Shown here piece after piece: positions 1 to 64,000 of a stretch of DNA of 64,000 nucleotides; position 1 is the stretch's first letter; the number at the start of each line of letters is the position of its first letter. The translations under genes and the position numbers were made by a program. The DNA is from Oncomelania hupensis (lineage: Eukaryota > Mollusca > Gastropoda > Littorinimorpha > Pomatiopsidae). The DNA lies in contig CM072523.1 in assembly GCA_036898135.1 (NCBI GenBank), positions 4,099,959-4,163,958 on the forward strand, in the 5' to 3' direction. Below the pieces are notes generated by a model that was given only the letters and a program-made list of their open reading frames with translations, was not told the origin of the DNA and made no database searches.

Positions 1-1856
1 TGCATGAGACCTAGTGGTGTCTGGAATGCTGTCTTTGGCCTATCCTTTTCCTCGATGAATATCTGATATCCCTTACTAAGATCAAACTTAGTAAAATACT
101 TGCATCCTGCAAGTCTAGTGAATATCTCCTCCTGGTCCGGAATCGGCTCAGCGTCAAAGACGGTGATCTCATTCAGTGCTCTGAGGTCAAGACATAGTCT
201 TTTTCTGTTGCTGTCTTTCTTGGGCACTAGGACAATCGGTGAACAGTATGGCGACGTTGATGGTTCGATCACCCCTAACTCCAGAAGTTCTGTAACCTCT
301 GCAATAATGTCTTCCCTCGCTGCGAAGGGTAGTGGATACTGTTTTCTTCTAACGGGCTCCTCTGTCGTCACTTTTGTCTCGTGGCGGACAGATCCCGTCG
401 ATGCACCTGGTGTGTCCTTCAGCGAGTCTTTGAACCGCCTGAAGATGTTCTTCATTTCTTCCACCTGGTCCGCATCTAACTCTGGGTCGATCTGTACCTG
501 TGTCCATGACTGTTCTGCATTCTCCTCTGTGCTTATTGTCTCCAAGACGAATGGTGCATCCTCGTCTTCCGTCATGAGGACAGCAACTTGTGCAGGACAT
601 ATGTCTTCCTTGCAGAACTCAGGTCCAACACTTTCCACAAACGGGATATCTGCTAATCCTGTAGCTAACTGAGGTTGTATTACTTTTGTCGTGTTGTCCT
701 CTCTGCAGACGTAGTGCTTCAGCATGTTGGCATGAAATACTTTCTGACTGTCCCCCAAGTCGATTCTGTAGTCGTGGTTGAGTACCTCAATGACTGAGTA
801 TGGGCCCTTCCACTGCATCTGTAGCTTGTTGGCTGTGGTGGGAAGCAACAGAAGTACTTGGTCTCCGATCTTGAACTTCCTTGGTGATGACTTCTTGTCA
901 TGGTACTTCTGAATCTTCCTCGCCTTATCTACTGAATCATGGGCAATCTTGCATGTATCGTAGATGGTGTTCTTGAGGTCGATAACATGCTGGAACGTCA
1001 TCTTTGCCTCCGGTGCATCTTTCCCTCCAGTCCACGCGTTGGCCAAAAGGTCGACAGGTCCTCTCGGTTGGCGTCCAAACAGCAGTTGGAATGGCGAAAA
1101 ACCTGTGCTGGCATTCGGTAATTCCCTGATGGCAAACAACACGGCTGGAATGTATCTGTGCCACTGGCGCGGTTGAGACTGGATCACTTTCTTCAGCATG
1201 GGCTTCAAAGTTCCATGCAGTCGCTCCACTACTCCGTTAGACTGGGCATGGTAGGGTGATGAAAACACTCCCTTGATGGACAGTAGCTTGCGAAATTCAT
1301 CCATCATGGCTGATGTAAACTGTGATCCGTTGTCTGACTGGATCTCCTCTGGCAGACCCATTCTCGAAAACACGGTAAATAGTGCTTCTGCCACGGTGAC
1401 TGAATCTGTCTTCTTGAGAGGAATGGCCTCGGGAAAACGCGTCGCGACGTCGATGATGGTGAGGATGTGCGTGTGCTTTTCCTCCGACGGCGGGTGCAAA
1501 GGTCCCACAAGATCAATCGCCACTCTCTTGAATGGAATGTCTATCCGTGGCATCTGATCCAACGGTATGTCTCTGATCCTACCTCTGGCTTGAGTTTTTT
1601 GGCAAATGTCACATGACTTGCAATATAAGTCTATGTCCTTTGACATCCCTGGCCAAAAAAATCTGCTCCATATGCGGTCTCTCGTCCTACGCTTACTACA
1701 ATGGCCTGATAACAACGTGTCATGAGCTGAAAATAGGACAGTTTTCGTCAGTTCAGATGGGACGACAATCTGGGTCACAGACTCTTTCTGTGATGCGTGC
1801 ACTCTGTAGAGGACTTGATCTTGTAGACGGAAGTATGTAGTCTGCTTGGCAGTCAT
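1..1856 (-). CDS. pol: pol (integrase then reverse transcriptase), partial at window edge
   Basis: The frame opens with ATG at 1856-1854 and stays open to base 1. In order it shows: an H2C2 integrase zinc finger (HDTLLSGH, then CKSCDIC); the integrase core with DLVGP, SDNGSQF and NGVVERLHGT, whose last D and E are separated by 35 residues; a GPY-type module (WKGPYSVIEVL) near 790-810; and the start of RT with SPYCSPIVLVPKK and FTKFDLSKGY near 80-250. The RT catalytic box is outside the window. Pol is in the -1 frame relative to gag, and its ATG overlaps the gag stop as ATGA. I see no stop inside, so this copy may be intact. Its role would be integration and reverse transcription of the element RNA in cytoplasmic particles and the nucleus. 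Confidence 0.85.
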   Translation of the reverse strand, partial: MTAKQTTYFRLQDQVLYRVHASQKESVTQIVVPSELTKTVLFSAHDTLLSGHCSKRRTRDRIWSRFFWPGMSKDIDLYCKSCDICQKTQARGRIRDIPLDQMPRIDIPFKRVAIDLVGPLHPPSEEKHTHILTIIDVATRFPEAIPLKKTDSVTVAEALFTVFSRMGLPEEIQSDNGSQFTSAMMDEFRKLLSIKGVFSSPYHAQSNGVVERLHGTLKPMLKKVIQSQPRQWHRYIPAVLFAIRELPNASTGFSPFQLLFGRQPRGPVDLLANAWTGGKDAPEAKMTFQHVIDLKNTIYDTCKIAHDSVDKARKIQKYHDKKSSPRKFKIGDQVLLLLPTTANKLQMQWKGPYSVIEVLNHDYRIDLGDSQKVFHANMLKHYVCREDNTTKVIQPQLATGLADIPFVESVGPEFCKEDICPAQVAVLMTEDEDAPFVLETISTEENAEQSWTQVQIDPELDADQVEEMKNIFRRFKDSLKDTPGASTGSVRHETKVTTEEPVRRKQYPLPFAAREDIIAEVTELLELGVIEPSTSPYCSPIVLVPKKDSNRKRLCLDLRALNEITVFDAEPIPDQEEIFTRLAGCKYFTKFDLSKGYQIFIEEKDRPKTAFQTPLGLM

Positions 1857-3526
1857 TTTCTTCTCTCGGAAGATGCAAGGCTGAAGTATGGTTTTAATAC
1901 GGGATCGTTCTTCTGCTTGAGAATCAGTTGATCTTTTGTCACTGTGAGGTCTTGCAGTGGCGCATCTAGAGATCTCGGTGCCCGCTTGTCCTTCTCACTC
2001 TGGGCTCTGGTGACTGCTGCTGCTGCCATCTGTTGGTCGGCCGTGCCTTGATCCTCCTGATCGACAACCTTCCCGAACAGACCTGGTGCAGGGACGACAG
2101 TCTCCAGATTTCCAAGCAACAAGTCAATGACTGGAGCATCGATCACACAGCAACAGATGTTTCCTTTATATAGTTCAGTTTCCACGTAGACTATAGCTAG
2201 GGGAAATGTCTCTTTGTTGCCTCCAAAAGACACTGTGGTCTTAAACTGTCCCGTGTATTGGTGAGGTTTCACCAGTGACTTGCGCACACCTGCTGTGACT
2301 GCTCCTGAATCGTTCACAACAGTGACTGGAATGCCATTTACTTTCCCTCTAGAATAGTTCAGCTGACCGTCCTGGAAGTCTACTGCAACTGCTGTAGGTG
2401 TCACTTTCTCACCACTAACAGTCACACACAAACTTGCGGCTTTTTCACCCTCGCCTCTTGCACCTGACGGTTTCGATGGACAGACTTTAGCGACATGACC
2501 ATACCCTTTACAATTATAACATTGCATTCTATGTGGCCTTGCCTGTACTTGCTTGTCTGTCTGTGGTGGTGTGTTCTGACCGGGCGTAGATGTACCGGAT
2601 TTATTTTTGAAGGGAAACTGTCTACCCCTACCACCTTCTTTCAGTTTAAGACTCTGATGACCGAATGCTGCGGCAGCTGGGCGATCGCTAGGCCTACGCG
2701 CAAGGTTCTTGTTCGGGTGTGCTCTGCGATAGTTCTCGGCGAGATCTATGACTTCCGCGAGTTTTTTCGGGTTCCTCTCACAGATAAACACTGACAAGTC
2801 CTTTGACACGCTCTCTAGGAACTGTTCTATCAGAATGAGTTCGGCTAGTCCTTCTATACTCTGATCTATCGTGCTAAACTCCATCCATCTGTCTAGCATG
2901 TGTCTCAGTCTTGTCCCAAATGACAAAAATGATTCCTCAGTCTCTGGTCTGATTACCCTAAACTTGGTTCTAAACCCCTCAGCATCGCACTGGAACTTGT
3001 TCAGCAGTGCTTGCTTTAGTGTAAGGTAGTCGGTGGTACCCTTGGAGTTCAAAGAATGAAATAAGCTCAATGCTTGACCATCTAATACTGCACTCAGTAG
3101 TATTGACCAATTTTCATCTGGCCACCTCATTGCTTTTGCATGTGCCTCAAACCTGCAGAGGAAAGAGTCCATAGAGTCAACTGATTCTTTGAAAATAGGC
3201 AGCTTGGGATAGTTTCTACCTATGGCTTTAGTCTCAGACTCAATCTTGGTTTTTTTTTCCTGACTTGTAAGTTGCATCCTAGCTAACTCAAATTCTATCT
3301 CCTTTAGTCTTAATCCTCTTACAGCTTCTTTCTCTAATCTTTCAGCTTCTGTCTGTAATCTTTCTCTTTCAGTCTCTGCTTTAAGCAATTTTCTATCTTC
3401 TTCTCTCTTACGCAACCTATCAGCTCTTTCTAATGCCTGATCCACATATTGCTGAAGTTTCTCATTAGTGTAGCCCAATTTCGTACCTTGTGCAATGAAT
3501 CGATCTACCTCGTCATAAGGTTCCAT
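1853..3526 (-). CDS. gag: gag-protease polyprotein of element 1
   Basis: The first ATG is at 3526-3524 (MEPYDEVD); an in-frame GTG lies slightly upstream. The protein is about 557 residues. Residues about 30-105 form a charged coiled coil rich in E, K and R. Residues about 105-275 resemble a retrotransposon capsid region (motifs such as MDSFLCRFEAHAKAMRW and FICERNP). Residues about 336-348 are a CCHC zinc knuckle, CYNCKGYGHVAKVC. An aspartic-protease-like segment follows with NDSGAV near residue 407, where DSG replaces the more usual DTG. The C-terminal 100 residues lead toward the integrase. It would assemble the particle, bind RNA and process the polyprotein. The stop TGA at 1855-1853 overlaps the pol ATG. 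Confidence 0.85.
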   Translation of the reverse strand: MEPYDEVDRFIAQGTKLGYTNEKLQQYVDQALERADRLRKREEDRKLLKAETERERLQTEAERLEKEAVRGLRLKEIEFELARMQLTSQEKKTKIESETKAIGRNYPKLPIFKESVDSMDSFLCRFEAHAKAMRWPDENWSILLSAVLDGQALSLFHSLNSKGTTDYLTLKQALLNKFQCDAEGFRTKFRVIRPETEESFLSFGTRLRHMLDRWMEFSTIDQSIEGLAELILIEQFLESVSKDLSVFICERNPKKLAEVIDLAENYRRAHPNKNLARRPSDRPAAAAFGHQSLKLKEGGRGRQFPFKNKSGTSTPGQNTPPQTDKQVQARPHRMQCYNCKGYGHVAKVCPSKPSGARGEGEKAASLCVTVSGEKVTPTAVAVDFQDGQLNYSRGKVNGIPVTVVNDSGAVTAGVRKSLVKPHQYTGQFKTTVSFGGNKETFPLAIVYVETELYKGNICCCVIDAPVIDLLLGNLETVVPAPGLFGKVVDQEDQGTADQQMAAAAVTRAQSEKDKRAPRSLDAPLQDLTVTKDQLILKQKNDPVLKPYFSLASSERRK

Positions 3527-3535
3527 TTTCAGCAC

Positions 3536-6500
3536 AAGTGAAATATCAATGTTTCTTTTGTAGAAAATTCACACAAAGGTTCATAAATTTATAAACAATA
3601 AGCAAGTTAAAACTCAAAACAATAATACACTAGAAATAAGAATAAGCAAAATTAGAATAAATTTAAATTAAATTAGGATAAGAACACAACAAAAAGCGAA
3701 ATTGCAAACAAACTATATAAAAATAAATAAATAAATAAAAGATTAAGTTCACATCAACAATTAATTGTCAAATTAATAACTAAAGTAGTAACTAAACTTT
3801 ATGAAAATGGGCTGACGTGATCTGATCACACAGAAAATCTCTTAATCCAAATAGTTTATCTTAAATATTCTATAAATGAACTGTATATAAGCAGTAATTT
3901 ATAAAAACAATCCCAACGTTACAATGTCACTTAAGCAACTGAAGTAATCGACTATGAGTATGAGTACTAAATAAAACAAAAAAAAAAATTTTTAACGTGT
4001 CCACACAAAAAAATTCAAAGTTATCAACAAACAAAATTCAATTCCAAAATATAAAAGAATAATTTAAACTTAATATATTTTAACAAAAAAAATAAATTTA
4101 AACAAAATAATTCAATCACAAATTATAATAAATTTCAAAATAAATTAAATAAAAAGATTAAGTTCACATCAACAATTAATTGTCAAAATAATTACTAAAG
4201 TAGTATCTAAACTTTATGAATGGACTGACGTGATCTGAACACGCAGAAAATCTAATCCAAATAGTTTATCTTAAATATTCTATAAGGGAACTATATAAGA
4301 AATAAATTATAAAGACATTCCAAATGTTACAATTTCACTTAGCACAGGAAGTAAAGTAATCAACTATGAGTATTAAATTTTAAAAAAATTTAAAGTGTCC
4401 GCCCACACACAAAAAAATTCAAAGTTATCAACAAGAAACAAAATTCAATTCAATGTTAGCAGTCTGCTATCAGCAGCGACAACTCAACACCAAAGTCTAT
4501 CAACATAAACATCAATTTAATTTTTTTTTAAATCAATTCCAAAATACAAAAGAATATTTAATATATACTAACTTAATATTATATTTTAACAAGGAAATAA
4601 ATTTAAACAAAATTTCAATCAAAATTTAGAATAAATTTCAAAATCACTGTAGCTAAGTTACTTCCCTTTTGGATTATCGCTGTTTCAAAAAAATCCTAAA
4701 TTACAAATATTCTAAAATTTTCATTATTTTTTTATATATATCTGTAATATATAACTGCACTACTAATGTAATAACAAAACAAAATAAAATATGAAATAAT
4801 TACAATATGAAATAATCAAAATCAAAATTCAAATTAAATTTTAAGTAATAAGATAAATACTAGTAGCACAACAAACAATTGGACAACAGAATTACTCCAA
4901 ATCAAAATTAACAGCAATAAATAACAACACAATTTATGAAATCAAACAAATAATAATAAAGCACAAAGCAAGCAATAATCACATGGAAAACTATGTTTAG
5001 CACAACCTGGGTCAAAGACAACAATAACAACAACACAATACAACACTACAAATACTATGTACACCTACCTATTTAAAATAGTGTGGAAGAAGACAGGACC
5101 TACGACGGTAAAGAACCGAAACAACAGGAAAGGGAGCAAGGAATTAATAGATGATAGTAGTTTAGAGAAAATTTTCACTCAATACAATCACTCAATAGAA
5201 ACACTTACACTAATACAATACTAGTAGGCAGAAACAGGGATTAGGCCCTCGCACAACCAGAAAAGCTAGAGGTTGTGCCCCATATGCTGGAGATGGGGTT
5301 CTACTCAAAAACCAAAATACATAATTATGCACATCATAACAACATACAAGCACCCACACACCGCACAATAATAGTATAAGGTTAGGGTTCTAGTAGCCTA
5401 GTAAACCAAACTTTAGCAAAAGGCTACCACTGTACTAGTTAGTCTATTCAAATTACTATAATAACAGGCTACAACTTATCAAAGGGCGTATTCTACAAAT
5501 CAAAAGGAGGGTCACCACTGTAACAAAATTAATGTAGGGGGAAAGACTAGAATAGTAAATAGAAATTATATTCACATCCACCACTCTCACTGACTCCAGA
5601 ATTTCCTTCCACACTACATTTATTTGTACAAGAAAATAATGAATCACAAAACACAATATACAGGGTAAACAAAATGACAGTACTCACATCGTTTGTTCCA
5701 GTGATCCTGAATAGTCACAACTAAATACACAATAATTATAACACTGCTCTCACCCTGATAATATCCAATGAGAGTCAGGTTCAGTCCCTGTATAATATCC
5801 AAAAGATGTAGTCAGTCACAGTCCAAGTGACTACCAGTAATTCCACACTTTTACAGTCTTTTCATTGCTCAAGGTAGAACTTGGGTGCAGCAAAGAAAAT
5901 GTTCTTCTACTGTTTACGTTCACTTTCGTACTGTAGTTAGCTACTGCTGTCAAAGAATCGTTGCTGATTGACAACACAAGGATGGCACGACTAGTAGGCC
6001 TACCCTAGTAGTGAAATAACTGAGACGATATGCTCACTTTATCGCTAGTAGCAACTACGTCGTTTACGTCCAAACTCGACGGACTCTGGGGTCAAAGTTG
6101 AGTCGATGTACGGTCCTTCGGATTCCTTCCCAAATCTAGGTTTGAAGGGAATAATATCTCCTATGCTCGGAACGCAGGCGGATCAACACTCTTCAGGATG
6201 AACCAACCTCTCCACATAGGTTTACCTCCGGCCACTCGCTCCAAGGACGTCGCCGGCCTGGTAAAGGCTGTAACCATACAAATGAACGCATACTAAGTTC
6301 CGAGTTTCTACCATAAACGTATGAATTACTGACGATAATCGAAGTCGGAATTAGAATCGAATTAATAATACCGCCGATGTATAATCTAAAGAATAATTAC
6401 CGTTAGTGCTGGGACTAGAACGCCTTCATCCAATTCGAACCGTGGCTCTCTTCTTTCCACTAGGGGAAACCGTCTTCTTTCGTTGACTATCCAACAGAGA

Positions 6501-6740
6501 GTGCTTCGAATATACCAATGATTTGTTTCGAACTGAGCGTTTAGTTTTTCCAGTTTTCTCATTGGTCAGTATCGATCACATGGCTAAATGCACGCGCGAA
6601 TTATAACATAGCCACTAAACGTTTCTCTACTCTTTATGCACGCAACAATAGCGTGATCACTCACTGAATATTCATTATCTATACGTTCACACATTCGCAT
6701 CAGATGAAGGAATTACAGGCTAGATAATTTCTTCACACGC
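3536..6740. other. AT-rich non-coding region upstream of element 1 gag
   Basis: No convincing coding region is seen. The first 1.5 kb is very A+T rich and contains an imperfect direct duplication. From about 5900 the composition becomes more balanced. In the element's orientation this stretch is upstream of gag and probably includes its leader and 5' LTR, but I could not identify an LTR end or a tRNA-matching primer site. Confidence 0.5.
3741..4645. repeat. imperfect direct duplication, about 415 bp offset
   Basis: A block starting GATTAAGTTCACATCAAC at 3741 recurs at 4156, and the similarity continues through AATAGTTTATCTTAAATATT. The second copy has an extra segment of about 70 bases near 4455-4515 (AGCAGCGACAACTCAACACC). 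It lies in the probable leader or LTR of element 1. Confidence 0.75.
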
Positions 6741-8778
6741 AACAGCGCCTTGAGTTAGGTACTGTATCTTAAATTTCGCAGCAGCGCCTTGAGTTAGGTA
6801 CTGTATCTTAACTTTGGCAACAGCGCCTTGAGTTAGGTACTGCACCTTAACTTTCACAACAGCGCCTTGAGATAGGTACTGTCTCTTAACTTTGGCAACA
6901 GCGCCTTGAGTTAGGTACTGTATGTTAACTTTCGCATCAGCGCCTTGAGTTAGGTACTGTATCTTAACTTTCACAACAGCGCCTTGAGTTAGGTACTGTA
7001 CCTTAACTTTCACAACAGCGCCTTGAGTTAGGTACTGTATCACAACTATGACAACAGCGCTTTGAGAAAGGTACTGTATCTTAACTTTCACAACAGCGCC
7101 TTGTGTTAGGTACTGTATCTTAACTTTGGCAACAGCCCCTTGAGTTAGGTACTGTATCTTAACTTTCACAACAGCGCCTTGAGTTAGGTACTGTATCTTA
7201 ACTTTCACAACAGCGCCGTGAGTTAGGTATTGTATCTTAACTTTGGCAACAGCGGCTTGAGTTAGGTACTGTATCACAACTTTGGCAACAGCGCCTTGAG
7301 TTAGGTACTGCATCTTATCTTTGGCAACTGCGCCTTGATTTAGGTACTGCATCTTAACTTTGGCAACAGCGCCTTGAGTTAAGTACTGTATGTTAACTTT
7401 GGCAACAGCGCCTTGAGTTAGTTACTATATCTTAACTTTGGCAACAGCGCCTTGAGTTAGGTACTGCATCTTAACTTTCGCAACAGCGGCTTGAGTTAGG
7501 TACTGTATCTTAACTTTGGCAACAGCGCCTTGTGTTAGGTACTGTATCTTAACTTTGGCAACAGCGCCTTGAGTTAGATACTGTATCTTAACTTTCGCAA
7601 CAGCGCCTTGAGTTAGGTACTGTATCTTAACTTTCACAACAGTGCCTTGAGTTAGGTACTGCACCTTAACTTTGGCAACAGCACCTTGAGTTAGGTACCG
7701 TATCTTAACTTTCGCAACAGCGCCTTGAGTTAGGTACTGTATCTTAACTTTCACAACAGTGCCTTGAGTTAGGTACTGCACCTTAACTTTGGCAACAGCC
7801 CCTTGAGTTAGGTACTTTATCTTAACTTTCGCAACAGCCCCTTGAGTTAGGTACCGTATCTTAACTTTCGCAACAGCGCCTTGAGTTAGGTACTGTATCT
7901 TAACTTTCGCAACAGCGCCTTGAGTAAGGTACTGTATCTTAACTTTCGCAACAGCCCCTTGAGTTAGGTACTGTATCTTATCTTTCGCAACAGCGCCTTG
8001 AGTTAGGTACTGCACCTTAACTTTCACAACAGCGCCTTGAGTTAGGTACTGTACCTTAACTTTCACAACAGCGCCTTGAGTTAGGTACTGTACCTTAACT
8101 TTCACAACAGCGCTTTGAGTTAGGTACTGTATTTTAACTTACACAACAGCGCCTTGAGTTAAGTACTGTATCTTAACTTTGGCAACGGCGCCTTGAGTTA
8201 GGTACTGTATCTTAACTTTCACAACAGCGCCTTGAGTTAGGTACTGTATCCTAACTTTCACAACAGCGCCTTGAGTTAGGTACTGCACCCTAACTTTGGC
8301 AACAGCGCCTTGAGTTAGGTACTGTATCTTAACTTTCACAACAGCGCCTTGAGTTAGGTACTGTATCTTAGCTTTCACAACAGCGCCTTGAGTTAGGTTC
8401 TGTACCTTAACTTTCACAACAGCGCCTTGAGTTAAGTACTGTATCTTAACTTTGGCAACAGCGCCTTGAGTTAGGTACTGCATCTTAACTTTGGCAACAG
8501 CGCCTTGAGTTAGATACTGTATCTTAACTTTGGCAATAGCGCCTTGAGTTAGGTACTGTATCTTAACTTTGGCAACAGCGCCTTGAGTTAGGTACTGTAT
8601 CTTAACTTTGGCAACAGCGCCTTGAGTTAGGTACTGTATCTTAACTTTGACAACAGCGCCTTGAGTTAGGTACTGTATCTTAACTTTCGCAACAGCGCCT
8701 TGAGTTAGGTACTGCATCTTAACTTTCGCAACAGCGCCTTGAGTTAGGTACTTCATCTCAACTAACGCAACAGCGCCT
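6741..8778. repeat. 39-bp minisatellite, about 52 copies
   Basis: The unit is close to ACAGCGCCTTGAGTTAGGTA followed by CTGTATCTTAACTTTGGCA. Copies differ by scattered substitutions (GGCA, CACA or CGCA variants), and almost no indels are seen. On the minus strand one frame reads as a 13-residue repeat (QYLTQGAVAKVKI), interrupted by only a few nonsense changes, near 7416-7425 and 8108-8138. The other five frames carry a stop in every unit. Confidence 0.95.
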
Positions 8779-9025
8779 TTGAGCAGCCTTTTGACCTGGA
8801 AAAGTGATTACATTGGTGAAGCATAATCTGTCTCAGGCTCTGACCTTTGATAAAGTCGGGCACATCATCTCAAGGTCACGCAGATCCCTTCATGCAGAAC
8901 AGAAATGTCAACTTGTGTTTTGTGTTAGAGCGCGCGCGTGTGTTTCCTTTAAAAAACCGGCCAGCAATGACGTAAAAAAAAACACGGGTACCTACCGCAA
9001 CCAAACCGTCAATGGCTTTGATTGC

Positions 9026-9028
<3 letters not shown>
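8779..9028. other. unassigned spacer
   Basis: No gene or RNA is recognised here. It is short non-coding sequence between the 39-bp minisatellite and the AAT run. Confidence 0.5.

Positions 9029-9097
<69 letters not shown>
9029..9097. repeat. (AAT)n microsatellite
   Basis: An uninterrupted AAT/TAA triplet run of about 23 copies, abutting the dispersed repeat that follows. Confidence 0.98.
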
Positions 9098-9098
<1 letters not shown>

Positions 9099-9100
9099 AG

Positions 9101-9240
9101 GATGCTATGTACGCGCCTTTCCCCAAGGCTCAAAGCGCGGCGATCTATACCAACATGCACGCTCACCTGTCTCATTTACCCTCACCCACACCAAATACAC
9201 ATACATCACTCAAACAGGTGGGGTAAAGGCAGGAAGATCG
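9101..9240 (+). repeat. dispersed repeat with AGCGCGGCGATCT motif
   Basis: The sequence GATGCTATGTACGCGCCTT, then CAAAGCGCGGCGATCTAT and CACACCAAATACACATACAT, closely resembles 32092-32210. Both copies sit next to a short tandem repeat. This is a dispersed family of unknown class; no coding is seen. Confidence 0.65.
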
Positions 9241-9281
9241 CTATTAGAAGACGGAAGAAAATCAAATTTTTATTTTTGAAA

Positions 9282-9470
9282 TTTTTATATTGACTGCATC
9301 TTGTACCATTATTGAAGGGAGGGAGGAAACCGGAGTGCCCGGAGAAAACCCTCGGTGACCTCAATAGTCTCGTACCTAAGTCACATACGTTCGCCCCTTG
9401 CGAGAATCGAACCCGCGACCTTGGGCATAGGAAACCGGCGACAACCACTGCGCCACGAGGCCACCAGGGT
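9282..9470 (-). mobile_element. tRNA-headed SINE
   Basis: On the minus strand a tRNA-like head starts with GGTGGCCTCGTGGCGCAGTGG (A-box region) and has a B box GGTCGCGGGTTCGATTC. It is followed by a body with TTTTCTCCGGGCACTCCGG and TTTCCTCC, and an A/T-rich 3' end near 9285. This head-plus-body plan marks a Pol III-derived SINE and not a functional tRNA gene. Confidence 0.8.
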
Positions 9471-9696
9471 TAACTCATTGAGCAAGCCTACTTTTGATTG
9501 GCTGATTCCCTGCGCAGCGAACAACTGCGAGATAAATTGATCTAATGTTCTAATATTAGTCTATACTTTGTGTAAGCAGAGTAGGCAGGGATACGGGGAA
9601 ATTTGATTCGTTAACCCTCATAATTATACAGCAAGCTTCGTCTGCGGTTACATTTTATTATTGTGGGACATTTTATATACCACATAAATGTATATT

Positions 9697-9727
<31 letters not shown>

Positions 9728-10110
9728 ACGCACGCATGTGTGTTTAAATGATTTTCAAAATAGGCACCAACCTTGACCTCTTGTCTAAATTCCCATTTTT
9801 TCTAACTCCTAAACAGAAGAGAATTTACCGGTTGGGTGTTCCCCATAGTCTAGCATAAACAGAAAGTAAATAATGCTACACCATTGCAATTCCTTTCTCT
9901 AACTTATTGAAGGTTTAGGAAGAGGTGTTTGTAAGGGGGTGGGTTGGTTCTTAGAGATACTAAATATGCCAGGTCAATTCCAGCATCCAGTTCATCGTTT
10001 TTCATCATTAAGAAGGCACCTTAAAAATGACACCTTTAATTATGAAATATTATGAGCGGTGGTGTTTGGCGCTGAATTGTCATATTATTGTTTGTCATAT
10101 TATTGTCTCT
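9471..10110. other. unassigned region with a GT run
   Basis: No gene is recognised. A (GT)n run at about 9693-9722 continues into CG-rich alternation (GCGCGCGTACGCACGC). Confidence 0.5.
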
Positions 10111-10111
10111 A

Positions 10112-10113
10112 CA

Positions 10114-10168
<55 letters not shown>

Positions 10169-10208
10169 CACACCCACACACCCACACACACCCACACACA
10201 CACACACA
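10112..10208. repeat. (CA)n microsatellite
   Basis: A long CA run with occasional CCC interruptions. The proline/threonine/histidine-rich frames across it are artefacts of the repeat. Confidence 0.97.
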
Positions 10209-11026
10209 TACTACCATATTTTAGCCTGTGCATACACGCACACACATCGTTCTGTATAGTGCATAGCTTTAAGTGAAAAGGCCTATTTATCTTTCAAACA
10301 GTCTTAGTCAGAGACTATGTGATGATTAATAATTGACTAAGTACAAACACATCAGTCATGTGAGCAGTTTGTAATGTAGACGGAAACAATCAGGCAAACA
10401 TAACTCTGCAATTAGGAATGCCTACCATACAGTACTGGAAAAAAGTGGTTGCTTCCCTTATATCATGTACACAGATTCCGATCTATTCATACAGTTTGTC
10501 ATTTCCGGAGATCTTATTACTAGCGACCACGTATGGCTAGGATCTAAGAGAGCCCGTTATCATTCAAAATGACTGCTTGTGTTGTGTAGCAAGGGTTTGC
10601 GATTCAGTGGCCTTCGTAGCAACACTGCTAATGGTTGATAACATCCAACTGACCACGTGTAAGTAGCCTACCTTTCTTGTTGCATACATTGCAAGCTGTT
10701 TAAACCACAGGTGTGGAGTTTCGCCTTTCCTAGGCCTCAATTACATACTATAATTATGGCCACGATAGTTCCGAACGCTTTCTTTTGCAAAGGATGCAAT
10801 AATAGCGTGTATTTACCTTTGATTTGATTCTACGCTGTTACTTGAAAAAAATCAAAACTTTGCATAATGTTGATAGTTTTCGTCGATCGAAATTGTTGTA
10901 CTTTGTAGTATCGTGGAAAACTTTATGGATCTGGTGGTTTATTATACTCGGTCTTTCTGGCGTTAGATAGTCGAATCTTGTAAATTCTTCAACATTCTAT
11001 GACTTAAGACAATGCGTAGTTCAGGT
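10209..11026. other. unassigned region
   Basis: A/T-rich DNA without a recognisable coding frame, RNA gene or clear repeat. It precedes the left arm of the inverted LTR-like pair. Confidence 0.4.
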
Positions 11027-11293
11027 GACGAGTTTAATTTTGATTGGGTGTTATTGTGTCATTCTGGAATTTTCTAAGCTTCTCTAGATTATTGAGAAAC
11101 TGTCTGCTTGCTAGTAGTTATTTCTGTAATGATTTTCGGACAGCGATGTTGCATGCAGTTGGTGTTTGCTGAATAAATTTGGAAAACTTTATATGACGAC
11201 TCCTGCCTTGTTGTTGAGTGAACAGGCTGAGAGGATAAACGAATTCTAGTTACACTTATCAAGATTCAAGCATCGGGGCTGAATCGACTATTG
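11027..11293 (+). repeat. LTR-like repeat, left member of an inverted pair
   Basis: The segment runs from TTTAATTTTGATTGGG through GTCATTCTGGAA, TTTGCTGAATAAA (a poly(A)-signal-like AATAAA), ACGACTCCTGCCTTGTT and GCATCGGGGCTGAATCG. It matches the reverse complement of 12403-12667 in the same order with moderate divergence. This could be an LTR or the end of a decayed element; no internal coding remains between the two. Confidence 0.6.
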
Positions 11294-11409
11294 ATAAGAG
11301 TAACAATGTGATGTGCATGAAAAGCCATTTATAGCCTAACCCCAAATCGCTTTCATGCTGATAGAACAGTTTTAAGGTAGTCAAAATCAGGTAAGCCTAT
11401 ATTTAAGCT

Positions 11410-11410
<1 letters not shown>

Positions 11411-11462
<52 letters not shown>

Positions 11463-11524
11463 TCAAATGTAGCGGCAAACGTTTAAGTGGAAGATTAACC
11501 CGGGGTAGTAGTAGTAGTGACGGA
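11411..11524. repeat. (TAG)n microsatellite with a flanking duplication
   Basis: A TAG run at about 11411-11462 and a shorter one at 11505-11518. Each is followed by a related sequence (ATGTAGCGGCAAACG and ATGTAGCAGTGCTCAAACG), indicating a local tandem duplication that includes the triplet run. Confidence 0.8.
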
Positions 11525-11955
11525 TGTAGCAGTGCTCAAACGGTTAAGAGGAAGTTTAACCCAGGCATAGAAAGTGTGCTAAGAGAAAAGGCTCAAGCCC
11601 TGCGTTATTTAGGGCAATCTAATTTAAGTAACAGGAATTCACTAAATTATTATTTAAGTTAAGGCTACCGAGATTTTTGACTCGCATGCGTGCACACTCT
11701 CTGCCCCCTACACACTCACACCACCACTTCACTTGACACCTCCTCCTTCTCCCCCCTCATCCTCCCCGAAAAACCCTAAATACATTTTAAAAAATCTGAA
11801 TTTTTGCAAATCTGTGCAAAATGCATCCTAAATAGTTTTAAAATTATATTTATTTTAAACACACGTCTGTCTGTTCGTCCTGCGTCATTCTATGAAAAGC
11901 TTTGAAGTGCAAAGTACTTGGAACCTATTTCATCTACCATAACCAAAATGGTATG

Positions 11956-12175
<220 letters not shown>

Positions 12176-12180
12176 AATGC

Positions 12181-12222
12181 CCCTCGCTGGACCTAAAGCA
12201 ATAACCATGTAATGTAATGTAA
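12181..12222 (+). repeat. 3' end fragment of the GGACCTAAAGCAATAA retroposon family
   Basis: CTCGCTGGACCTAAAGCAAT followed by AACC and a (TGTAA)n tail matches the 3' terminus of the longer copies at 41851-42446 and 47267-47883. Confidence 0.7.
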
Positions 12223-12402
12223 TCCACGTCCTCGAAAATGATCAATTAATGAATGACTTCACTTCAATGCCAAGGTCACAAGGTCAACAATTACTATTAA
12301 AAAAATGACAGTTTTTCAGAAAAATTTAACTTTTTCGCTTAACTATTCATATTGAACAAATGATTGTTTGAGTCATGATAGATATCAATGAGTGCTACAC
12401 GG

Positions 12403-12667
12403 CAATAGTCGCCGATTCAGCCTCGATGCTTAAATTTTGTGTAAGTCAACGCAACCCTTTCACTCAATAACAAGGCAGGAGTCGTCATTATAAAGCTTCC
12501 CAACTTTATTCAGCAAACATCATCAACAACTGCATACAACATTTTTTTCCAAGAGCGCCTCTCCGGCAAGCAGATAGCGCGCTACTTCATAGTCAGCCAT
12601 CGACAAACAAGAAAAAATCAGAACGTTCCAGAATGACCCAATCAACCAATCAAAATAAGCTTCGTCA
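12403..12667 (-). repeat. LTR-like repeat, right member of an inverted pair
   Basis: Reverse-complement partner of 11027-11293, sharing TTTGCTGAATAAA, ACGACTCCTGCCTTGTT and the terminal GCATCGAGGCTGAATCG. The two copies face each other, separated by microsatellites. Confidence 0.6.
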
Positions 12668-13566
12668 TCGGAGATATACGCTGTCTTACCTTGCTACAAG
12701 AACACAATAAATATTTGAAATCATAGTGTGCCTCTCATTCGTAACAATGAGATGCACATACTATGCCAATTTGGTCAACTTTTCTTCAAGGTCAAGGTCA
12801 TTGGAGCTGTCCAAAGTAGTTTGATATTGGTACTTTAAAGTGACCTATACCTTAGGAATTTGAAAAACAAAATTCTGTATATGGTAACATAGGGGAAAAT
12901 GGAGTCGGTAGGTCAGCTTCATCTTTTTATTTATTTCATTTTTTGTAAGCCTTTTCCACCTTGGGTGCGATTTTTTTGGGCTTTCTTCAATTGTTTTTCG
13001 GATGATCCCCAAGAAAGTTTAGGGTCGGGCCAAAAAATTAGAGTCGTTCAGGATAGCGTAAACATACATTTTTTAAAGCCTTAAACTATGGGAGATAAAA
13101 AGTCTAAACGTGTAGATAGAGATCATTGCTTGATTATGTTCCTTTTTTGCATTGATCTTGAAGTCGAAGGTCATTTTAGGCCTTACAAAAATATGTTAAA
13201 ACTTGTCAGCGTACAGCTCTATATTTGACCCATAGTATGCATCTACATTAGGTATTTTGATCATACAGGAGCTTCAGGGTTCATGTAAAAGTTAAGGTTA
13301 TTCTAGGTCAAAGTCATCAAAGTTCAAGGTCATCTTAAGGTCACTGGTTTTTGGCATAAAATAACGTTTGCTAAAGTTTATTTAATCAAACATGAGTTCA
13401 TTTGGATCCGGAGGTCAAGGTCATCTCAAGATCAAGATCATCGCAAGATTAAAGTCAGCATGTTCTCTTTTCTTTTCCTGTCTGAAACTGAGAAAGAATC
13501 AACCTGGAGAAGACTGACGTGAACCTTTACAACGGATGGGAAAGACGTCCCTCTGTCGTGTTGGTA
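12668..13566. other. non-coding region with repeated AAGGTCA sites
   Basis: No coding region is recognised. TCAAGGTCA and close variants recur near 12785, 13162, 13320, 13335 and 13412. The spacing and context suggest a decayed dispersed repeat. Confidence 0.5.
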
Positions 13567-14637
13567 TGACGGCCTACTAGCGCCAAAACCGAGAGTTATC
13601 AGTATTATAGTAGTAATTGAAATAAACACGTGTTCTGTGTAATTTACAGAGATGACAGTAATCCACATTGTTAATGAATAATTATCAGTATATGTATATG
13701 TGCCACGCCTTCCTAGTGCCAAAACCTGATAATTACAAATATCGTGAGATATTTACAAATATTATGGGATAATTACAATTCTCAAGGGATTATTACAATT
13801 ATCATTGACCATTACATATACTTTCGTGTTATCATGTTTAATTTTCAGTTTTGGCTCTAGCAATTCGTCTAGAAATGCGCCAAAAGCGAAAATGTTAATT
13901 TTTACTTGATAATTACAATTTATTTTAACGTGTTAATTGTAAGTAGGTAATTGATAAGTAATTATCCCACGATATTTGGGTGTCGGATAGCGCAGTGGTT
14001 GGAGCACTCGCTACTGTGTCACAAGTTAAGCACCGTCCAGTGCGGTTAGCACTTGGATGGGTGACCGCGAAACGTGAAGCGACAATTAACAACGCCCCCA
14101 GTTGACTCAACTGTGACTGAGTACCTACTCTCTTAAGGGTGGGGAATGTAAAGCAGCGAGGGAGAGAGATGGGCATCACCCTCATTACGCTGGCCTAAGA
14201 TAAGTGTGATCTCCAACATCACGCTCCCCTATGGCCACAAGGCTATGGGACTTTTATTTTACCTTTATTATTTGTAATTATCAGGTTTTGGCGCTAGTAG
14301 GCAGTCATGTTTGTGAATTACACAGAACACGTGTTCATTATTATTATCACTGATACCAATAAATGCAAGTTTTGGCGCTAGTAAGCCGCCTTAGTCAGAA
14401 TTAAGCATGATCGCGTAAAAATTGAAATTATCGAGTGAAAATTATAATTATTATTTGAAAATTATAATTTTTGGTTTTGACGCATTTCCAGGCGGATTGC
14501 TAGAGCCAAAACTGAAAATTAAACATGATCATGCGATAATATTTGTAATGTTTTTTAATGATAATTGTAATTATCCATTGATAACTGTAATTATCATATA
14601 TTTGTAATTATGAGGTTTTGGCGCTAGCAGGCCGTCA
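13567..14637. mobile_element. foldback/MITE-like element with TA target duplication
   Basis: The ends are inverted repeats: TGACGGCCTACTAGCGCCAA at 13567 against the complement of TTGGCGCTAGCAGGCCGTCA ending at 14637. A TA dinucleotide flanks each end (13565-13566 and 14638-14639). Internally, further inverted pairs repeat GCGCCAAAACC...TGATAATTAC and ACACGTGTTCTGTGTAATT, so the whole element can fold into nested hairpins. No transposase frame is present. A SINE-like unit interrupts the middle. Confidence 0.7.
13979..14272 (+). mobile_element. SINE with tRNA-like and 5S rRNA-like head
   Basis: ATAGCGCAGTGGTTGGAGC at 13987-14005 resembles a Pol III A box. It is followed by AAGTTAAGCACCGTCC and GGTTAGCACTTGGATGGG then TGACCGC at about 14023-14068. 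The second block matches the internal control region of 5S rRNA (AAGCTAAGCA, and TTAGTACTTGGATGGGAGACC). The remainder (CTACTCTCTTAAGGG, GGCATCACCCTCATTACGC, CTATGGGACTTTTATTTTAC) is a body with a T-rich end. It is nested inside the foldback element. Confidence 0.7.
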
Positions 14638-14931
14638 TACTAAGGACATCGCTCCGTCCGAGGACAAATACGTAACTCATGCGTGTTGGGAATTTTGTTG
14701 GACTTTGCTGGACTTTGCGCCTGAGTTGTATATACAAAAGCAGAGTAAAGCGCTTTCTCCTTTTTTTTTTCTGGGGATTTATTGGAAAGGAGACTACGTT
14801 TTTTGGGTTTTGTGTCGACTGTGAACTTTATGGTAAAAGAGAACTTGAACTTTCTGGTGGAAGGTTTCAGCAAGACCCTTGCAAATACTTTAAACTTTAG
14901 AAGAGCGTGGAGTGGAGCGGAGTTGCTGATT
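14638..14931. other. unassigned spacer
   Basis: No gene is recognised between the foldback element and the LINE 3' end. Confidence 0.4.
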
Positions 14932-17085
14932 TCCTATCCTATCCTGTCCCGTAACTTGGAGGTGGTAGGGGCAGCACAGATGATCGTTTAACCAGCATAC
15001 TCCATCTTTCTCTGTCCTCAGCAACCCTGATGGCTTCGCCCAGTGTCAAACCAGTCCATTCTCGAATGTTGTCCTCCCACCTCTTTTTCGGTCTCCCTCT
15101 TCTTCTACCTCCTTGCACTGTGCCTTGCAGAATGGTCTTTGCAAGGCCTGATGATCTGGAGACGTGGCCATACCATCAGAGTTTCCGTTTCTTCACTACT
15201 GTGAGCATGTCATCGTGTTGTCCAATAGCTTGTGTGATGGTCTGTCGGACTTTGTCGTTGGTGATGTGTTGGGTATAGGAAATGCCCAGAAGTTTTCTGT
15301 AGCACCTCATCTCCATGCTTTGTATTCTCAATTCGTTGTAGATCTGCATGCTGTGAGGGTCCATGCTTCGCAAGCATAAGGAAGATGGAGATGACAAGGG
15401 AGGGCAGCAGTCTTACTTTGGAATGTAGACTGATGGTACTGTCTTTCCAAATGGGCTTTAACCTTGTCAGGGCAGCAGTTATTTGTGCGATCCTGGAGAG
15501 GACTTCCTGTCGGGACCCATTGTCTGATACAATGGCTCCTAAATATTTGAAGCTATGCACTGTGTTGAGGGATTGGCCTTGGACTTTGATGTCCGTGTTG
15601 ATGCCATTGGTATTGTTGGTCATCATTTTGGTCTTCTCTGCACTTATTTCCATTCCATAAGCTCTGGAGGCGGTGTCAAGCCTCTGTACCAGCTGTTCAA
15701 ATCTTTGTTCCTCTCCTGCCAACCCATCACTGTCATCCGCAAAACAAAGATTGGAGATTGCTCTACCCCATATGCTCTCTGTGCCTTCGTGATCTGCAAG
15801 GGCATCTGACATGATGCGCTCTAGGAAGATGTTGAAGAGTGTTGGAGAGAGTAGGCATCCTTGACGCACACCGATTGTTGTTCTGAACCAGTTACCGATG
15901 GCGCTGTTATGGAGGACTGCACTGGTAGCTTTGTCATACAGGCGTTTTGATGACTTCAATAATTTTAGGGCTAATGTTGTACACTTTCATTGTTGCCCAT
16001 AGAGCTGCATGCCAGACTCGGTCAAACGCCTTCTTGAAGTCTATGAACACATGATATAGATGCTGTTGGTGCTGTAGGTATTTCTCACAGATTATTCTGA
16101 GGTTGAAAATCTGTTCAGTGGTACTTCGTCCTGCCCTGAATCCTGCTTGTTCTTCATCTATGATTCGTTCAGTTTGGGGTTTTAACCTGTTGAGTATTAT
16201 TTTCAGGAGGACTTGCTGGGATGGCTGATGAGGCTGATGGTCCGGTAATTTTCACACTCTTGAAGGTTACCTTTTTTGGGAAGAGTGATGACAAGCGACT
16301 GGGTCCATGGTGTAGGCCACTCCCCACTATGCCAGATCTTGTTACAGATAATGGTGATGGCATCAATCATCGCTTCTCCTCCTGCTTGAAGCAGTTCCGC
16401 GGGTATGTTGTCCACCCCCGCTGACTTCCCATTCTTCAGCGATTGCACTGCTGCCTCAACTTCTTCCCGGAGAATTGGGAGGATTTCTTCTTCTTCTCTG
16501 TTCTCGAGACATGCTAGAACTGATGGGTCTCCATTTGGTGTATGGTTGTAAAGGTCAGAGCAGTACTCTGTCCATCTGTCACTTCTTGTTCTTCTGTAAG
16601 GCATATGCCAGACTTGCTTTGGATCGTGGAGACTGTGGGCTGATTAACACTTGTCAGTTGCTTCACAGTCTGGTAGGCCTTCTTGCTGTTGTTCTTGTTC
16701 AGACTGTTCTCTATTTCATGGCATTGATCTTCTATCCAGTTCTCCTTTGCAGTGCGCATGCCTTTTCGGATGTCATTGTTGATTTTTCGGTAAACATCAG
16801 CTTCCTGAGAGGTGTTCTTTTTTTTTTTTTTTTAAAATCTCTCTTCGTTTATCACACAGATCCAAAAGTTCAGGTGTGATCCACGGCTTCTTCCTTGGTA
16901 GGTACTTGCCAAGGATCTCAGTGGCGGTATCTGTCGCAGCTGAGTTGAAGGTGGTGGTCATGGTGTTGACATCTACTTCACCGGACCCCAAAATGAGCAG
17001 TGGTGAAAATTTCCCTCCAATTGTGGCCTGAAATAATTCTGCCACCTCCGGGTCTTGCAGTTTGTCCAGGTCGAACTTCAGTCTA
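14932..17085 (-). pseudogene. RTE-like LINE, 5'-truncated and frameshifted
   Basis: Minus-strand fragments line up as the C-terminal part of a LINE polyprotein. They are a linker near 16800-17080 (ending PWITPELLDLCDKRREIL); RT segments at 16203-16604 (GKSAGVDNIPAELLQ, ENYRTISLISHPSK); the RT palm at 15400-15959 (GVRQGCLLSPTLFN, CFADDSDG in place of the usual FADDIDG, SFKYLGAIVSDNGS); and a C-terminal region to 14935 (MEMRCYRKLLGISY, WTGL). The frame is broken near 16820 by a poly-T tract and also near 16600, 16200 and 15390. No endonuclease domain is present. The 3' end is a short tandem tail (complement of CCTATCCTATCCTGTCC), as usual for RTE-type elements. It is a dead copy. Confidence 0.85.
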
Positions 17086-17670
<585 letters not shown>

Positions 17671-17734
17671 TGACTGATTTGTCTGCTTCTGTAGTATCAA
17701 TTGCGTTTGAGTGCTTGCTAGCATCTGTACAATC

Positions 17735-18430
17735 ATAATTTTGTATGATGGCCGTTTATTAGTTGGCTTATGTTTTCTTGCTCCACCTTGCTGATCAGTT
17801 TATGTAAGTATTTGGTAAATAGTGTCTGCTTACTGAACTACAATAATTATTCATGCATGGCTTTTGTTGTTGTTGTTGTTATTGCTGGTGCTGTATTGAT
17901 GCTTGAGCTTTGCAGCTGATGTATGTATGCCTGACTGATTGACTAATTCATTTATACATAAACTATTATAATGTGTCTTAGAACTGATTGGTGATTTATT
18001 GATGATTTGTAAATTTTCTATGCATGATTGTTTGCTGGCATCTGTGTATGATTAGTTTGTTAATTTGCATATTGATGTTTTCTTGTTCTGCCTTGTTGGT
18101 CTTTTTATGTAAGTATTCGGTAAATATTGTTTGCCTTCTGGACTTTGATGTTATTATCCCTGCATGACGCTGTACTTCCTGCTTTATTGATACCTGAGCT
18201 TTGAAGTTTATGTATGTAGGCTTGACTGATTAGATACTTTATGATTCTATTTATTTGTTGATTTGCCCATGTTGTTTTCTGGTTCCGCCTTGATGACATT
18301 GTTATGAAAGTATTGTGTAAATATATCGTTTGCTTACTGGACTCCAAGTACTTATTCATTAATGGCGCTGTATTTTCTGCTTTTCTATGCTTGTTGACAT
18401 ATCAAACTTATATATGCATGCTTGACTACA
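17735..18430. repeat. three diverged tandem copies of a roughly 230-bp unit
   Basis: Each copy shows the same series: TTATGTAAGTATTNGGTAAAT, then TGCTTACTGGACT or similar, then a CATGGCGCTGTATT-like stretch, then ATGTATGCNTGACTGATT. The starts fall near 17735, 18045 and 18250. The copies are strongly diverged and no coding is seen. Confidence 0.6.
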
Positions 18431-18596
18431 TATGTACTAATATTAGAAGTTGTTTTTGCTTCTTGCTGTCTTTTTATTTTTAAATGGAGGTTCTCTTAAT
18501 CTTTATGTTGCCTAAGGTAGCACATGTTTGAACTTAACCATCTCAACACCAATGATTAGAGTATATTGATATATTTGTGTCTTGTAAGCCCGGTTG

Positions 18597-18601
18597 ACGC
18601 T
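18597..18601. repeat. 5-bp target duplication of element 2 (left)
   Basis: ACGCT immediately precedes the 5' LTR; the same five bases follow the 3' LTR at 25350-25354. Confidence 0.9.
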
Positions 18602-20335
18602 TGTCACAGGGCAGCCTGTGATGAAACCGGGTAGAAAGTGTGGGTGGAGAGTTAATGAGTTGGGGTAGTAACTGCGCGCTGTCGTATGTTAGGTTGTGCG
18701 TGGGAAGCGTGATTTTGAACAGCATAGTTCGGCCAGCCAGTTTTGGAATGTGTTCACTGTAGTCAGAACACGTTTTGCAGAGTAACGGGGAAGACCTGTG
18801 GTCTTGTGTCTCTGGGTATTTTGTTCTGGAAGTAAGGTTGGGACAGTTGTTAACGTAAATGATAACTGGTTCTAAAAGAAAACCTAGTGGGAAATGTTAC
18901 AGTTGAGGTAACAAGCTCAAGGAAGTGTAGAGCAAATAACTAAGTTTGTGTGTTGTGGTAAGTTAGTGTAGAGGTGGTCCACTAACAGGAATTACTACGC
19001 ACTGGATACCTTACTTGGAGTACTGTGTAGGCGAGCAGTGGAAAGGGCTAGCTACAGGTACTATTACATTCGAGCCGTGTGGGTAAGTGTGATGGTGATA
19101 TTCCTTTACTGTGCTTTTGACCGATGGCCGGCTGTTGGGGTGTTGAACGATAGCTGTGCGTGAGGCTGGGGGAAGGATGGTTGCACTGGGGAGAGGCAGA
19201 CGGAAGGAAGAGTGCGACTGAAGGAGGGAGAAGGGGGTGAAGCGTGATGAAGGTAGGATGGAAGTGGTTGCTGTTGTTGAGGTTGCGGTTGCTCAAGATG
19301 GATAATGTGTTGATGATTACATGTATTCATTTGCAGCATTGTTCATTTCATGCATTCATAATGTCATTTAGTTTTTGAATTATGTGTTTGATTACAAGAG
19401 ACAGTAATAGTAGTCAAGTGAAGTGAAATGGAAAGCAGTGGCGCTTCCTCAAGATACAGGAATTAGTTAGTGTAGTAGGGGGGAAGAGTGTGAGGAGGGA
19501 GGGGGACAGAATCGGGTGGACATGACATTAACAATAGGACAAGCATGTTGCAGGTTCGAAAGTTCGTTGTTCGAGGGTCTTCGAAGTTCGTCGAACTCAT
19601 CAGCTCGACACGGAGTAACGTTGGCCAGCGTCGCGCGACAACGACGACGACATTTGGTCGTGTGGACCCAGCATCATCATCACCACCCGTTCGTCCTCGT
19701 CCGTGTTGGTGTGTACACCTTTTCCGCGGTGGTTGTGACGTCTGTGTTTGGAACCCGGCCTCGACGTCACAGAGTTAGCCGACTGGAGGAGTTAGGCTGG
19801 GAGGCGTCGACGGTGGCAGGGCTGCCGCAACTACAGCGTCATCATCATCATCATCATCGTCAGCGTTGGGAGGGAGTGGCGACACCACTACGCCTGGATT
19901 CCATAGCGACAGTCCGGTGACAGTCACGAGGAGGGGCAGCTACTTTTCGGAGACATCAACGGGGACGCCCTACTATCAGGTCGGCTTATTCTTTGTTGTC
20001 CCCCTCTTGATACTCGACCCCCCCTGTGTTCGGACATTTGCAGTGCACAGTCGTTACTTAGACGTGGTTGATTAGCAACCCTCGATCATCAGACATTCCA
20101 TTTCATTGTTCATCGACCCATTGATTGTTCCATCACCATTTTTCTCGTTTCATGTGTAAATGTTGTATGTGTATGAGTGTGTGGTATGAATGAATAAATA
20201 GCTTGAAAGTTGTATATATAATCGTTGTGTTTTCATCCCTTCACGTCTGCGGGAAATCGCCATTCTGTCTGGGTTGTCTGCGTGTGGAAGGTGTTTGTTT
20301 GTGGCGTTTGCCCGGAGAGAGTCGTGGCGGTGACA
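18602..20335 (+). repeat. 5' LTR of element 2
   Basis: Begins TGTCACAGGGCAGCC and ends GTCGTGGCGGTGACA, so the ends form the short inverted repeat TGTCAC/GTGACA. An AATAAA at 20193-20198 is a candidate polyadenylation signal. Open frames inside the LTR (for example a His/Arg-rich one at 19516-19920) occur in both LTR copies and are not supported as genes. Confidence 0.95.
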
Positions 20336-20337
20336 TA

Positions 20338-20356
20338 TGGTGGAGATGCCGGGGAT
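20338..20356 (+). promoter_or_regulatory. primer binding site, tRNA-Ala type
   Basis: TGGTGGAGATGCCGGGGAT starts two bases after the 5' LTR. It is complementary to the 3' end of an alanine tRNA (ATCCCCGGCATCTCCACCA). Confidence 0.85.
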
Positions 20357-20718
20357 GTGTGAGTGTGCCCAGACGTGAAGTTGTCTCGTAATTGTCTTGT
20401 GGTGTCCGAGTGTGTGAGGCGTGATTCGGTGAGAGTGTGCACCCCAGCGGGTGGTTGGAGGGAGTCAGGTCGCTGTTTAGCGGAGGCTCACAGCCGGCCT
20501 GGGTTCGACCACACGTGAGGGAAGGGGCCATTGCACTCTCCAACCGGTTCGCTACCTCGCAGGCCAGTTTCCACTGTTTGAGTGGGAGGAGGTGGGCGAT
20601 AGGTAGGGAGATAGCTTAGATAGGTAAGTTAGTATCTAGGGCTAGGCTAGGTTAGGCTAGGGTACGTAGGGTTTTTGACTTGTTGTTGTTGGTTGTTGTT
20701 GCTTTCCTTGTAAGCAGG

Positions 20719-23575
20719 ATGGCATCGATCGAGGAGGCTGAAGGAGTGTCACCGATCGCGGCTCGTACGCGTTCTCGCGTGGGTGTCACGATGGACGAGC
20801 GGGCGCTGACGTCAGCGGTGGATCCAGGAGACACCGATCTACCTTCTACGATCGAGCAGCGGAGATCGCCGGTCAGGTCATCGCGTCGTGGGTCAGCAGA
20901 CGACGAGTCGACGACGATGGAAGCCAGAGACACAGTGAGTGACCCTTTTGTGACGGGATTTGGCGCGACTGGCGGGATGTCAACGGGCGCCGACTTCTAC
21001 GGAGACCAAGATCGCCTGAGCGACGCAACGAGGCCGAAGAGATTCGAGACCAATCCTTACCGTTCGATCTACAAGGTCGAGGCGGCACCGACGCCGAGGA
21101 CAGGACCATTCGCGGACGAGACGCCGATAGAAAGGATCCTGAGGCTCGCCAAGCGCGAAGGACTGAAGGGTCAGGCAGCGTTAGACTACGCGATGGACCA
21201 AGCAGAGAGGGAGAAAGACTCAGACTGGAGAGTGAAGGAGAGGGAGATAGAGCTGCAGGCGAGCCGGGAAGATGCAGACCGACGAGAGAGAGAGAGAGGG
21301 GGAAAGAGAGCACGAACTAGCGATGGCGCAACTTAGGTTGCAAGCAGGCGCCGGGAACCGCAGGAATCAACCCGAGTTCGAGACGGTCAAGCTTAGGTTA
21401 CCGTTCTTCGAGGATAAGGACGACCTAGAAACCTACTTGTGTCAGTTTGAGCGATTCGCCAAGGCTCAAGACTGGAAGAAGGACACGTGGGCTATTCGCT
21501 TGGGGACCTTGCTGAAGGGGAAGGCGAGGGAAGTTTACGTTGGTGAATGAGGACGACTCTGCCGACTACGAGATCCTGAAGGCAGCGTTGTTGGTGCGCT
21601 TCAACCTGACGGCCGAGACGTATCGCAAGAAGTTTCGCCAGCTACGAAGGGAGCCACCAGAGACTTTCAAACAGTATCTGCGGAAGTCAGAGTTGTTCCT
21701 GGAGCGCTGGATGGGACAAGCGAACAAGAAGGCCACGTATGCGGATTTACTTGACCTGGTGCTGATGGAGCAGATGGTCAACGGTTTGACACCAGAACTG
21801 GTCACGTTCGTGCGCGAACGCAACCCAGCAACGGTGGAGGAGGCCGCGACGTTAGCGCAGCAGTACGTCGACGCCAGGGCGGGAACCAACCTACGTTTCC
21901 CACCACGTCAACCCTTTACACCCAGGGACAAGAGCGAGGGTCGCCAGCCAGCGGGACCACGACCCAACTCGCCGGACAAGCGGGAGTGCTACAGCTGTGG
22001 GCAGAAGGGGCACTTGAAGCGAGATTGTCCGAAACGCAGCGAGCGAAGTGGAGGAGCGTTGCGCATCTTGAAGGAGGCAGGCAAGAGGGGAGATCCTCGG
22101 TTCCAGAGCCAAGTGGTAGTGGAAGGTGTTCCGCTGACGGCTGTGAGGGACACGGGGGCCGACTTGATTTGCCTGCGGAAGGGGGAGGTTGCCAACCTCA
22201 AGTATACAGGACGCACGCGGCGCGTAGGATTCGCCATTCGCCAGCGATCCAAGTCACTGCCAACAGCGTGGGTACAGCTGGAGTCGCCATTCTACACCGT
22301 GAGAGTGGAGGTGGTGGTGGTGCCGGACTTAATCTACCCAGTGGTGATCGACAACTGGGCGAGAACGGAACGGCAGCCAGACACAGCACTGCCGGTATTC
22401 GTCGAGGGAACCGCAGAGTGTTGCGCGTTGCAGACTCGAGCGCAAGCAGCCAAAGAGACAGACGCTGCGGAACCATTGGTGGCCGGACCGAGTAAGAACA
22501 TCGTCGCCACGCCAGAAGAGATTCGCCAACTGCAGTTGGGAGACGACGAACTTGCAAAGGTACGGCAGCTAGCGGACCGGAAGGCAGGGAAGGAGGAACG
22601 AGGCAAGGGGCAAGTGGCATTTGTCTGGAAGCGGGGCCTGTTGTACCGCGAGTATACAGGACAGGACAAAGTGGATCGCAGTCAGTTGGTGGTACCAACC
22701 AAGCTTCAGTCGGAGGTGCTACGCATGGGACACGACACGCCTATGCCTGAACACCGAGGAGCCAAGCGGACCCTGGATCGAGTGTGGGCCGAGTACTACT
22801 GGCCAGGGATGTGCCGTGACGTGAGGAGGTTTTGTGCTTCATGCGACGCATGCCAGCGAACGACGCCAAAGGGGAGAGCCAGGAGGGTACCGTTTCAGAG
22901 AGCCAGCAAGAACAGGAAGTTGAAGCGTCACACGGAACGTAGAGTAGAACCGGAAACGACTGTGGCCGTGGTGATCGATCAGGCGGAGACAGAGGGGGCG
23001 ACAGAGATCAGCTACCAGGGCACTGTACCGCTGATACCGCTACGAGCGAGCGAAGGGCCAGTGGACGTGCAGATGGACACGGAGCTGTCTGTACTACATG
23101 AGAGAGCACTGCCGCTAACCAACCTGGACGAGTGCGAGGTGATGTCAACCGACGACGACCCCGTTCGTGTACATCAGCATCCGCTACCATTTTCACAGAT
23201 GGAAGTCGCCAAGGGTGAAGTGGAACCGATGCTGGAGTCGGGAGTTACCGAGTCTTGTTCATCGCCGTACAGAGCACCGATCGTGCGGGTAAGGAAGAAG
23301 GAAGAGGTCAACAGGACGGATGACTGCCAGAAAGCCTTGGATGACGTGAAGAGAGCGCTGACAAGTGAGCCAGTGGTAAAGCTACCAGTATTGGGGGAGG
23401 AGTTCATCTTGAGGACGGACGCACCTCAACAGTGCCAGACTCACCCGATGGGCTATGCAGTTGCAGGCCTATGTCTTCACGGTTCGACCGATTCCAGGAA
23501 GAGACAACATAGAGGCGGATTTCCTCAGCAGATCTGACCCTGTGGAAGATTAAGTTTTGAACTCTCCGTAGTTTC
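20719..23575 (+). pseudogene. gag-pol of element 2 with two frameshifts and three internal deletions
   Basis: Gag starts at ATG 20719 (MASIEEAEG). The frame shifts +1 within the GA-rich tract near 21290, and again near 21540. From 21540 to 23537 one frame of about 665 codons carries the end of the capsid, a CCHC knuckle CYSCGQKGHLKRDC, a protease DTG motif (AVRDTGADLICL) and an integrase H2C2 finger (HDTPMPEH... CDAC). It then jumps from VPFQ directly to post-integrase sequence, so the DDE core is missing. After SSPYRAPIVRVRKKEE it jumps to the RNase H entry (EEFILRTDA), so RT is missing. A third deletion removes most of RNase H, and the original terminus (RDNIEADFLSRSD) is read in another frame to a TAA at 23551-23553. 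Gag and protease are in one frame here, with no stop between them. Confidence 0.88.
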
Positions 23576-23578
23576 GTC

Positions 23579-23592
23579 TTGGGAGGGGTGTG
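23579..23592 (+). promoter_or_regulatory. polypurine tract of element 2
   Basis: TTGGGAGGGGTGTG lies immediately 5' of the 3' LTR start TGTCACAGG, the expected place for plus-strand priming. Confidence 0.75.
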
Positions 23593-25349
23593 TGTCACAG
23601 GGCAGCCTGTGATTAAACCGGGTAGAAAGTGTGGGTGGAGAGTTATTGAGTTGGGGTAGTAACTGCGCGCTGTCGTATGTTAGGTTGTGCGTGGGAAGCG
23701 TGATTTTGAACAGCATAGTTCGGCCAGCCAGTTTTGGAATGTGTTCACTGTAGTCAGAACACGTTTTGCAGAGTAACGGGGAAGACCTGTGGTCTTGTGT
23801 CTCTGGGTATTTTGTTCTGGAAGTAAGGTTGGGACAGTTGTTAACATAAATGATAACTGGTTCTAAAAGAAAACCTAGTGGGAAATGTTACAGTTGAGGT
23901 AACAAGCTCAAGGAAGTGTAGAGCAAATAACTAAGTTTGTGTGTTGTGGTAAGTTAGTGTAGAGGTGGTCCACTAACAGGAATTACTACGCACTGGATAC
24001 CTTACTTGGAGTACTGTGTAGGCGAGCAGTGGAAAGGGCTAGCTACAGGTACTATTACATTTGAGCCGTGTGGGTAAGTGTGATGGTGATCTTCCTTTAC
24101 TGTGCTAATGACCGATGGCCGGCTGTTGGGGTGTTGAACGATAGCTGTGCGTGAGGCTGGGGGAAGGATGGTTGCACTGGGGAGAGGCAGACGGAAGGAA
24201 GAGTGCGACTGAAGGAGGGAGAATGAGGGTGAAGTGTGGTGAAGGTAGGATGGAAGTGGTTGCTGTTGTTGAGGTTGCGGTTGCTCAAGATGGATAATGT
24301 GTTGATGATTACATGTATTCATTTGCAGCATTGTTCATTTCATGCATTCATAATGTCATTTAGTTTTTGAATTATGTGTTTGATTACAAGAGACAGTAAT
24401 AGTAGTCAAGGGAAGTGAAATGGACAGCAGTGGCGCTTCCTCAAGATACAGGAATTAGTTAGTGTAGTAGGGGGGAAGAGTGTGAGGAGGGAGGGGGACA
24501 GAATCGGGTGGACATGACATTAACAATAGGACAAGCATGTTGCAGGTTCGAAAGTTCGTTGTTCGAGGGTCTTCAAAGTTCGTCGAACTCATCAGCTCGA
24601 CACGGAGTAACGTTGGCCAGCGTCGCGCGACAACGACGACGACATTTGGTCGTGTGGACCCAGCATCATCATCACCACCCGTTCGTCCTCGTCCGTGTTG
24701 GTGTGTACATCTCCATTGATCCACAACCCCACCTTTTCCGCGGTGGTTGTGACGTCTGTGTTTGGAACCTGGCCTCGACGTCACAGAGTTAGCCGACTGG
24801 AGGAGTTAGGCTGGGAGGCGTCGACGGTGGCAGGGCTGCCGCAACTACAGCGTCATCATCATCATCATCATCGTCAGCGGTGGGAGGGAGTGGCGACACC
24901 ACTACGCCTGGATTCCATAGCGACAGTCCGGTGACAGTCACGAGGAGGGGCAGCTACTTTTCGGAGACATCAACGGGGACGCCCTACTATCAGGTCGGCT
25001 TATTCTTTGTTGTCCCCCTCTTGATACTCGACCCCCCCTGTGTTCGGACATTTGCAGTGCACAGTCGTTACTTAGACGTGGTTGATTAGCAGCCCTCGTT
25101 CATCTGACATTCCATTTCATTGTTCATCGACCCATTGATTGTTCCATCACCATTTTTCTCGTTTCATGTGTAAATGTTGTATGTGTATGAGTGTGTGGTA
25201 TGAATGAATAAATAGCTTGAAAGTTGTATATATAATCGTTGTGTTTTCATCCCTTCACGTCTGCGGGAAATCGCCATTCTGTCTGGGTTGTCTGCGTGTG
25301 GAAGGTGTTTGTTTGTGGCGTTTGCCCGGAGAGAGTCGTGGCGGTGACA
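23593..25349 (+). repeat. 3' LTR of element 2
   Basis: Nearly identical to 18602-20335, with a 23-bp insertion near 24708 (CTCCATTGATCCACAACCCC region). It ends GGCGGTGACA and is followed by the target duplication ACGCT. Confidence 0.95.
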
Positions 25350-25354
25350 ACGCT
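25350..25354. repeat. 5-bp target duplication of element 2 (right)
   Basis: ACGCT, identical to 18597-18601. Confidence 0.9.
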
Positions 25355-25599
25355 GTATATTCCATGTTCATTTTTTGTAATGTTTTTTTTCTCTCTTTTG
25401 GAGCCTACTTATCTGAGCTCCTATATTACTACTAATATTTCTGCCACTATTTCTTTTCTCCCTCTCTCTCAGCTGTACGCCTAGCCGACTTTTGTGTTGG
25501 CGAGCACAAGCTTCAGTCCAGTTACACTTCTTCTCTTTTTTTCTCCTTCTCTCTTGCTAGTGGGTAATTCTCTGGTTTCCAAAAATAGCACTAAGAGAC

Positions 25600-27555
25600 T
25601 TTCACCTTTGCTGTTTTGTGCGTTCCTTTTATGCCTACTGTAAATAAACATCTATGTATGGCGTCTAATAATGATAACTGTGTTAGTTTCACGTCAATGA
25701 ACTGCAGACGTTTAGCAAATCAACATAAGAGACGTGATGTCTTTCATTTTCTGAAACAAAAATCCTCCTCTATTTATTTATTACAGGACACACACTTTGA
25801 CCCTAAGCTTGAACATTGCATTAGGGCAGAATGGGGATATAAAGCAGTTTTTGCTTCTTATACTACAAATTCTAGGGAGGGGGGGGGGGGTGCGGCTATT
25901 TTATTTAATATAAACTTTGAATTTGAAATAAAAAAATATGTGTAAGGACGTGGGTTGTAATTATGTTCTTGTTCACATTAGGTCAATGGATAGAGATATT
26001 TTGCTAGTAAATATGTATGGTCCTATTAATGATGACCCTGAATTTTATTGTGAATTAGAAAAACGAATTAGAGACATTATTGTAGATGATATCATTATTG
26101 GGGGTGATTGGAATCTAGTGATGGACTTTGATTTAGACTACGATAATTATAGACAACACAATAATGAAAAGGCACAGGAAAAAGTACTTCAAATAACGGA
26201 AAATTTAAATTTAATAGACATTTGGAGGGAATTAAATTTGGAAAGAAGACGCTACACATGGCGACGAAATAGCCCAGTACAGCAGAGCAGACTTGACTTT
26301 TTTTCTGATTTCTGACTCTCTGTCTACCTTTGTAACTGATGCTGATATACTTTCTGGATACAAAACAGACCCTTCTATTGCCATTTTGACCTTGACTTTT
26401 GGATCATCCCCAAAAAGAAATCTTTTTTGGGAAGTTTAATTCTTCCATACTTAGAGATAAAACGTATGTTGATGACATTAACTCTACTATTAATACTGTA
26501 CTAAAAGAATACGCAGCCTTACCATATAGCAGGGACAATTTAGTAAGCATTCCTAAAGAAGAAATTCAGCTCACAATCTCGGACCAGTTATTTTTGGATG
26601 TTTTATTAATGAAAATTAGATAAAAGACGTGTTTTCAGCATATAAATCATTTACTAGGCATATAAGTAGTCAAAGCACCGGAGAACTGTTATCAGAACGT
26701 ATTTTTTACAATAATAATATTCGGATTGGAAAGAACACCGTTTTCTTTGAACAGTGGTTCTGTAAGGACGTCTTTCGCATTGTCCATTTAGTCAATGAAA
26801 CGGGACAGTTTTTGTCGTCTAAGAAATATAATGTCCACAAGGGTTTTGTTACATATACTGGTTGTATTGCAGCCATTAAAAAGTATGTGCGTTCGTTTTT
26901 CTTTTCAATTAGAGAATAATAATAATTTCGAATTGAACAAGGCTTGGAAAATTCTCGGTTCGGTCTGCAAGGGAGCACGGGTGTATTACGATATATTTAC
27001 GTCAGATATGACACAGCCAAATTGTTGTAATAAATGGGAAGATAAACTCGGTAAAGGATTCCAGATATAAAGTTAAGGTGGTATCAATTACGGATAGTGC
27101 TTGGGATAATAGCAACTAATATAGTTCTCTCAAGCATGGATGTCGCCGCTGATACTTTGTGATCCTTCTGTGGAACCGAGCGAGAAAATATTCAACATCT
27201 GTTCTGGCAGTGTGAAAAGGTCCAGAGGTTTTGGGGTTAATTTCAGACCATCAATCGGGGTAGTAATTTTAGTAATTTCACTCTAAATGAACGGATTGTG
27301 TTATTTGGCCATGATGATAATTAATTGTAAATCTGATGTAACGTTTGATATGATACTATTACTTGCAAAATTCTTTATTTATAAATGTAAAGTAAACGGC
27401 ACTGTTCCTATATTCCAAGCATTGGAGAATTATTTAAGAATACGTTATAATATTGAGAGATATGCCGCACTTTTGACAATGAATATTAATAGCTGTAACA
27501 ATGAATGGTTTTCTTATAAACCTTGGTTATGTGTGCCAACTGACCAAGTTTAACA
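25600..27555 (+). pseudogene. L1/Tx1-like LINE ORF2, RT core deleted
   Basis: The N-terminal part is an apurinic-type endonuclease. It shows FTSMNCRRL and LLQDTHFDPK at about 25690-25800; the frame breaks near 25940 after a 10-base G run; and GGDWNLVMDFDLDYDNY and SRLDFF follow at 26095-26300. After a short linker (26399-26623) the reading jumps to a C-terminal region (AYKSFTRHISSQSTGELL near 26637). It ends with a CX2C/HX3-4C-like zinc segment near 27160-27230 (FCGTERENIQHLFWQCEK). The whole RT domain is missing. At least four frame breaks make it non-functional. Confidence 0.75.
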
Positions 27556-27673
27556 GCCTTAATCTGGTACATATGTGGCCAGTAATATAAAATGTTATTT
27601 GTTTCTCTTTTGTAAAATCGCAATAGTTATTGAGCAGCACAGCAGCATGGATATTGTTCTTCCATTAATATTG

Positions 27674-27934
27674 GTATCTATCCTATCCTATCCTATCCTA
27701 TGCTATCCTGTCCTGTCCCGTAACCCGGAGGTCGTTGCGGCACCACATATGATCGTTTAACAAGCATACTCCATCTTTCTCTGTCCTCAGCAGCCCTGAT
27801 GGCTTCGCTCAGTGTCAAACCAGTCCATTCTCGAATGTTGTCCCCCCACCTCTTATTTGGTCTCCCTCTTCTTCTACCTCCTTGCACTGTGCCTTGCAGA
27901 ATGGTCTTTGCAAGGCATGATGATCTGGTGACGG
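27674..27934 (-). mobile_element. RTE-like LINE 3' fragment with 9-bp target duplication
   Basis: The minus-strand segment reads GGRRRGRPNKRWGDNIREWT and SEAIRAAEDRERWSMLVKR, the same C-terminus as the LINE at 14932. It ends in a (GGATA)n-type tail at 27678-27710. TTAATATTG flanks it at 27665-27673 and 27935-27943, which fits target-primed insertion of a 5'-truncated copy into the 3' part of the L1/Tx1-like element. Confidence 0.88.
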
Positions 27935-28602
27935 TTAATATTGTTGCATTTATAAAACGTATGGCTCATTTATTAGTCCTATATGGCTACTAATGAAACG
28001 TCTGCTCAAATATCAAGCCATGTATAAGATTGTAGGCCTCGTGCAGGAAGTGATGATGATGTACCCACTACCAAGGATCTCTCTCACTCTCTCTCTCTTT
28101 CTCTCGCTATCTCTCTCTTTCTCTCTCTCACGTTTAGGTTTTTATTTGTGGGTTTGTGAATGCATGTGTGTGAGCTCCTGGTTAATATTGTATTTTGACG
28201 CATTGACGTTTGTTTTACTTCTTGTACTCTTATATTTCTTTGTGTATTATAATAAAATCTGACGAATTAAAAAAAAATTATTATTATTGCAGTTAAAGGT
28301 CAGCAGTCAAACATTCAGCCATGGACCAGTGGAGAACAAGAAGAAAGCAAAACATCTCATTTCCCTCTAAGCACTGCACATCGTTGTTATAAAACTTTCA
28401 ACACTATTTTTGTGTGAGTAGTTCGTTTTAGATGAAGTCATTAAGAAAAATAAACGAATGAATAGATGAATGAATTAATAATAAAACCATTAATGTATGT
28501 TAGAGTGGGGGTTTCAAGCAAATAATGATATCGCAATTTTGGGTAACTTCCAGTAAAAGCATTAAAATAATAGTTTAGAATTTGTTAACTGGTCTTTCAT
28601 TG

Positions 28603-28800
28603 TAGTTAATACATCGTAGTTGATACATGATAGTTGATACATTATAGTTGATACATGGTAGTTGATACATTGTAGTTGATACATGGTAGTTGATACATTG
28701 TAGTTAATACGTTGTAGTTGATACGTTGTAGTTGATACGTTGTAGTTGATACTTTGTAGTTGATACATTGTAGTTGATACGCTGTAGTTGATACGTTGTA
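28603..28800. repeat. 14-bp minisatellite
   Basis: Tandem GTAGTTGATACATT units, about 14 copies with single-base variants. Tyr/Asn/Ser/Thr-rich frames across it are artefacts of 14-bp periodicity. Confidence 0.93.
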
Positions 28801-28841
28801 ACACAATGACCATAACGACAGTCTTCGTCTCTTGTCATTAT

Positions 28842-29905
28842 AACTGGGGTGGCCTGGTCACACAGTTGATAGTGAGCTGGGTTAATATGACGAAGGTCAC
28901 ACAGTTGATAGTGAGCTGGGTTAATATGACGAAGGTCACACAGTTGATAGTGAGCTGGGTTAATATGACGAAGGTCACACAGTTGATAGTGAGCTGGGTT
29001 AATATGACGAAGGTCACACAGTGGATAGTGAGCTGGGTTAATATGACGAATGTCGCACAGTTGATATATAGTGAGCTGGGTTAATATGACGAAGGTCACA
29101 GAGTTGATATATAGTGAGCTGGGTTAATATGACGAATGTCACAGTTGATAGTGAGCTGGATTAATATGACGAAGGTCACACAGTTGATTTATAGTGAGCT
29201 GGGTTAATATGACGAAGGTCACACAGCTGATATATAGTGAGCTGGGTTAATATGACGAAGGTCACACAGTTGATAGTGAGCTGGGTTAATATGACGAAGG
29301 TCACAGTTGATAGTTAGCTGGGTTAATATGACGAAGGTCACACAGTTGATAGTGAGCTGGGTTAATATGACGAAGGTCACACAGTTGATAGTGAGCTGGG
29401 TTAATATGACGAATGTCACAGTTGATAGTTAGCTGGGTTAATATGACGAAGGTCACACAGTTGATTTATAGTGAGCTGGGTTAATATGACGAAGGTCACA
29501 CAGTTGATTTATAGTGAGCTGGGTTAATATGACGAATGTCACAGTTGATATATAGTGAGCTGGGTTAATATGACGAAGGTCACACAGTTGATTTATAGTG
29601 AGCTGGGTTAATATGACGAAGGTCACACAGTTGATAGTGAGCTGGGTTAATATGACGAATGTCACAGTTGATAGTGAGCTGGGTTAATATGACGAAGGTC
29701 ACACAGTTTATAGTGAGCTGGGTTAATATGACGAAGGTCACACAGTTGATAGTGAGCTGGGTTAATATGACGAAGGTCGCGGGTTCGAACCCCATAGGGG
29801 ACGAACTTATGTGACTTAGATACCAGACTTTTCAGGTCACCGAAGATTTTTGCCGGGTTCTCAGGTTTCCTTGCTCCTTCTTTCAATAATGGTATTGGAT
29901 GTAGT
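28842..29905 (+). mobile_element. tRNA-headed SINE split by an internal minisatellite
   Basis: GGGGTGGCCTGGTCACACAG at about 28846 matches the A-box end of the SINE at 9282-9470. GGTCGCGGGTTCGAACCCC at 29775 is its B box, and TTGCCGGGTTCTCAGGTTTCC near 29850 its body. Between the two boxes lies about 0.9 kb of 39-bp tandem units. In the other SINE copy this interval is only a few tens of bases. Confidence 0.7.
28858..29776. repeat. 39-bp minisatellite inside a SINE head, about 24 copies
   Basis: The unit is TTGATAGTGAGCTGGGTTAA followed by TATGACGAAGGTCACACAG. Length variants of 37 and 45 bp arise from CACAG/CACACAG and GATATATAGTG/GATTTATAGTG changes. The last unit runs straight into the B box GGTCGCGGGTTCGA. 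Confidence 0.93.
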
Positions 29906-30100
29906 CTACAAAGTTTTAAAACTAACATTTAATTTCCTTTCCATCTTCTAACAGCGACTTACCTTTACACCATATGTTTGAATGATGAATGTGGTTTGTT
30001 GTGTGTAGGAGTGCTAGTAGCATGTGAGTGTGCATGATGGTTACAGATTGCCACGTTTTGAGTCTGATTTAGGAATAAGACACGTAGTATTCAGTAATCC

Positions 30101-30101
<1 letters not shown>

Positions 30102-30190
<89 letters not shown>
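30102..30190. repeat. (ATT)n microsatellite
   Basis: About 28 ATT units. Confidence 0.97.
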
Positions 30191-30191
<1 letters not shown>

Positions 30192-31390
30192 ATTTATTAT
30201 TACTAGTGTTATTATAGCATCGGATAATTAGAAGAAAAAAAGTTTCATTGAATTCACACACACAGTTGAAAAATAGGGATTTTCAAAAGTGTTATTGTTC
30301 TTGGTGGTGTTGAGACTCGCCTTTATTTTAAAGAAACAAAAGAAAAACATGAAATCATTGGTCACAATCTGAAGTGTCTGCAAACCAAAAAGTATCAAAA
30401 TCGAATCAATCCATTTTTAAACACAGCGCAAAAAGTGTTTTTTGATTGATTGAATGATTGTTGCTTTAGGTCCAGCGTACTCCTCCGAGCCAAATCAGGA
30501 CCGGAAAAGGTGTTTAGAACATGTTGAAGCACATTGACCTTGACCCTTTTGTTGTATCAATTTTTATTCATCAGATTAACATAAGTTGTACTGATAAATG
30601 TTACTGATTTAATTATTAATTAATTAATTACTTGACCCTTTACAAATATACCAATGATGTAACATACTATACTTGGCTTTATCCGCAAAGTAAAAACGAT
30701 GAATTTTGGTTCAGTTATTCTTTAGATTATGTAAAAAGTGTGTTTTAAACTAAAAAGTGAAATTGGGAGGCACTAATCGACCAATGGGCTGGATGTTTTT
30801 TCTAGAACACTGTTAAATGTTTTATGATATTATTTATTTATTACTATGACAATAGTTGTGTTCTGCATTGTTCACACACACTCGAAGTAACAGCAAAAAA
30901 AACACCCCTGACAACTAGCATTTTGCAAAACGTTAATTTTTGTGAAGCTGTACTGTCTCGGTTTCATAGAAAATAGCAAATGGAACAATGGGCCATGTGA
31001 CTCTTTAAACTATCCGCAAGCTAAAAATAATCAAACTCTGATCAGCTAATTTTTAGATAACAACGCAAAACTTGTGTAGTAAATGATGCATCTCATTGAC
31101 TTTGACCTTTGAGAAAGTGCAAGTACCAATGACTCGACAGGCTAAAAATAGCGGTTAAGGTATCTGCGTTGGAAAAATACTTTAAAAGCGGTCTAGTCAT
31201 TTGCGATAAATGCAAAACTAGTGTTTTGAACAGAAAAAGTAATACATGAGACATATCGGGGCGAGCCAGAGACCAACAGATTGCCACTGACTGATTAAAT
31301 TACATTACATGGTTATTGCTTTAGGTCCAGCCACTGCCTGATTCGCCAGAGGTTTAAATACTTGTATACCAAAATAATAATCCAAATTGT
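30191..31390. other. non-coding, diverged repeat modules
   Basis: No gene is recognised. Related modules recur, for example TATCCGCAAAGTAAAAACGATG near 30680 and TATCCGCAAGCTAAAAATAATC near 31010. Minus-strand 3' ends of the GGACCTAAAGCAATAA family occur at about 30443-30507 and 31297-31352, seen here as TTGCTTTAGGTCCAGC. Confidence 0.5.
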
Positions 31391-31399
31391 TTCAGGCGT

Positions 31400-32090
31400 T
31401 TGTAAGATATTGATAACATGTTTAGTTATTATATGATAACATATTGATAACATGTTTAGTAATGATATGATAAAGAAACAATATTGATAGCATATTTAGT
31501 AATATGATAATGATAAAATATTGATAACATGTTTAGTAATGATATGATAATGAAACAATTTTGATAGCATGTTTAGTAATGATATGATAATGATAAGATA
31601 TTGATAACATGTTTAGTAGATCTAATGATATGATAATTATAAGATATTAATAACATGTTTAGTACTAAGATATTAATAACATGTTTAGTAATAAGCTATT
31701 GATAACATGTTTAGTAATAAGATATTGATAACATGTTTAGTAATAATATAATAAGATAATGATGTTTAGTAATGATATGATAATGCTAAGATATTGATCT
31801 GATAATAATAAAATATGTATAACAAGTTTAGTAATGATATGATAATGATACGATATTGATGACATGTTTAGTAAATGATATAATAATGATAATATTGATA
31901 ACATGTTAATGTTAGTAATGAAATTATAATGATACAATATTGATAAAATGTTAGTTATGATATGATAATGATAAGATATTGATAAAATGTTAGTAATGAT
32001 ATGATAATGATAAGATATTGATAAAATGTAAGTAATGATATGATAATGATAAGATATGATAAAATGTTAGTAATGATATAATATTGATAA
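31400..32090. repeat. about 40-bp AT-rich minisatellite
   Basis: Variable units built on GATATTGATAACATGTTTAG and TAATGATATGATAATGATAA, with many internal indels. Confidence 0.85.
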
Positions 32091-32091
32091 T

Positions 32092-32250
32092 GAATGCTAT
32101 ACGCGCCTTATTCCTTATTCGGACTCCAAGCGCGGCGATCTGTTACCAACATACACCTTCACTCCTACATACACATCAAACACACATTCATCATTCAAAC
32201 GCCAAACATGAGTGGACCCCAGCGACCTTGAGCTTTGGTGTAGAGCAAGT
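32092..32250 (+). repeat. dispersed repeat related to 9101-9240
   Basis: Shares CGCGCCTT, CCAAGCGCGGCGATCTGT and the CATACACATCAAACACACAT-like stretch with the 9.1-kb copy. It again abuts a tandem repeat. Confidence 0.6.
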
Positions 32251-32625
32251 ACGATGGCACGGGAAGCTGGCCTATAACCCTAGAAACATTTCTATGAAGT
32301 TTTATCAAACCTGTCTCGTGGTTCTTGAGATGACGCGCTCCGTTCCGATCAACATTTGGATCTTTGTGGTTCCTGACCAGATACTGCTGGAAATAGGAAA
32401 AAAAAGCTAAAAATCAAGAGCTTAATATTACAGAAATATAAATAAATACATAAATAATGATGATGATGACGACGATGATGATGTCCACTTGTATAGTGCA
32501 AGTATTCATCCAACACGAATTCTCGGTATAAGGAGGATGCAACAATACTCAAACGATAAGAACATTAAATTTGTAAATTAATTAAAACTTGGTAATAGGA
32601 AAAAAATAAAATAAATATATGGGCA

Positions 32626-32635
32626 TAATGGAAAG

Positions 32636-32733
<98 letters not shown>
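32626..32733. repeat. (AG)n then (CAGA)n microsatellite
   Basis: About 28 AG units followed by about 10 CAGA units, ending 80 bases upstream of the start codon of the large gene. Confidence 0.97.
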
Positions 32734-32734
<1 letters not shown>

Positions 32735-32814
32735 TTGCATGGAACTTGCACTTGATCAACACAGTGCACGCTTGTTTGACACAGACCCAGTGACTACTGT
32801 CTTCGATCGTGACC

Positions 32815-35800
32815 ATGGCAACGCCTGCGAAGCTCGCCCGTTATGAAGACGACACGGTATTAACTACAGCGGTGAAGGACGAAGACTGGTGGTGGGTGGG
32901 AGACGTCTTGAGTAAAGGCGTGGTGTCAGACGGCCAGCGTCAGTGGGCTGTACAGGAGGCAAGTGAGAAAGCAGATGACTTTGACTTTTGTCATAACATC
33001 TTGCCTCACTGCAGTGATGGTCAGCGAGACTCAGTGCTGACAACGCTGGTGACACGACGTATGTGGAGGTCTGTAGGCAAGTTGTTGCAGCGAGGTGTTA
33101 GTGATGAACAACGTAGATGGGCTGTACAGGAGGCAATTAAAGAAGAAAATGACATTATCTTTTGTTATAACATCTTGCCTCACTGCAGTGATGATCAGCG
33201 GGACTCAGTGCTGACAACGCTGGTGACACGACGTATGTGGATGTCTGTAGGCAAGTTGTTAGAGCGAGGTGTTAGTGATGAACAACGTAGATGGGCTGTA
33301 CAGGAGGCAAGTAAGAAAGCAGAGGACTTTATCTTTTGTAATATCATCTTGCCTCACTGCAGTGATGATCAGCGAGAGTCAGTGCTGACAACGCTGGTAA
33401 CACGACGTATGTGGATGTCTGTAGGCAAGTTGTTAGAGCGAGGTGTTAGTGATGAACAACGTAGATGGGCTGTACAGGAGGCAAGTAAAGAAAAAAATGA
33501 CTCTGACTTCTGTAATGACATATTGCCTCATTGCAGTGATGATCAGCGAGACCAAGTGCTGACAACGCTGGTAACACGACGTATGTGGAGGTCTGTAGGC
33601 GAGTTGTTACAGCGAGGTGTTAGTGATGAACAACGTAGATGGGCTGTACAGGAGGCAAGTAAAGAAAAAAATGACTCTGACTTCTGTAATGACATATTGC
33701 CTCATTGCAGTGATGATCAGCGAGACCAAGTGCTGACAACGCTGGTAACACGACGTATGTGGATGTCTGTAGGCAAGTTGTTAGAGCGAGGTGTTAGTGA
33801 TGAACAACGTAGATGGGCTGTACAGGAGGCAAGTAAAGACAAAAATGACTTTGACTTCTTTAATAACATCTTGCCTCACTGCAGTGATGATCAGCGAGAC
33901 CAAGTGCTGACAACGCTGGTAACACGACGTATGTGGATGTCTGTAGGCAAGTTGTTACAGCGAGGTGTTAGTGATGAACAACGTAGATGGGCTGTACAGG
34001 AGGCAAGTAAAGACAAAAATGACTCTGACTTCTGTAATGACATATTGCCTCATTGCAGTGATGATCAGCGAGACCAAGTGCTGACAACGTTGGTAACACG
34101 ACGTATGTGGATGTCTGTAGGCGAGTTGTTACAGCGAGGTGTTAGTGATGAACAACGTAGATGGGCTGTACAGGAGGCAAGTAAAGACAAAAATGACTCT
34201 GACTTCTGTAATGACATATTGCCTCATTGCAGTGATGATCAGCGAGACTCAGTGCTGACAACGCTGGTAACACGACGTATGTGGATGTCTGTAGGCGAGT
34301 TGTTACAGCGAGGTGTTAGTGATGAACAACGTAGATGGGCTGTACAGGAGGCAAGTAAAGAAAAAAATGACTCTGACTTCTGTAATGACATATTGCCTCA
34401 TTGCAGTGATGATCAGCGAGACTCAGTGCTGACAACGCTGGTAACACGACGTATGTGGATGTCTGTAGGCAAGTTGTTAGAGCGAGGTGTTAGTGATGAA
34501 CAACGTAGATGGGCTGTACAGGTGGCAAGTAAAGAAGAAAATGACTCTGACTTCTGTAATGACATATTGCCTCATTGCAGTGATGATCAGCGAGACTCAG
34601 TGCTGACAACGCTGGTGACACGACGTATGTGGTGGTCTGTAGTCAAGTTGTTACAGCGAGGTGTTAGTGATGAACAACGTAGATGGGCTGTACAGGAGGC
34701 ATGTAAACGCATTAAATGTAAGGATGATGATGATTATTTTGATGAAGATATGTTTTGTACTTACATCTTGCGTCACTGCAGTGATAATCAGCGAGACTCA
34801 TTGCTGCAAACGCTGGTGACACGCGGTATGTGGAGGTCTGTAGGCGAGTTGTTACAGCGAGGTGTTAGTGATGAACAACTCAAATGGGCTGTACAGGTGG
34901 CAAGAAAACGCATTAAATGTAAGGATGATGATGATTATAATGATGATTTTGATGAAGATATGTTTTGTACTTACATCTTGCCTCACTGCAGTGATGATCA
35001 GCGAGACTCAGTGCTGACAATGCTGGTGACACGACGTATGTGGTGGTATGTAGGCAAGTTGTTACAGCGAGGTGTTAGTGATGAACAGCGTAGATGGACT
35101 ATACAGGAGGCAAGTAAGGATCCGTTCAGCGAAGATGCTGCACTGGTCACTGCTGAGTACTGCAGTGATGATGATGTAGATCATGTGCTGACAACGCTGG
35201 TAACACGACGTATGTGGAAGTCTGTAGGCAAGTTGTTAGAGCGAGGTGTTAGTGACGAACAGCGTAGATGGGCTGTACAGAAGGCGATTACTCATGCAGA
35301 TAACCCGTACTTCTTTTCCAACGTCCTGTCTCACAGTGACAATGACCAGTTGGAGTCAGCGGTAAGAACAGTGATGGCACAAAGGGTGTGGAAAGGTGTA
35401 GACAATCAACACACATTGAGAAACCTGCACATGCTTCTTGAACAACGTCAGATCAAACTTTGTGATGCCACTGTACAAGTCGCAAGTAAGACATGTAGTC
35501 ACTCTGACTTCTTCACATACATATTTCCTCATTGTACACACGATCAATGCACGTCGTTGCTGATGTATTTCATAAACCATGGAGCGTGGCATCACGTGGA
35601 AACCATCCTAAAACAAAAACAACAACACATCGCTAAATCGGAGATAAAGGTGTTCACTGACAACGTCAAAAAATGGAATGCAGACTTTCTCAACTGCAGT
35701 TCTATGTTTGAATCGTCTGTGTTATCTTCTTGTAGTACTGCCCACATTGCAGAGGAGCTACACAAGATGGTGGGGCAGGGGTTGTGGGATAACGTAGCTT

Positions 35801-38800
35801 TGATTTTGAAGAAAGGAGCAGACGATAAGATAAGAAGATGGGCCGTGGAGGAGGCTTGTAGACATGACGACAGTGAACACTTCACTGAAATCATATTGCC
35901 CTTTTGTGATGATGACCAGGTTGGCACGATCCTTCTGCACTTTGTCAGAGGTGCACAATGGGAGGCAGCTGACGAGGTACTGAAGGGAAAGGTCAAGGCT
36001 GTTCAACGGAGATGGACCATAGAACAAGGGGCAAGTACTGCTAGTGATGCTGACTTTGCTCAGTATATTCTGCACCACAGCGACACAGATAAACTGAAAA
36101 ACTTGTTTCAAACTCTGATAACACGGCGTATGTGGCTGTCTGTGGATAAAGTATTGGGAAAAGCTGTGAACGATTTATTGCTTAGCCGTGCTGTTACTTC
36201 TGCGGTACAATGGTGCACCGATTCTGAGCTGACTTATCACATTCTGAAACACTGCAAGGCTGAGCAACTGGTCGCCTTATTTACATCACTGATGGAGAAA
36301 GGAATGTGGCGAGCTGTCGCCTACGTCATTGATAAAGGCCATGTCAGCGATCAACAGAAGATACTAGCTGTCAAAGAAGCCAGCAAAGTTGCCGATGAAG
36401 AACTCTTGTCTTCCATGTTAGGTTGTTGCCCAAACAGCGTCCATGACCGAATCTTATCCAATGCAGTGGACAGAGGCCAGTGGTCTGTGGTGGCTAGATT
36501 GCTGGCAGGTGGAGTTTCTGACAACCTTCTACGGTCAGCAGTGGAAGAGGCCTGTAGGAAAGACAGCGGCGAACATTTTGTGGAACACATATTTCCCTAT
36601 TGTGCTGGTGATCAAGTGGACAGAGTGCTGAGTACTCTGGTTGATAGGAAACAATGGCCAGGAGTTAGCACAGTAATGTACCATAAAGACTGCAGTGAAA
36701 GCGCTAAGAGAGTGGCTGTAGGTTCAGCTCTGAAAACAGCAAATGGCTTGGATTTAGTGAGGTACATTCTTGACCACTGCAATAATGCAGAGGTTTACAC
36801 ACTGCTCTTATCCCTTGTAGACAATGGACAGTGGGGAGCTGTTGGACAAATATTTAAAAGGCAGAATCTGATTAAAGGGAGGAGAAAATGGCCTTCGGAG
36901 ACGCCCAGCTTGAAGACAGAGTTACATGTATACGCACTTGGAGAAAATGGACAATGGGAAGCTGTTGGACACGAACTGGAAATGGAGAATCTGACTGAAG
37001 AGAGTAGAAAATCGCTTTTGGAGATTTCCAGCTTGAAGATTGGTTTTGCAGACTTTTGCATAGAGATGTTGCCCTATTGTACAGGCGAAGAATGCAGTTC
37101 GTTGTTGACGCTTATGATCACACACAAAAAGTGGCAGCATGCTGAGAAACTTTTAAGCAAAGTCAACAGCGATAAGCAACAATGGGCAATTGGTCAAATC
37201 AAACAGCAACAGACTCAGTATTTGTATGAAAGCAGCGTCTTTGACTTGTATATGCTTACGCTGTCCACTGGCCAGCTGATTGAAGAGGAACTTCCATACA
37301 TAGTTGAACATGGGTACTGGAAAGCTGCAGGTAAAGTCCTAAGCTTTGCTTCACGACCAGAGCAAATACAGTCTGTCGTATTAGAAGTCTGTATGAAGGC
37401 TGACGATCCTGACCTGACAGAGTTCTTCCTGCCTCATTGTCCGAAAGAACTGTTGGAGTCTGCACTGACCATCCTTGTGTCACGTGGAATGTGGAGGGCA
37501 GTAGGATTTGTTCTGCAACGAGGCATCAGTAGGTCCAAACACGAGTGGGTTTTTGAAGAAGCCATGCAACATGCAAGCGTCATTGACTTCACTGATCATC
37601 TCCTCCCGTACTGCATGGACGACTCCCGTGACAACGTGTTTGCCTTTCTCGTGAGTAATGGACAGTGGGAAAGCGTGGGAAAGTTACTTTGTCAGGGTGT
37701 TAGTGAGCAACAACGACAACACGCCATTGAGGAAGGCAGCACTCGGGCGGATGGCTTCCAGTTTGCAGAGTACATTTTGCCACACTGTGTAAATGAAGAA
37801 CTTCAGCCTGTCCTGAGTCAGCTACTGAAAAGACAACTGTGGGATGCAGTGGGTGTGATACTAAAACGCGGTGTACCTACAGACGTCCACAAATGGGCAT
37901 TGGAAAAATCAATCCTAGCTGCTGATTACTCTGATTTGATGAAGTACATTTTTCCATTCTGTAGCAGATCACAGTATGACAAGGTCTTGACTAAAATGGT
38001 AAATGAAAATCACTGGGAAGACTTAATCCATATTCTCAAGCAACTAGTCACGGATGGTAATGCCCGTGAACAAATCCAGAAGGCCTGTGCTGACAAGGAC
38101 ATGGATAAGCTGTTGGTGTTCTTCTCACGCTTTAGTTGTTGGAGCTCTGTCCAGGCTATACTAAGAAAAGAAACAAGTTGTTTACAAGCGCTGGACGTTT
38201 CTCACTCTACATTTGATGGGACAGATGTTGTAGTTCTCATTGAAATCCTGGCAAATAAAAGGTATTGGTCAGCTGTAGGAGAAATCTTGCAGCAAAAGCT
38301 TAGTATATTCAAGAGTCAAGGTTCTTCTGGTTCGTCCACATCGCCCAGTCTTAGGTGGTTCGAGGAGCGGGTTGTACCCAGTATTCCCGACAGCGATGTG
38401 GAGTCAGTAATATTACAGCTGTCGAATCGATGTCTGTGGCAAGCAGTGGACATGGTGTTGAAGCGCAGAGTTCCTGATTCCAGTCATAAACTGGTACCTC
38501 AGCAGGCTGTTATATTTGCGACTCGTGAAGAGTTTAAAACATACATCTTCCCACATTGCAATGAAAGGGAACAACTTTGTTTCTTTATTCAACATGGACT
38601 TTGGGTGGACGTGTGCGATATGCTTGTGCTGAAGAGATCGACAACAAGCGAACATCTTGCCTTTTTGACGCAGTCAGCAGACAACAGAGTTAACATGGCA
38701 GCCATTGGAGCGGAAATACTTGCCGGTTCAGAAATAAATCCAGACAAGAATAAAATTCTTGATGTCCTTACCAGGCTGTGGGCAAAGTCTAAATACGAAG

Positions 38801-41226
38801 AGTTTCCATCGTTGATCTTCAGAGAAAAAATCAGGGACAGTTCAATAAAAAATCAACTTGGAGACCTGAATACAGACATATCGCATTTCTCAAATTTGTG
38901 GAAAACCCTGCGTAACATTGCAAATGGACACTGCGATGTTGAAGTTTTTATCTCCACAGTGAGAAAGTTACTCAGTTCCAACCTCTACAGACCGTTATAT
39001 ACACTGAGCGAATTCACGATATTCCTCATGATGTTCTGCAGTTATTCCACTCCGTCAACTACCAAAATAAATCTGCTCGTGACAGCATTGTCTATTTTTC
39101 CAATATTTTCAGATGTTCAGAGTGTATTATTGAGAATACTACTGCGTGAAAGAAAATGGGAAATCATCAGACTTGCAGATCTGACTTATGTCTGGGAGCA
39201 CGTCAGGCGAGAATTGTTTGAAACGGCTGTGAAAGAAGGACAATGGACAGAGGTTAAACAGTGGTTAAACCACACTTTATACCATGATCAGCAATGGTGG
39301 GCAATGGGAGAAACGTTTGAACGGAAGCAATGGGATGTATTCATGCTGCTAGCAGACTATGGACTGACAGACCGAGAACTGATGCGCGCACGTTTTCACG
39401 TAGCAAAGAACGGAGACTGGGGCACTGTGATGGCCATGTTGGACCATGGGGCTGACATCAGGGAGATACGCCAATTTTTGCAAGGGGCAAAGGGTGGAAG
39501 GTTTCGCCCATCTCACCAGAAAACCGTGAGGTGCAACAAACTCATGGCCAAAAAGCTACTATATATTGAACAGATGCTGTACAAAAACTGCAGACTTCCA
39601 AGGTCAGAGCAGTATTGTGAGTGGAGAACGCTTCTTTATAAAATCACTCAAGCACGGCCACTTGGCTGTCAAGTGTCGTCGTCAGTTCTTGAGGAAGCTT
39701 TAGAGCACAATGCATGGCCTGTGGTCAAACACCTGGCAAAGCATGAACTGGACCTTACTCAGAGAAACTCATTGTTTCCTCAGATGGTGGAGCGACAGCA
39801 ATGGGGCTGTTGTCGCGAGCTGTTAGAGAAAGGCCTGGATGTTCAGCTCTGTTTGCAAAGCTTGCCGAAACTGCTAGATCTTAGTCAGTGGCTGCTGGTG
39901 GCAAGAATCATGGAATACAATGTGGGCGAGTCGGTGAGACGAGACGTAATGCAGCGAGCCATGGAAAGAAGGGAAGGCAGTGTGGTTTGGCACTGCATTA
40001 GCACAATGCACGGTCACTTGTCGATTAATGAACGACAAATTATGTTCGAACAGTCGATTGAACGTGGTGTATGGCAAGCAGTCAAATGTTTGATTGAAGT
40101 CGGAGACAGTATGGGAATTACTCAACGAGACATAGCTCTGAAACAGGCGATACTTGAGCACAAATGGGATGTTGTAGACCAATGCCAACGTTTCCACGCT
40201 GATATAAACAAACATGAGGATGATGAAGACAACCCTCTGAAGACTGCTGCCCAACGCTGGGATTGGGAGGCAGTAGAAGAGATCGTGATGCGGGATGGGG
40301 ATCAGTCGCAACTGGACAAAACTGGTCGCAGTGTATTGCACAGGGCTATTGCAGCTGAAGAGTGGCAGGTTGTGAAGAAACTGATTCAGTATCATGGAAA
40401 TCTTAGTCTTGCTGACACTGTCTCAGGCACTACACCACTTCAAATGCTGATTGACAAACGCCAAGGAGAGATTCTCGAGCTTGCCATCTTGTGGAGTCCA
40501 GATCTATGCAAGGGAATTAATTCTAGAGGAGAGACACCACTGCATGCTTGTTGTATCTCAGGATGGCCAAAGTACATGTATTATCTGGTTACCAGAGGGG
40601 TTGATCCTTTGCGTGTAACAACAGAAGGGGAATCTGCGTTAATGTATGCTGTGAAGAACGAGTATCCTCAGAGGATGGTGGCTGAATGTATCAGGCTAGG
40701 TTTTAGTACTCATCAACCTGCCATTGCGGAATTGTGGTATATGCCGCGACTACAAGGCTGGGAAGTCTTCACCTCTCCGATGGAACTGGCTATTGTGAGG
40801 AATATGCCCATCATCTGTGCCATGCTTTACGAGTCTGGAGCCAGTTCAAACCATCATCTTTTCTCACTTTACAGACAGTTGCCTGAGTTGCAACAATGGT
40901 ACACTCACCATGGAACCACAGAGGCGAACACATCTGAAGGAAAAGCACTCAAACAAATTTACCAGTTTGTGGAGAAAGTAGCTACCACACCTCGAAGGCT
41001 GACATCCATGTGCCGTTTGGTCATTTCACATGCCTTTAACGTTCGTGGCAAGCGTCACAAAGAAATTGAACAGCTGTACAAGCTGCGGGTCAAGGGTCAC
41101 ATGAGACAGAAGTACGAGTTCTTGCCCGTACCACCAAGCGTCATATCTTACCTATTATTTGACGAGCTTTCCGATTCAAGATATGGTTCTGACCCCGAGC
41201 TTCTTTCGAGCATATTGCAGGCATAA
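32815..41226 (+). CDS. giant tandem-repeat, ankyrin and SOCS-box protein (predicted Cullin5 ligase receptor)
   Basis: One uninterrupted frame of about 2,803 codons. I chose ATG 32815 because its context (GTGACCATGG) is a strong Kozak match; an in-frame GTG lies 6 bases upstream. Residues about 15-1900 are tandem 58-residue units with the pattern VLTTLVTRRMW..VGKLLxRGVSDEQRRWAVQEA...FCNDILPHCSDDQR (pattern, not sequence). The first 14 units are nearly identical and later ones diverged. Ankyrin-like repeats lie at about 2503-2690 (GRSVLHRAIAAEEWQVVKKL, GETPLHACC, ESALMYAVKNE). The C-terminus (about 2725-2785) is a SOCS box: BC-box LTSMCRLVI and Cul5-type LPVPP. ASB-family proteins with ankyrin plus SOCS box recruit substrates to Elongin B/C-Cullin5 ubiquitin ligases; the same role is inferred here. 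No signal peptide or membrane segment is seen. Lack of stops over 8.4 kb in a transposon-rich region argues for selection. The substrate is unknown. Confidence 0.88.
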   Translation: MATPAKLARYEDDTVLTTAVKDEDWWWVGDVLSKGVVSDGQRQWAVQEASEKADDFDFCHNILPHCSDGQRDSVLTTLVTRRMWRSVGKLLQRGVSDEQRRWAVQEAIKEENDIIFCYNILPHCSDDQRDSVLTTLVTRRMWMSVGKLLERGVSDEQRRWAVQEASKKAEDFIFCNIILPHCSDDQRESVLTTLVTRRMWMSVGKLLERGVSDEQRRWAVQEASKEKNDSDFCNDILPHCSDDQRDQVLTTLVTRRMWRSVGELLQRGVSDEQRRWAVQEASKEKNDSDFCNDILPHCSDDQRDQVLTTLVTRRMWMSVGKLLERGVSDEQRRWAVQEASKDKNDFDFFNNILPHCSDDQRDQVLTTLVTRRMWMSVGKLLQRGVSDEQRRWAVQEASKDKNDSDFCNDILPHCSDDQRDQVLTTLVTRRMWMSVGELLQRGVSDEQRRWAVQEASKDKNDSDFCNDILPHCSDDQRDSVLTTLVTRRMWMSVGELLQRGVSDEQRRWAVQEASKEKNDSDFCNDILPHCSDDQRDSVLTTLVTRRMWMSVGKLLERGVSDEQRRWAVQVASKEENDSDFCNDILPHCSDDQRDSVLTTLVTRRMWWSVVKLLQRGVSDEQRRWAVQEACKRIKCKDDDDYFDEDMFCTYILRHCSDNQRDSLLQTLVTRGMWRSVGELLQRGVSDEQLKWAVQVARKRIKCKDDDDYNDDFDEDMFCTYILPHCSDDQRDSVLTMLVTRRMWWYVGKLLQRGVSDEQRRWTIQEASKDPFSEDAALVTAEYCSDDDVDHVLTTLVTRRMWKSVGKLLERGVSDEQRRWAVQKAITHADNPYFFSNVLSHSDNDQLESAVRTVMAQRVWKGVDNQHTLRNLHMLLEQRQIKLCDATVQVASKTCSHSDFFTYIFPHCTHDQCTSLLMYFINHGAWHHVETILKQKQQHIAKSEIKVFTDNVKKWNADFLNCSSMFESSVLSSCSTAHIAEELHKMVGQGLWDNVALILKKGADDKIRRWAVEEACRHDDSEHFTEIILPFCDDDQVGTILLHFVRGAQWEAADEVLKGKVKAVQRRWTIEQGASTASDADFAQYILHHSDTDKLKNLFQTLITRRMWLSVDKVLGKAVNDLLLSRAVTSAVQWCTDSELTYHILKHCKAEQLVALFTSLMEKGMWRAVAYVIDKGHVSDQQKILAVKEASKVADEELLSSMLGCCPNSVHDRILSNAVDRGQWSVVARLLAGGVSDNLLRSAVEEACRKDSGEHFVEHIFPYCAGDQVDRVLSTLVDRKQWPGVSTVMYHKDCSESAKRVAVGSALKTANGLDLVRYILDHCNNAEVYTLLLSLVDNGQWGAVGQIFKRQNLIKGRRKWPSETPSLKTELHVYALGENGQWEAVGHELEMENLTEESRKSLLEISSLKIGFADFCIEMLPYCTGEECSSLLTLMITHKKWQHAEKLLSKVNSDKQQWAIGQIKQQQTQYLYESSVFDLYMLTLSTGQLIEEELPYIVEHGYWKAAGKVLSFASRPEQIQSVVLEVCMKADDPDLTEFFLPHCPKELLESALTILVSRGMWRAVGFVLQRGISRSKHEWVFEEAMQHASVIDFTDHLLPYCMDDSRDNVFAFLVSNGQWESVGKLLCQGVSEQQRQHAIEEGSTRADGFQFAEYILPHCVNEELQPVLSQLLKRQLWDAVGVILKRGVPTDVHKWALEKSILAADYSDLMKYIFPFCSRSQYDKVLTKMVNENHWEDLIHILKQLVTDGNAREQIQKACADKDMDKLLVFFSRFSCWSSVQAILRKETSCLQALDVSHSTFDGTDVVVLIEILANKRYWSAVGEILQQKLSIFKSQGSSGSSTSPSLRWFEERVVPSIPDSDVESVILQLSNRCLWQAVDMVLKRRVPDSSHKLVPQQAVIFATREEFKTYIFPHCNEREQLCFFIQHGLWVDVCDMLVLKRSTTSEHLAFLTQSADNRVNMAAIGAEILAGSEINPDKNKILDVLTRLWAKSKYEEFPSLIFREKIRDSSIKNQLGDLNTDISHFSNLWKTLRNIANGHCDVEVFISTVRKLLSSNLYRPLYTLSEFTIFLMMFCSYSTPSTTKINLLVTALSIFPIFSDVQSVLLRILLRERKWEIIRLADLTYVWEHVRRELFETAVKEGQWTEVKQWLNHTLYHDQQWWAMGETFERKQWDVFMLLADYGLTDRELMRARFHVAKNGDWGTVMAMLDHGADIREIRQFLQGAKGGRFRPSHQKTVRCNKLMAKKLLYIEQMLYKNCRLPRSEQYCEWRTLLYKITQARPLGCQVSSSVLEEALEHNAWPVVKHLAKHELDLTQRNSLFPQMVERQQWGCCRELLEKGLDVQLCLQSLPKLLDLSQWLLVARIMEYNVGESVRRDVMQRAMERREGSVVWHCISTMHGHLSINERQIMFEQSIERGVWQAVKCLIEVGDSMGITQRDIALKQAILEHKWDVVDQCQRFHADINKHEDDEDNPLKTAAQRWDWEAVEEIVMRDGDQSQLDKTGRSVLHRAIAAEEWQVVKKLIQYHGNLSLADTVSGTTPLQMLIDKRQGEILELAILWSPDLCKGINSRGETPLHACCISGWPKYMYYLVTRGVDPLRVTTEGESALMYAVKNEYPQRMVAECIRLGFSTHQPAIAELWYMPRLQGWEVFTSPMELAIVRNMPIICAMLYESGASSNHHLFSLYRQLPELQQWYTHHGTTEANTSEGKALKQIYQFVEKVATTPRRLTSMCRLVISHAFNVRGKRHKEIEQLYKLRVKGHMRQKYEFLPVPPSVISYLLFDELSDSRYGSDPELLSSILQA
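33029..35354 (+). repeat. 174-bp coding tandem array, 13 near-identical units
   Basis: Thirteen units begin GACTCAGTGCTGACAACGCT or close variants. Units 3-9 differ by only a few bases each, and alternatives (AAG/GAG, TTAGAGCGA/TTACAGCGA, GACTCA/GACCAA) are shuffled among units, as expected from unequal exchange or gene conversion. Units 10 and 11 carry extra lysine/aspartate-rich insertions. The array lies within the large coding region and keeps its frame. Confidence 0.95.
40987..41175 (+). other. SOCS box coding segment
   Basis: Encodes TPRRLTSMCRLVISHAF, a 28-residue basic linker, then FLPVPPSVISYLLFDEL. LxxxCxxxI fits the Elongin C-binding BC box, and LPVP fits the Cullin5-selecting LPxP core. 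The loop between the two boxes is longer than usual. Confidence 0.8.
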
Positions 41227-41710
41227 CAAACTGACAGCAAATGTTCGAGTGCTCTTAGTTTTCCTCTGAGTAACATTAACCTCATGATTAAGCATGGCCA
41301 TCGTATCTTCTTGGCTAAGTACTGTGCACTGTTGGAAACTGTGGAAACAGTGATAAAAAGACTAGTTAAGCTTAGTTTATAATTTCGTGTTTTTATGATT
41401 GTGTAAGCAGCTTTGTGCAAGCTGCTTTGTGTAAGTGTGTGTATGTGTAAAGTGAGATAGAGAGGTTGAGACTTTTACCCCAATTTTGTTTAAAAGTTTG
41501 TTTTACAAAATATTGATTTGAGCATAATATGTATTTTCGACAGCTGGTTGACGTTTTCACATTCGCCATTATCTGAAATGGTCATTGTTTCTGCTTTGCA
41601 TTTGTATAATATTTATAACTTGATTCTCTAAAAAGCATTGGACTTATGAGCAACATGGGATCTGCCCTCCTAGTTTCCTTTTAATATCTTACTTGATCAA
41701 TTTTTTTTAA

Positions 41711-41749
<39 letters not shown>

Positions 41750-41850
41750 GTGATGATGATGGTGAGGGTGTTAGTGTGTGTGCAGTATAAATAAATATAC
41801 CATATATTGTCCATAATGTAGTGCCGATATTTGTTTCAGTAAAGATGTTA
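41227..41850. other. 3' flank of the large gene
   Basis: Probable 3' untranslated region. It holds a (GAT)n run at about 41712-41765 and a candidate polyadenylation signal AATAAA at 41790-41795. No second coding region is recognised. Confidence 0.5.
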
Positions 41851-42446
41851 CCCCCGTTGGGGTGCCGGGGGTTTCAGTATAAATAGTATCCCAACTTTCT
41901 GGAAATTTAGTGCTTTAAATTCCCACTGTCGCTGTCTTTTTCATTTGCTCTTTCTCATTCCTGCTCTTTTCTATCAATCTGCTATACTATCGTCTTCTTC
42001 GCTAGACCAGTCTCCTACCTTTTTTCTTGAAACTCTTCCGGGACAAGACTCCTTGTTTGTGTATGAGGTCTGTTGGATCAGCTTTGTAATATTGGACGCT
42101 TTCTACCAGGTGGTCACTAGGGCTTCCTATGATGTTATTATTTATCAATGTAGGCATGTTATATGTATGTGTTTTGTTGATAATTTATAATGATGTTTGT
42201 ATTCTATTTTGTTTTTGTAAACGGGGGTTCGATAAGTTGGGGTGAAGCCTCAGCCGTCCCCTGCGTGGGATGTCTTTATTGTAAAGTGACTGGCTGGTGG
42301 AGAGCTTTCGGTTTTACCACTAGGGTTGTTTCAGCAGATCTTTTATGCGGATCGGGGGTTGTCCGGTCCTGATTTGGCTCGGAAGCGTCCGCTGGACCTA
42401 AAGCAATAATAATGTAATGTAATGTAATGTAATGTAATGTAATGTA
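41851..42446 (+). mobile_element. retroposon family copy A, (TAATG)n tail
   Basis: Starts CCCCCGTTGGGGTGCCGGGG and TTTCAGTATAAATAGTATCC, and continues through CTATACTATCGTCTTCTTCG, GGTGGTCACTAGGGCTTCC and GTAAACGGGGGTTCGATAAG. It ends CTGATTTGGCTCGGAAGCG and CCGCTGGACCTAAAGCAATA plus repeated TGTAA. No protein frame is convincing. Tail-ended copies with variable short tandem repeats indicate a non-autonomous retroposon. Confidence 0.75.
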
Positions 42447-42652
42447 AACGGGGGTTCGATAAGTTGGGGTGAAGCCTCAGCCGTCCCCTGCGTGGGATGT
42501 CTTTATTGTAAAGTGACTGGCTGGTGGAGGGCATTCAGTTTTCCCACTAGGGTTGTTTCAGCAGATCTTTTATGCGGATTGGGGGCTGTCCGGTCCTGAT
42601 TTGGCTCGGAAGAGTCCGCTGGACCTAAAGCAACAATTATGTAATGTAATGT
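42447..42652 (+). mobile_element. retroposon family copy, 3' half, directly after copy A
   Basis: Begins AACGGGGGTTCGATAAGTTG and repeats the last 200 bases of copy A with few differences, ending GGACCTAAAGCAACAATTATG. Confidence 0.75.
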
Positions 42653-42956
42653 TATTCAGTTACTGCAAAGACAGTCAGGTGCGTACGATGCATATATAGT
42701 TTTGTGTTCTCATTCAGTTACTGCAAAGACACTCAGGTGCGTACGATGCATATATTATGTGCTTGTATGACATGTACTTGTTTTTCCAATGATTTTGTTC
42801 TGTAAAATTGTATTTATTCATTTATTTCATAATGTTTGAAATGTAATATTACAAGCTTGTGTTTTGTAACTAGAATAATTTGTAAGGCATTACTGAAGAC
42901 GGGTAAAGCATGTGGATCTATGTCTACTGTTTTGTGGAATGAAAACAGATGACAAA

Positions 42957-43480
42957 ATACCATAATCACTGTACTGTTTTCTCTAAATTGTATTAACATA
43001 CCATAATCACTGTACTGTTTTCTCTAAATTGAATTAAAATACCATAATCACTGTACTGTTTTCTCTAAATTGTATTAAAATACCATAATCACTGTACTGT
43101 TTTCTGTAAATTGTATTAAAATACCATAATCACTGTACTGTTTTCTGTAAATTGTATTAAAATACCATAATCACTGTACTGTTTTCTCTAAATTGTATTA
43201 AAATACCATAATCACTGTACTGTTTTCTGTAAATTGTATTAAAATACCATAGTCACTGTACTGTTTTCTCTAAATTGTATTAAAATACCATAGTCACTGT
43301 ACTGTTTTCTCTAAATTGTATTAAAATACCATAATCACTGTACTGTTTTCTGTAAATTGTATTAAAATACCATAGTCACTGTACTGTTTTCTGTAAATTG
43401 TATTAAAATACCATAATAACCACCGTACGATGTTTTCTGTAAATTATTTCAAAATACCATAATAGCCACCATACTATGTT
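42957..43480. repeat. 41-bp minisatellite, about 12 copies
   Basis: The unit is ATACCATAATCACTGTACTG followed by TTTTCTCTAAATTGTATTAAA, with CTCT/CTGT and ATAATC/ATAGTC variants; the last units are diverged. A 66-bp duplication (CAGTTACTGCAAAGACA...) precedes it at about 42655-42765. Confidence 0.93.
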
Positions 43481-44046
43481 TTCTGTATAGTAACTTGTCA
43501 GTTTAGGTAGACAGTAATAGTCACTGTTTGTTTTGCCAACAAAACTAAATTCTGGGCTGTGTGGCTAATCCTCCTGTGTGTTGGTGTGCTGAACTATAGA
43601 ACACTGCTCCTTTAAAACATAACACAAACCACGAGTGCTCTCTGGCAGTCTGCCAGGCAAATGGTCAAGACCTCGATTATGTTAACAATTTACCTCGTTT
43701 ATTTGTTTACTACAAATTTTATTTCCTTTGACAAGTTTACTTGATGTGGATTACTTTAATGCAATCTGATTGTTCTGTTTTAACCTTCAATCGTATTTCA
43801 GGATTAGGCCTACTTCAATTGTTTTTATAACTGTTATGTATTATGTTTGTTGTGCAATGTGTTTGTTCTTTGTTATTGTTAAACTTGAATTACGGCATGT
43901 ACCTTTACAAGTTTTCTTTGTGTGTATGATTTCAAATGATGTGTTCTTTGGCATGAAAGTATATCGTAGGATCAAAGTTTACTTCCTGTGTATTCGTGTG
44001 TTTTATTGTAATGCACCGGGATTTGTGCGGGAATGTTAAACTTACA

Positions 44047-44215
44047 CGGCCGACGAGACGTGAGCGTGTCGAACATACTCAAACGTCGACCAACTAGACG
44101 TGAACGTGCCGAACATAATCAAACTTTGGCCAAAGACACGTGAGCGTCAAACATACTCAAATGTCGGCCGACGAGACGTGAGCGCCGAACACACTAAAAT
44201 TTCGGCCGTCGGTAG
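44047..44215. repeat. 40-bp tandem repeat, 4 copies
   Basis: Units of the form GACGAGACGTGAGCGTGTCG followed by AACATACTCAAACGTCGGCC. GC-rich compared with the surroundings. Confidence 0.8.
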
Positions 44216-45149
44216 TCTAAAGTTGGGCGCCGAGATGTATGAAGGGCCAACAACCACAAAAGTCGGCCAACGAGGTAATTTCACTGTAGATACTTAGGCT
44301 ATTTTATGGTTCACAGGCACCAGGGAACAGAGGAAGCGGTTGTAGTACTACACCTCTGCCAACCTTTCACGATCATTTTCGACCTTTATTTTCATTCATA
44401 AGTGTCGGAGGAACGGAGAAAAGACCCCGATGCTGTTTCACAGCAGCAACGAGGACGGAAAAGTAATGTTATTGAAGAATTGGATTACAACAGTTAGTGA
44501 TTAAAGTAAGATGCACAGTCACTGTGAACCAGGTTTTCGTTTTTTTCACCCCATGATCGCAGCGTCTGTACTGGCCAGTTATCAAAGTTGTGAACATTAT
44601 CTCAGACACAGAGAAACATTATTAGAAATTAATTCAGTCTTGCAAAGGTTCCAAAGCTTCAGTTGTTATTCACAAGTAGGCTAAGTAGGTGTTATGTTTT
44701 TAAAACGAATTTTGTGTGTTAACCTTAAAACCTTCTTTAAAATAGATTCCCAAGTTTGCATTGGATGTATCATTTTCATGCAAAACGATTAAGATTATTT
44801 TGTGTTATGTTTAAAGCTTCAGTTATGTTGACAAGTTTACTTTTAAGATATTGTGGGAATGTAGAATACTTTGACAAAGTTAGGTTTTCTGTGTGTGTAT
44901 CATTTGAATGCAATATGTTTATTAAGCTTTATTCTCAAGTTATCTGTTTTTTCATGGGCGTTACAAATATGCTTCTTAGTGTAAAGGCGTCGGTTAGTCC
45001 TCTGTATGCAACAAAATTTAATGTACTTTGTGTTTCATTTTATTGAAATGTATTTTTGTGTTAACTTGAAGATGAGAAGGAGGAGGAGGATGACGTAGGT
45101 TGTCATAGAGATGATGGTGGTGGTAGATGTTAACCTATATAGCGCACCT
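44216..45149. other. unassigned region
   Basis: A/T-rich DNA without a supported gene. The short open frame at 44756-45046 has no recognisable domain and I do not call it. Confidence 0.4.
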
Positions 45150-45512
45150 CTGTACAGCTTGGGGATATTGGATGCTTTCTGCCAACTGGTCACTAGGGCT
45201 TTCTATGATATTATTATTTAGCAATATAGGAATTTTATATATATATATATATATGTGTTTTGTTATTTTATAATGATGTTTATATTTTGTTTTGTTTTTG
45301 TAAACGGGGGTTCGATAAATTAGAGAACAGCTTCAGCGTTCCCTGCATGAGATGTCTTTATTGTAAAGTGACGGGCTGGTGGAGTACCTTCAGTGTTACC
45401 ATTATTGTTGTTTCAGTAGATCTTTTAAACAGATAAAGGGTGAGCCCTTTTTCAACCAAGTTGTGGTCCCGATTCGGCTCTTTGCAGTCCGCTGGACCCT
45501 ATAAACAATGAC
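45150..45512 (+). mobile_element. retroposon family copy B, diverged
   Basis: Contains GGATATTGGATGCTTTCTGC, GTAAACGGGGGTTCGATAAA, GTAAAGTGACGGGCTGGTGG and the end CAGTCCGCTGGACCCTATAA. It differs from copy A by a variant 3' end (GGACCCTATAAACAATGACT). Confidence 0.7.
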
Positions 45513-45911
45513 TATCTATTTATTCACGATGACGTATGCTGCCTTGATATTTCCTTTTCGATTTCAACAACCCTCGCTTTCGTAAGTGTACATTGTAGAT
45601 ATTAGCTGGCTGTAATAACCTTAAAATATGTTAAAGCACATTTTTTATTTTTTTATTTTTTTGTTGGTTCGTGGAGTATTTCCAATATGACACATTGATT
45701 TATCCAATATTTAACAGCTCGTATATTTGTGTGCACCTAATGATAACGATTGATGATGATTATGGTCATGATAAAGTTTGTACAGTCACAGACCGTTTTT
45801 TGAAGAAATGATCCTTTAAAATAAATAATTTTCCTGTACGTTTACTAGAATATGGTTAATATGTTTACTAGAATATGGTTAATATGTGTTTACAGTGAGT
45901 TTTTTACTATT

Positions 45912-45915
<4 letters not shown>

Positions 45916-45980
<65 letters not shown>

Positions 45981-46012
45981 CACTACTACTACTACCACTA
46001 CTACTACTACTA
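45916..46012. repeat. (ACT)n microsatellite
   Basis: About 32 triplets with a few CCA interruptions. Confidence 0.97.
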
Positions 46013-47266
46013 TGCCAAGTTTGAAGCAAATCCATCCAGATCTTTGGAATAAAATGCCATTACAAAAGGAAAACAAAAATTACAACTGACCATAATGACG
46101 TCACCTGATATCCATAAATTTGTGTCCGCAGGCAAGCATCTTTATTTTCTAACTACATACCAAGATGCAAAGCAATCCATTCATTAGCTTTAGAGAAAAC
46201 CTCGCACAGACAGACTTTTCATGATGTTTTATAATTTTGTTATTTTCTTTTTTATGAATATTGTACCTGATAAAAGAACTATGGGTTAACTTTCTTGTGT
46301 TCTTATTTTATTTATTCGCTTTTGTAATGTTGTATTTCGTAATATTTTAACTCGACATTTTACATCTTTGCAAATAATTTTTAATGGGTTTAAAAGCCAT
46401 TTTTATAATACATCATGGTATGATTTTGGAAGCCATTTTTATAAAACATCATGTCATAACTTTGAAAGCCATTTTTATAATACAACATGTCATCATTTTA
46501 AAGCCATTTCATAAGACATAATGTCATAATTTTTAAAAACCATTTTTATAATACATCATGTCGTAACTTTGAAAGCCATTTTTATAATACATCATGTCAT
46601 AATTTTGAAAGCCATTTTTATAATACATCATATCATATAAGCCATTTTAGAATACATCATGTCATAACTTTGAAAACCTTTTTTTATAATACATCATGGT
46701 ATAATTTTGAAAGCCGTTTTTATAATACATCATGTTATAACTTATAAAGACATTTTTATAATTCATCATGTCATAATTTGTAACGCCATTTCGTAATGCA
46801 TCATGTCATAATTTGTAAAGCCATTTTATAATACATCATGTCATCATTTTGAAAGCCATTTTTATAATACATCAAGTCATAACTTTGGAAGCCATTTTAA
46901 TAATACATCATGGTGTAATTTTGAAAGCCATTTTTATAATGCCTCATGTCATAATTTTGAAAGCCATTTTATATTGCATTATGTCATACCTTTTAAAGCC
47001 ATTTTTTTTATAATACATCATGTCATAACTTTGAAAGCCATTTTTATAATGCATCGTGTGATAACTTTGAAAGACTTTTTTTATTATACATCATGTCATA
47101 ATTTTGAAAGCCATTTTATAATGCATCATGTCATAATTTTGAAAGCCATTTTATAATGCATCATGTCATAACGTTGAAAGCCATTTTTTGTAATACATCA
47201 TGTCATAATTTTAAAAGCCATTTTATAATGCATCTTGTCATAACTTTGAAAGCCATTTTATAATGC

Positions 47267-47883
47267 TCCCCCCCCCCACCCCCGTAGGGGTGCCCGGGGT
47301 TTCAGTATAAATAGTATCCCCACTTTCTGGACATTTAGTGCTTAAATTCCCACTGTTGCTCTCTTTCTCCTTTGTTCTTTCTCATTCCTACTCTGTTCTA
47401 TCAATCTACTATACTATCGTCTTCTTTGCTAGACCAGTCACCTACCTTTTTTTCTTGAAAACTCTTCCGTACTCTTCTGTACTCCTCATTTGTGTAAGCC
47501 TATGAGGTCTGTTGGATCAACCCGGGAATATTGGACGCTTTCTGCCAAATGGTCACTGTGGCTTCCTATGATGTTATTATTTAGCAATGTAGGCATTTTA
47601 TATGTGTGTGTTTTGTTGATATTGTATAATGATGATTGTATTCTATTTTGTTTTTGTAAACGGGGGTTCGATAAATTAGAGTATAGCCTCAGCGTCCCCT
47701 GCGTGGGATGTCTTTATTGTAAAGTGACAGGCTGGTAGATCGCCTTCGGTGTTACCACTAGGGTTGTTTCGGCAGATCTTTTATGCGGATCAAGGGTGAG
47801 TCCTCTTTCACTTCTCTGGTCCTGATTTGGCTCGGAAGAGTCCGCTGGACCTAAAGCAATAACCATGTAATGTAATGTAATGT
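47267..47883 (+). mobile_element. retroposon family copy C, full length
   Basis: Begins CCCGTAGGGGTGCCCGGGGT and TTCAGTATAAATAGTATCCC, and ends GAGTCCGCTGGACCTAAAGC and AATAACCATG plus (TAATG)n. It is inserted in the 36-bp minisatellite; the similar flanks TTTTATAATGC and TTTTAAAATGC may be a target duplication, but the satellite itself repeats this string. Confidence 0.8.
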
Positions 47884-48012
47884 ATTTTTAAAATGCATTT
47901 TGTCACAACTTTGAAAGCCTTTTTTTATAATACACCATGTCATAACTTTGAAAGACTTTTTTTTTAAAAATAATACATCATGTATGATTTTGAAAGCCAT
48001 TTTTATAGATTG

Positions 48013-48390
48013 TTTTTAGATTTTAGATTTTAGATTTTAATGCTTTATTGTCCCTTTCTATCGGGAAATTCTGGGCCGCCTCCCCTATGGAAGGCGTAGT
48101 CGCAGCCTGTGGCGCGCCCAAACCCAACCTACCTAACATTAGTTGCGATTTTTGAAATTTAGAAATTCTTTAAATTTTTGTAAATGTTTTTTGAAATTTT
48201 GCTGAGGGAGCAAACCAGAGTACCCAGAAAACCCCCGAGACGTTGCCCGAGTCGAAAGTAAATAATATTCGGAGAAACATAACGCCCCGATGCAGGATTG
48301 AACCCACACCTGTCAGGCGCCATTGGTTTCTGGCCTGTGTACAAGGCAAGTTAGTCCCGCCTTAGCCCACTTGGCCACAACGCTCGCTTT
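48013..48390 (-). mobile_element. tRNA-headed SINE, class II-like head
   Basis: The minus-strand head GAGCGTTGTGGCCAAGTGGG and CTAAGGCGGGAC resembles a Leu/Ser-type A box, and GGTGTGGGTTCAATCC is the B box. The body has GGGGGTTTTCTGGGTACTCT, and the 3' tail is repeated AAAATCT at 48018-48042 (read on the minus strand). Confidence 0.75.
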
Positions 48391-48664
48391 GTTCTTTCTC
48401 ATTCCTACTCTGTTCTATCAATATATATATATATATACATCATGTCATAATTTTGAAAACCATTTTTTAATACATCATGTGATAATTTGTAAAGCTATTT
48501 TATAATACATCATGTCATAAGTTTGAAAGCCATTTATAATACATCATGTTGTAATTTTAAGAACATTTTTTGTAAAACACCATGTTACAAGTTCAAAAGG
48601 CATTTTCATAACACTTCTTGGTTTTTGCTCTAAAGCATAAAAAGTAATAAGGTATTGTTGTTCA

Positions 48665-48785
48665 CCCCTGTCTATATCTCACGGTTGATGATGTTCCAGG
48701 ATTTATGAACTTCTACATCAGACAGTTGATGATGTTCCAGGTTTTATAAACTTCTACATCAGATGGTTGATGATGTTACATATTT
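48665..48785. repeat. about 44-bp tandem repeat, 2.5 copies
   Basis: Units of GGTTGATGATGTTCCAGGAT and TTATGAACTTCTACATCAGA. Confidence 0.75.
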
Positions 48786-49046
48786 TCTTGCCATCTTTTT
48801 TCAATTTTTTAGTTTGTTCTTTTTTCTGTTTGTTCAGCATTACCTGATGACGATGATGATTGAATATAATTTTATTCAGTCGAATGTACCTATACTTCTC
48901 CATTTTTGTGTAGTTTAACTTTGGTCACATGTAACTAGTTTAATACATCCGGGGGTTAAAATGTGTTATTATTAGTTTGAATTAGTGAACTTTGATTAGA
49001 AACATAAACGACTACTTACCTTGGGAATGCGATGTTTGTGTACAGT

Positions 49047-49172
49047 GTTACCCCTGGGGTTGTTTCAGCAGATCTTTTATACGGATCTAGGGTGAGTCCT
49101 CTTTCAACCAAGTTGTGGTCCTGATTCGGCTCTTTGTAGTCCGCTGGACCCTATAAACAATGACTAACTAAC
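49047..49172 (+). mobile_element. retroposon family 3' fragment D, (ACTA)n tail
   Basis: GGGGTTGTTTCAGCAGATCT through GTAGTCCGCTGGACCCTATA, then AACAATGACTAACTAACTAA. It is 5'-truncated. Confidence 0.75.
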
Positions 49173-49455
49173 TAATTAATTTTACGAGAACGGAAGATAC
49201 TTAACTTAATAAACGCGCTAGCCGATGTTAATTTCGATGCGACCAGATAGTAAACACAATATACTGGAATCTTTGAACCTCCAAATTCATACACTAATTT
49301 CTTGGGAGGGAATCAGAATATTTATGGAGAGCAACGATCTTGTGTCGTAAAATTCTACCCAAACTTCGACTTTCCAAGATAAGTACTGGTTTAGGTTTAT
49401 AATTTGACGTCATGCAGTCTACCTTAACTAGTATACTTGAGATTTAAAAGCCAGT

Positions 49456-51411
49456 GTGCTAACATATGGATGGATGTATATACAGCAAATATCAGTATTA
49501 GAAACACCCGATGACGACCCTCCTGAACTTCCCCACCTAGATCACGAACTGACTGAAATTTTATTAACCCCAGCAGAGGTAGCCAAAGTGATAATAAACC
49601 TGGACAAAAGTAAAGCTGTAGGCCCCGATAAAATCCATAACAAACTATTACTGATATCTGCTGATATAATCTCACATACTTTAAGTCAACTCTTCAACCG
49701 CTGTCTATCAGAAGGATTGTTTCCAGATATTTGGAAAATTGCTCATGTAACGCCCATACACAAAAAAGGTCCAGCCGATATTTGTACCAACTATCGCCCA
49801 GTATATCTTTTAAGTTGTGTTGGTAAAGTCTTTGAGCGCTGTGTCCATACCCATGTCTTCTCATTCCTAAAAGACAATAATCTTATAACACCATCACAGT
49901 CTGGTTTTATTCCCGGGGACTCAACAACCAACCAACTACTTTGCATATATAATGAACTAACTTCAGCATATAACAGTGGAATCACTAACCAGTCAATTTT
50001 CTTTGACATCTCCAAGGCCTTCGACAGAGTATGGCACAAAGGATTACTAGCTAAGTTAGAGGCTATAGGTATTAGAGGTAAGCTTCTTCAATTGTTTGCT
50101 AACTATTTAGACCAACGAAAACAAGCTGTTGTCATTAAAGGTAGCAAATCAAACTATAAAACCGTTCCGTCAGGCGTACCTCAAGGATCAGTTTTAGGCC
50201 CCCTATTGTTCCTAATCTATATTAATGACATTGTGGATAACATTGAATCAGTTATAAAACTTTTTGCAGATGATACTAGCATGTCATTAACCCTAAATAA
50301 CCCAGACATACGAGCAGAAATTTTGAATTCTGATCTTCAAAAGATAAACGACTGGGCTAACACCTGGAAAGTTAGGTTTAATGAAGACAAAACAGAACTA
50401 TTAACTTTCAAACGTGACGCACTACCTAACAACCCATTAAGCTTCGGAAACGCAATTTTATCTGACAACGAATTCCATAAACACTTAGGACTAACACTGC
50501 AAAGCAATTGTAAATGGGATATCCATATAAGTAACGTCATAAAGAAAATAACCATCCTCCTATCATGCTTAAGAACGTATAAATATAAGCTGTGCAGAAA
50601 AGCCTTAGAAAATATGTACAAATCCTTTGTCCTACCTCACTTTGACTATGGCGATGTAATCTGGGATAATTGTACAGACACTCAAGCTGGTTTATTGGAA
50701 AAACTCCATTTAGAAGGTATTAGAATTATTGTTGGGGCGGTGAAGGGGACCAGCCATGAGTTATTGTATAGAGAGTCTGGACAATACACATTGAAGGAGA
50801 GAAGGAAAAGACATAAGCTACTTACTTTTCATAAGATGATAAACGAGTGCTGTCCTGAGTACTTGTCCAACTTGGTCCCACAACTAGTATCAGCAGTTAA
50901 TCCATATCACCGCAGAAGACCTCTAGAACGTAGAGTACCCCCATACAAAACTGAACTCTACAAAAATTCTTTTGTTCCTTCAACCACAGTATTGTGGAAT
51001 GATCTCCCCGAGGAAATTCAAGAGAGCCCATCCATTAGCTTATTAAAAAGACACCTTTCCAAAGATGATCCACTTGTTCCATTGTACTATTACCATGGGA
51101 CACGACAGCAGCAGGTTTTGCATGCCCGACTCCGACTTGGCGTAAGTAACCTTAATTATGACATGTTCCGCCGTCACTTGTTAGAAGACCCAGTCTGTCA
51201 GTGTGGGCATCCTGCAGAAACATCTGAACATTTCCTCCTTTTTTGCTCTACATTCGGCACTGTACGTACGCAGACAATTAACCAATTAGACCCTCCTTTT
51301 CGAAACATCAACACCTTATTGTTTGGCAGTGAACATCTCTCCCCACAAGAAAACGCCAACATCTTTACAAAAGTCCACACATTCCTCACATCTAGTGACC
51401 GCTTCGTTTAG
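49456..51411 (+). CDS. non-LTR retrotransposon reverse transcriptase, 5'-truncated
   Basis: An open frame of about 650 codons; the true 5' end is lost and the first ATG is probably not native. RT motifs in order: KAVGPDKIHNKLL (about 53-65); TPIHKKG (99); NYRPVYLLSCVGKVFE (112); SGFIPGDSTTNQLL (149); FFDISKAFDRVWHKG with catalytic D184; SGVPQGSVLGPLLFLIYIND (239); and LFADDTSM with D272 and D273. A C-terminal CQCGHPAETSEHFLLFC segment near residue 590 is probably metal-binding. The clade is Jockey/CR1-like by motif style. There is no endonuclease domain upstream, where other repeats sit. RT residues look intact, but the copy cannot move by itself without its 5' part. Confidence 0.88.
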   Translation: MLTYGWMYIQQISVLETPDDDPPELPHLDHELTEILLTPAEVAKVIINLDKSKAVGPDKIHNKLLLISADIISHTLSQLFNRCLSEGLFPDIWKIAHVTPIHKKGPADICTNYRPVYLLSCVGKVFERCVHTHVFSFLKDNNLITPSQSGFIPGDSTTNQLLCIYNELTSAYNSGITNQSIFFDISKAFDRVWHKGLLAKLEAIGIRGKLLQLFANYLDQRKQAVVIKGSKSNYKTVPSGVPQGSVLGPLLFLIYINDIVDNIESVIKLFADDTSMSLTLNNPDIRAEILNSDLQKINDWANTWKVRFNEDKTELLTFKRDALPNNPLSFGNAILSDNEFHKHLGLTLQSNCKWDIHISNVIKKITILLSCLRTYKYKLCRKALENMYKSFVLPHFDYGDVIWDNCTDTQAGLLEKLHLEGIRIIVGAVKGTSHELLYRESGQYTLKERRKRHKLLTFHKMINECCPEYLSNLVPQLVSAVNPYHRRRPLERRVPPYKTELYKNSFVPSTTVLWNDLPEEIQESPSISLLKRHLSKDDPLVPLYYYHGTRQQQVLHARLRLGVSNLNYDMFRRHLLEDPVCQCGHPAETSEHFLLFCSTFGTVRTQTINQLDPPFRNINTLLFGSEHLSPQENANIFTKVHTFLTSSDRFV

Positions 51412-52521
51412 AAAATAGCCCAATTATGCAAATTCACATCTGATTGGTACCCTTGATACCAGCTAAACCAATCCCCATTTGTTTCCCTCTCCCTAGTAGT
51501 TACACCCCATCCCTTTGCACCAAAAGTTTATTAATAGCTGTCAGAGAGAAACTGACCAGATAATTGTCTCTTCCAACGGAACAGATGAGTTCACCATCTA
51601 TTTTAAATATCTGTTCACGTGCAAACACGTAGTCTCGACCTATTTATCTCTGTGTTTGTGTGTGTGTGTGTGCGTGTGTGTGGGTGTGTGTGTGTGCACG
51701 CGTTGTTTTTATTTTACTTTCTTCTTTTTTTTACTTGCACGTGACTTCTTTTTTTTTCCCCTCCTCCAAACTGATTTTTTTCTCTCATTGTTTTAGATTG
51801 CTGCAGGTATTTATTTACCTTTTAATCGACAGCTACTGTTTTGTGTAAAGTTTACTCTTGGGTGCATGTATCTGTTTCTCGTTAGTTAGTTCATTCATTT
51901 ATTTCTCTATTACTTTTTTTTTGTTTGTTCGACGTTATTGCATTTTTTTTCTGTTATACTATAGTTATATGTTTGTTCTCTTTTCATTGTTAAAAAGATT
52001 AATTTATGTGCTCCTGTTTTTTTAAATTTATTTATTGCTTTGTACTTGTGTCTGTTCGCCAGACATTTCATTGTTGTCATTTATCAAAGGGTAACACTCA
52101 TTTAAGCTTTGCTTTTGTGTGCCCTTTATGTTCTCCATGCCTGGTTTACTTGTTTCGTGAATAAAATTATGTTTAAACCAAATATCTTAAATCATTCATA
52201 CCTTTCATGCATTTTGAAGTAAAGTCTACTTAAAACTGAAATAAAGTTTTGTAACATTTTAATAATATACGATTTTGGCAAGATATCACAACTTCAATTG
52301 TAACTTTAATTTTTGGGTTAATAAACACTTGTAATAAACAACAGCTTGTTTCTAACTTCTTTTAGTATTTTCTCGTCTTCGATAACGGAAATGTTATTAA
52401 TTTCTGACATTTTGTAATAACAATTTTCGAAGCATATAAAACTAGCGGTTACAATGAAGTTACAAAAGCTAATCACTATGTACTGCACAAGATTTTTCAT
52501 TATGCTGAGGATTATCACCTT

Positions 52522-52524
<3 letters not shown>
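51412..52524. other. LINE 3' untranslated region and unassigned DNA
   Basis: Probably contains the 3' untranslated part of the preceding LINE; its end is not fixed. It includes a (GT)n run at about 51653-51702, and AATAAA occurs near 52160. Confidence 0.45.
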
Positions 52525-52587
<63 letters not shown>

Positions 52588-52670
52588 ACAAACACACAAA
52601 CACGACAATACTAAAACTCGTTATCCATTCTCCTGTAACTGTGAAATGATAATTAAGGCCAATGTCCACA

Positions 52671-52701
<31 letters not shown>

Positions 52702-53015
52702 CTTCTTCTTCTTCTTCTTCTTCTTCTTCTTCTTCTTCTTCATCATCTTCTTCTTCTTCTTCTTCTTCTTCTTCTTCTTCTTCTTCTATCCCAAACACAA
52801 GTGCTCAGCGTGTTTTCTATCCGTTTCTGTGCGTGTGTTTGTGTGTGTGTGTGTGTGTAGGTTTGTGTTTATTCTTTCTTTCTTACTTTCTTTTTTTATT
52901 TTCTTTCTTTCTTTCTTCTTTCTTTTTTTCCTTATTTTCTTTATTTCTTCCTTCATTCTTTTCTTTCTTTCTTCTTTCCTTCTTTTATTTCTCTCTTCCT
53001 TTCTTCTTTCTATTC
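52525..53015. repeat. pyrimidine-rich microsatellite block
   Basis: (CT)n at 52525-52588, (CTT)n at 52673-52788, (GT)n near 52838-52858, and a C/T-rich tract to about 53015. Phe/Ser-rich, Ser-rich and Glu-rich frames here are artefacts. Confidence 0.97.
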
Positions 53016-53098
53016 ACAAACAACGAGCAGCGCTTTATCACTCAATAAGAAGAAAGATCAGGCCAGGCAGACGCACAACTCGTGAAGCAACAGACATT

Positions 53099-53389
53099 CT
53101 AAGAGTTTGAATCCTCGAGTGCACTCGCTTTGGAGTCTGCTCGCGCCTGTGGCATAGCCGCGGTATCCACCGTGCCTTCTTCCAAGTTGGTGACGACCTG
53201 TGCCGAGTATTCCTGTACCACCCCCGCTGGTGTCCACTTCTTCTGCAGGCAAGCTGGAAGGTTAAACAACAAGTATCTCCATTCTTTATCTTGGCCTGGT
53301 GCTGTCAAAAGAGTCTGCGATCCGTTCATTATGCGTTCTTGTTGTTCGTGATAGTGGCTTTGGCTGTGACGGTGTGAAACTGGCATTCT
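53099..53389 (-). CDS. possible C-terminal exon of the membrane receptor gene
   Basis: A candidate acceptor CAACACAG precedes base 53389 on the minus strand. One frame is open for about 95 codons (starting MPVSHRHSQSHYHEQQER) to a TAG; another gives a shorter tail of about 33 codons. Only the shorter frame is in phase with the preceding exon (54404-54548) if the two are joined directly. It would be a cytoplasmic tail. Composition is less repetitive than its surroundings. The call is tentative. Confidence 0.35.
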   Translation of the reverse strand, partial: RMPVSHRHSQSHYHEQQERIMNGSQTLLTAPGQDKEWRYLLFNLPACLQKKWTPAGVVQEYSAQVVTNLEEGTVDTAAMPQARADSKASALEDSNS

Positions 53390-53884
53390 GTGTTGTTGAT
53401 GTGTGTGTGCGCGTGCGCGCGTTTACGTGTGTTTGTGTGTGTGTGTGTGTGCGTCCGTGCGTGTGTTTCTGCTGCTAAATATAAGTAAACCTTGTCCGCA
53501 CGTCGCTTTAAAGGGTCGGGTAAGGAGTTTGGGGTTAAATAACATTGCAGTGTGTAACTTTGTAACCAAGCTACGTTTACACATCACTGTTGTTACGGCT
53601 AAAATTTTTTTCTTTTCACAGCAACACACAGAAAGCGTCAAAGCAAATATCATTTTTAATTATTTTTTTTAAAGTTTTGGGGGTATATTAAAAATGTTAT
53701 CTAATTTAGGCTCAAAAAGGATTCCCACGTTTTGCAAATAAAATCAATTATGACGACAACGACAACGGCGATGATGTTGATGATGGTGGGTGTGATGGGG
53801 ACGAGCAGCTTTTTATACCCTGTATCGGGCAGCGCCTTGAGCAGCTACCAAACTGGAAAACAGCGCTATTATATGATGATGATA

Positions 53885-53982
53885 ATAACGGCGATAATGA
53901 TGGCGATGATGATGATGGTGATGGTGAAGACGATGAAGATGATGGTGATGACGGTGACTACGATGATGATGATGATGGTGAC

Positions 53983-54031
<49 letters not shown>

Positions 54032-54036
54032 GTGAC

Positions 54037-54076
<40 letters not shown>

Positions 54077-54403
54077 GTGACGATGATGATGATGATGATG
54101 ATGGTGACGATGATGATGATGATGATGGTGACGATGATGATGATGATAAAGCGATGATGTTGATGATGATGGCAATGATAACGATGATGATGGTGACGAC
54201 GATGATGATGATAATGATGGCGGCGATAATAATGATGACGATGATTTTGATGATAATAATGATGATGACGATGATGAGGATGATGAGGAGGAGGAGGAGG
54301 ATGGTGACGACGCCGACTACGATGATGATAATGACGATGATGGTGGCGATGATGATGATGGCGGCGATAATAATGATGATGATGATGACGATGATGATGA
54401 TAC
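53885..54403. repeat. (GAT)n-rich microsatellite in intron
   Basis: A long GATGATGGTGACGATGATGAT-type tract. It begins directly at the donor site of the receptor exon at 54404. Poly-Met and poly-His frames are artefacts. Confidence 0.97.
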
Positions 54404-54548
54404 CTTGATGTTGAGTGGTGTGAGGGACTTCAGCGTCTCTCTGTCAATGGCGAAGATGAGCGAGTAAACGGCGCCTTGTACCGACGACGTCAGGGAATGT
54501 AGAAATACCAAGGCAAACACGTGGTGGTCAGAGACTGCGTTCTGGATT
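54404..54548 (-). CDS. exon of a multi-pass receptor (last transmembrane segment)
   Basis: Minus-strand exon of 145 bases bounded by acceptor CTATACTGCAG and donor AAG/GTATCA. It encodes IQNAVSDHHVFALVFLHSLT followed by SSVQGAVYSLIFAIDRET and a short polar end. The hydrophobic stretch and the preceding exon look like transmembrane segments 6 and 7 of a G-protein-coupled receptor. The LINR-IQN junction and VQGAVYSLIF are reminiscent of cAMP-receptor-like receptors; the family assignment is inference. The exon phase (one base plus 48 codons) joins the exon at 54819-54901 to make an arginine codon. Upstream exons are not visible in the window. Confidence 0.65.
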
Positions 54549-54596
54549 CTGCAGTATAGAGAACGTGTCAGCAAACGTTTAAACAACGGCGGCGTC

Positions 54597-54679
54597 GTCA
54601 TCATCATCATCATCCTTATCATCATCACAATCACCACGGTCATCATAATCATTTATAACCATCATCACCATCACTACCG

Positions 54680-54761
<82 letters not shown>

Positions 54762-54783
54762 TATCATCATCATCATCATCACC
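54597..54783. repeat. (ATC)n microsatellite in intron
   Basis: Triplet run inside the 270-base intron between the two receptor exons. It is complementary in sequence to the GAT tract in the next intron. Confidence 0.97.
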
Positions 54784-54818
54784 ATGACCATCATGGCGCG
54801 GGGAAAAGGGAGACTAAC

Positions 54819-54901
54819 CTGTTGATGAGCGGGAAAAGGGAGAGCAGCAGGTAAAGGAATGGGTACAAACGAAGAGACTTGATCTCTTCCTTCAATGCTT
54901 C
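54819..54901 (-). CDS. exon of a multi-pass receptor (transmembrane segment 6)
   Basis: Minus-strand exon of 83 bases with acceptor CTTGTTTCAG and donor CAACAG/GTTAGT. It encodes EALKEEIKSLRLYPFLYLLL then SLFPLIN plus two bases of the next codon. It is a basic/polar lead-in followed by a hydrophobic segment, as in the third intracellular loop and TM6 of a receptor. In phase with 54404-54548. Confidence 0.65.
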
Positions 54902-55226
54902 CTGAAACAAGAGTGTTATGTTATGTGATGTTCCACCAGGGTCTTTCTGCTGGCAGGCCCAGGTCTATGTTCATCAAAAATCTTTACACACGACATTTTA
55001 TTTATTTATTTATTTATTTAATCGTTTTCACATAGCGCTTTTCAATCTCAGGGGCTGCTCAAGGCGCTGGTCGATACAGGATCTAACTTGAGCCGCCCCA
55101 GGCGCCCACTGGCAACCTTTGGGCACAGTCTGACGCCCAGACGACTGAGAACCATCCTGGGCGACCGGTGATAGGAAGAAGGGACCTAGTGCGTGCTGGG
55201 TGTATTTGTGTAGCCGGCGCTCAACC
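54902..55226. other. intronic DNA with (ATTT)n and a dispersed repeat
   Basis: Contains (TTTA)n at about 54999-55020, followed by CACATAGCGCTTTTCAATCT and GCTGCTCAAGGCGCTGG, a common type of dispersed repeat. No further exon is recognised. Confidence 0.5.
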
Positions 55227-55331
55227 GTCTAGAACATGAGCGTCAGGATCTTCAAAGTCCGTGTGATGGAATGCGTGCGTGCACAGACCAGACCTCGGTT
55301 TATACTCTCATCCAAAGGAGTTTACTTGTAT
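55227..55331. repeat. 105-bp direct repeat, left copy
   Basis: GTCTAGAACATGAGCGTCAG through GGAGTTTACTTGTAT. It matches 55910-56014 with about 5 differences; the two flank retroposon copy E exactly. Confidence 0.88.
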
Positions 55332-55909
55332 TGATTGATTGATTGATTGATTGTTGCTTTAGGTCCAGCGGACTCTTCCAAGCCAAATCAGGACCGGACA
55401 ACCCCCAATCCGCATAAAAGATCTGCTGAAACAACCCTAGTGGGAAAACTGAAAGCCCTCCACCGGCCAGCCACTTTACAATAAAGACATCCCACGCAGG
55501 GGACGCTGAGGCTTTACCCAACTAATCAAACCCCCGGTTACAAAAACAAAATAGAATACAAACATCATTATAAATTATCAACAAAACACATACATATAAA
55601 ATGCCTATATTGCTAAATAATAACATCATTGGAAGCCCTAGTGACCACCTGGCAGAAAGCGTCCAACATTCCCAAGCTGATCCAACAGACCCCACACACA
55701 AACAAGGAGTTTTGTTCAGGAAGAGTTTTCAAGAAAAAAGGTAGGTCACTGATCTAGCGAAGAAGAAGATAGTATAGCAGATTGATAGGACAAAGCAGGA
55801 ATGAGAAAGTGCAAATGAGGAAGACAGCGACAGTGGGAACTTAAAGCACTAAATTTCCAGAAAGTGGGGATACTATATATACTGAAACCCCCGGCACCCC
55901 AACGGGGGT
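55332..55909 (-). mobile_element. retroposon family copy E, (AATC)n tail
   Basis: The minus strand begins CCCCCGTTGGGGTGCCGGGG and ends AGTCCGCTGGACCTAAAGCA followed by repeated AATC. It is full length by comparison with copies A and C. Confidence 0.85.
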
Positions 55910-56014
55910 GTCTAGGACATGAGCCGCAGGATCTTTAAAGTCCGTGTTATGGAATGCGTGCGTGCACAGACCAGACCTCGGTTTATACTCTCATCCAAAG
56001 GAGTTTACTTGTAT
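55910..56014. repeat. 105-bp direct repeat, right copy
   Basis: GTCTAGGACATGAGCCGCAG through GGAGTTTACTTGTAT; partner of 55227-55331. Confidence 0.88.
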
Positions 56015-56097
56015 GCCAGTGTGTGTGTAAAGTATTAGCGACATATTCAAGCTTAGTCAAGTCAATTTTACTTTATTAGACATCGCTGTGTGATCAC

Positions 56098-56329
56098 CAA
56101 CATGGGGCCGGGTAGCTCAGTTGGTAAGAGCGTCTTGCTAGTAACCGAAAGGTCGCTGGTTCGAATGCCGGATTGGTCAACGTGTGATCACATTATTTTC
56201 CCCTTTACCAACAACTGGCCCGCTGGTGTCAGTATAAATAGGTCCAGTAGTCACCTATATGCGAAAGTGTCGTGTGACTATAATCTACAAACAACATCAC
56301 CAACATATGTGAAGCTGAAAAAACATAGA
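56098..56329 (+). mobile_element. tRNA-headed SINE
   Basis: CCGGGTAGCTCAGTTGGTAA then GAGC (A box), a CTAGTAA loop, and TGGTTCGAATGCCGG (B box) at about 56107-56172, followed by a body including CAGTATAAATAGGTCC. The anticodon stem pairs poorly, so a functional tRNA is unlikely. Element 3 begins directly after it and may have cut off its 3' end. Confidence 0.7.
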
Positions 56330-58454
56330 TGTCACGAGCGGGTTCTGTGACTTCAGCACATAAAGCGAGTGAATAGGATATAAAACTCAAACAAAATGAA
56401 CTAACACAAAATGCCAGAATACAAACACACTCTTTTATTCGACAATCAACAAGCAAACACAGGACAAATGGGAACTAACCTCCCCCTCAACCCCTAAATA
56501 GACCCCCGTCCCAATACTAACTAACAATTACCTCCCCTTGTAGCAAACCCCAAATAGAACTAAACAACAACAGTTTCTTTACAAAGTGTGTACAGCAAAA
56601 TCAAAATCAACAAATCAATTCAAAATGTAAACCTTCAGATAATAAGCAATGGCGTTGAATCATAAACTATTATCTAGGCGAAGCTGTGGCACAGAAGTAA
56701 TGTCTCAATGTTCTTGTTAAGTAGCTCAGAGAGCTAAACAGTCTCTTTCACAATAAGCGGATGATTCTTCTAACTAAATGAATATGTTTTTAGGTGCGTG
56801 CAGTGTGAATCTGTGTGTGCATGAACTAGGTGTGAAAACCTCCTGAAATAGTGTTGCCTCGACACATAGGCAAAACTCGCAGCAGTGGCAGGGATCACCA
56901 CAACACTACTCTGTTGTAGAGGCAAAGGCACACCCAGGCTGGCTAGGACCCAGTCAGCGTCAACAACAGCAACCTCAATACAGCACAACAGGCAACATCG
57001 GAAGCAACAGCGTGGAATTAATGCGTAGAAATAAACAGGTAGAAAACACGTAGAAGTAATAGTAGAAGTAAACGTAGAAGTAAACAGCCCACACCTGTAA
57101 GCATATACACAGTCTTAACAATATGCCTACAAAACAGCAAACACTATATAATATAACATAACACGCCGTCCTCCGTCCACCATCTTGACCTGTATAATTA
57201 TGAATACCATGATAATAATACAAGATACTATACACACATTTCAATAATATAAACCAACCTTTGATGCTAAATAATTCGCATCTTCTATAAACACAAACCT
57301 TTATATAAATGTACATAATCATTGCGACCTCACTTCAATCACACAGTCCTGATTAATTCCGCCACCTTTCATCACCACCGTCACCCCCCAACAATTATAG
57401 CACATCACGATTACCTCCCTTCATCATACTACCTTGCCATACTATACTGTAAACATGCTTCCTTCATAATCATCACTTCATCTTTCTTCAGTATAATACA
57501 TTCCATCGCTCTCTCCATACATACACCCTCACTCTCTCTCTCCCTCTCTATATTCCCCATCGTCGCCTTTGACCCACTTTCATAACAACAACAACAACGA
57601 CATTTCCCCCATCACATATACAATAAGAAAATCATAAGAAAATCATATAAAATCAACAAAATTCATTATACATCCTAAAATACATCCCCTTCCCCACACT
57701 CATTACCACTCATACACGTACGCAGTTCTCGGAGCGCGCCACTAAAGAATTGAATGACAGGATTTGCTCACCTGATAGGCCTCGGCTTGTGACACCCTTT
57801 TTCCCAACACCACAACACGACACAACACTGTCACAATACAATGGGTTAGTCTTTTTGAGAGTCACTTTCTCTTGCTATTGCACGTTATCTCACTTTCCAA
57901 ATAACACTTATACTGAGGATGAGGACACCCTAGCTCTGCCACAGACACTAGGTCTTGGTGGGTGTTCAATCGAGAACTACACACACCTTAGGTATGTAAC
58001 TCTACATTCGTCGACGAATGGCAGTTAACATCCTCCCTTCGAATACTAAACATCCTTATCCCGTCGAGGGCATAAGACCTTGGGTGGCTATATAAACAAT
58101 AAACACACCCTTCCAACAGTACCCTACACTACAATGACCTCTGTCACAGGGTTGCTGCCTTGTTAGATTCGCTCCTCTCGCAACAGCATCTCAAACCACT
58201 CTACCCTCCAAAACCGCGCCGGCCACAAGCAAAATAGTCGAGCTCTCGTCAGTATGCACATTCTTTATTACGCGTATCCCTATTCGAAATTGGCCGACTC
58301 CCTGTCTTGTGCGTTACGCACGGACTTTACGAAACTGCACTTTCATACGCAAAAAGTAAATCGGTCACGCTTTTCTATGTACACTATATACGGAGAAGTG
58401 TAACTTCGTAAAAAGTATAATTCTCCCTGCTATCTGAAAACTCGTGTCGTCACA
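56330..58454 (-). repeat. 3' LTR of element 3
   Basis: In element orientation it begins TGTGACGACACGAG and ends CCCGCTCGTGACA. A TATATAG lies near 58378-58384 and an AATAAA (minus strand) near 56434-56439, about 100 bases from the LTR end. Small open frames inside it are not supported. Confidence 0.9.
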
Positions 58455-58467
58455 CGACCCCCCCCCC
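58455..58467 (-). promoter_or_regulatory. polypurine tract of element 3
   Basis: Ten Gs then TCG on the minus strand, directly before the LTR start TGTGACG. Confidence 0.75.
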
Positions 58468-58521
58468 AGTTCTTAACACCTTGAAGAACCTTAACTACGA
58501 CGCGAATTCCCTACCCCTACT

Positions 58522-61500
58522 CTACTGAGCGTTTCTGCTGAGGAAATCTGCTGGAACGTTGTCCTTCCCAGAAATGTGCTCCACAGACATTGAGAAAGGT
58601 TGCAGCTGAAGCGCCCATCTCATCAGTCGGCTGTTGGTGTTCTTCACCTGCTGTAGGTACTGCAGTGGCATATGGTCAGTCTGCACTACGAAAGTACGCC
58701 CGTACAGGTATTGACTGAACTTCTGCACACCCCACACCAACGCTAGACACTCCCTCTCAATGGTCGAATAGTTTCTCTCGGGTTTCGACAGTTTCTTGCT
58801 TGCACACGCAATAGGCTGTAGTCCCTGTCCCCTGTCCTGGCTCAAAATGGCCCCTACTCCATCCTCCGACGCATCTGTCTGTAGCACAAATGGCAGGGTG
58901 AAGTCCGGCAGACAGCACACAGGGTCAGAGCACAGCTTCTCCTTTAGGGTGCAAAATGCAGCTTCGCATGCCTCGGTCCATTGTACCGCCCCTGGCTTGC
59001 CTCCCTTGGTCAGATCGTGTAGTGGTGAAGCAATCGCTGAAAAGTTGGGTACGAACCGCCTGTAGTATCCGGCTAAACCCAAAAATGAGCGCACTTGCCG
59101 CTTGGTCGTTGGTCGTGGTGCATCTCGGATTCTCTCCATCTTTGACACCTCAGGACGAATTTCTCCCTGCCCAACCACGTGCCCAAGATACTCTACTCTT
59201 CGGAAACCCAAGTAACACTTTGATGGTTTGGCGGATAGCTGCACCTCACGCAACCTAAGGAAAAGACGCGCCAAGCATTCCAGGTGTCTCTGCTTGGTAA
59301 TGGTGGCTACCAACAAGTCGTCGACAAAATTGTCGATCTCCGACATTCCCAGGGGTGCTAGTAGCTTCCGCATCATGCGAGAAAAGACTGCTCCCGCCGT
59401 CTTCAGCCCAAATGGCATTACGGTCCACTGAAATTGTCCCTCTGGCGTTGTAAATGCTGTCTTCGCTTTATCTCCCTTGTTCATAGGCACTTGCCAGTAA
59501 CCTTTGGTCAAGTCGATCTTGGTGAGATACTTGGCCCCTGACAGTTTGGAGAACAAGTAGTCGATGTTCGGCAATGGTTCTGCATCGAATACGACGTGCT
59601 TGTTTAACTTTCGGAAATCTACGCAGAAACGCATCGTGCCCTCCTTCTTCTTTACCAACACGATGGGCGAGCTGTATGGCGAACTGGCCCTCTCAATGAC
59701 GCCCATCGCTAGCATCGCTTCCACTTCCTTCTTGATGGTCTCGTGATGCGAATGGGGAAGTGGGTACTGCCGCGTCCTCACTGGAATGTCGCTGTCCACC
59801 CGTATTTCGCACACGTCCAGTGTAGTGCGTAGTGGCAAGTCGGTTAGGACATCTTCGAACTGCCATACTAGCTCTTGCAATTCTTCCCGTATTTCTGGGC
59901 AATTGTCGTCCATCTTCACGTCGCGGGGCGTCTCTGATGCTGTCAAGGTGATTACGGGAATATCCCCAAACACCGGCATAGTTTCCTCCTCCTCTACCCC
60001 CTCGTCGTCTACGACGATCGTGGCCACCGTCGCTCTGGTATGGAACTTCTTCAGGAGATTGGCGTGGTACAGTTTGCTTTTCCCACGCATCCTGATCCGG
60101 TAGTCGCACTCTCCCACGCGTTCGATCACCTCGTACGGTCCTCGCCAAGCTAGCTGCAACTTGTTGTGCTTTTCTGGCAACAGTAGCAACACTTGATCCC
60201 CCGCGTTGAACAAACGCCGTTTCGCCTTCTTATCAAAGTGCCGCTTCTGCTTGGCTGACGCGGTTCTGAGGTTTCCTTGTGCCAACTTACATGTCTCCTC
60301 GATGCGATTACGCAAGTCTACCACGTACTGGCTACTCAGTTTCACCTCCTCCTCTTGTATCTCCTTGGTCCAGAGGTCTCGCAACACAGCCATCGGTCCC
60401 CGCACGGTCTTTCCATATAGAAGCTCGAAGGGAGAGAACCCTGTAGACTCTTGTGCTACTTCTCGGTATGCAAATAGTAGCGCTGGAATGTAGCGGTCCC
60501 ACGCTGTAGGTTGTTCTGTGGCTAACTTCTTGAGCATGGACACTAGCGTCCCGTTGAATCGCTCAACCAGTCCGTTGCACTGTGGATGATACGGTGTGGT
60601 AGCTTTCCCATGGATCGACAGTAGTCTGTTCATCTCCCGCATGACTTCAGACATGAATTGCGTCCCTTGATCTGTCAAAATTTCCCTAGGAACGCCCACC
60701 CTCGACCAAATCTCCCACAGCGCTTCTGCCACCCTCTCTGCCTCTATGCCCTTGAGCGGTACAGCCTCGGGATAGCGTGTGGCATAGTCTACTACCACTA
60801 GGATGTACATGTTACCCCGATCTGACTTGGGTTTGATGGGTCCCACAATGTCTACAGCCACCCTCTGAAATGGCTCGTCCACCAGCGGAAGTTGCTGTAG
60901 TGGTACCTTCCTCACCCGTCCCCTCGGTACTACCTTCTGACATTCTGGACAACTGGCGCAATATCTCCGTACTTCGGCACACATTCCCGGCCAATAGAAC
61001 GTTCCCCAGATCCGCTCCCTGGTACGTTTCCCTCCCAAATGCCCAGCCATGGGTGGATCATGAGCCAACTGAAGGATCCCCCCTCTCAACTGTTTCGGGA
61101 CTACCAGTTGCGTGACCTGGCTACCTCTCTTCGTGTGTACCCGGTACAACACCCCCTTCTTCTTGCGAAACTCAGCTGACGCCCTACCTGACGCTATCGC
61201 CCCACCACTCTGTGCCAACGTTCTCGCCTTCGCGAGCGTCTCGTCGGTCTCTTGCATCCTGATCAACTCTGGGGTGCTAACAGAGATCTGGGATGGTTCG
61301 ACCACTGCTAAGGGTACCTCCCTCTTCTTCTCGGCCTTCACCTGCGCCCGAGTCTGCACTGCTGCAGCCATCGCGCATTCACCTCCGAACAAGGAAACAG
61401 GACTCTTTTCCCCGCTATCAAACGTTACCCAGTTACCCAGGATGATATCGGGCCCGTCCTCGAAAACCACCAGCTCCACTCTCCCCCTGACCAGCGCACA

Positions 61501-61671
61501 ATCCAACTCCACCCAAGCTGTAGGTAGCAGACCCACGTTCGATCGATTCGCCAAGCAAATCTCGACAGTCCGACCCGTCAAATCAGCTGGTTTGACTAAC
61601 CTGCTCGCGACTGCCCCTATCTCCGCCCCCGTATCTCTCAATACTCGAACGTCCTGCCCGTTCGCCCTACC
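58522..61671 (-). CDS. pol: pol of element 3: protease, integrase, reverse transcriptase, RNase H
   Basis: Open from just after the gag stop to TGA near 58522, about 1,049 codons. There is no ATG before the protease, so expression as a gag fusion is likely. Counting from TTG 61641: protease RDTGAEIG (2-9); integrase H2C2 (H194, H201, C231, C234); DDE residues D264, D324 and E360, with 35 residues between the last two; GPY module (501); RT SSPYSSPIVLVKKKEG (653), KIDLTKGYWQVPM with D710, and FVDDLL with D774 and D775; RNase H D923, E964, D989 and terminal DNVPADFLSR (1027). Integrase precedes RT, the Gmr1-like order. FVDD replaces the more common YVDD. All catalytic residues are in place, so this copy may encode active enzymes. 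Confidence 0.93.
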   Translation of the reverse strand, partial: GRANGQDVRVLRDTGAEIGAVASRLVKPADLTGRTVEICLANRSNVGLLPTAWVELDCALVRGRVELVVFEDGPDIILGNWVTFDSGEKSPVSLFGGECAMAAAVQTRAQVKAEKKREVPLAVVEPSQISVSTPELIRMQETDETLAKARTLAQSGGAIASGRASAEFRKKKGVLYRVHTKRGSQVTQLVVPKQLRGGILQLAHDPPMAGHLGGKRTRERIWGTFYWPGMCAEVRRYCASCPECQKVVPRGRVRKVPLQQLPLVDEPFQRVAVDIVGPIKPKSDRGNMYILVVVDYATRYPEAVPLKGIEAERVAEALWEIWSRVGVPREILTDQGTQFMSEVMREMNRLLSIHGKATTPYHPQCNGLVERFNGTLVSMLKKLATEQPTAWDRYIPALLFAYREVAQESTGFSPFELLYGKTVRGPMAVLRDLWTKEIQEEEVKLSSQYVVDLRNRIEETCKLAQGNLRTASAKQKRHFDKKAKRRLFNAGDQVLLLLPEKHNKLQLAWRGPYEVIERVGECDYRIRMRGKSKLYHANLLKKFHTRATVATIVVDDEGVEEEETMPVFGDIPVITLTASETPRDVKMDDNCPEIREELQELVWQFEDVLTDLPLRTTLDVCEIRVDSDIPVRTRQYPLPHSHHETIKKEVEAMLAMGVIERASSPYSSPIVLVKKKEGTMRFCVDFRKLNKHVVFDAEPLPNIDYLFSKLSGAKYLTKIDLTKGYWQVPMNKGDKAKTAFTTPEGQFQWTVMPFGLKTAGAVFSRMMRKLLAPLGMSEIDNFVDDLLVATITKQRHLECLARLFLRLREVQLSAKPSKCYLGFRRVEYLGHVVGQGEIRPEVSKMERIRDAPRPTTKRQVRSFLGLAGYYRRFVPNFSAIASPLHDLTKGGKPGAVQWTEACEAAFCTLKEKLCSDPVCCLPDFTLPFVLQTDASEDGVGAILSQDRGQGLQPIACASKKLSKPERNYSTIERECLALVWGVQKFSQYLYGRTFVVQTDHMPLQYLQQVKNTNSRLMRWALQLQPFSMSVEHISGKDNVPADFLSRNAQ

Positions 61672-63147
61672 TTAGCCCCATGGATCATAAGGTTTGATTG
61701 CACACACGCTAGCCCGAGGTGCGGTCTCCGTGGAAATAGTCCGTCCCACTGTAACCTGGCCTACTGTCTGCGATTTGACCTTGCAGTCCTTGACCACATG
61801 CTTCTCCGACCCACACCGGTAGCAACGACGTACCCCACCACCCCCTTCTGTCCTCCCTACCTTCTGACCCTGACTCCCCCGGTTGCTAGGTTGCTGAGGA
61901 GCCTCCGGTCGTCTGGGAAAACTGCGTCTCTGACTGGACAGTACGGGTGCCGGTGCTGATGCTGCCCGCTTGGCATCTACTAGACGCTGTGCTAACTCTG
62001 CTGCGGCATGGCTAGTCTCAGGCAGATTCTCCCTCACGTAGATCTCTAACTCGGTAGTCATGATGGAGAAAAGCTGCTCTCCAATGAAGGTGTCTAGTAC
62101 CTGCTCTACGTCGGTGATGTCTTTGCCGGCGAGCGAAAACCACTTCTTCACCAACGACCCTAATCTCACTACTAGCTGAGGAAACGTTTCTGCAGCCTCC
62201 TTCTTGGCCTCTCGAAACTGCCTACGATAGTAGTCGGCGTCCTTCCTGAAGCGTTTCAACAGCGCGTTTCTCACGGTGTCGAAATCCTGGGCTTGCTCAG
62301 GCGTTAGTCGAAGGTAAGTATCCCGGGCTTCCCCTTGCAACAAAGGCGCTAGCCTAACCGCCCATACCTCCCTCCTCCAACCCTGAATCTCTGCCACCCG
62401 TTCGAACATCTGGAGGTAGGCCTCCACATCCTCTCTCTCTTCCAAGGGTTTCAGCTTGACTGAGTATGCTGCCCCCCTATCTCTAGCCCTATTCTCCCTC
62501 TGATCAGCTCTGTCTTCATCTCTGGCTCTACGTTCCTCCTCTAGCCTCATCTCAAACATCCTCCTTTCCTCTTCCTTAGCCGCTCTCTCTTCCCTTTTCT
62601 CGTCTTCCAACCTCTGTTCCAACCGACGTCGGTCTTCCCTCTCGGTTTCTAATCTAAGCTCTAAAAGCCTCCTCTCGTCTGCCCTCGCTGCCTTTTCTGC
62701 TTCTAACCTAGCCTCCATTCGACGTCGATCTTCTTCTCTTTCTTTCCTTTCTTCCTCCCTAACCAACCTCTCTGCTGCCTCCTTCCTCATTCTTTCCCTC
62801 TTCTCTTCTTCCTTCTCCCTCCGTTCTTCTTCCTTCTCCCTCCGCTCTTCCTCCCTTCTCATCTCACTAACTACGTAGTGCGCTAGCGCTCCGTCTCGGA
62901 AACCCAGACTTTCCCCAATCTGTCTAAATCTCTCACTATCACCGAGCGCGACCTCGACTTTGCTCTGTGCACCGGGCGATTTGGCATACATCTTAGGCAT
63001 AGTGGTCTGAGTACTCACTGCGTAAGGTTCCTCCAACAACCCTGTCACTGAGCCGTCATCACCGAAGTCCCGCTCCTCCTGCTCGACCTCCTCCTTACGG
63101 GTCCTAGCGTCGCGGCGCATCGCGGCTCGAGCATCCCGCGTAGCCAT
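61672..63147 (-). CDS. gag: gag of element 3
   Basis: Starts at ATG 63147 (GACATGG context; MATRDARAAMRR), 491 residues. Residues about 90-225 are a long E/R/K-rich coiled coil. Residues about 230-400 form a capsid-like region (EREDVEAYLQMFERVAEIQG, FDTVRNALLKRFRKDADYYR). Gmr1-type capsids are regarded as the source of the vertebrate SCAN domain. A CCHC zinc knuckle CYRCGSEKHVVKDC lies at about 442-455. The stop TAA (61674-61672) lies between the knuckle and the protease, and pol continues in the same frame. Confidence 0.9.
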   Translation of the reverse strand: MATRDARAAMRRDARTRKEEVEQEERDFGDDGSVTGLLEEPYAVSTQTTMPKMYAKSPGAQSKVEVALGDSERFRQIGESLGFRDGALAHYVVSEMRREEERREKEEERREKEEEKRERMRKEAAERLVREEERKEREEDRRRMEARLEAEKAARADERRLLELRLETEREDRRRLEQRLEDEKREERAAKEEERRMFEMRLEEERRARDEDRADQRENRARDRGAAYSVKLKPLEEREDVEAYLQMFERVAEIQGWRREVWAVRLAPLLQGEARDTYLRLTPEQAQDFDTVRNALLKRFRKDADYYRRQFREAKKEAAETFPQLVVRLGSLVKKWFSLAGKDITDVEQVLDTFIGEQLFSIMTTELEIYVRENLPETSHAAAELAQRLVDAKRAASAPAPVLSSQRRSFPRRPEAPQQPSNRGSQGQKVGRTEGGGGVRRCYRCGSEKHVVKDCKVKSQTVGQVTVGRTISTETAPRASVCAIKPYDPWG

Positions 63148-63455
63148 GTCAGAAAAGAAGGGAAGAACAAATGTTAGTATACACAAAACAAATAACACTT
63201 AACTGGTACAAACACCTAACAGAATGAATACGCAACACAACAGTCACAGGAGCCGAGGAATCGTTCGCCGTCGTACCCCTAAAGGCGAGCAAGTGAACCC
63301 TGCAACCCAATTCCCCGTTAATGCTGCACTCCGAGTGTGATCCCTAGTGCAATACACCCACACTCCCGCCAACCGCCCGCTGCGTACCCTTTCACACAAC
63401 AACTCAAACACACAACATACACATCTGGCACTACCCTAACAAAATAAATGAGTCT

Positions 63456-63473
63456 ATCCCACTTCTGACACCA
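63456..63473 (-). promoter_or_regulatory. primer binding site, tRNA-Leu type
   Basis: Minus-strand TGGTGTCAGAAGTGGGAT starts 3 bases after the 5' LTR. It is complementary to the 3' end of a leucine tRNA (ATCCCACTTCTGACACCA). Confidence 0.88.
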
Positions 63474-63476
63474 AAA

Positions 63477-64000
63477 TGTCACGTCCCCCGAGCGGGTTCT
63501 GTGACTTCAGCACATAAAGCGAGTGAATAGGATATAAAACTCAAACAAAATGAACTAACACAAAATGCCAGAATACAAACACACTCTTTTATTCGACAAT
63601 CAACAAGCAAACACAGGACAAATGGGAACTAACCTCCCCCTCAACCCCTAAATAGACCCCCGTCCCAATACTAACTAACAATTACCTCCCCTTGTAGCAA
63701 ACCCCAAATAGAACTAAACAACAACAGTTTCTTTACAAAGTGTGTACAGCAAAATCAAAATCAACAAATCAATTCAAAATGTAAACCTTCAGATAATAAG
63801 CAATGGCGTTGAATCATAAACTATTATCTAGGCGAAGCTGTGGCACAGAAGTAATGTCTCAATGTTCTTGTTAAGTAGCTCAGAGAGCTAAACAGTCTCT
63901 TTCACAATAAGCGGATGATTCTTCTAACTAAATGAATATGTTTTTAGGTGCGTGCAGTGTGAATCTGTGTGTGCATGAACTAGGTGTGAAAACCTCCTGA
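63477..64000 (-). repeat. 5' LTR of element 3, partial
   Basis: Matches 56330-56846. It contains GTCCCCCG near its end, where the other copy lacks 7 bases. It continues past the window edge. Confidence 0.93.

Follow-up and report, generated by a model that had tools for sequence, protein, structure and literature searches.

A giant repeat-ankyrin-SOCS protein of the snail Oncomelania hupensis, predicted substrate receptor from a family with a diversifying solenoid

ASB proteins such as ASB9 and ASB7 are receptors of Elongin B/C-Cullin5 ligases, in which an ankyrin domain is followed by a C-terminal SOCS box with a BC box and an LPxP-type box. Modular repeat binders, among them DARPins, TALE and PPR proteins, consist of a fixed framework with few variable residues per repeat. 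Expanded families of ligase adapters have been described in Caenorhabditis: excerpts of the respective papers report that the substrate-targeting C-termini of F-box genes have dN/dS peaks in 73/95 and 25/37 paralog pairs and that the F-box is conserved (PMC8665587), that F-box and MATH adapters of C. elegans are induced by virus and microsporidia, and that in C. briggsae such adapters were not induced by the virus tested (PMC5392922). Here we analyse a stretch of 64,000 nucleotides from the snail Oncomelania hupensis (the window), which contains a gene resembling these systems in part.

The gene is an open reading frame of 2,803 codons, which begins with an ATG at 32,815 in the context ACCATGG and continues uninterrupted to a stop codon ending at 41,226. 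Along the encoded protein (P0001) homogenised 58-residue units are followed by diverged units, a conserved middle, an ankyrin domain and a SOCS box. The following features were mapped:

32347..32814, + strand: upstream stretch common to array members, by pairwise DNA identity to the array copies; probable promoter and 5' untranslated region
32,636-32,731: GA/GACA microsatellite inside the upstream stretch
32815..41226, + strand: open reading frame of the giant repeat-ankyrin-SOCS protein, supported by relatives and paralogs
32944..34707, + strand: 10.1 homogenised units of 174 bp (58 codons) in tandem, 94% matches
34651..38646, + strand: diverged 58-residue units, residues 613-1944, with hypervariable unit columns 20, 24, 49 and 53
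37912: approximate mosaic boundary at residue ~1700, where similarity to L009, L010 and L014 collapses and similarity to L011 continues
39082..40227, + strand: conserved middle of two-helix repeats, residues 2090-2471, from the C-terminal model
40228..40986, + strand: ASB-like ankyrin domain, residues 2472-2724, from Pfam and structure comparison
40987..41166, + strand: SOCS box region, residues 2725-2784, from Pfam, profile search and model
40999..41025, + strand: BC box LTSMCRLVI, residues 2729-2737, Elongin C-binding motif by resemblance
41122..41133, + strand: Cullin5-box-like LPVP, residues 2770-2773, behind a model stretch of low confidence

Frames of paralogs are open over 2,994, 2,693, 1,889, 1,702, 1,701, 1,596 and 2,446 codons from stop to stop. 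This speaks for a coding sequence in one exon, to which a non-coding 5' exon may be added. The original prediction of a single open frame of about 2,803 codons in one long coding exon is thereby supported, and so is the very large helical-repeat region, as a profile of the 58-residue unit matched the protein 36 times. It had been described as a single protein; the giant frame is confirmed, but it is one of about 30 loci in the genome.

These loci were counted in a genome search with the C-terminus, among the best-scoring candidates, which yielded 30 loci: six on C13 (the contig that holds the window), 19 on C16, two on C10 and one each on C3, C7 and C2, next to weak matches to generic ankyrin proteins. 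The six C13 copies form an array around the window, all on the same strand and with starts about 59-68 kb apart. L009 (2,994 codons stop to stop), L010 (2,693) and the window gene are open throughout, the other C13 copies being interrupted, frameshifted or split. L012 is an N-terminal fragment followed by retroelement frames and L013 is located about 12 kb further on; the two probably represent one copy split by an insertion, and L012 was not counted separately. In a quick tree with several long-branch joins flagged as unsure, the sampled C13 genes form one clade of the snail's own genome, and the C16 genes form two clades beside one relative. The most divergent member in the genome is L033 on C2 (1481-8818, + strand), which is about 25% identical, has 2,423 codons from the first Met and carries a SOCS box that, at 31.8 bits, exceeds the Pfam cut-off; it is perhaps an outgroup to the expanded clades.

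Strong relatives made up 26/36 protein matches obtained with the whole protein and 29/75 obtained with the C-terminus, the rest being mostly generic ankyrin proteins. These searches depend on exact words in common and on comparable length, and distant or much shorter relatives may escape them. Relatives with a species name all belong to the Caenogastropoda (Littorina saxatilis, Babylonia areolata, Nucella lapillus and Batillaria attramentaria). A viral or phage origin was considered and rejected: the protein was unmatched in viral contigs, and 2.2 kb of the gene were unmatched in phage records in a near-identity search. A bacterial ankyrin effector was likewise rejected because of the genome size of 1.45 Gb and because the close relatives with a species name are snails.

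Eight other frames of the window were scanned; six encode retroelement proteins and two gave no match. Proteins of the LTR-retroelement type are located at 58522-63198 (-), 20680-23537 (+) and 1853-3535 (-), all three with a SCAN-domain (gag-like) match, the first with reverse transcriptase, RNase H and integrase, the other two with zinc knuckles. Reverse transcriptase domains that look like the non-LTR type are found at 49456-51411 (+) and 15210-15959 (-). Positions 6738-8779 contain 52 copies of a 39-bp unit with 91% matches, which is open on the minus strand with repeats like QYLTQGAVAKVKI. Downstream of the gene, at 41850-42600, a stretch (GGGGGTTCGATAAGTTGGGGTGAAGCC...) is present twice with TAATG repeats in between, possibly a short interspersed element.

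Comparison within the array shows that its members share one common solenoid and carry two anciently different C-terminal halves. Up to residue ~1700 the window gene differs from L009, L010 and L014 mostly by 0.02-0.18 synonymous differences per site, reaching 0.34 where repeat numbers differ; beyond this residue the values are 0.57-0.88, near saturation. Synonymous differences to L011 do not exceed 0.12 from residue 841 on, nor do those to L013 exceed 0.09 from residue 1821 on. The finer boundary scan rests on L014, misaligned stretches of L009 and L010 having been left out. The flanks follow the same pattern: the upstream DNA is 96% identical to L010 over 1.4 kb and the downstream DNA 98% identical to L011 over 0.93 kb. 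The upstream stretch common to the array falls inside this longer match to L010; it shares 92% identity with L012 and L014 and 82% with L009, and L011 is matched only over the last ~115 bp (98%). The switch of identity together with the flanks implies separate histories of the solenoid half and the C-terminal half, which, as judged from the sequence pattern, are to be attributed to gene conversion or unequal crossing-over.

The C-terminus had been predicted to be ASB-like, with a search against SOCS profiles and a structure prediction proposed as checks, and both agree with this. Pfam assigned Ank_2 (E 2.5e-16) to the window protein and SOCS_box to residues 2725-2754 (E 7.5e-4; 20.1 bits, below the cut-off of 23.5 bits), so that ankyrin repeats directly adjoin a C-terminal SOCS box, as in the ASB family. 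The Pfam SOCS model matched 14/14 submitted C-termini of relatives (best E 2.4e-12) and scored 33.1 bits in the paralog L016, and a profile built from the 14 C-termini matched ASB7 (E 2.8e-5), ASB9, SOCS4 and ASB8 in the PDB. We therefore regard the SOCS box of the window protein as more than a chance match. A model of the last 714 residues (pLDDT 85) showed an ankyrin and SOCS fold; among the solved structures compared it best matched ASB9 and ASB7 bound to Elongin B/C, including the SOCS box.

The BC box and the LPxP motif noted at the outset, LTSMCRLVI and LPVP, are both present, but their spacing is long, with 36 residues from the BC-box Cys to LPVP compared to 20 from the Cys to LPL in L016, and L009 and L010 do not have the LPxP. 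The BC-box consensus has Ser, Thr or Pro before the Leu, a position taken by Arg in the window gene. The extra stretch, YKLRVKGHMRQKYEF, is similar to the box found in the relatives (LPL..MKxYVxF), possibly as the result of a partial duplication; here the model is poor (pLDDT 48 for residues 2760-2769). Judged by sequence, the Cullin5 box of the window gene is atypical. A BC-box motif was seen in 50/57 aligned rows, as read by eye. The intact neighbours L009 and L010 keep the BC-box-like TLLSTCCIAV, and their C-termini showed no LPxP in the alignment and no Pfam SOCS match.

The 58-residue unit, of which the first ~10 copies are 94% alike as 174-bp DNA repeats, consists of two 29-residue halves. 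Profile comparison aligned the halves in register over 19 columns, with E 2e-4 in this one comparison and a probability of only 47%. In the C-terminal model the repeats of the middle region are often 29 residues apart and many of their second helices start with Trp, as does the second helix of the ankyrin repeat HRAIAAEEWQVVKKLI. Because of the two-helix repeats of 29 residues and the Trp pattern in this model, the halves of the N-terminal units seem to be ankyrin repeats with a shortened hairpin. Several weak Pfam matches in the repeats (PLN_propep, PUF, LRRK2 ANK, RNA_pol_L_2 and others) were dismissed as short and located in repetitive sequence.

Among 392 distinct units from proteins of 26 relatives, columns 24, 49, 53 and 20 were the most variable. 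Columns 20 and 49 as well as 24 and 53 lie 29 apart, and 20/24 and 49/53 lie four apart. By the C-terminal model they mostly correspond to positions 2 and 6 of the second helix, where they would be exposed. We determined dN/dS by Nei-Gojobori counting on pairwise alignments, in which gene conversion may bias the values. Pooled over six own-genome pairs, dN/dS was 0.74 in the repeats, 0.51 in the middle and ankyrin part and 0.21 in the SOCS box, the latter resting on 18 replacement and 25 silent changes. Between the window gene and L011 the three bins of the repeats gave a ratio of 0.63-0.67, residues 1961-2480 gave 0.21 and residues 2481-2803, where changes are few, gave 0.36; between L009 and L010 it was 0.49-0.72 across the repeat bins and then 0.18.

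At the four most variable columns the ratio rose above one. In four non-overlapping own-genome pairs (75 units) it was 1.80 when dS was taken from all sites (1.37-2.29 on bootstrapping the units) and 1.65 when it was taken from the columns themselves (1.14-2.60), compared to 0.59 (0.49-0.69) in the rest of the unit, and 0/5,000 random four-column sets reached the pN of columns 20, 24, 49 and 53. A looser set of 14 variable columns had been tested beforehand and gave a pooled ratio of 0.94; the claim is confined to the top four, chosen as the most variable in other species, a choice that was not blind since own-genome variability was also known. By pair the four columns gave 2.66 for L020/L021, 1.90 for L016/L017, 1.38 for the window gene and L011 and 1.05 for L009/L010, so that the C16 paralogs show a strong signal and the array around the window a weak one. 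For six genes of the C16 cluster all 15/15 overlapping pairs gave 1.49-2.74 at the four columns and 0.52-0.73 in the rest of the unit. In summary, a conserved docking part (SOCS box, 0.21) is joined to a positively selected substrate part (four columns, 1.80), with a weak signal in the window's array.

The 58-residue unit also occurs with other domains. It is in frame with ZU5 in L022 (3982-6027, +), where a stop lies further upstream, and in L035 (246-2675, +), both on C16 at 44.7-44.8 Mb; a third C16 place at 44.81 Mb was also found, as a match only. A protein search with L022 returned one protein among the 8,000 best candidates scored. Together with a BIR domain the unit is present in L034 (1-2592, -) on C5 at 77.5 Mb and in the metagenome protein P0113, both parts of which are matched by one frame on C5 at 77.98 Mb. 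BIR and ZU5 are domains of apoptosis and death-signalling proteins. The combinations suggest one recognition unit that may be linked to different effectors.

We consider it probable, at roughly 0.6, that the product of the window gene is a giant substrate receptor for an Elongin B/C-Cullin5-type ligase, with a diversifying recognition surface that probably acts in intracellular defence, defence being the least certain step. If the gene is transcribed, the constant tail of ankyrin domain and SOCS box would dock on the ligase, recruiting Elongin C and, where an LPxP-type box is present, probably Cullin5. The N-terminal solenoid, with ~36 units of two ankyrin-like helix pairs of 29 residues, would present a variable surface, each helix pair contributing two variable residues four apart on the second helix. 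Positive selection, gain and loss of repeats and recombination between solenoids and C-terminal halves would diversify this surface, and a target captured by the coil would be ubiquitinated. Since a long, fast-changing coil is joined to a ligase plug, the protein may pick out foreign intracellular proteins for destruction, with intracellular parasites or viruses as the likeliest source of its targets. That diversification falls at regularly spaced positions is in keeping with an arms race. A role in innate defence had been guessed at the outset; diversifying selection and the unit's place beside ZU5 and BIR give it indirect support, the role itself being conjectural, as is the proposed binding of a repetitive or assembled target.

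The repeats could instead be structural filler under relaxed constraint, which drifts and is kept alike by unequal crossing-over, new binding not being selected for. An overall repeat dN/dS below 1, the many broken array copies and the value of 1.05 at the four columns of L009/L010 would agree with this, but it leaves a ratio above 1 at four structurally equivalent columns unexplained (lower bootstrap bound 1.37, or 1.14 with own dS; none of the random sets), and the same columns are the most variable in other species too; we regard relaxed constraint as quite improbable. Selection might also have come from fast-changing endogenous partners, the solenoid then belonging to a non-immune receptor in development, gametes or selfish-gene conflict. 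The presence of the unit beside BIR and ZU5, going by the generally known roles of these domains, fits defence better, even though reproductive or intragenomic conflict could also account for diversifying selection and for lineage-specific arrays, and F-box genes figure in a paper on toxin-antidote elements of Caenorhabditis (PMC12680543). A non-immune receptor thus appears rather unlikely.

Some members might instead bind Elongin as decoys or scaffolds without Cullin5, keeping the BC box while the Cullin box drifts or is lost, and sequester Elongin or partners with no ubiquitination. The C-termini of L009 and L010 and the stretched linker between BC box and LPVP in the window gene point in this direction. 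At the Cullin-box position the low-scoring C16 members L020, L021 and L030-L032 have LGL, and L019 has LRL. However, an LPLx/LPIx-type box is retained as well in most of the 50 BC-box rows, as read by eye, and the lowest dN/dS falls in the SOCS region, and we consider such decoys unlikely.

Going beyond the preferred reading of a ligase receptor, the caenogastropod germline might hold a repertoire of modular recognition arrays, the unit being wired to ubiquitination through SOCS, to apoptosis control through BIR and to death or inflammasome-like signalling through ZU5, as an intracellular immune system. Each 29-residue helix pair would add two variable residues to one continuous binding surface, and the arrays would evolve as repeats are gained or lost, as single positions diversify and as C-terminal modules exchange their solenoids. 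We put this forward as a tentative, still doubtful extension. Should the receptor reading hold, snails would have built up a large and rapidly changing set of ubiquitin-ligase receptors of their own, in parallel with the F-box and MATH families of nematodes. As the variable residues are regularly spaced, modular target reading by a repeat array is open to a direct test, and snail proteins databased as uncharacterized or hypothetical gain a testable role. The docking module is of a known kind, and the giant form with one long coding exon, the four diversifying positions per unit, the exchanged C-terminal halves and the BIR and ZU5 fusions were not found among the papers listed from the open-licence literature searched.

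Like the Caenorhabditis F-box and MATH adapters, the snail family is an expanded set of predicted ligase adapters in which the docking domain is conserved and the substrate part diversifies; docking domains and ligases differ, and the excerpts of those papers describe no regular repeat surface. The order of ankyrin domain and C-terminal SOCS box is that of ASB proteins, whereas the snail protein has 2,803 residues compared to 257-305 in the matched ASB chains and adds an N-terminal solenoid, one long coding exon, a tandem array and positive selection at regular positions. The fixed framework with few variable residues per repeat recalls the modular repeat binders. DARPins vary the hairpin and the face of the first helix, whereas in the snail protein, judging from the C-terminal model, the variable residues would lie on the second helix.
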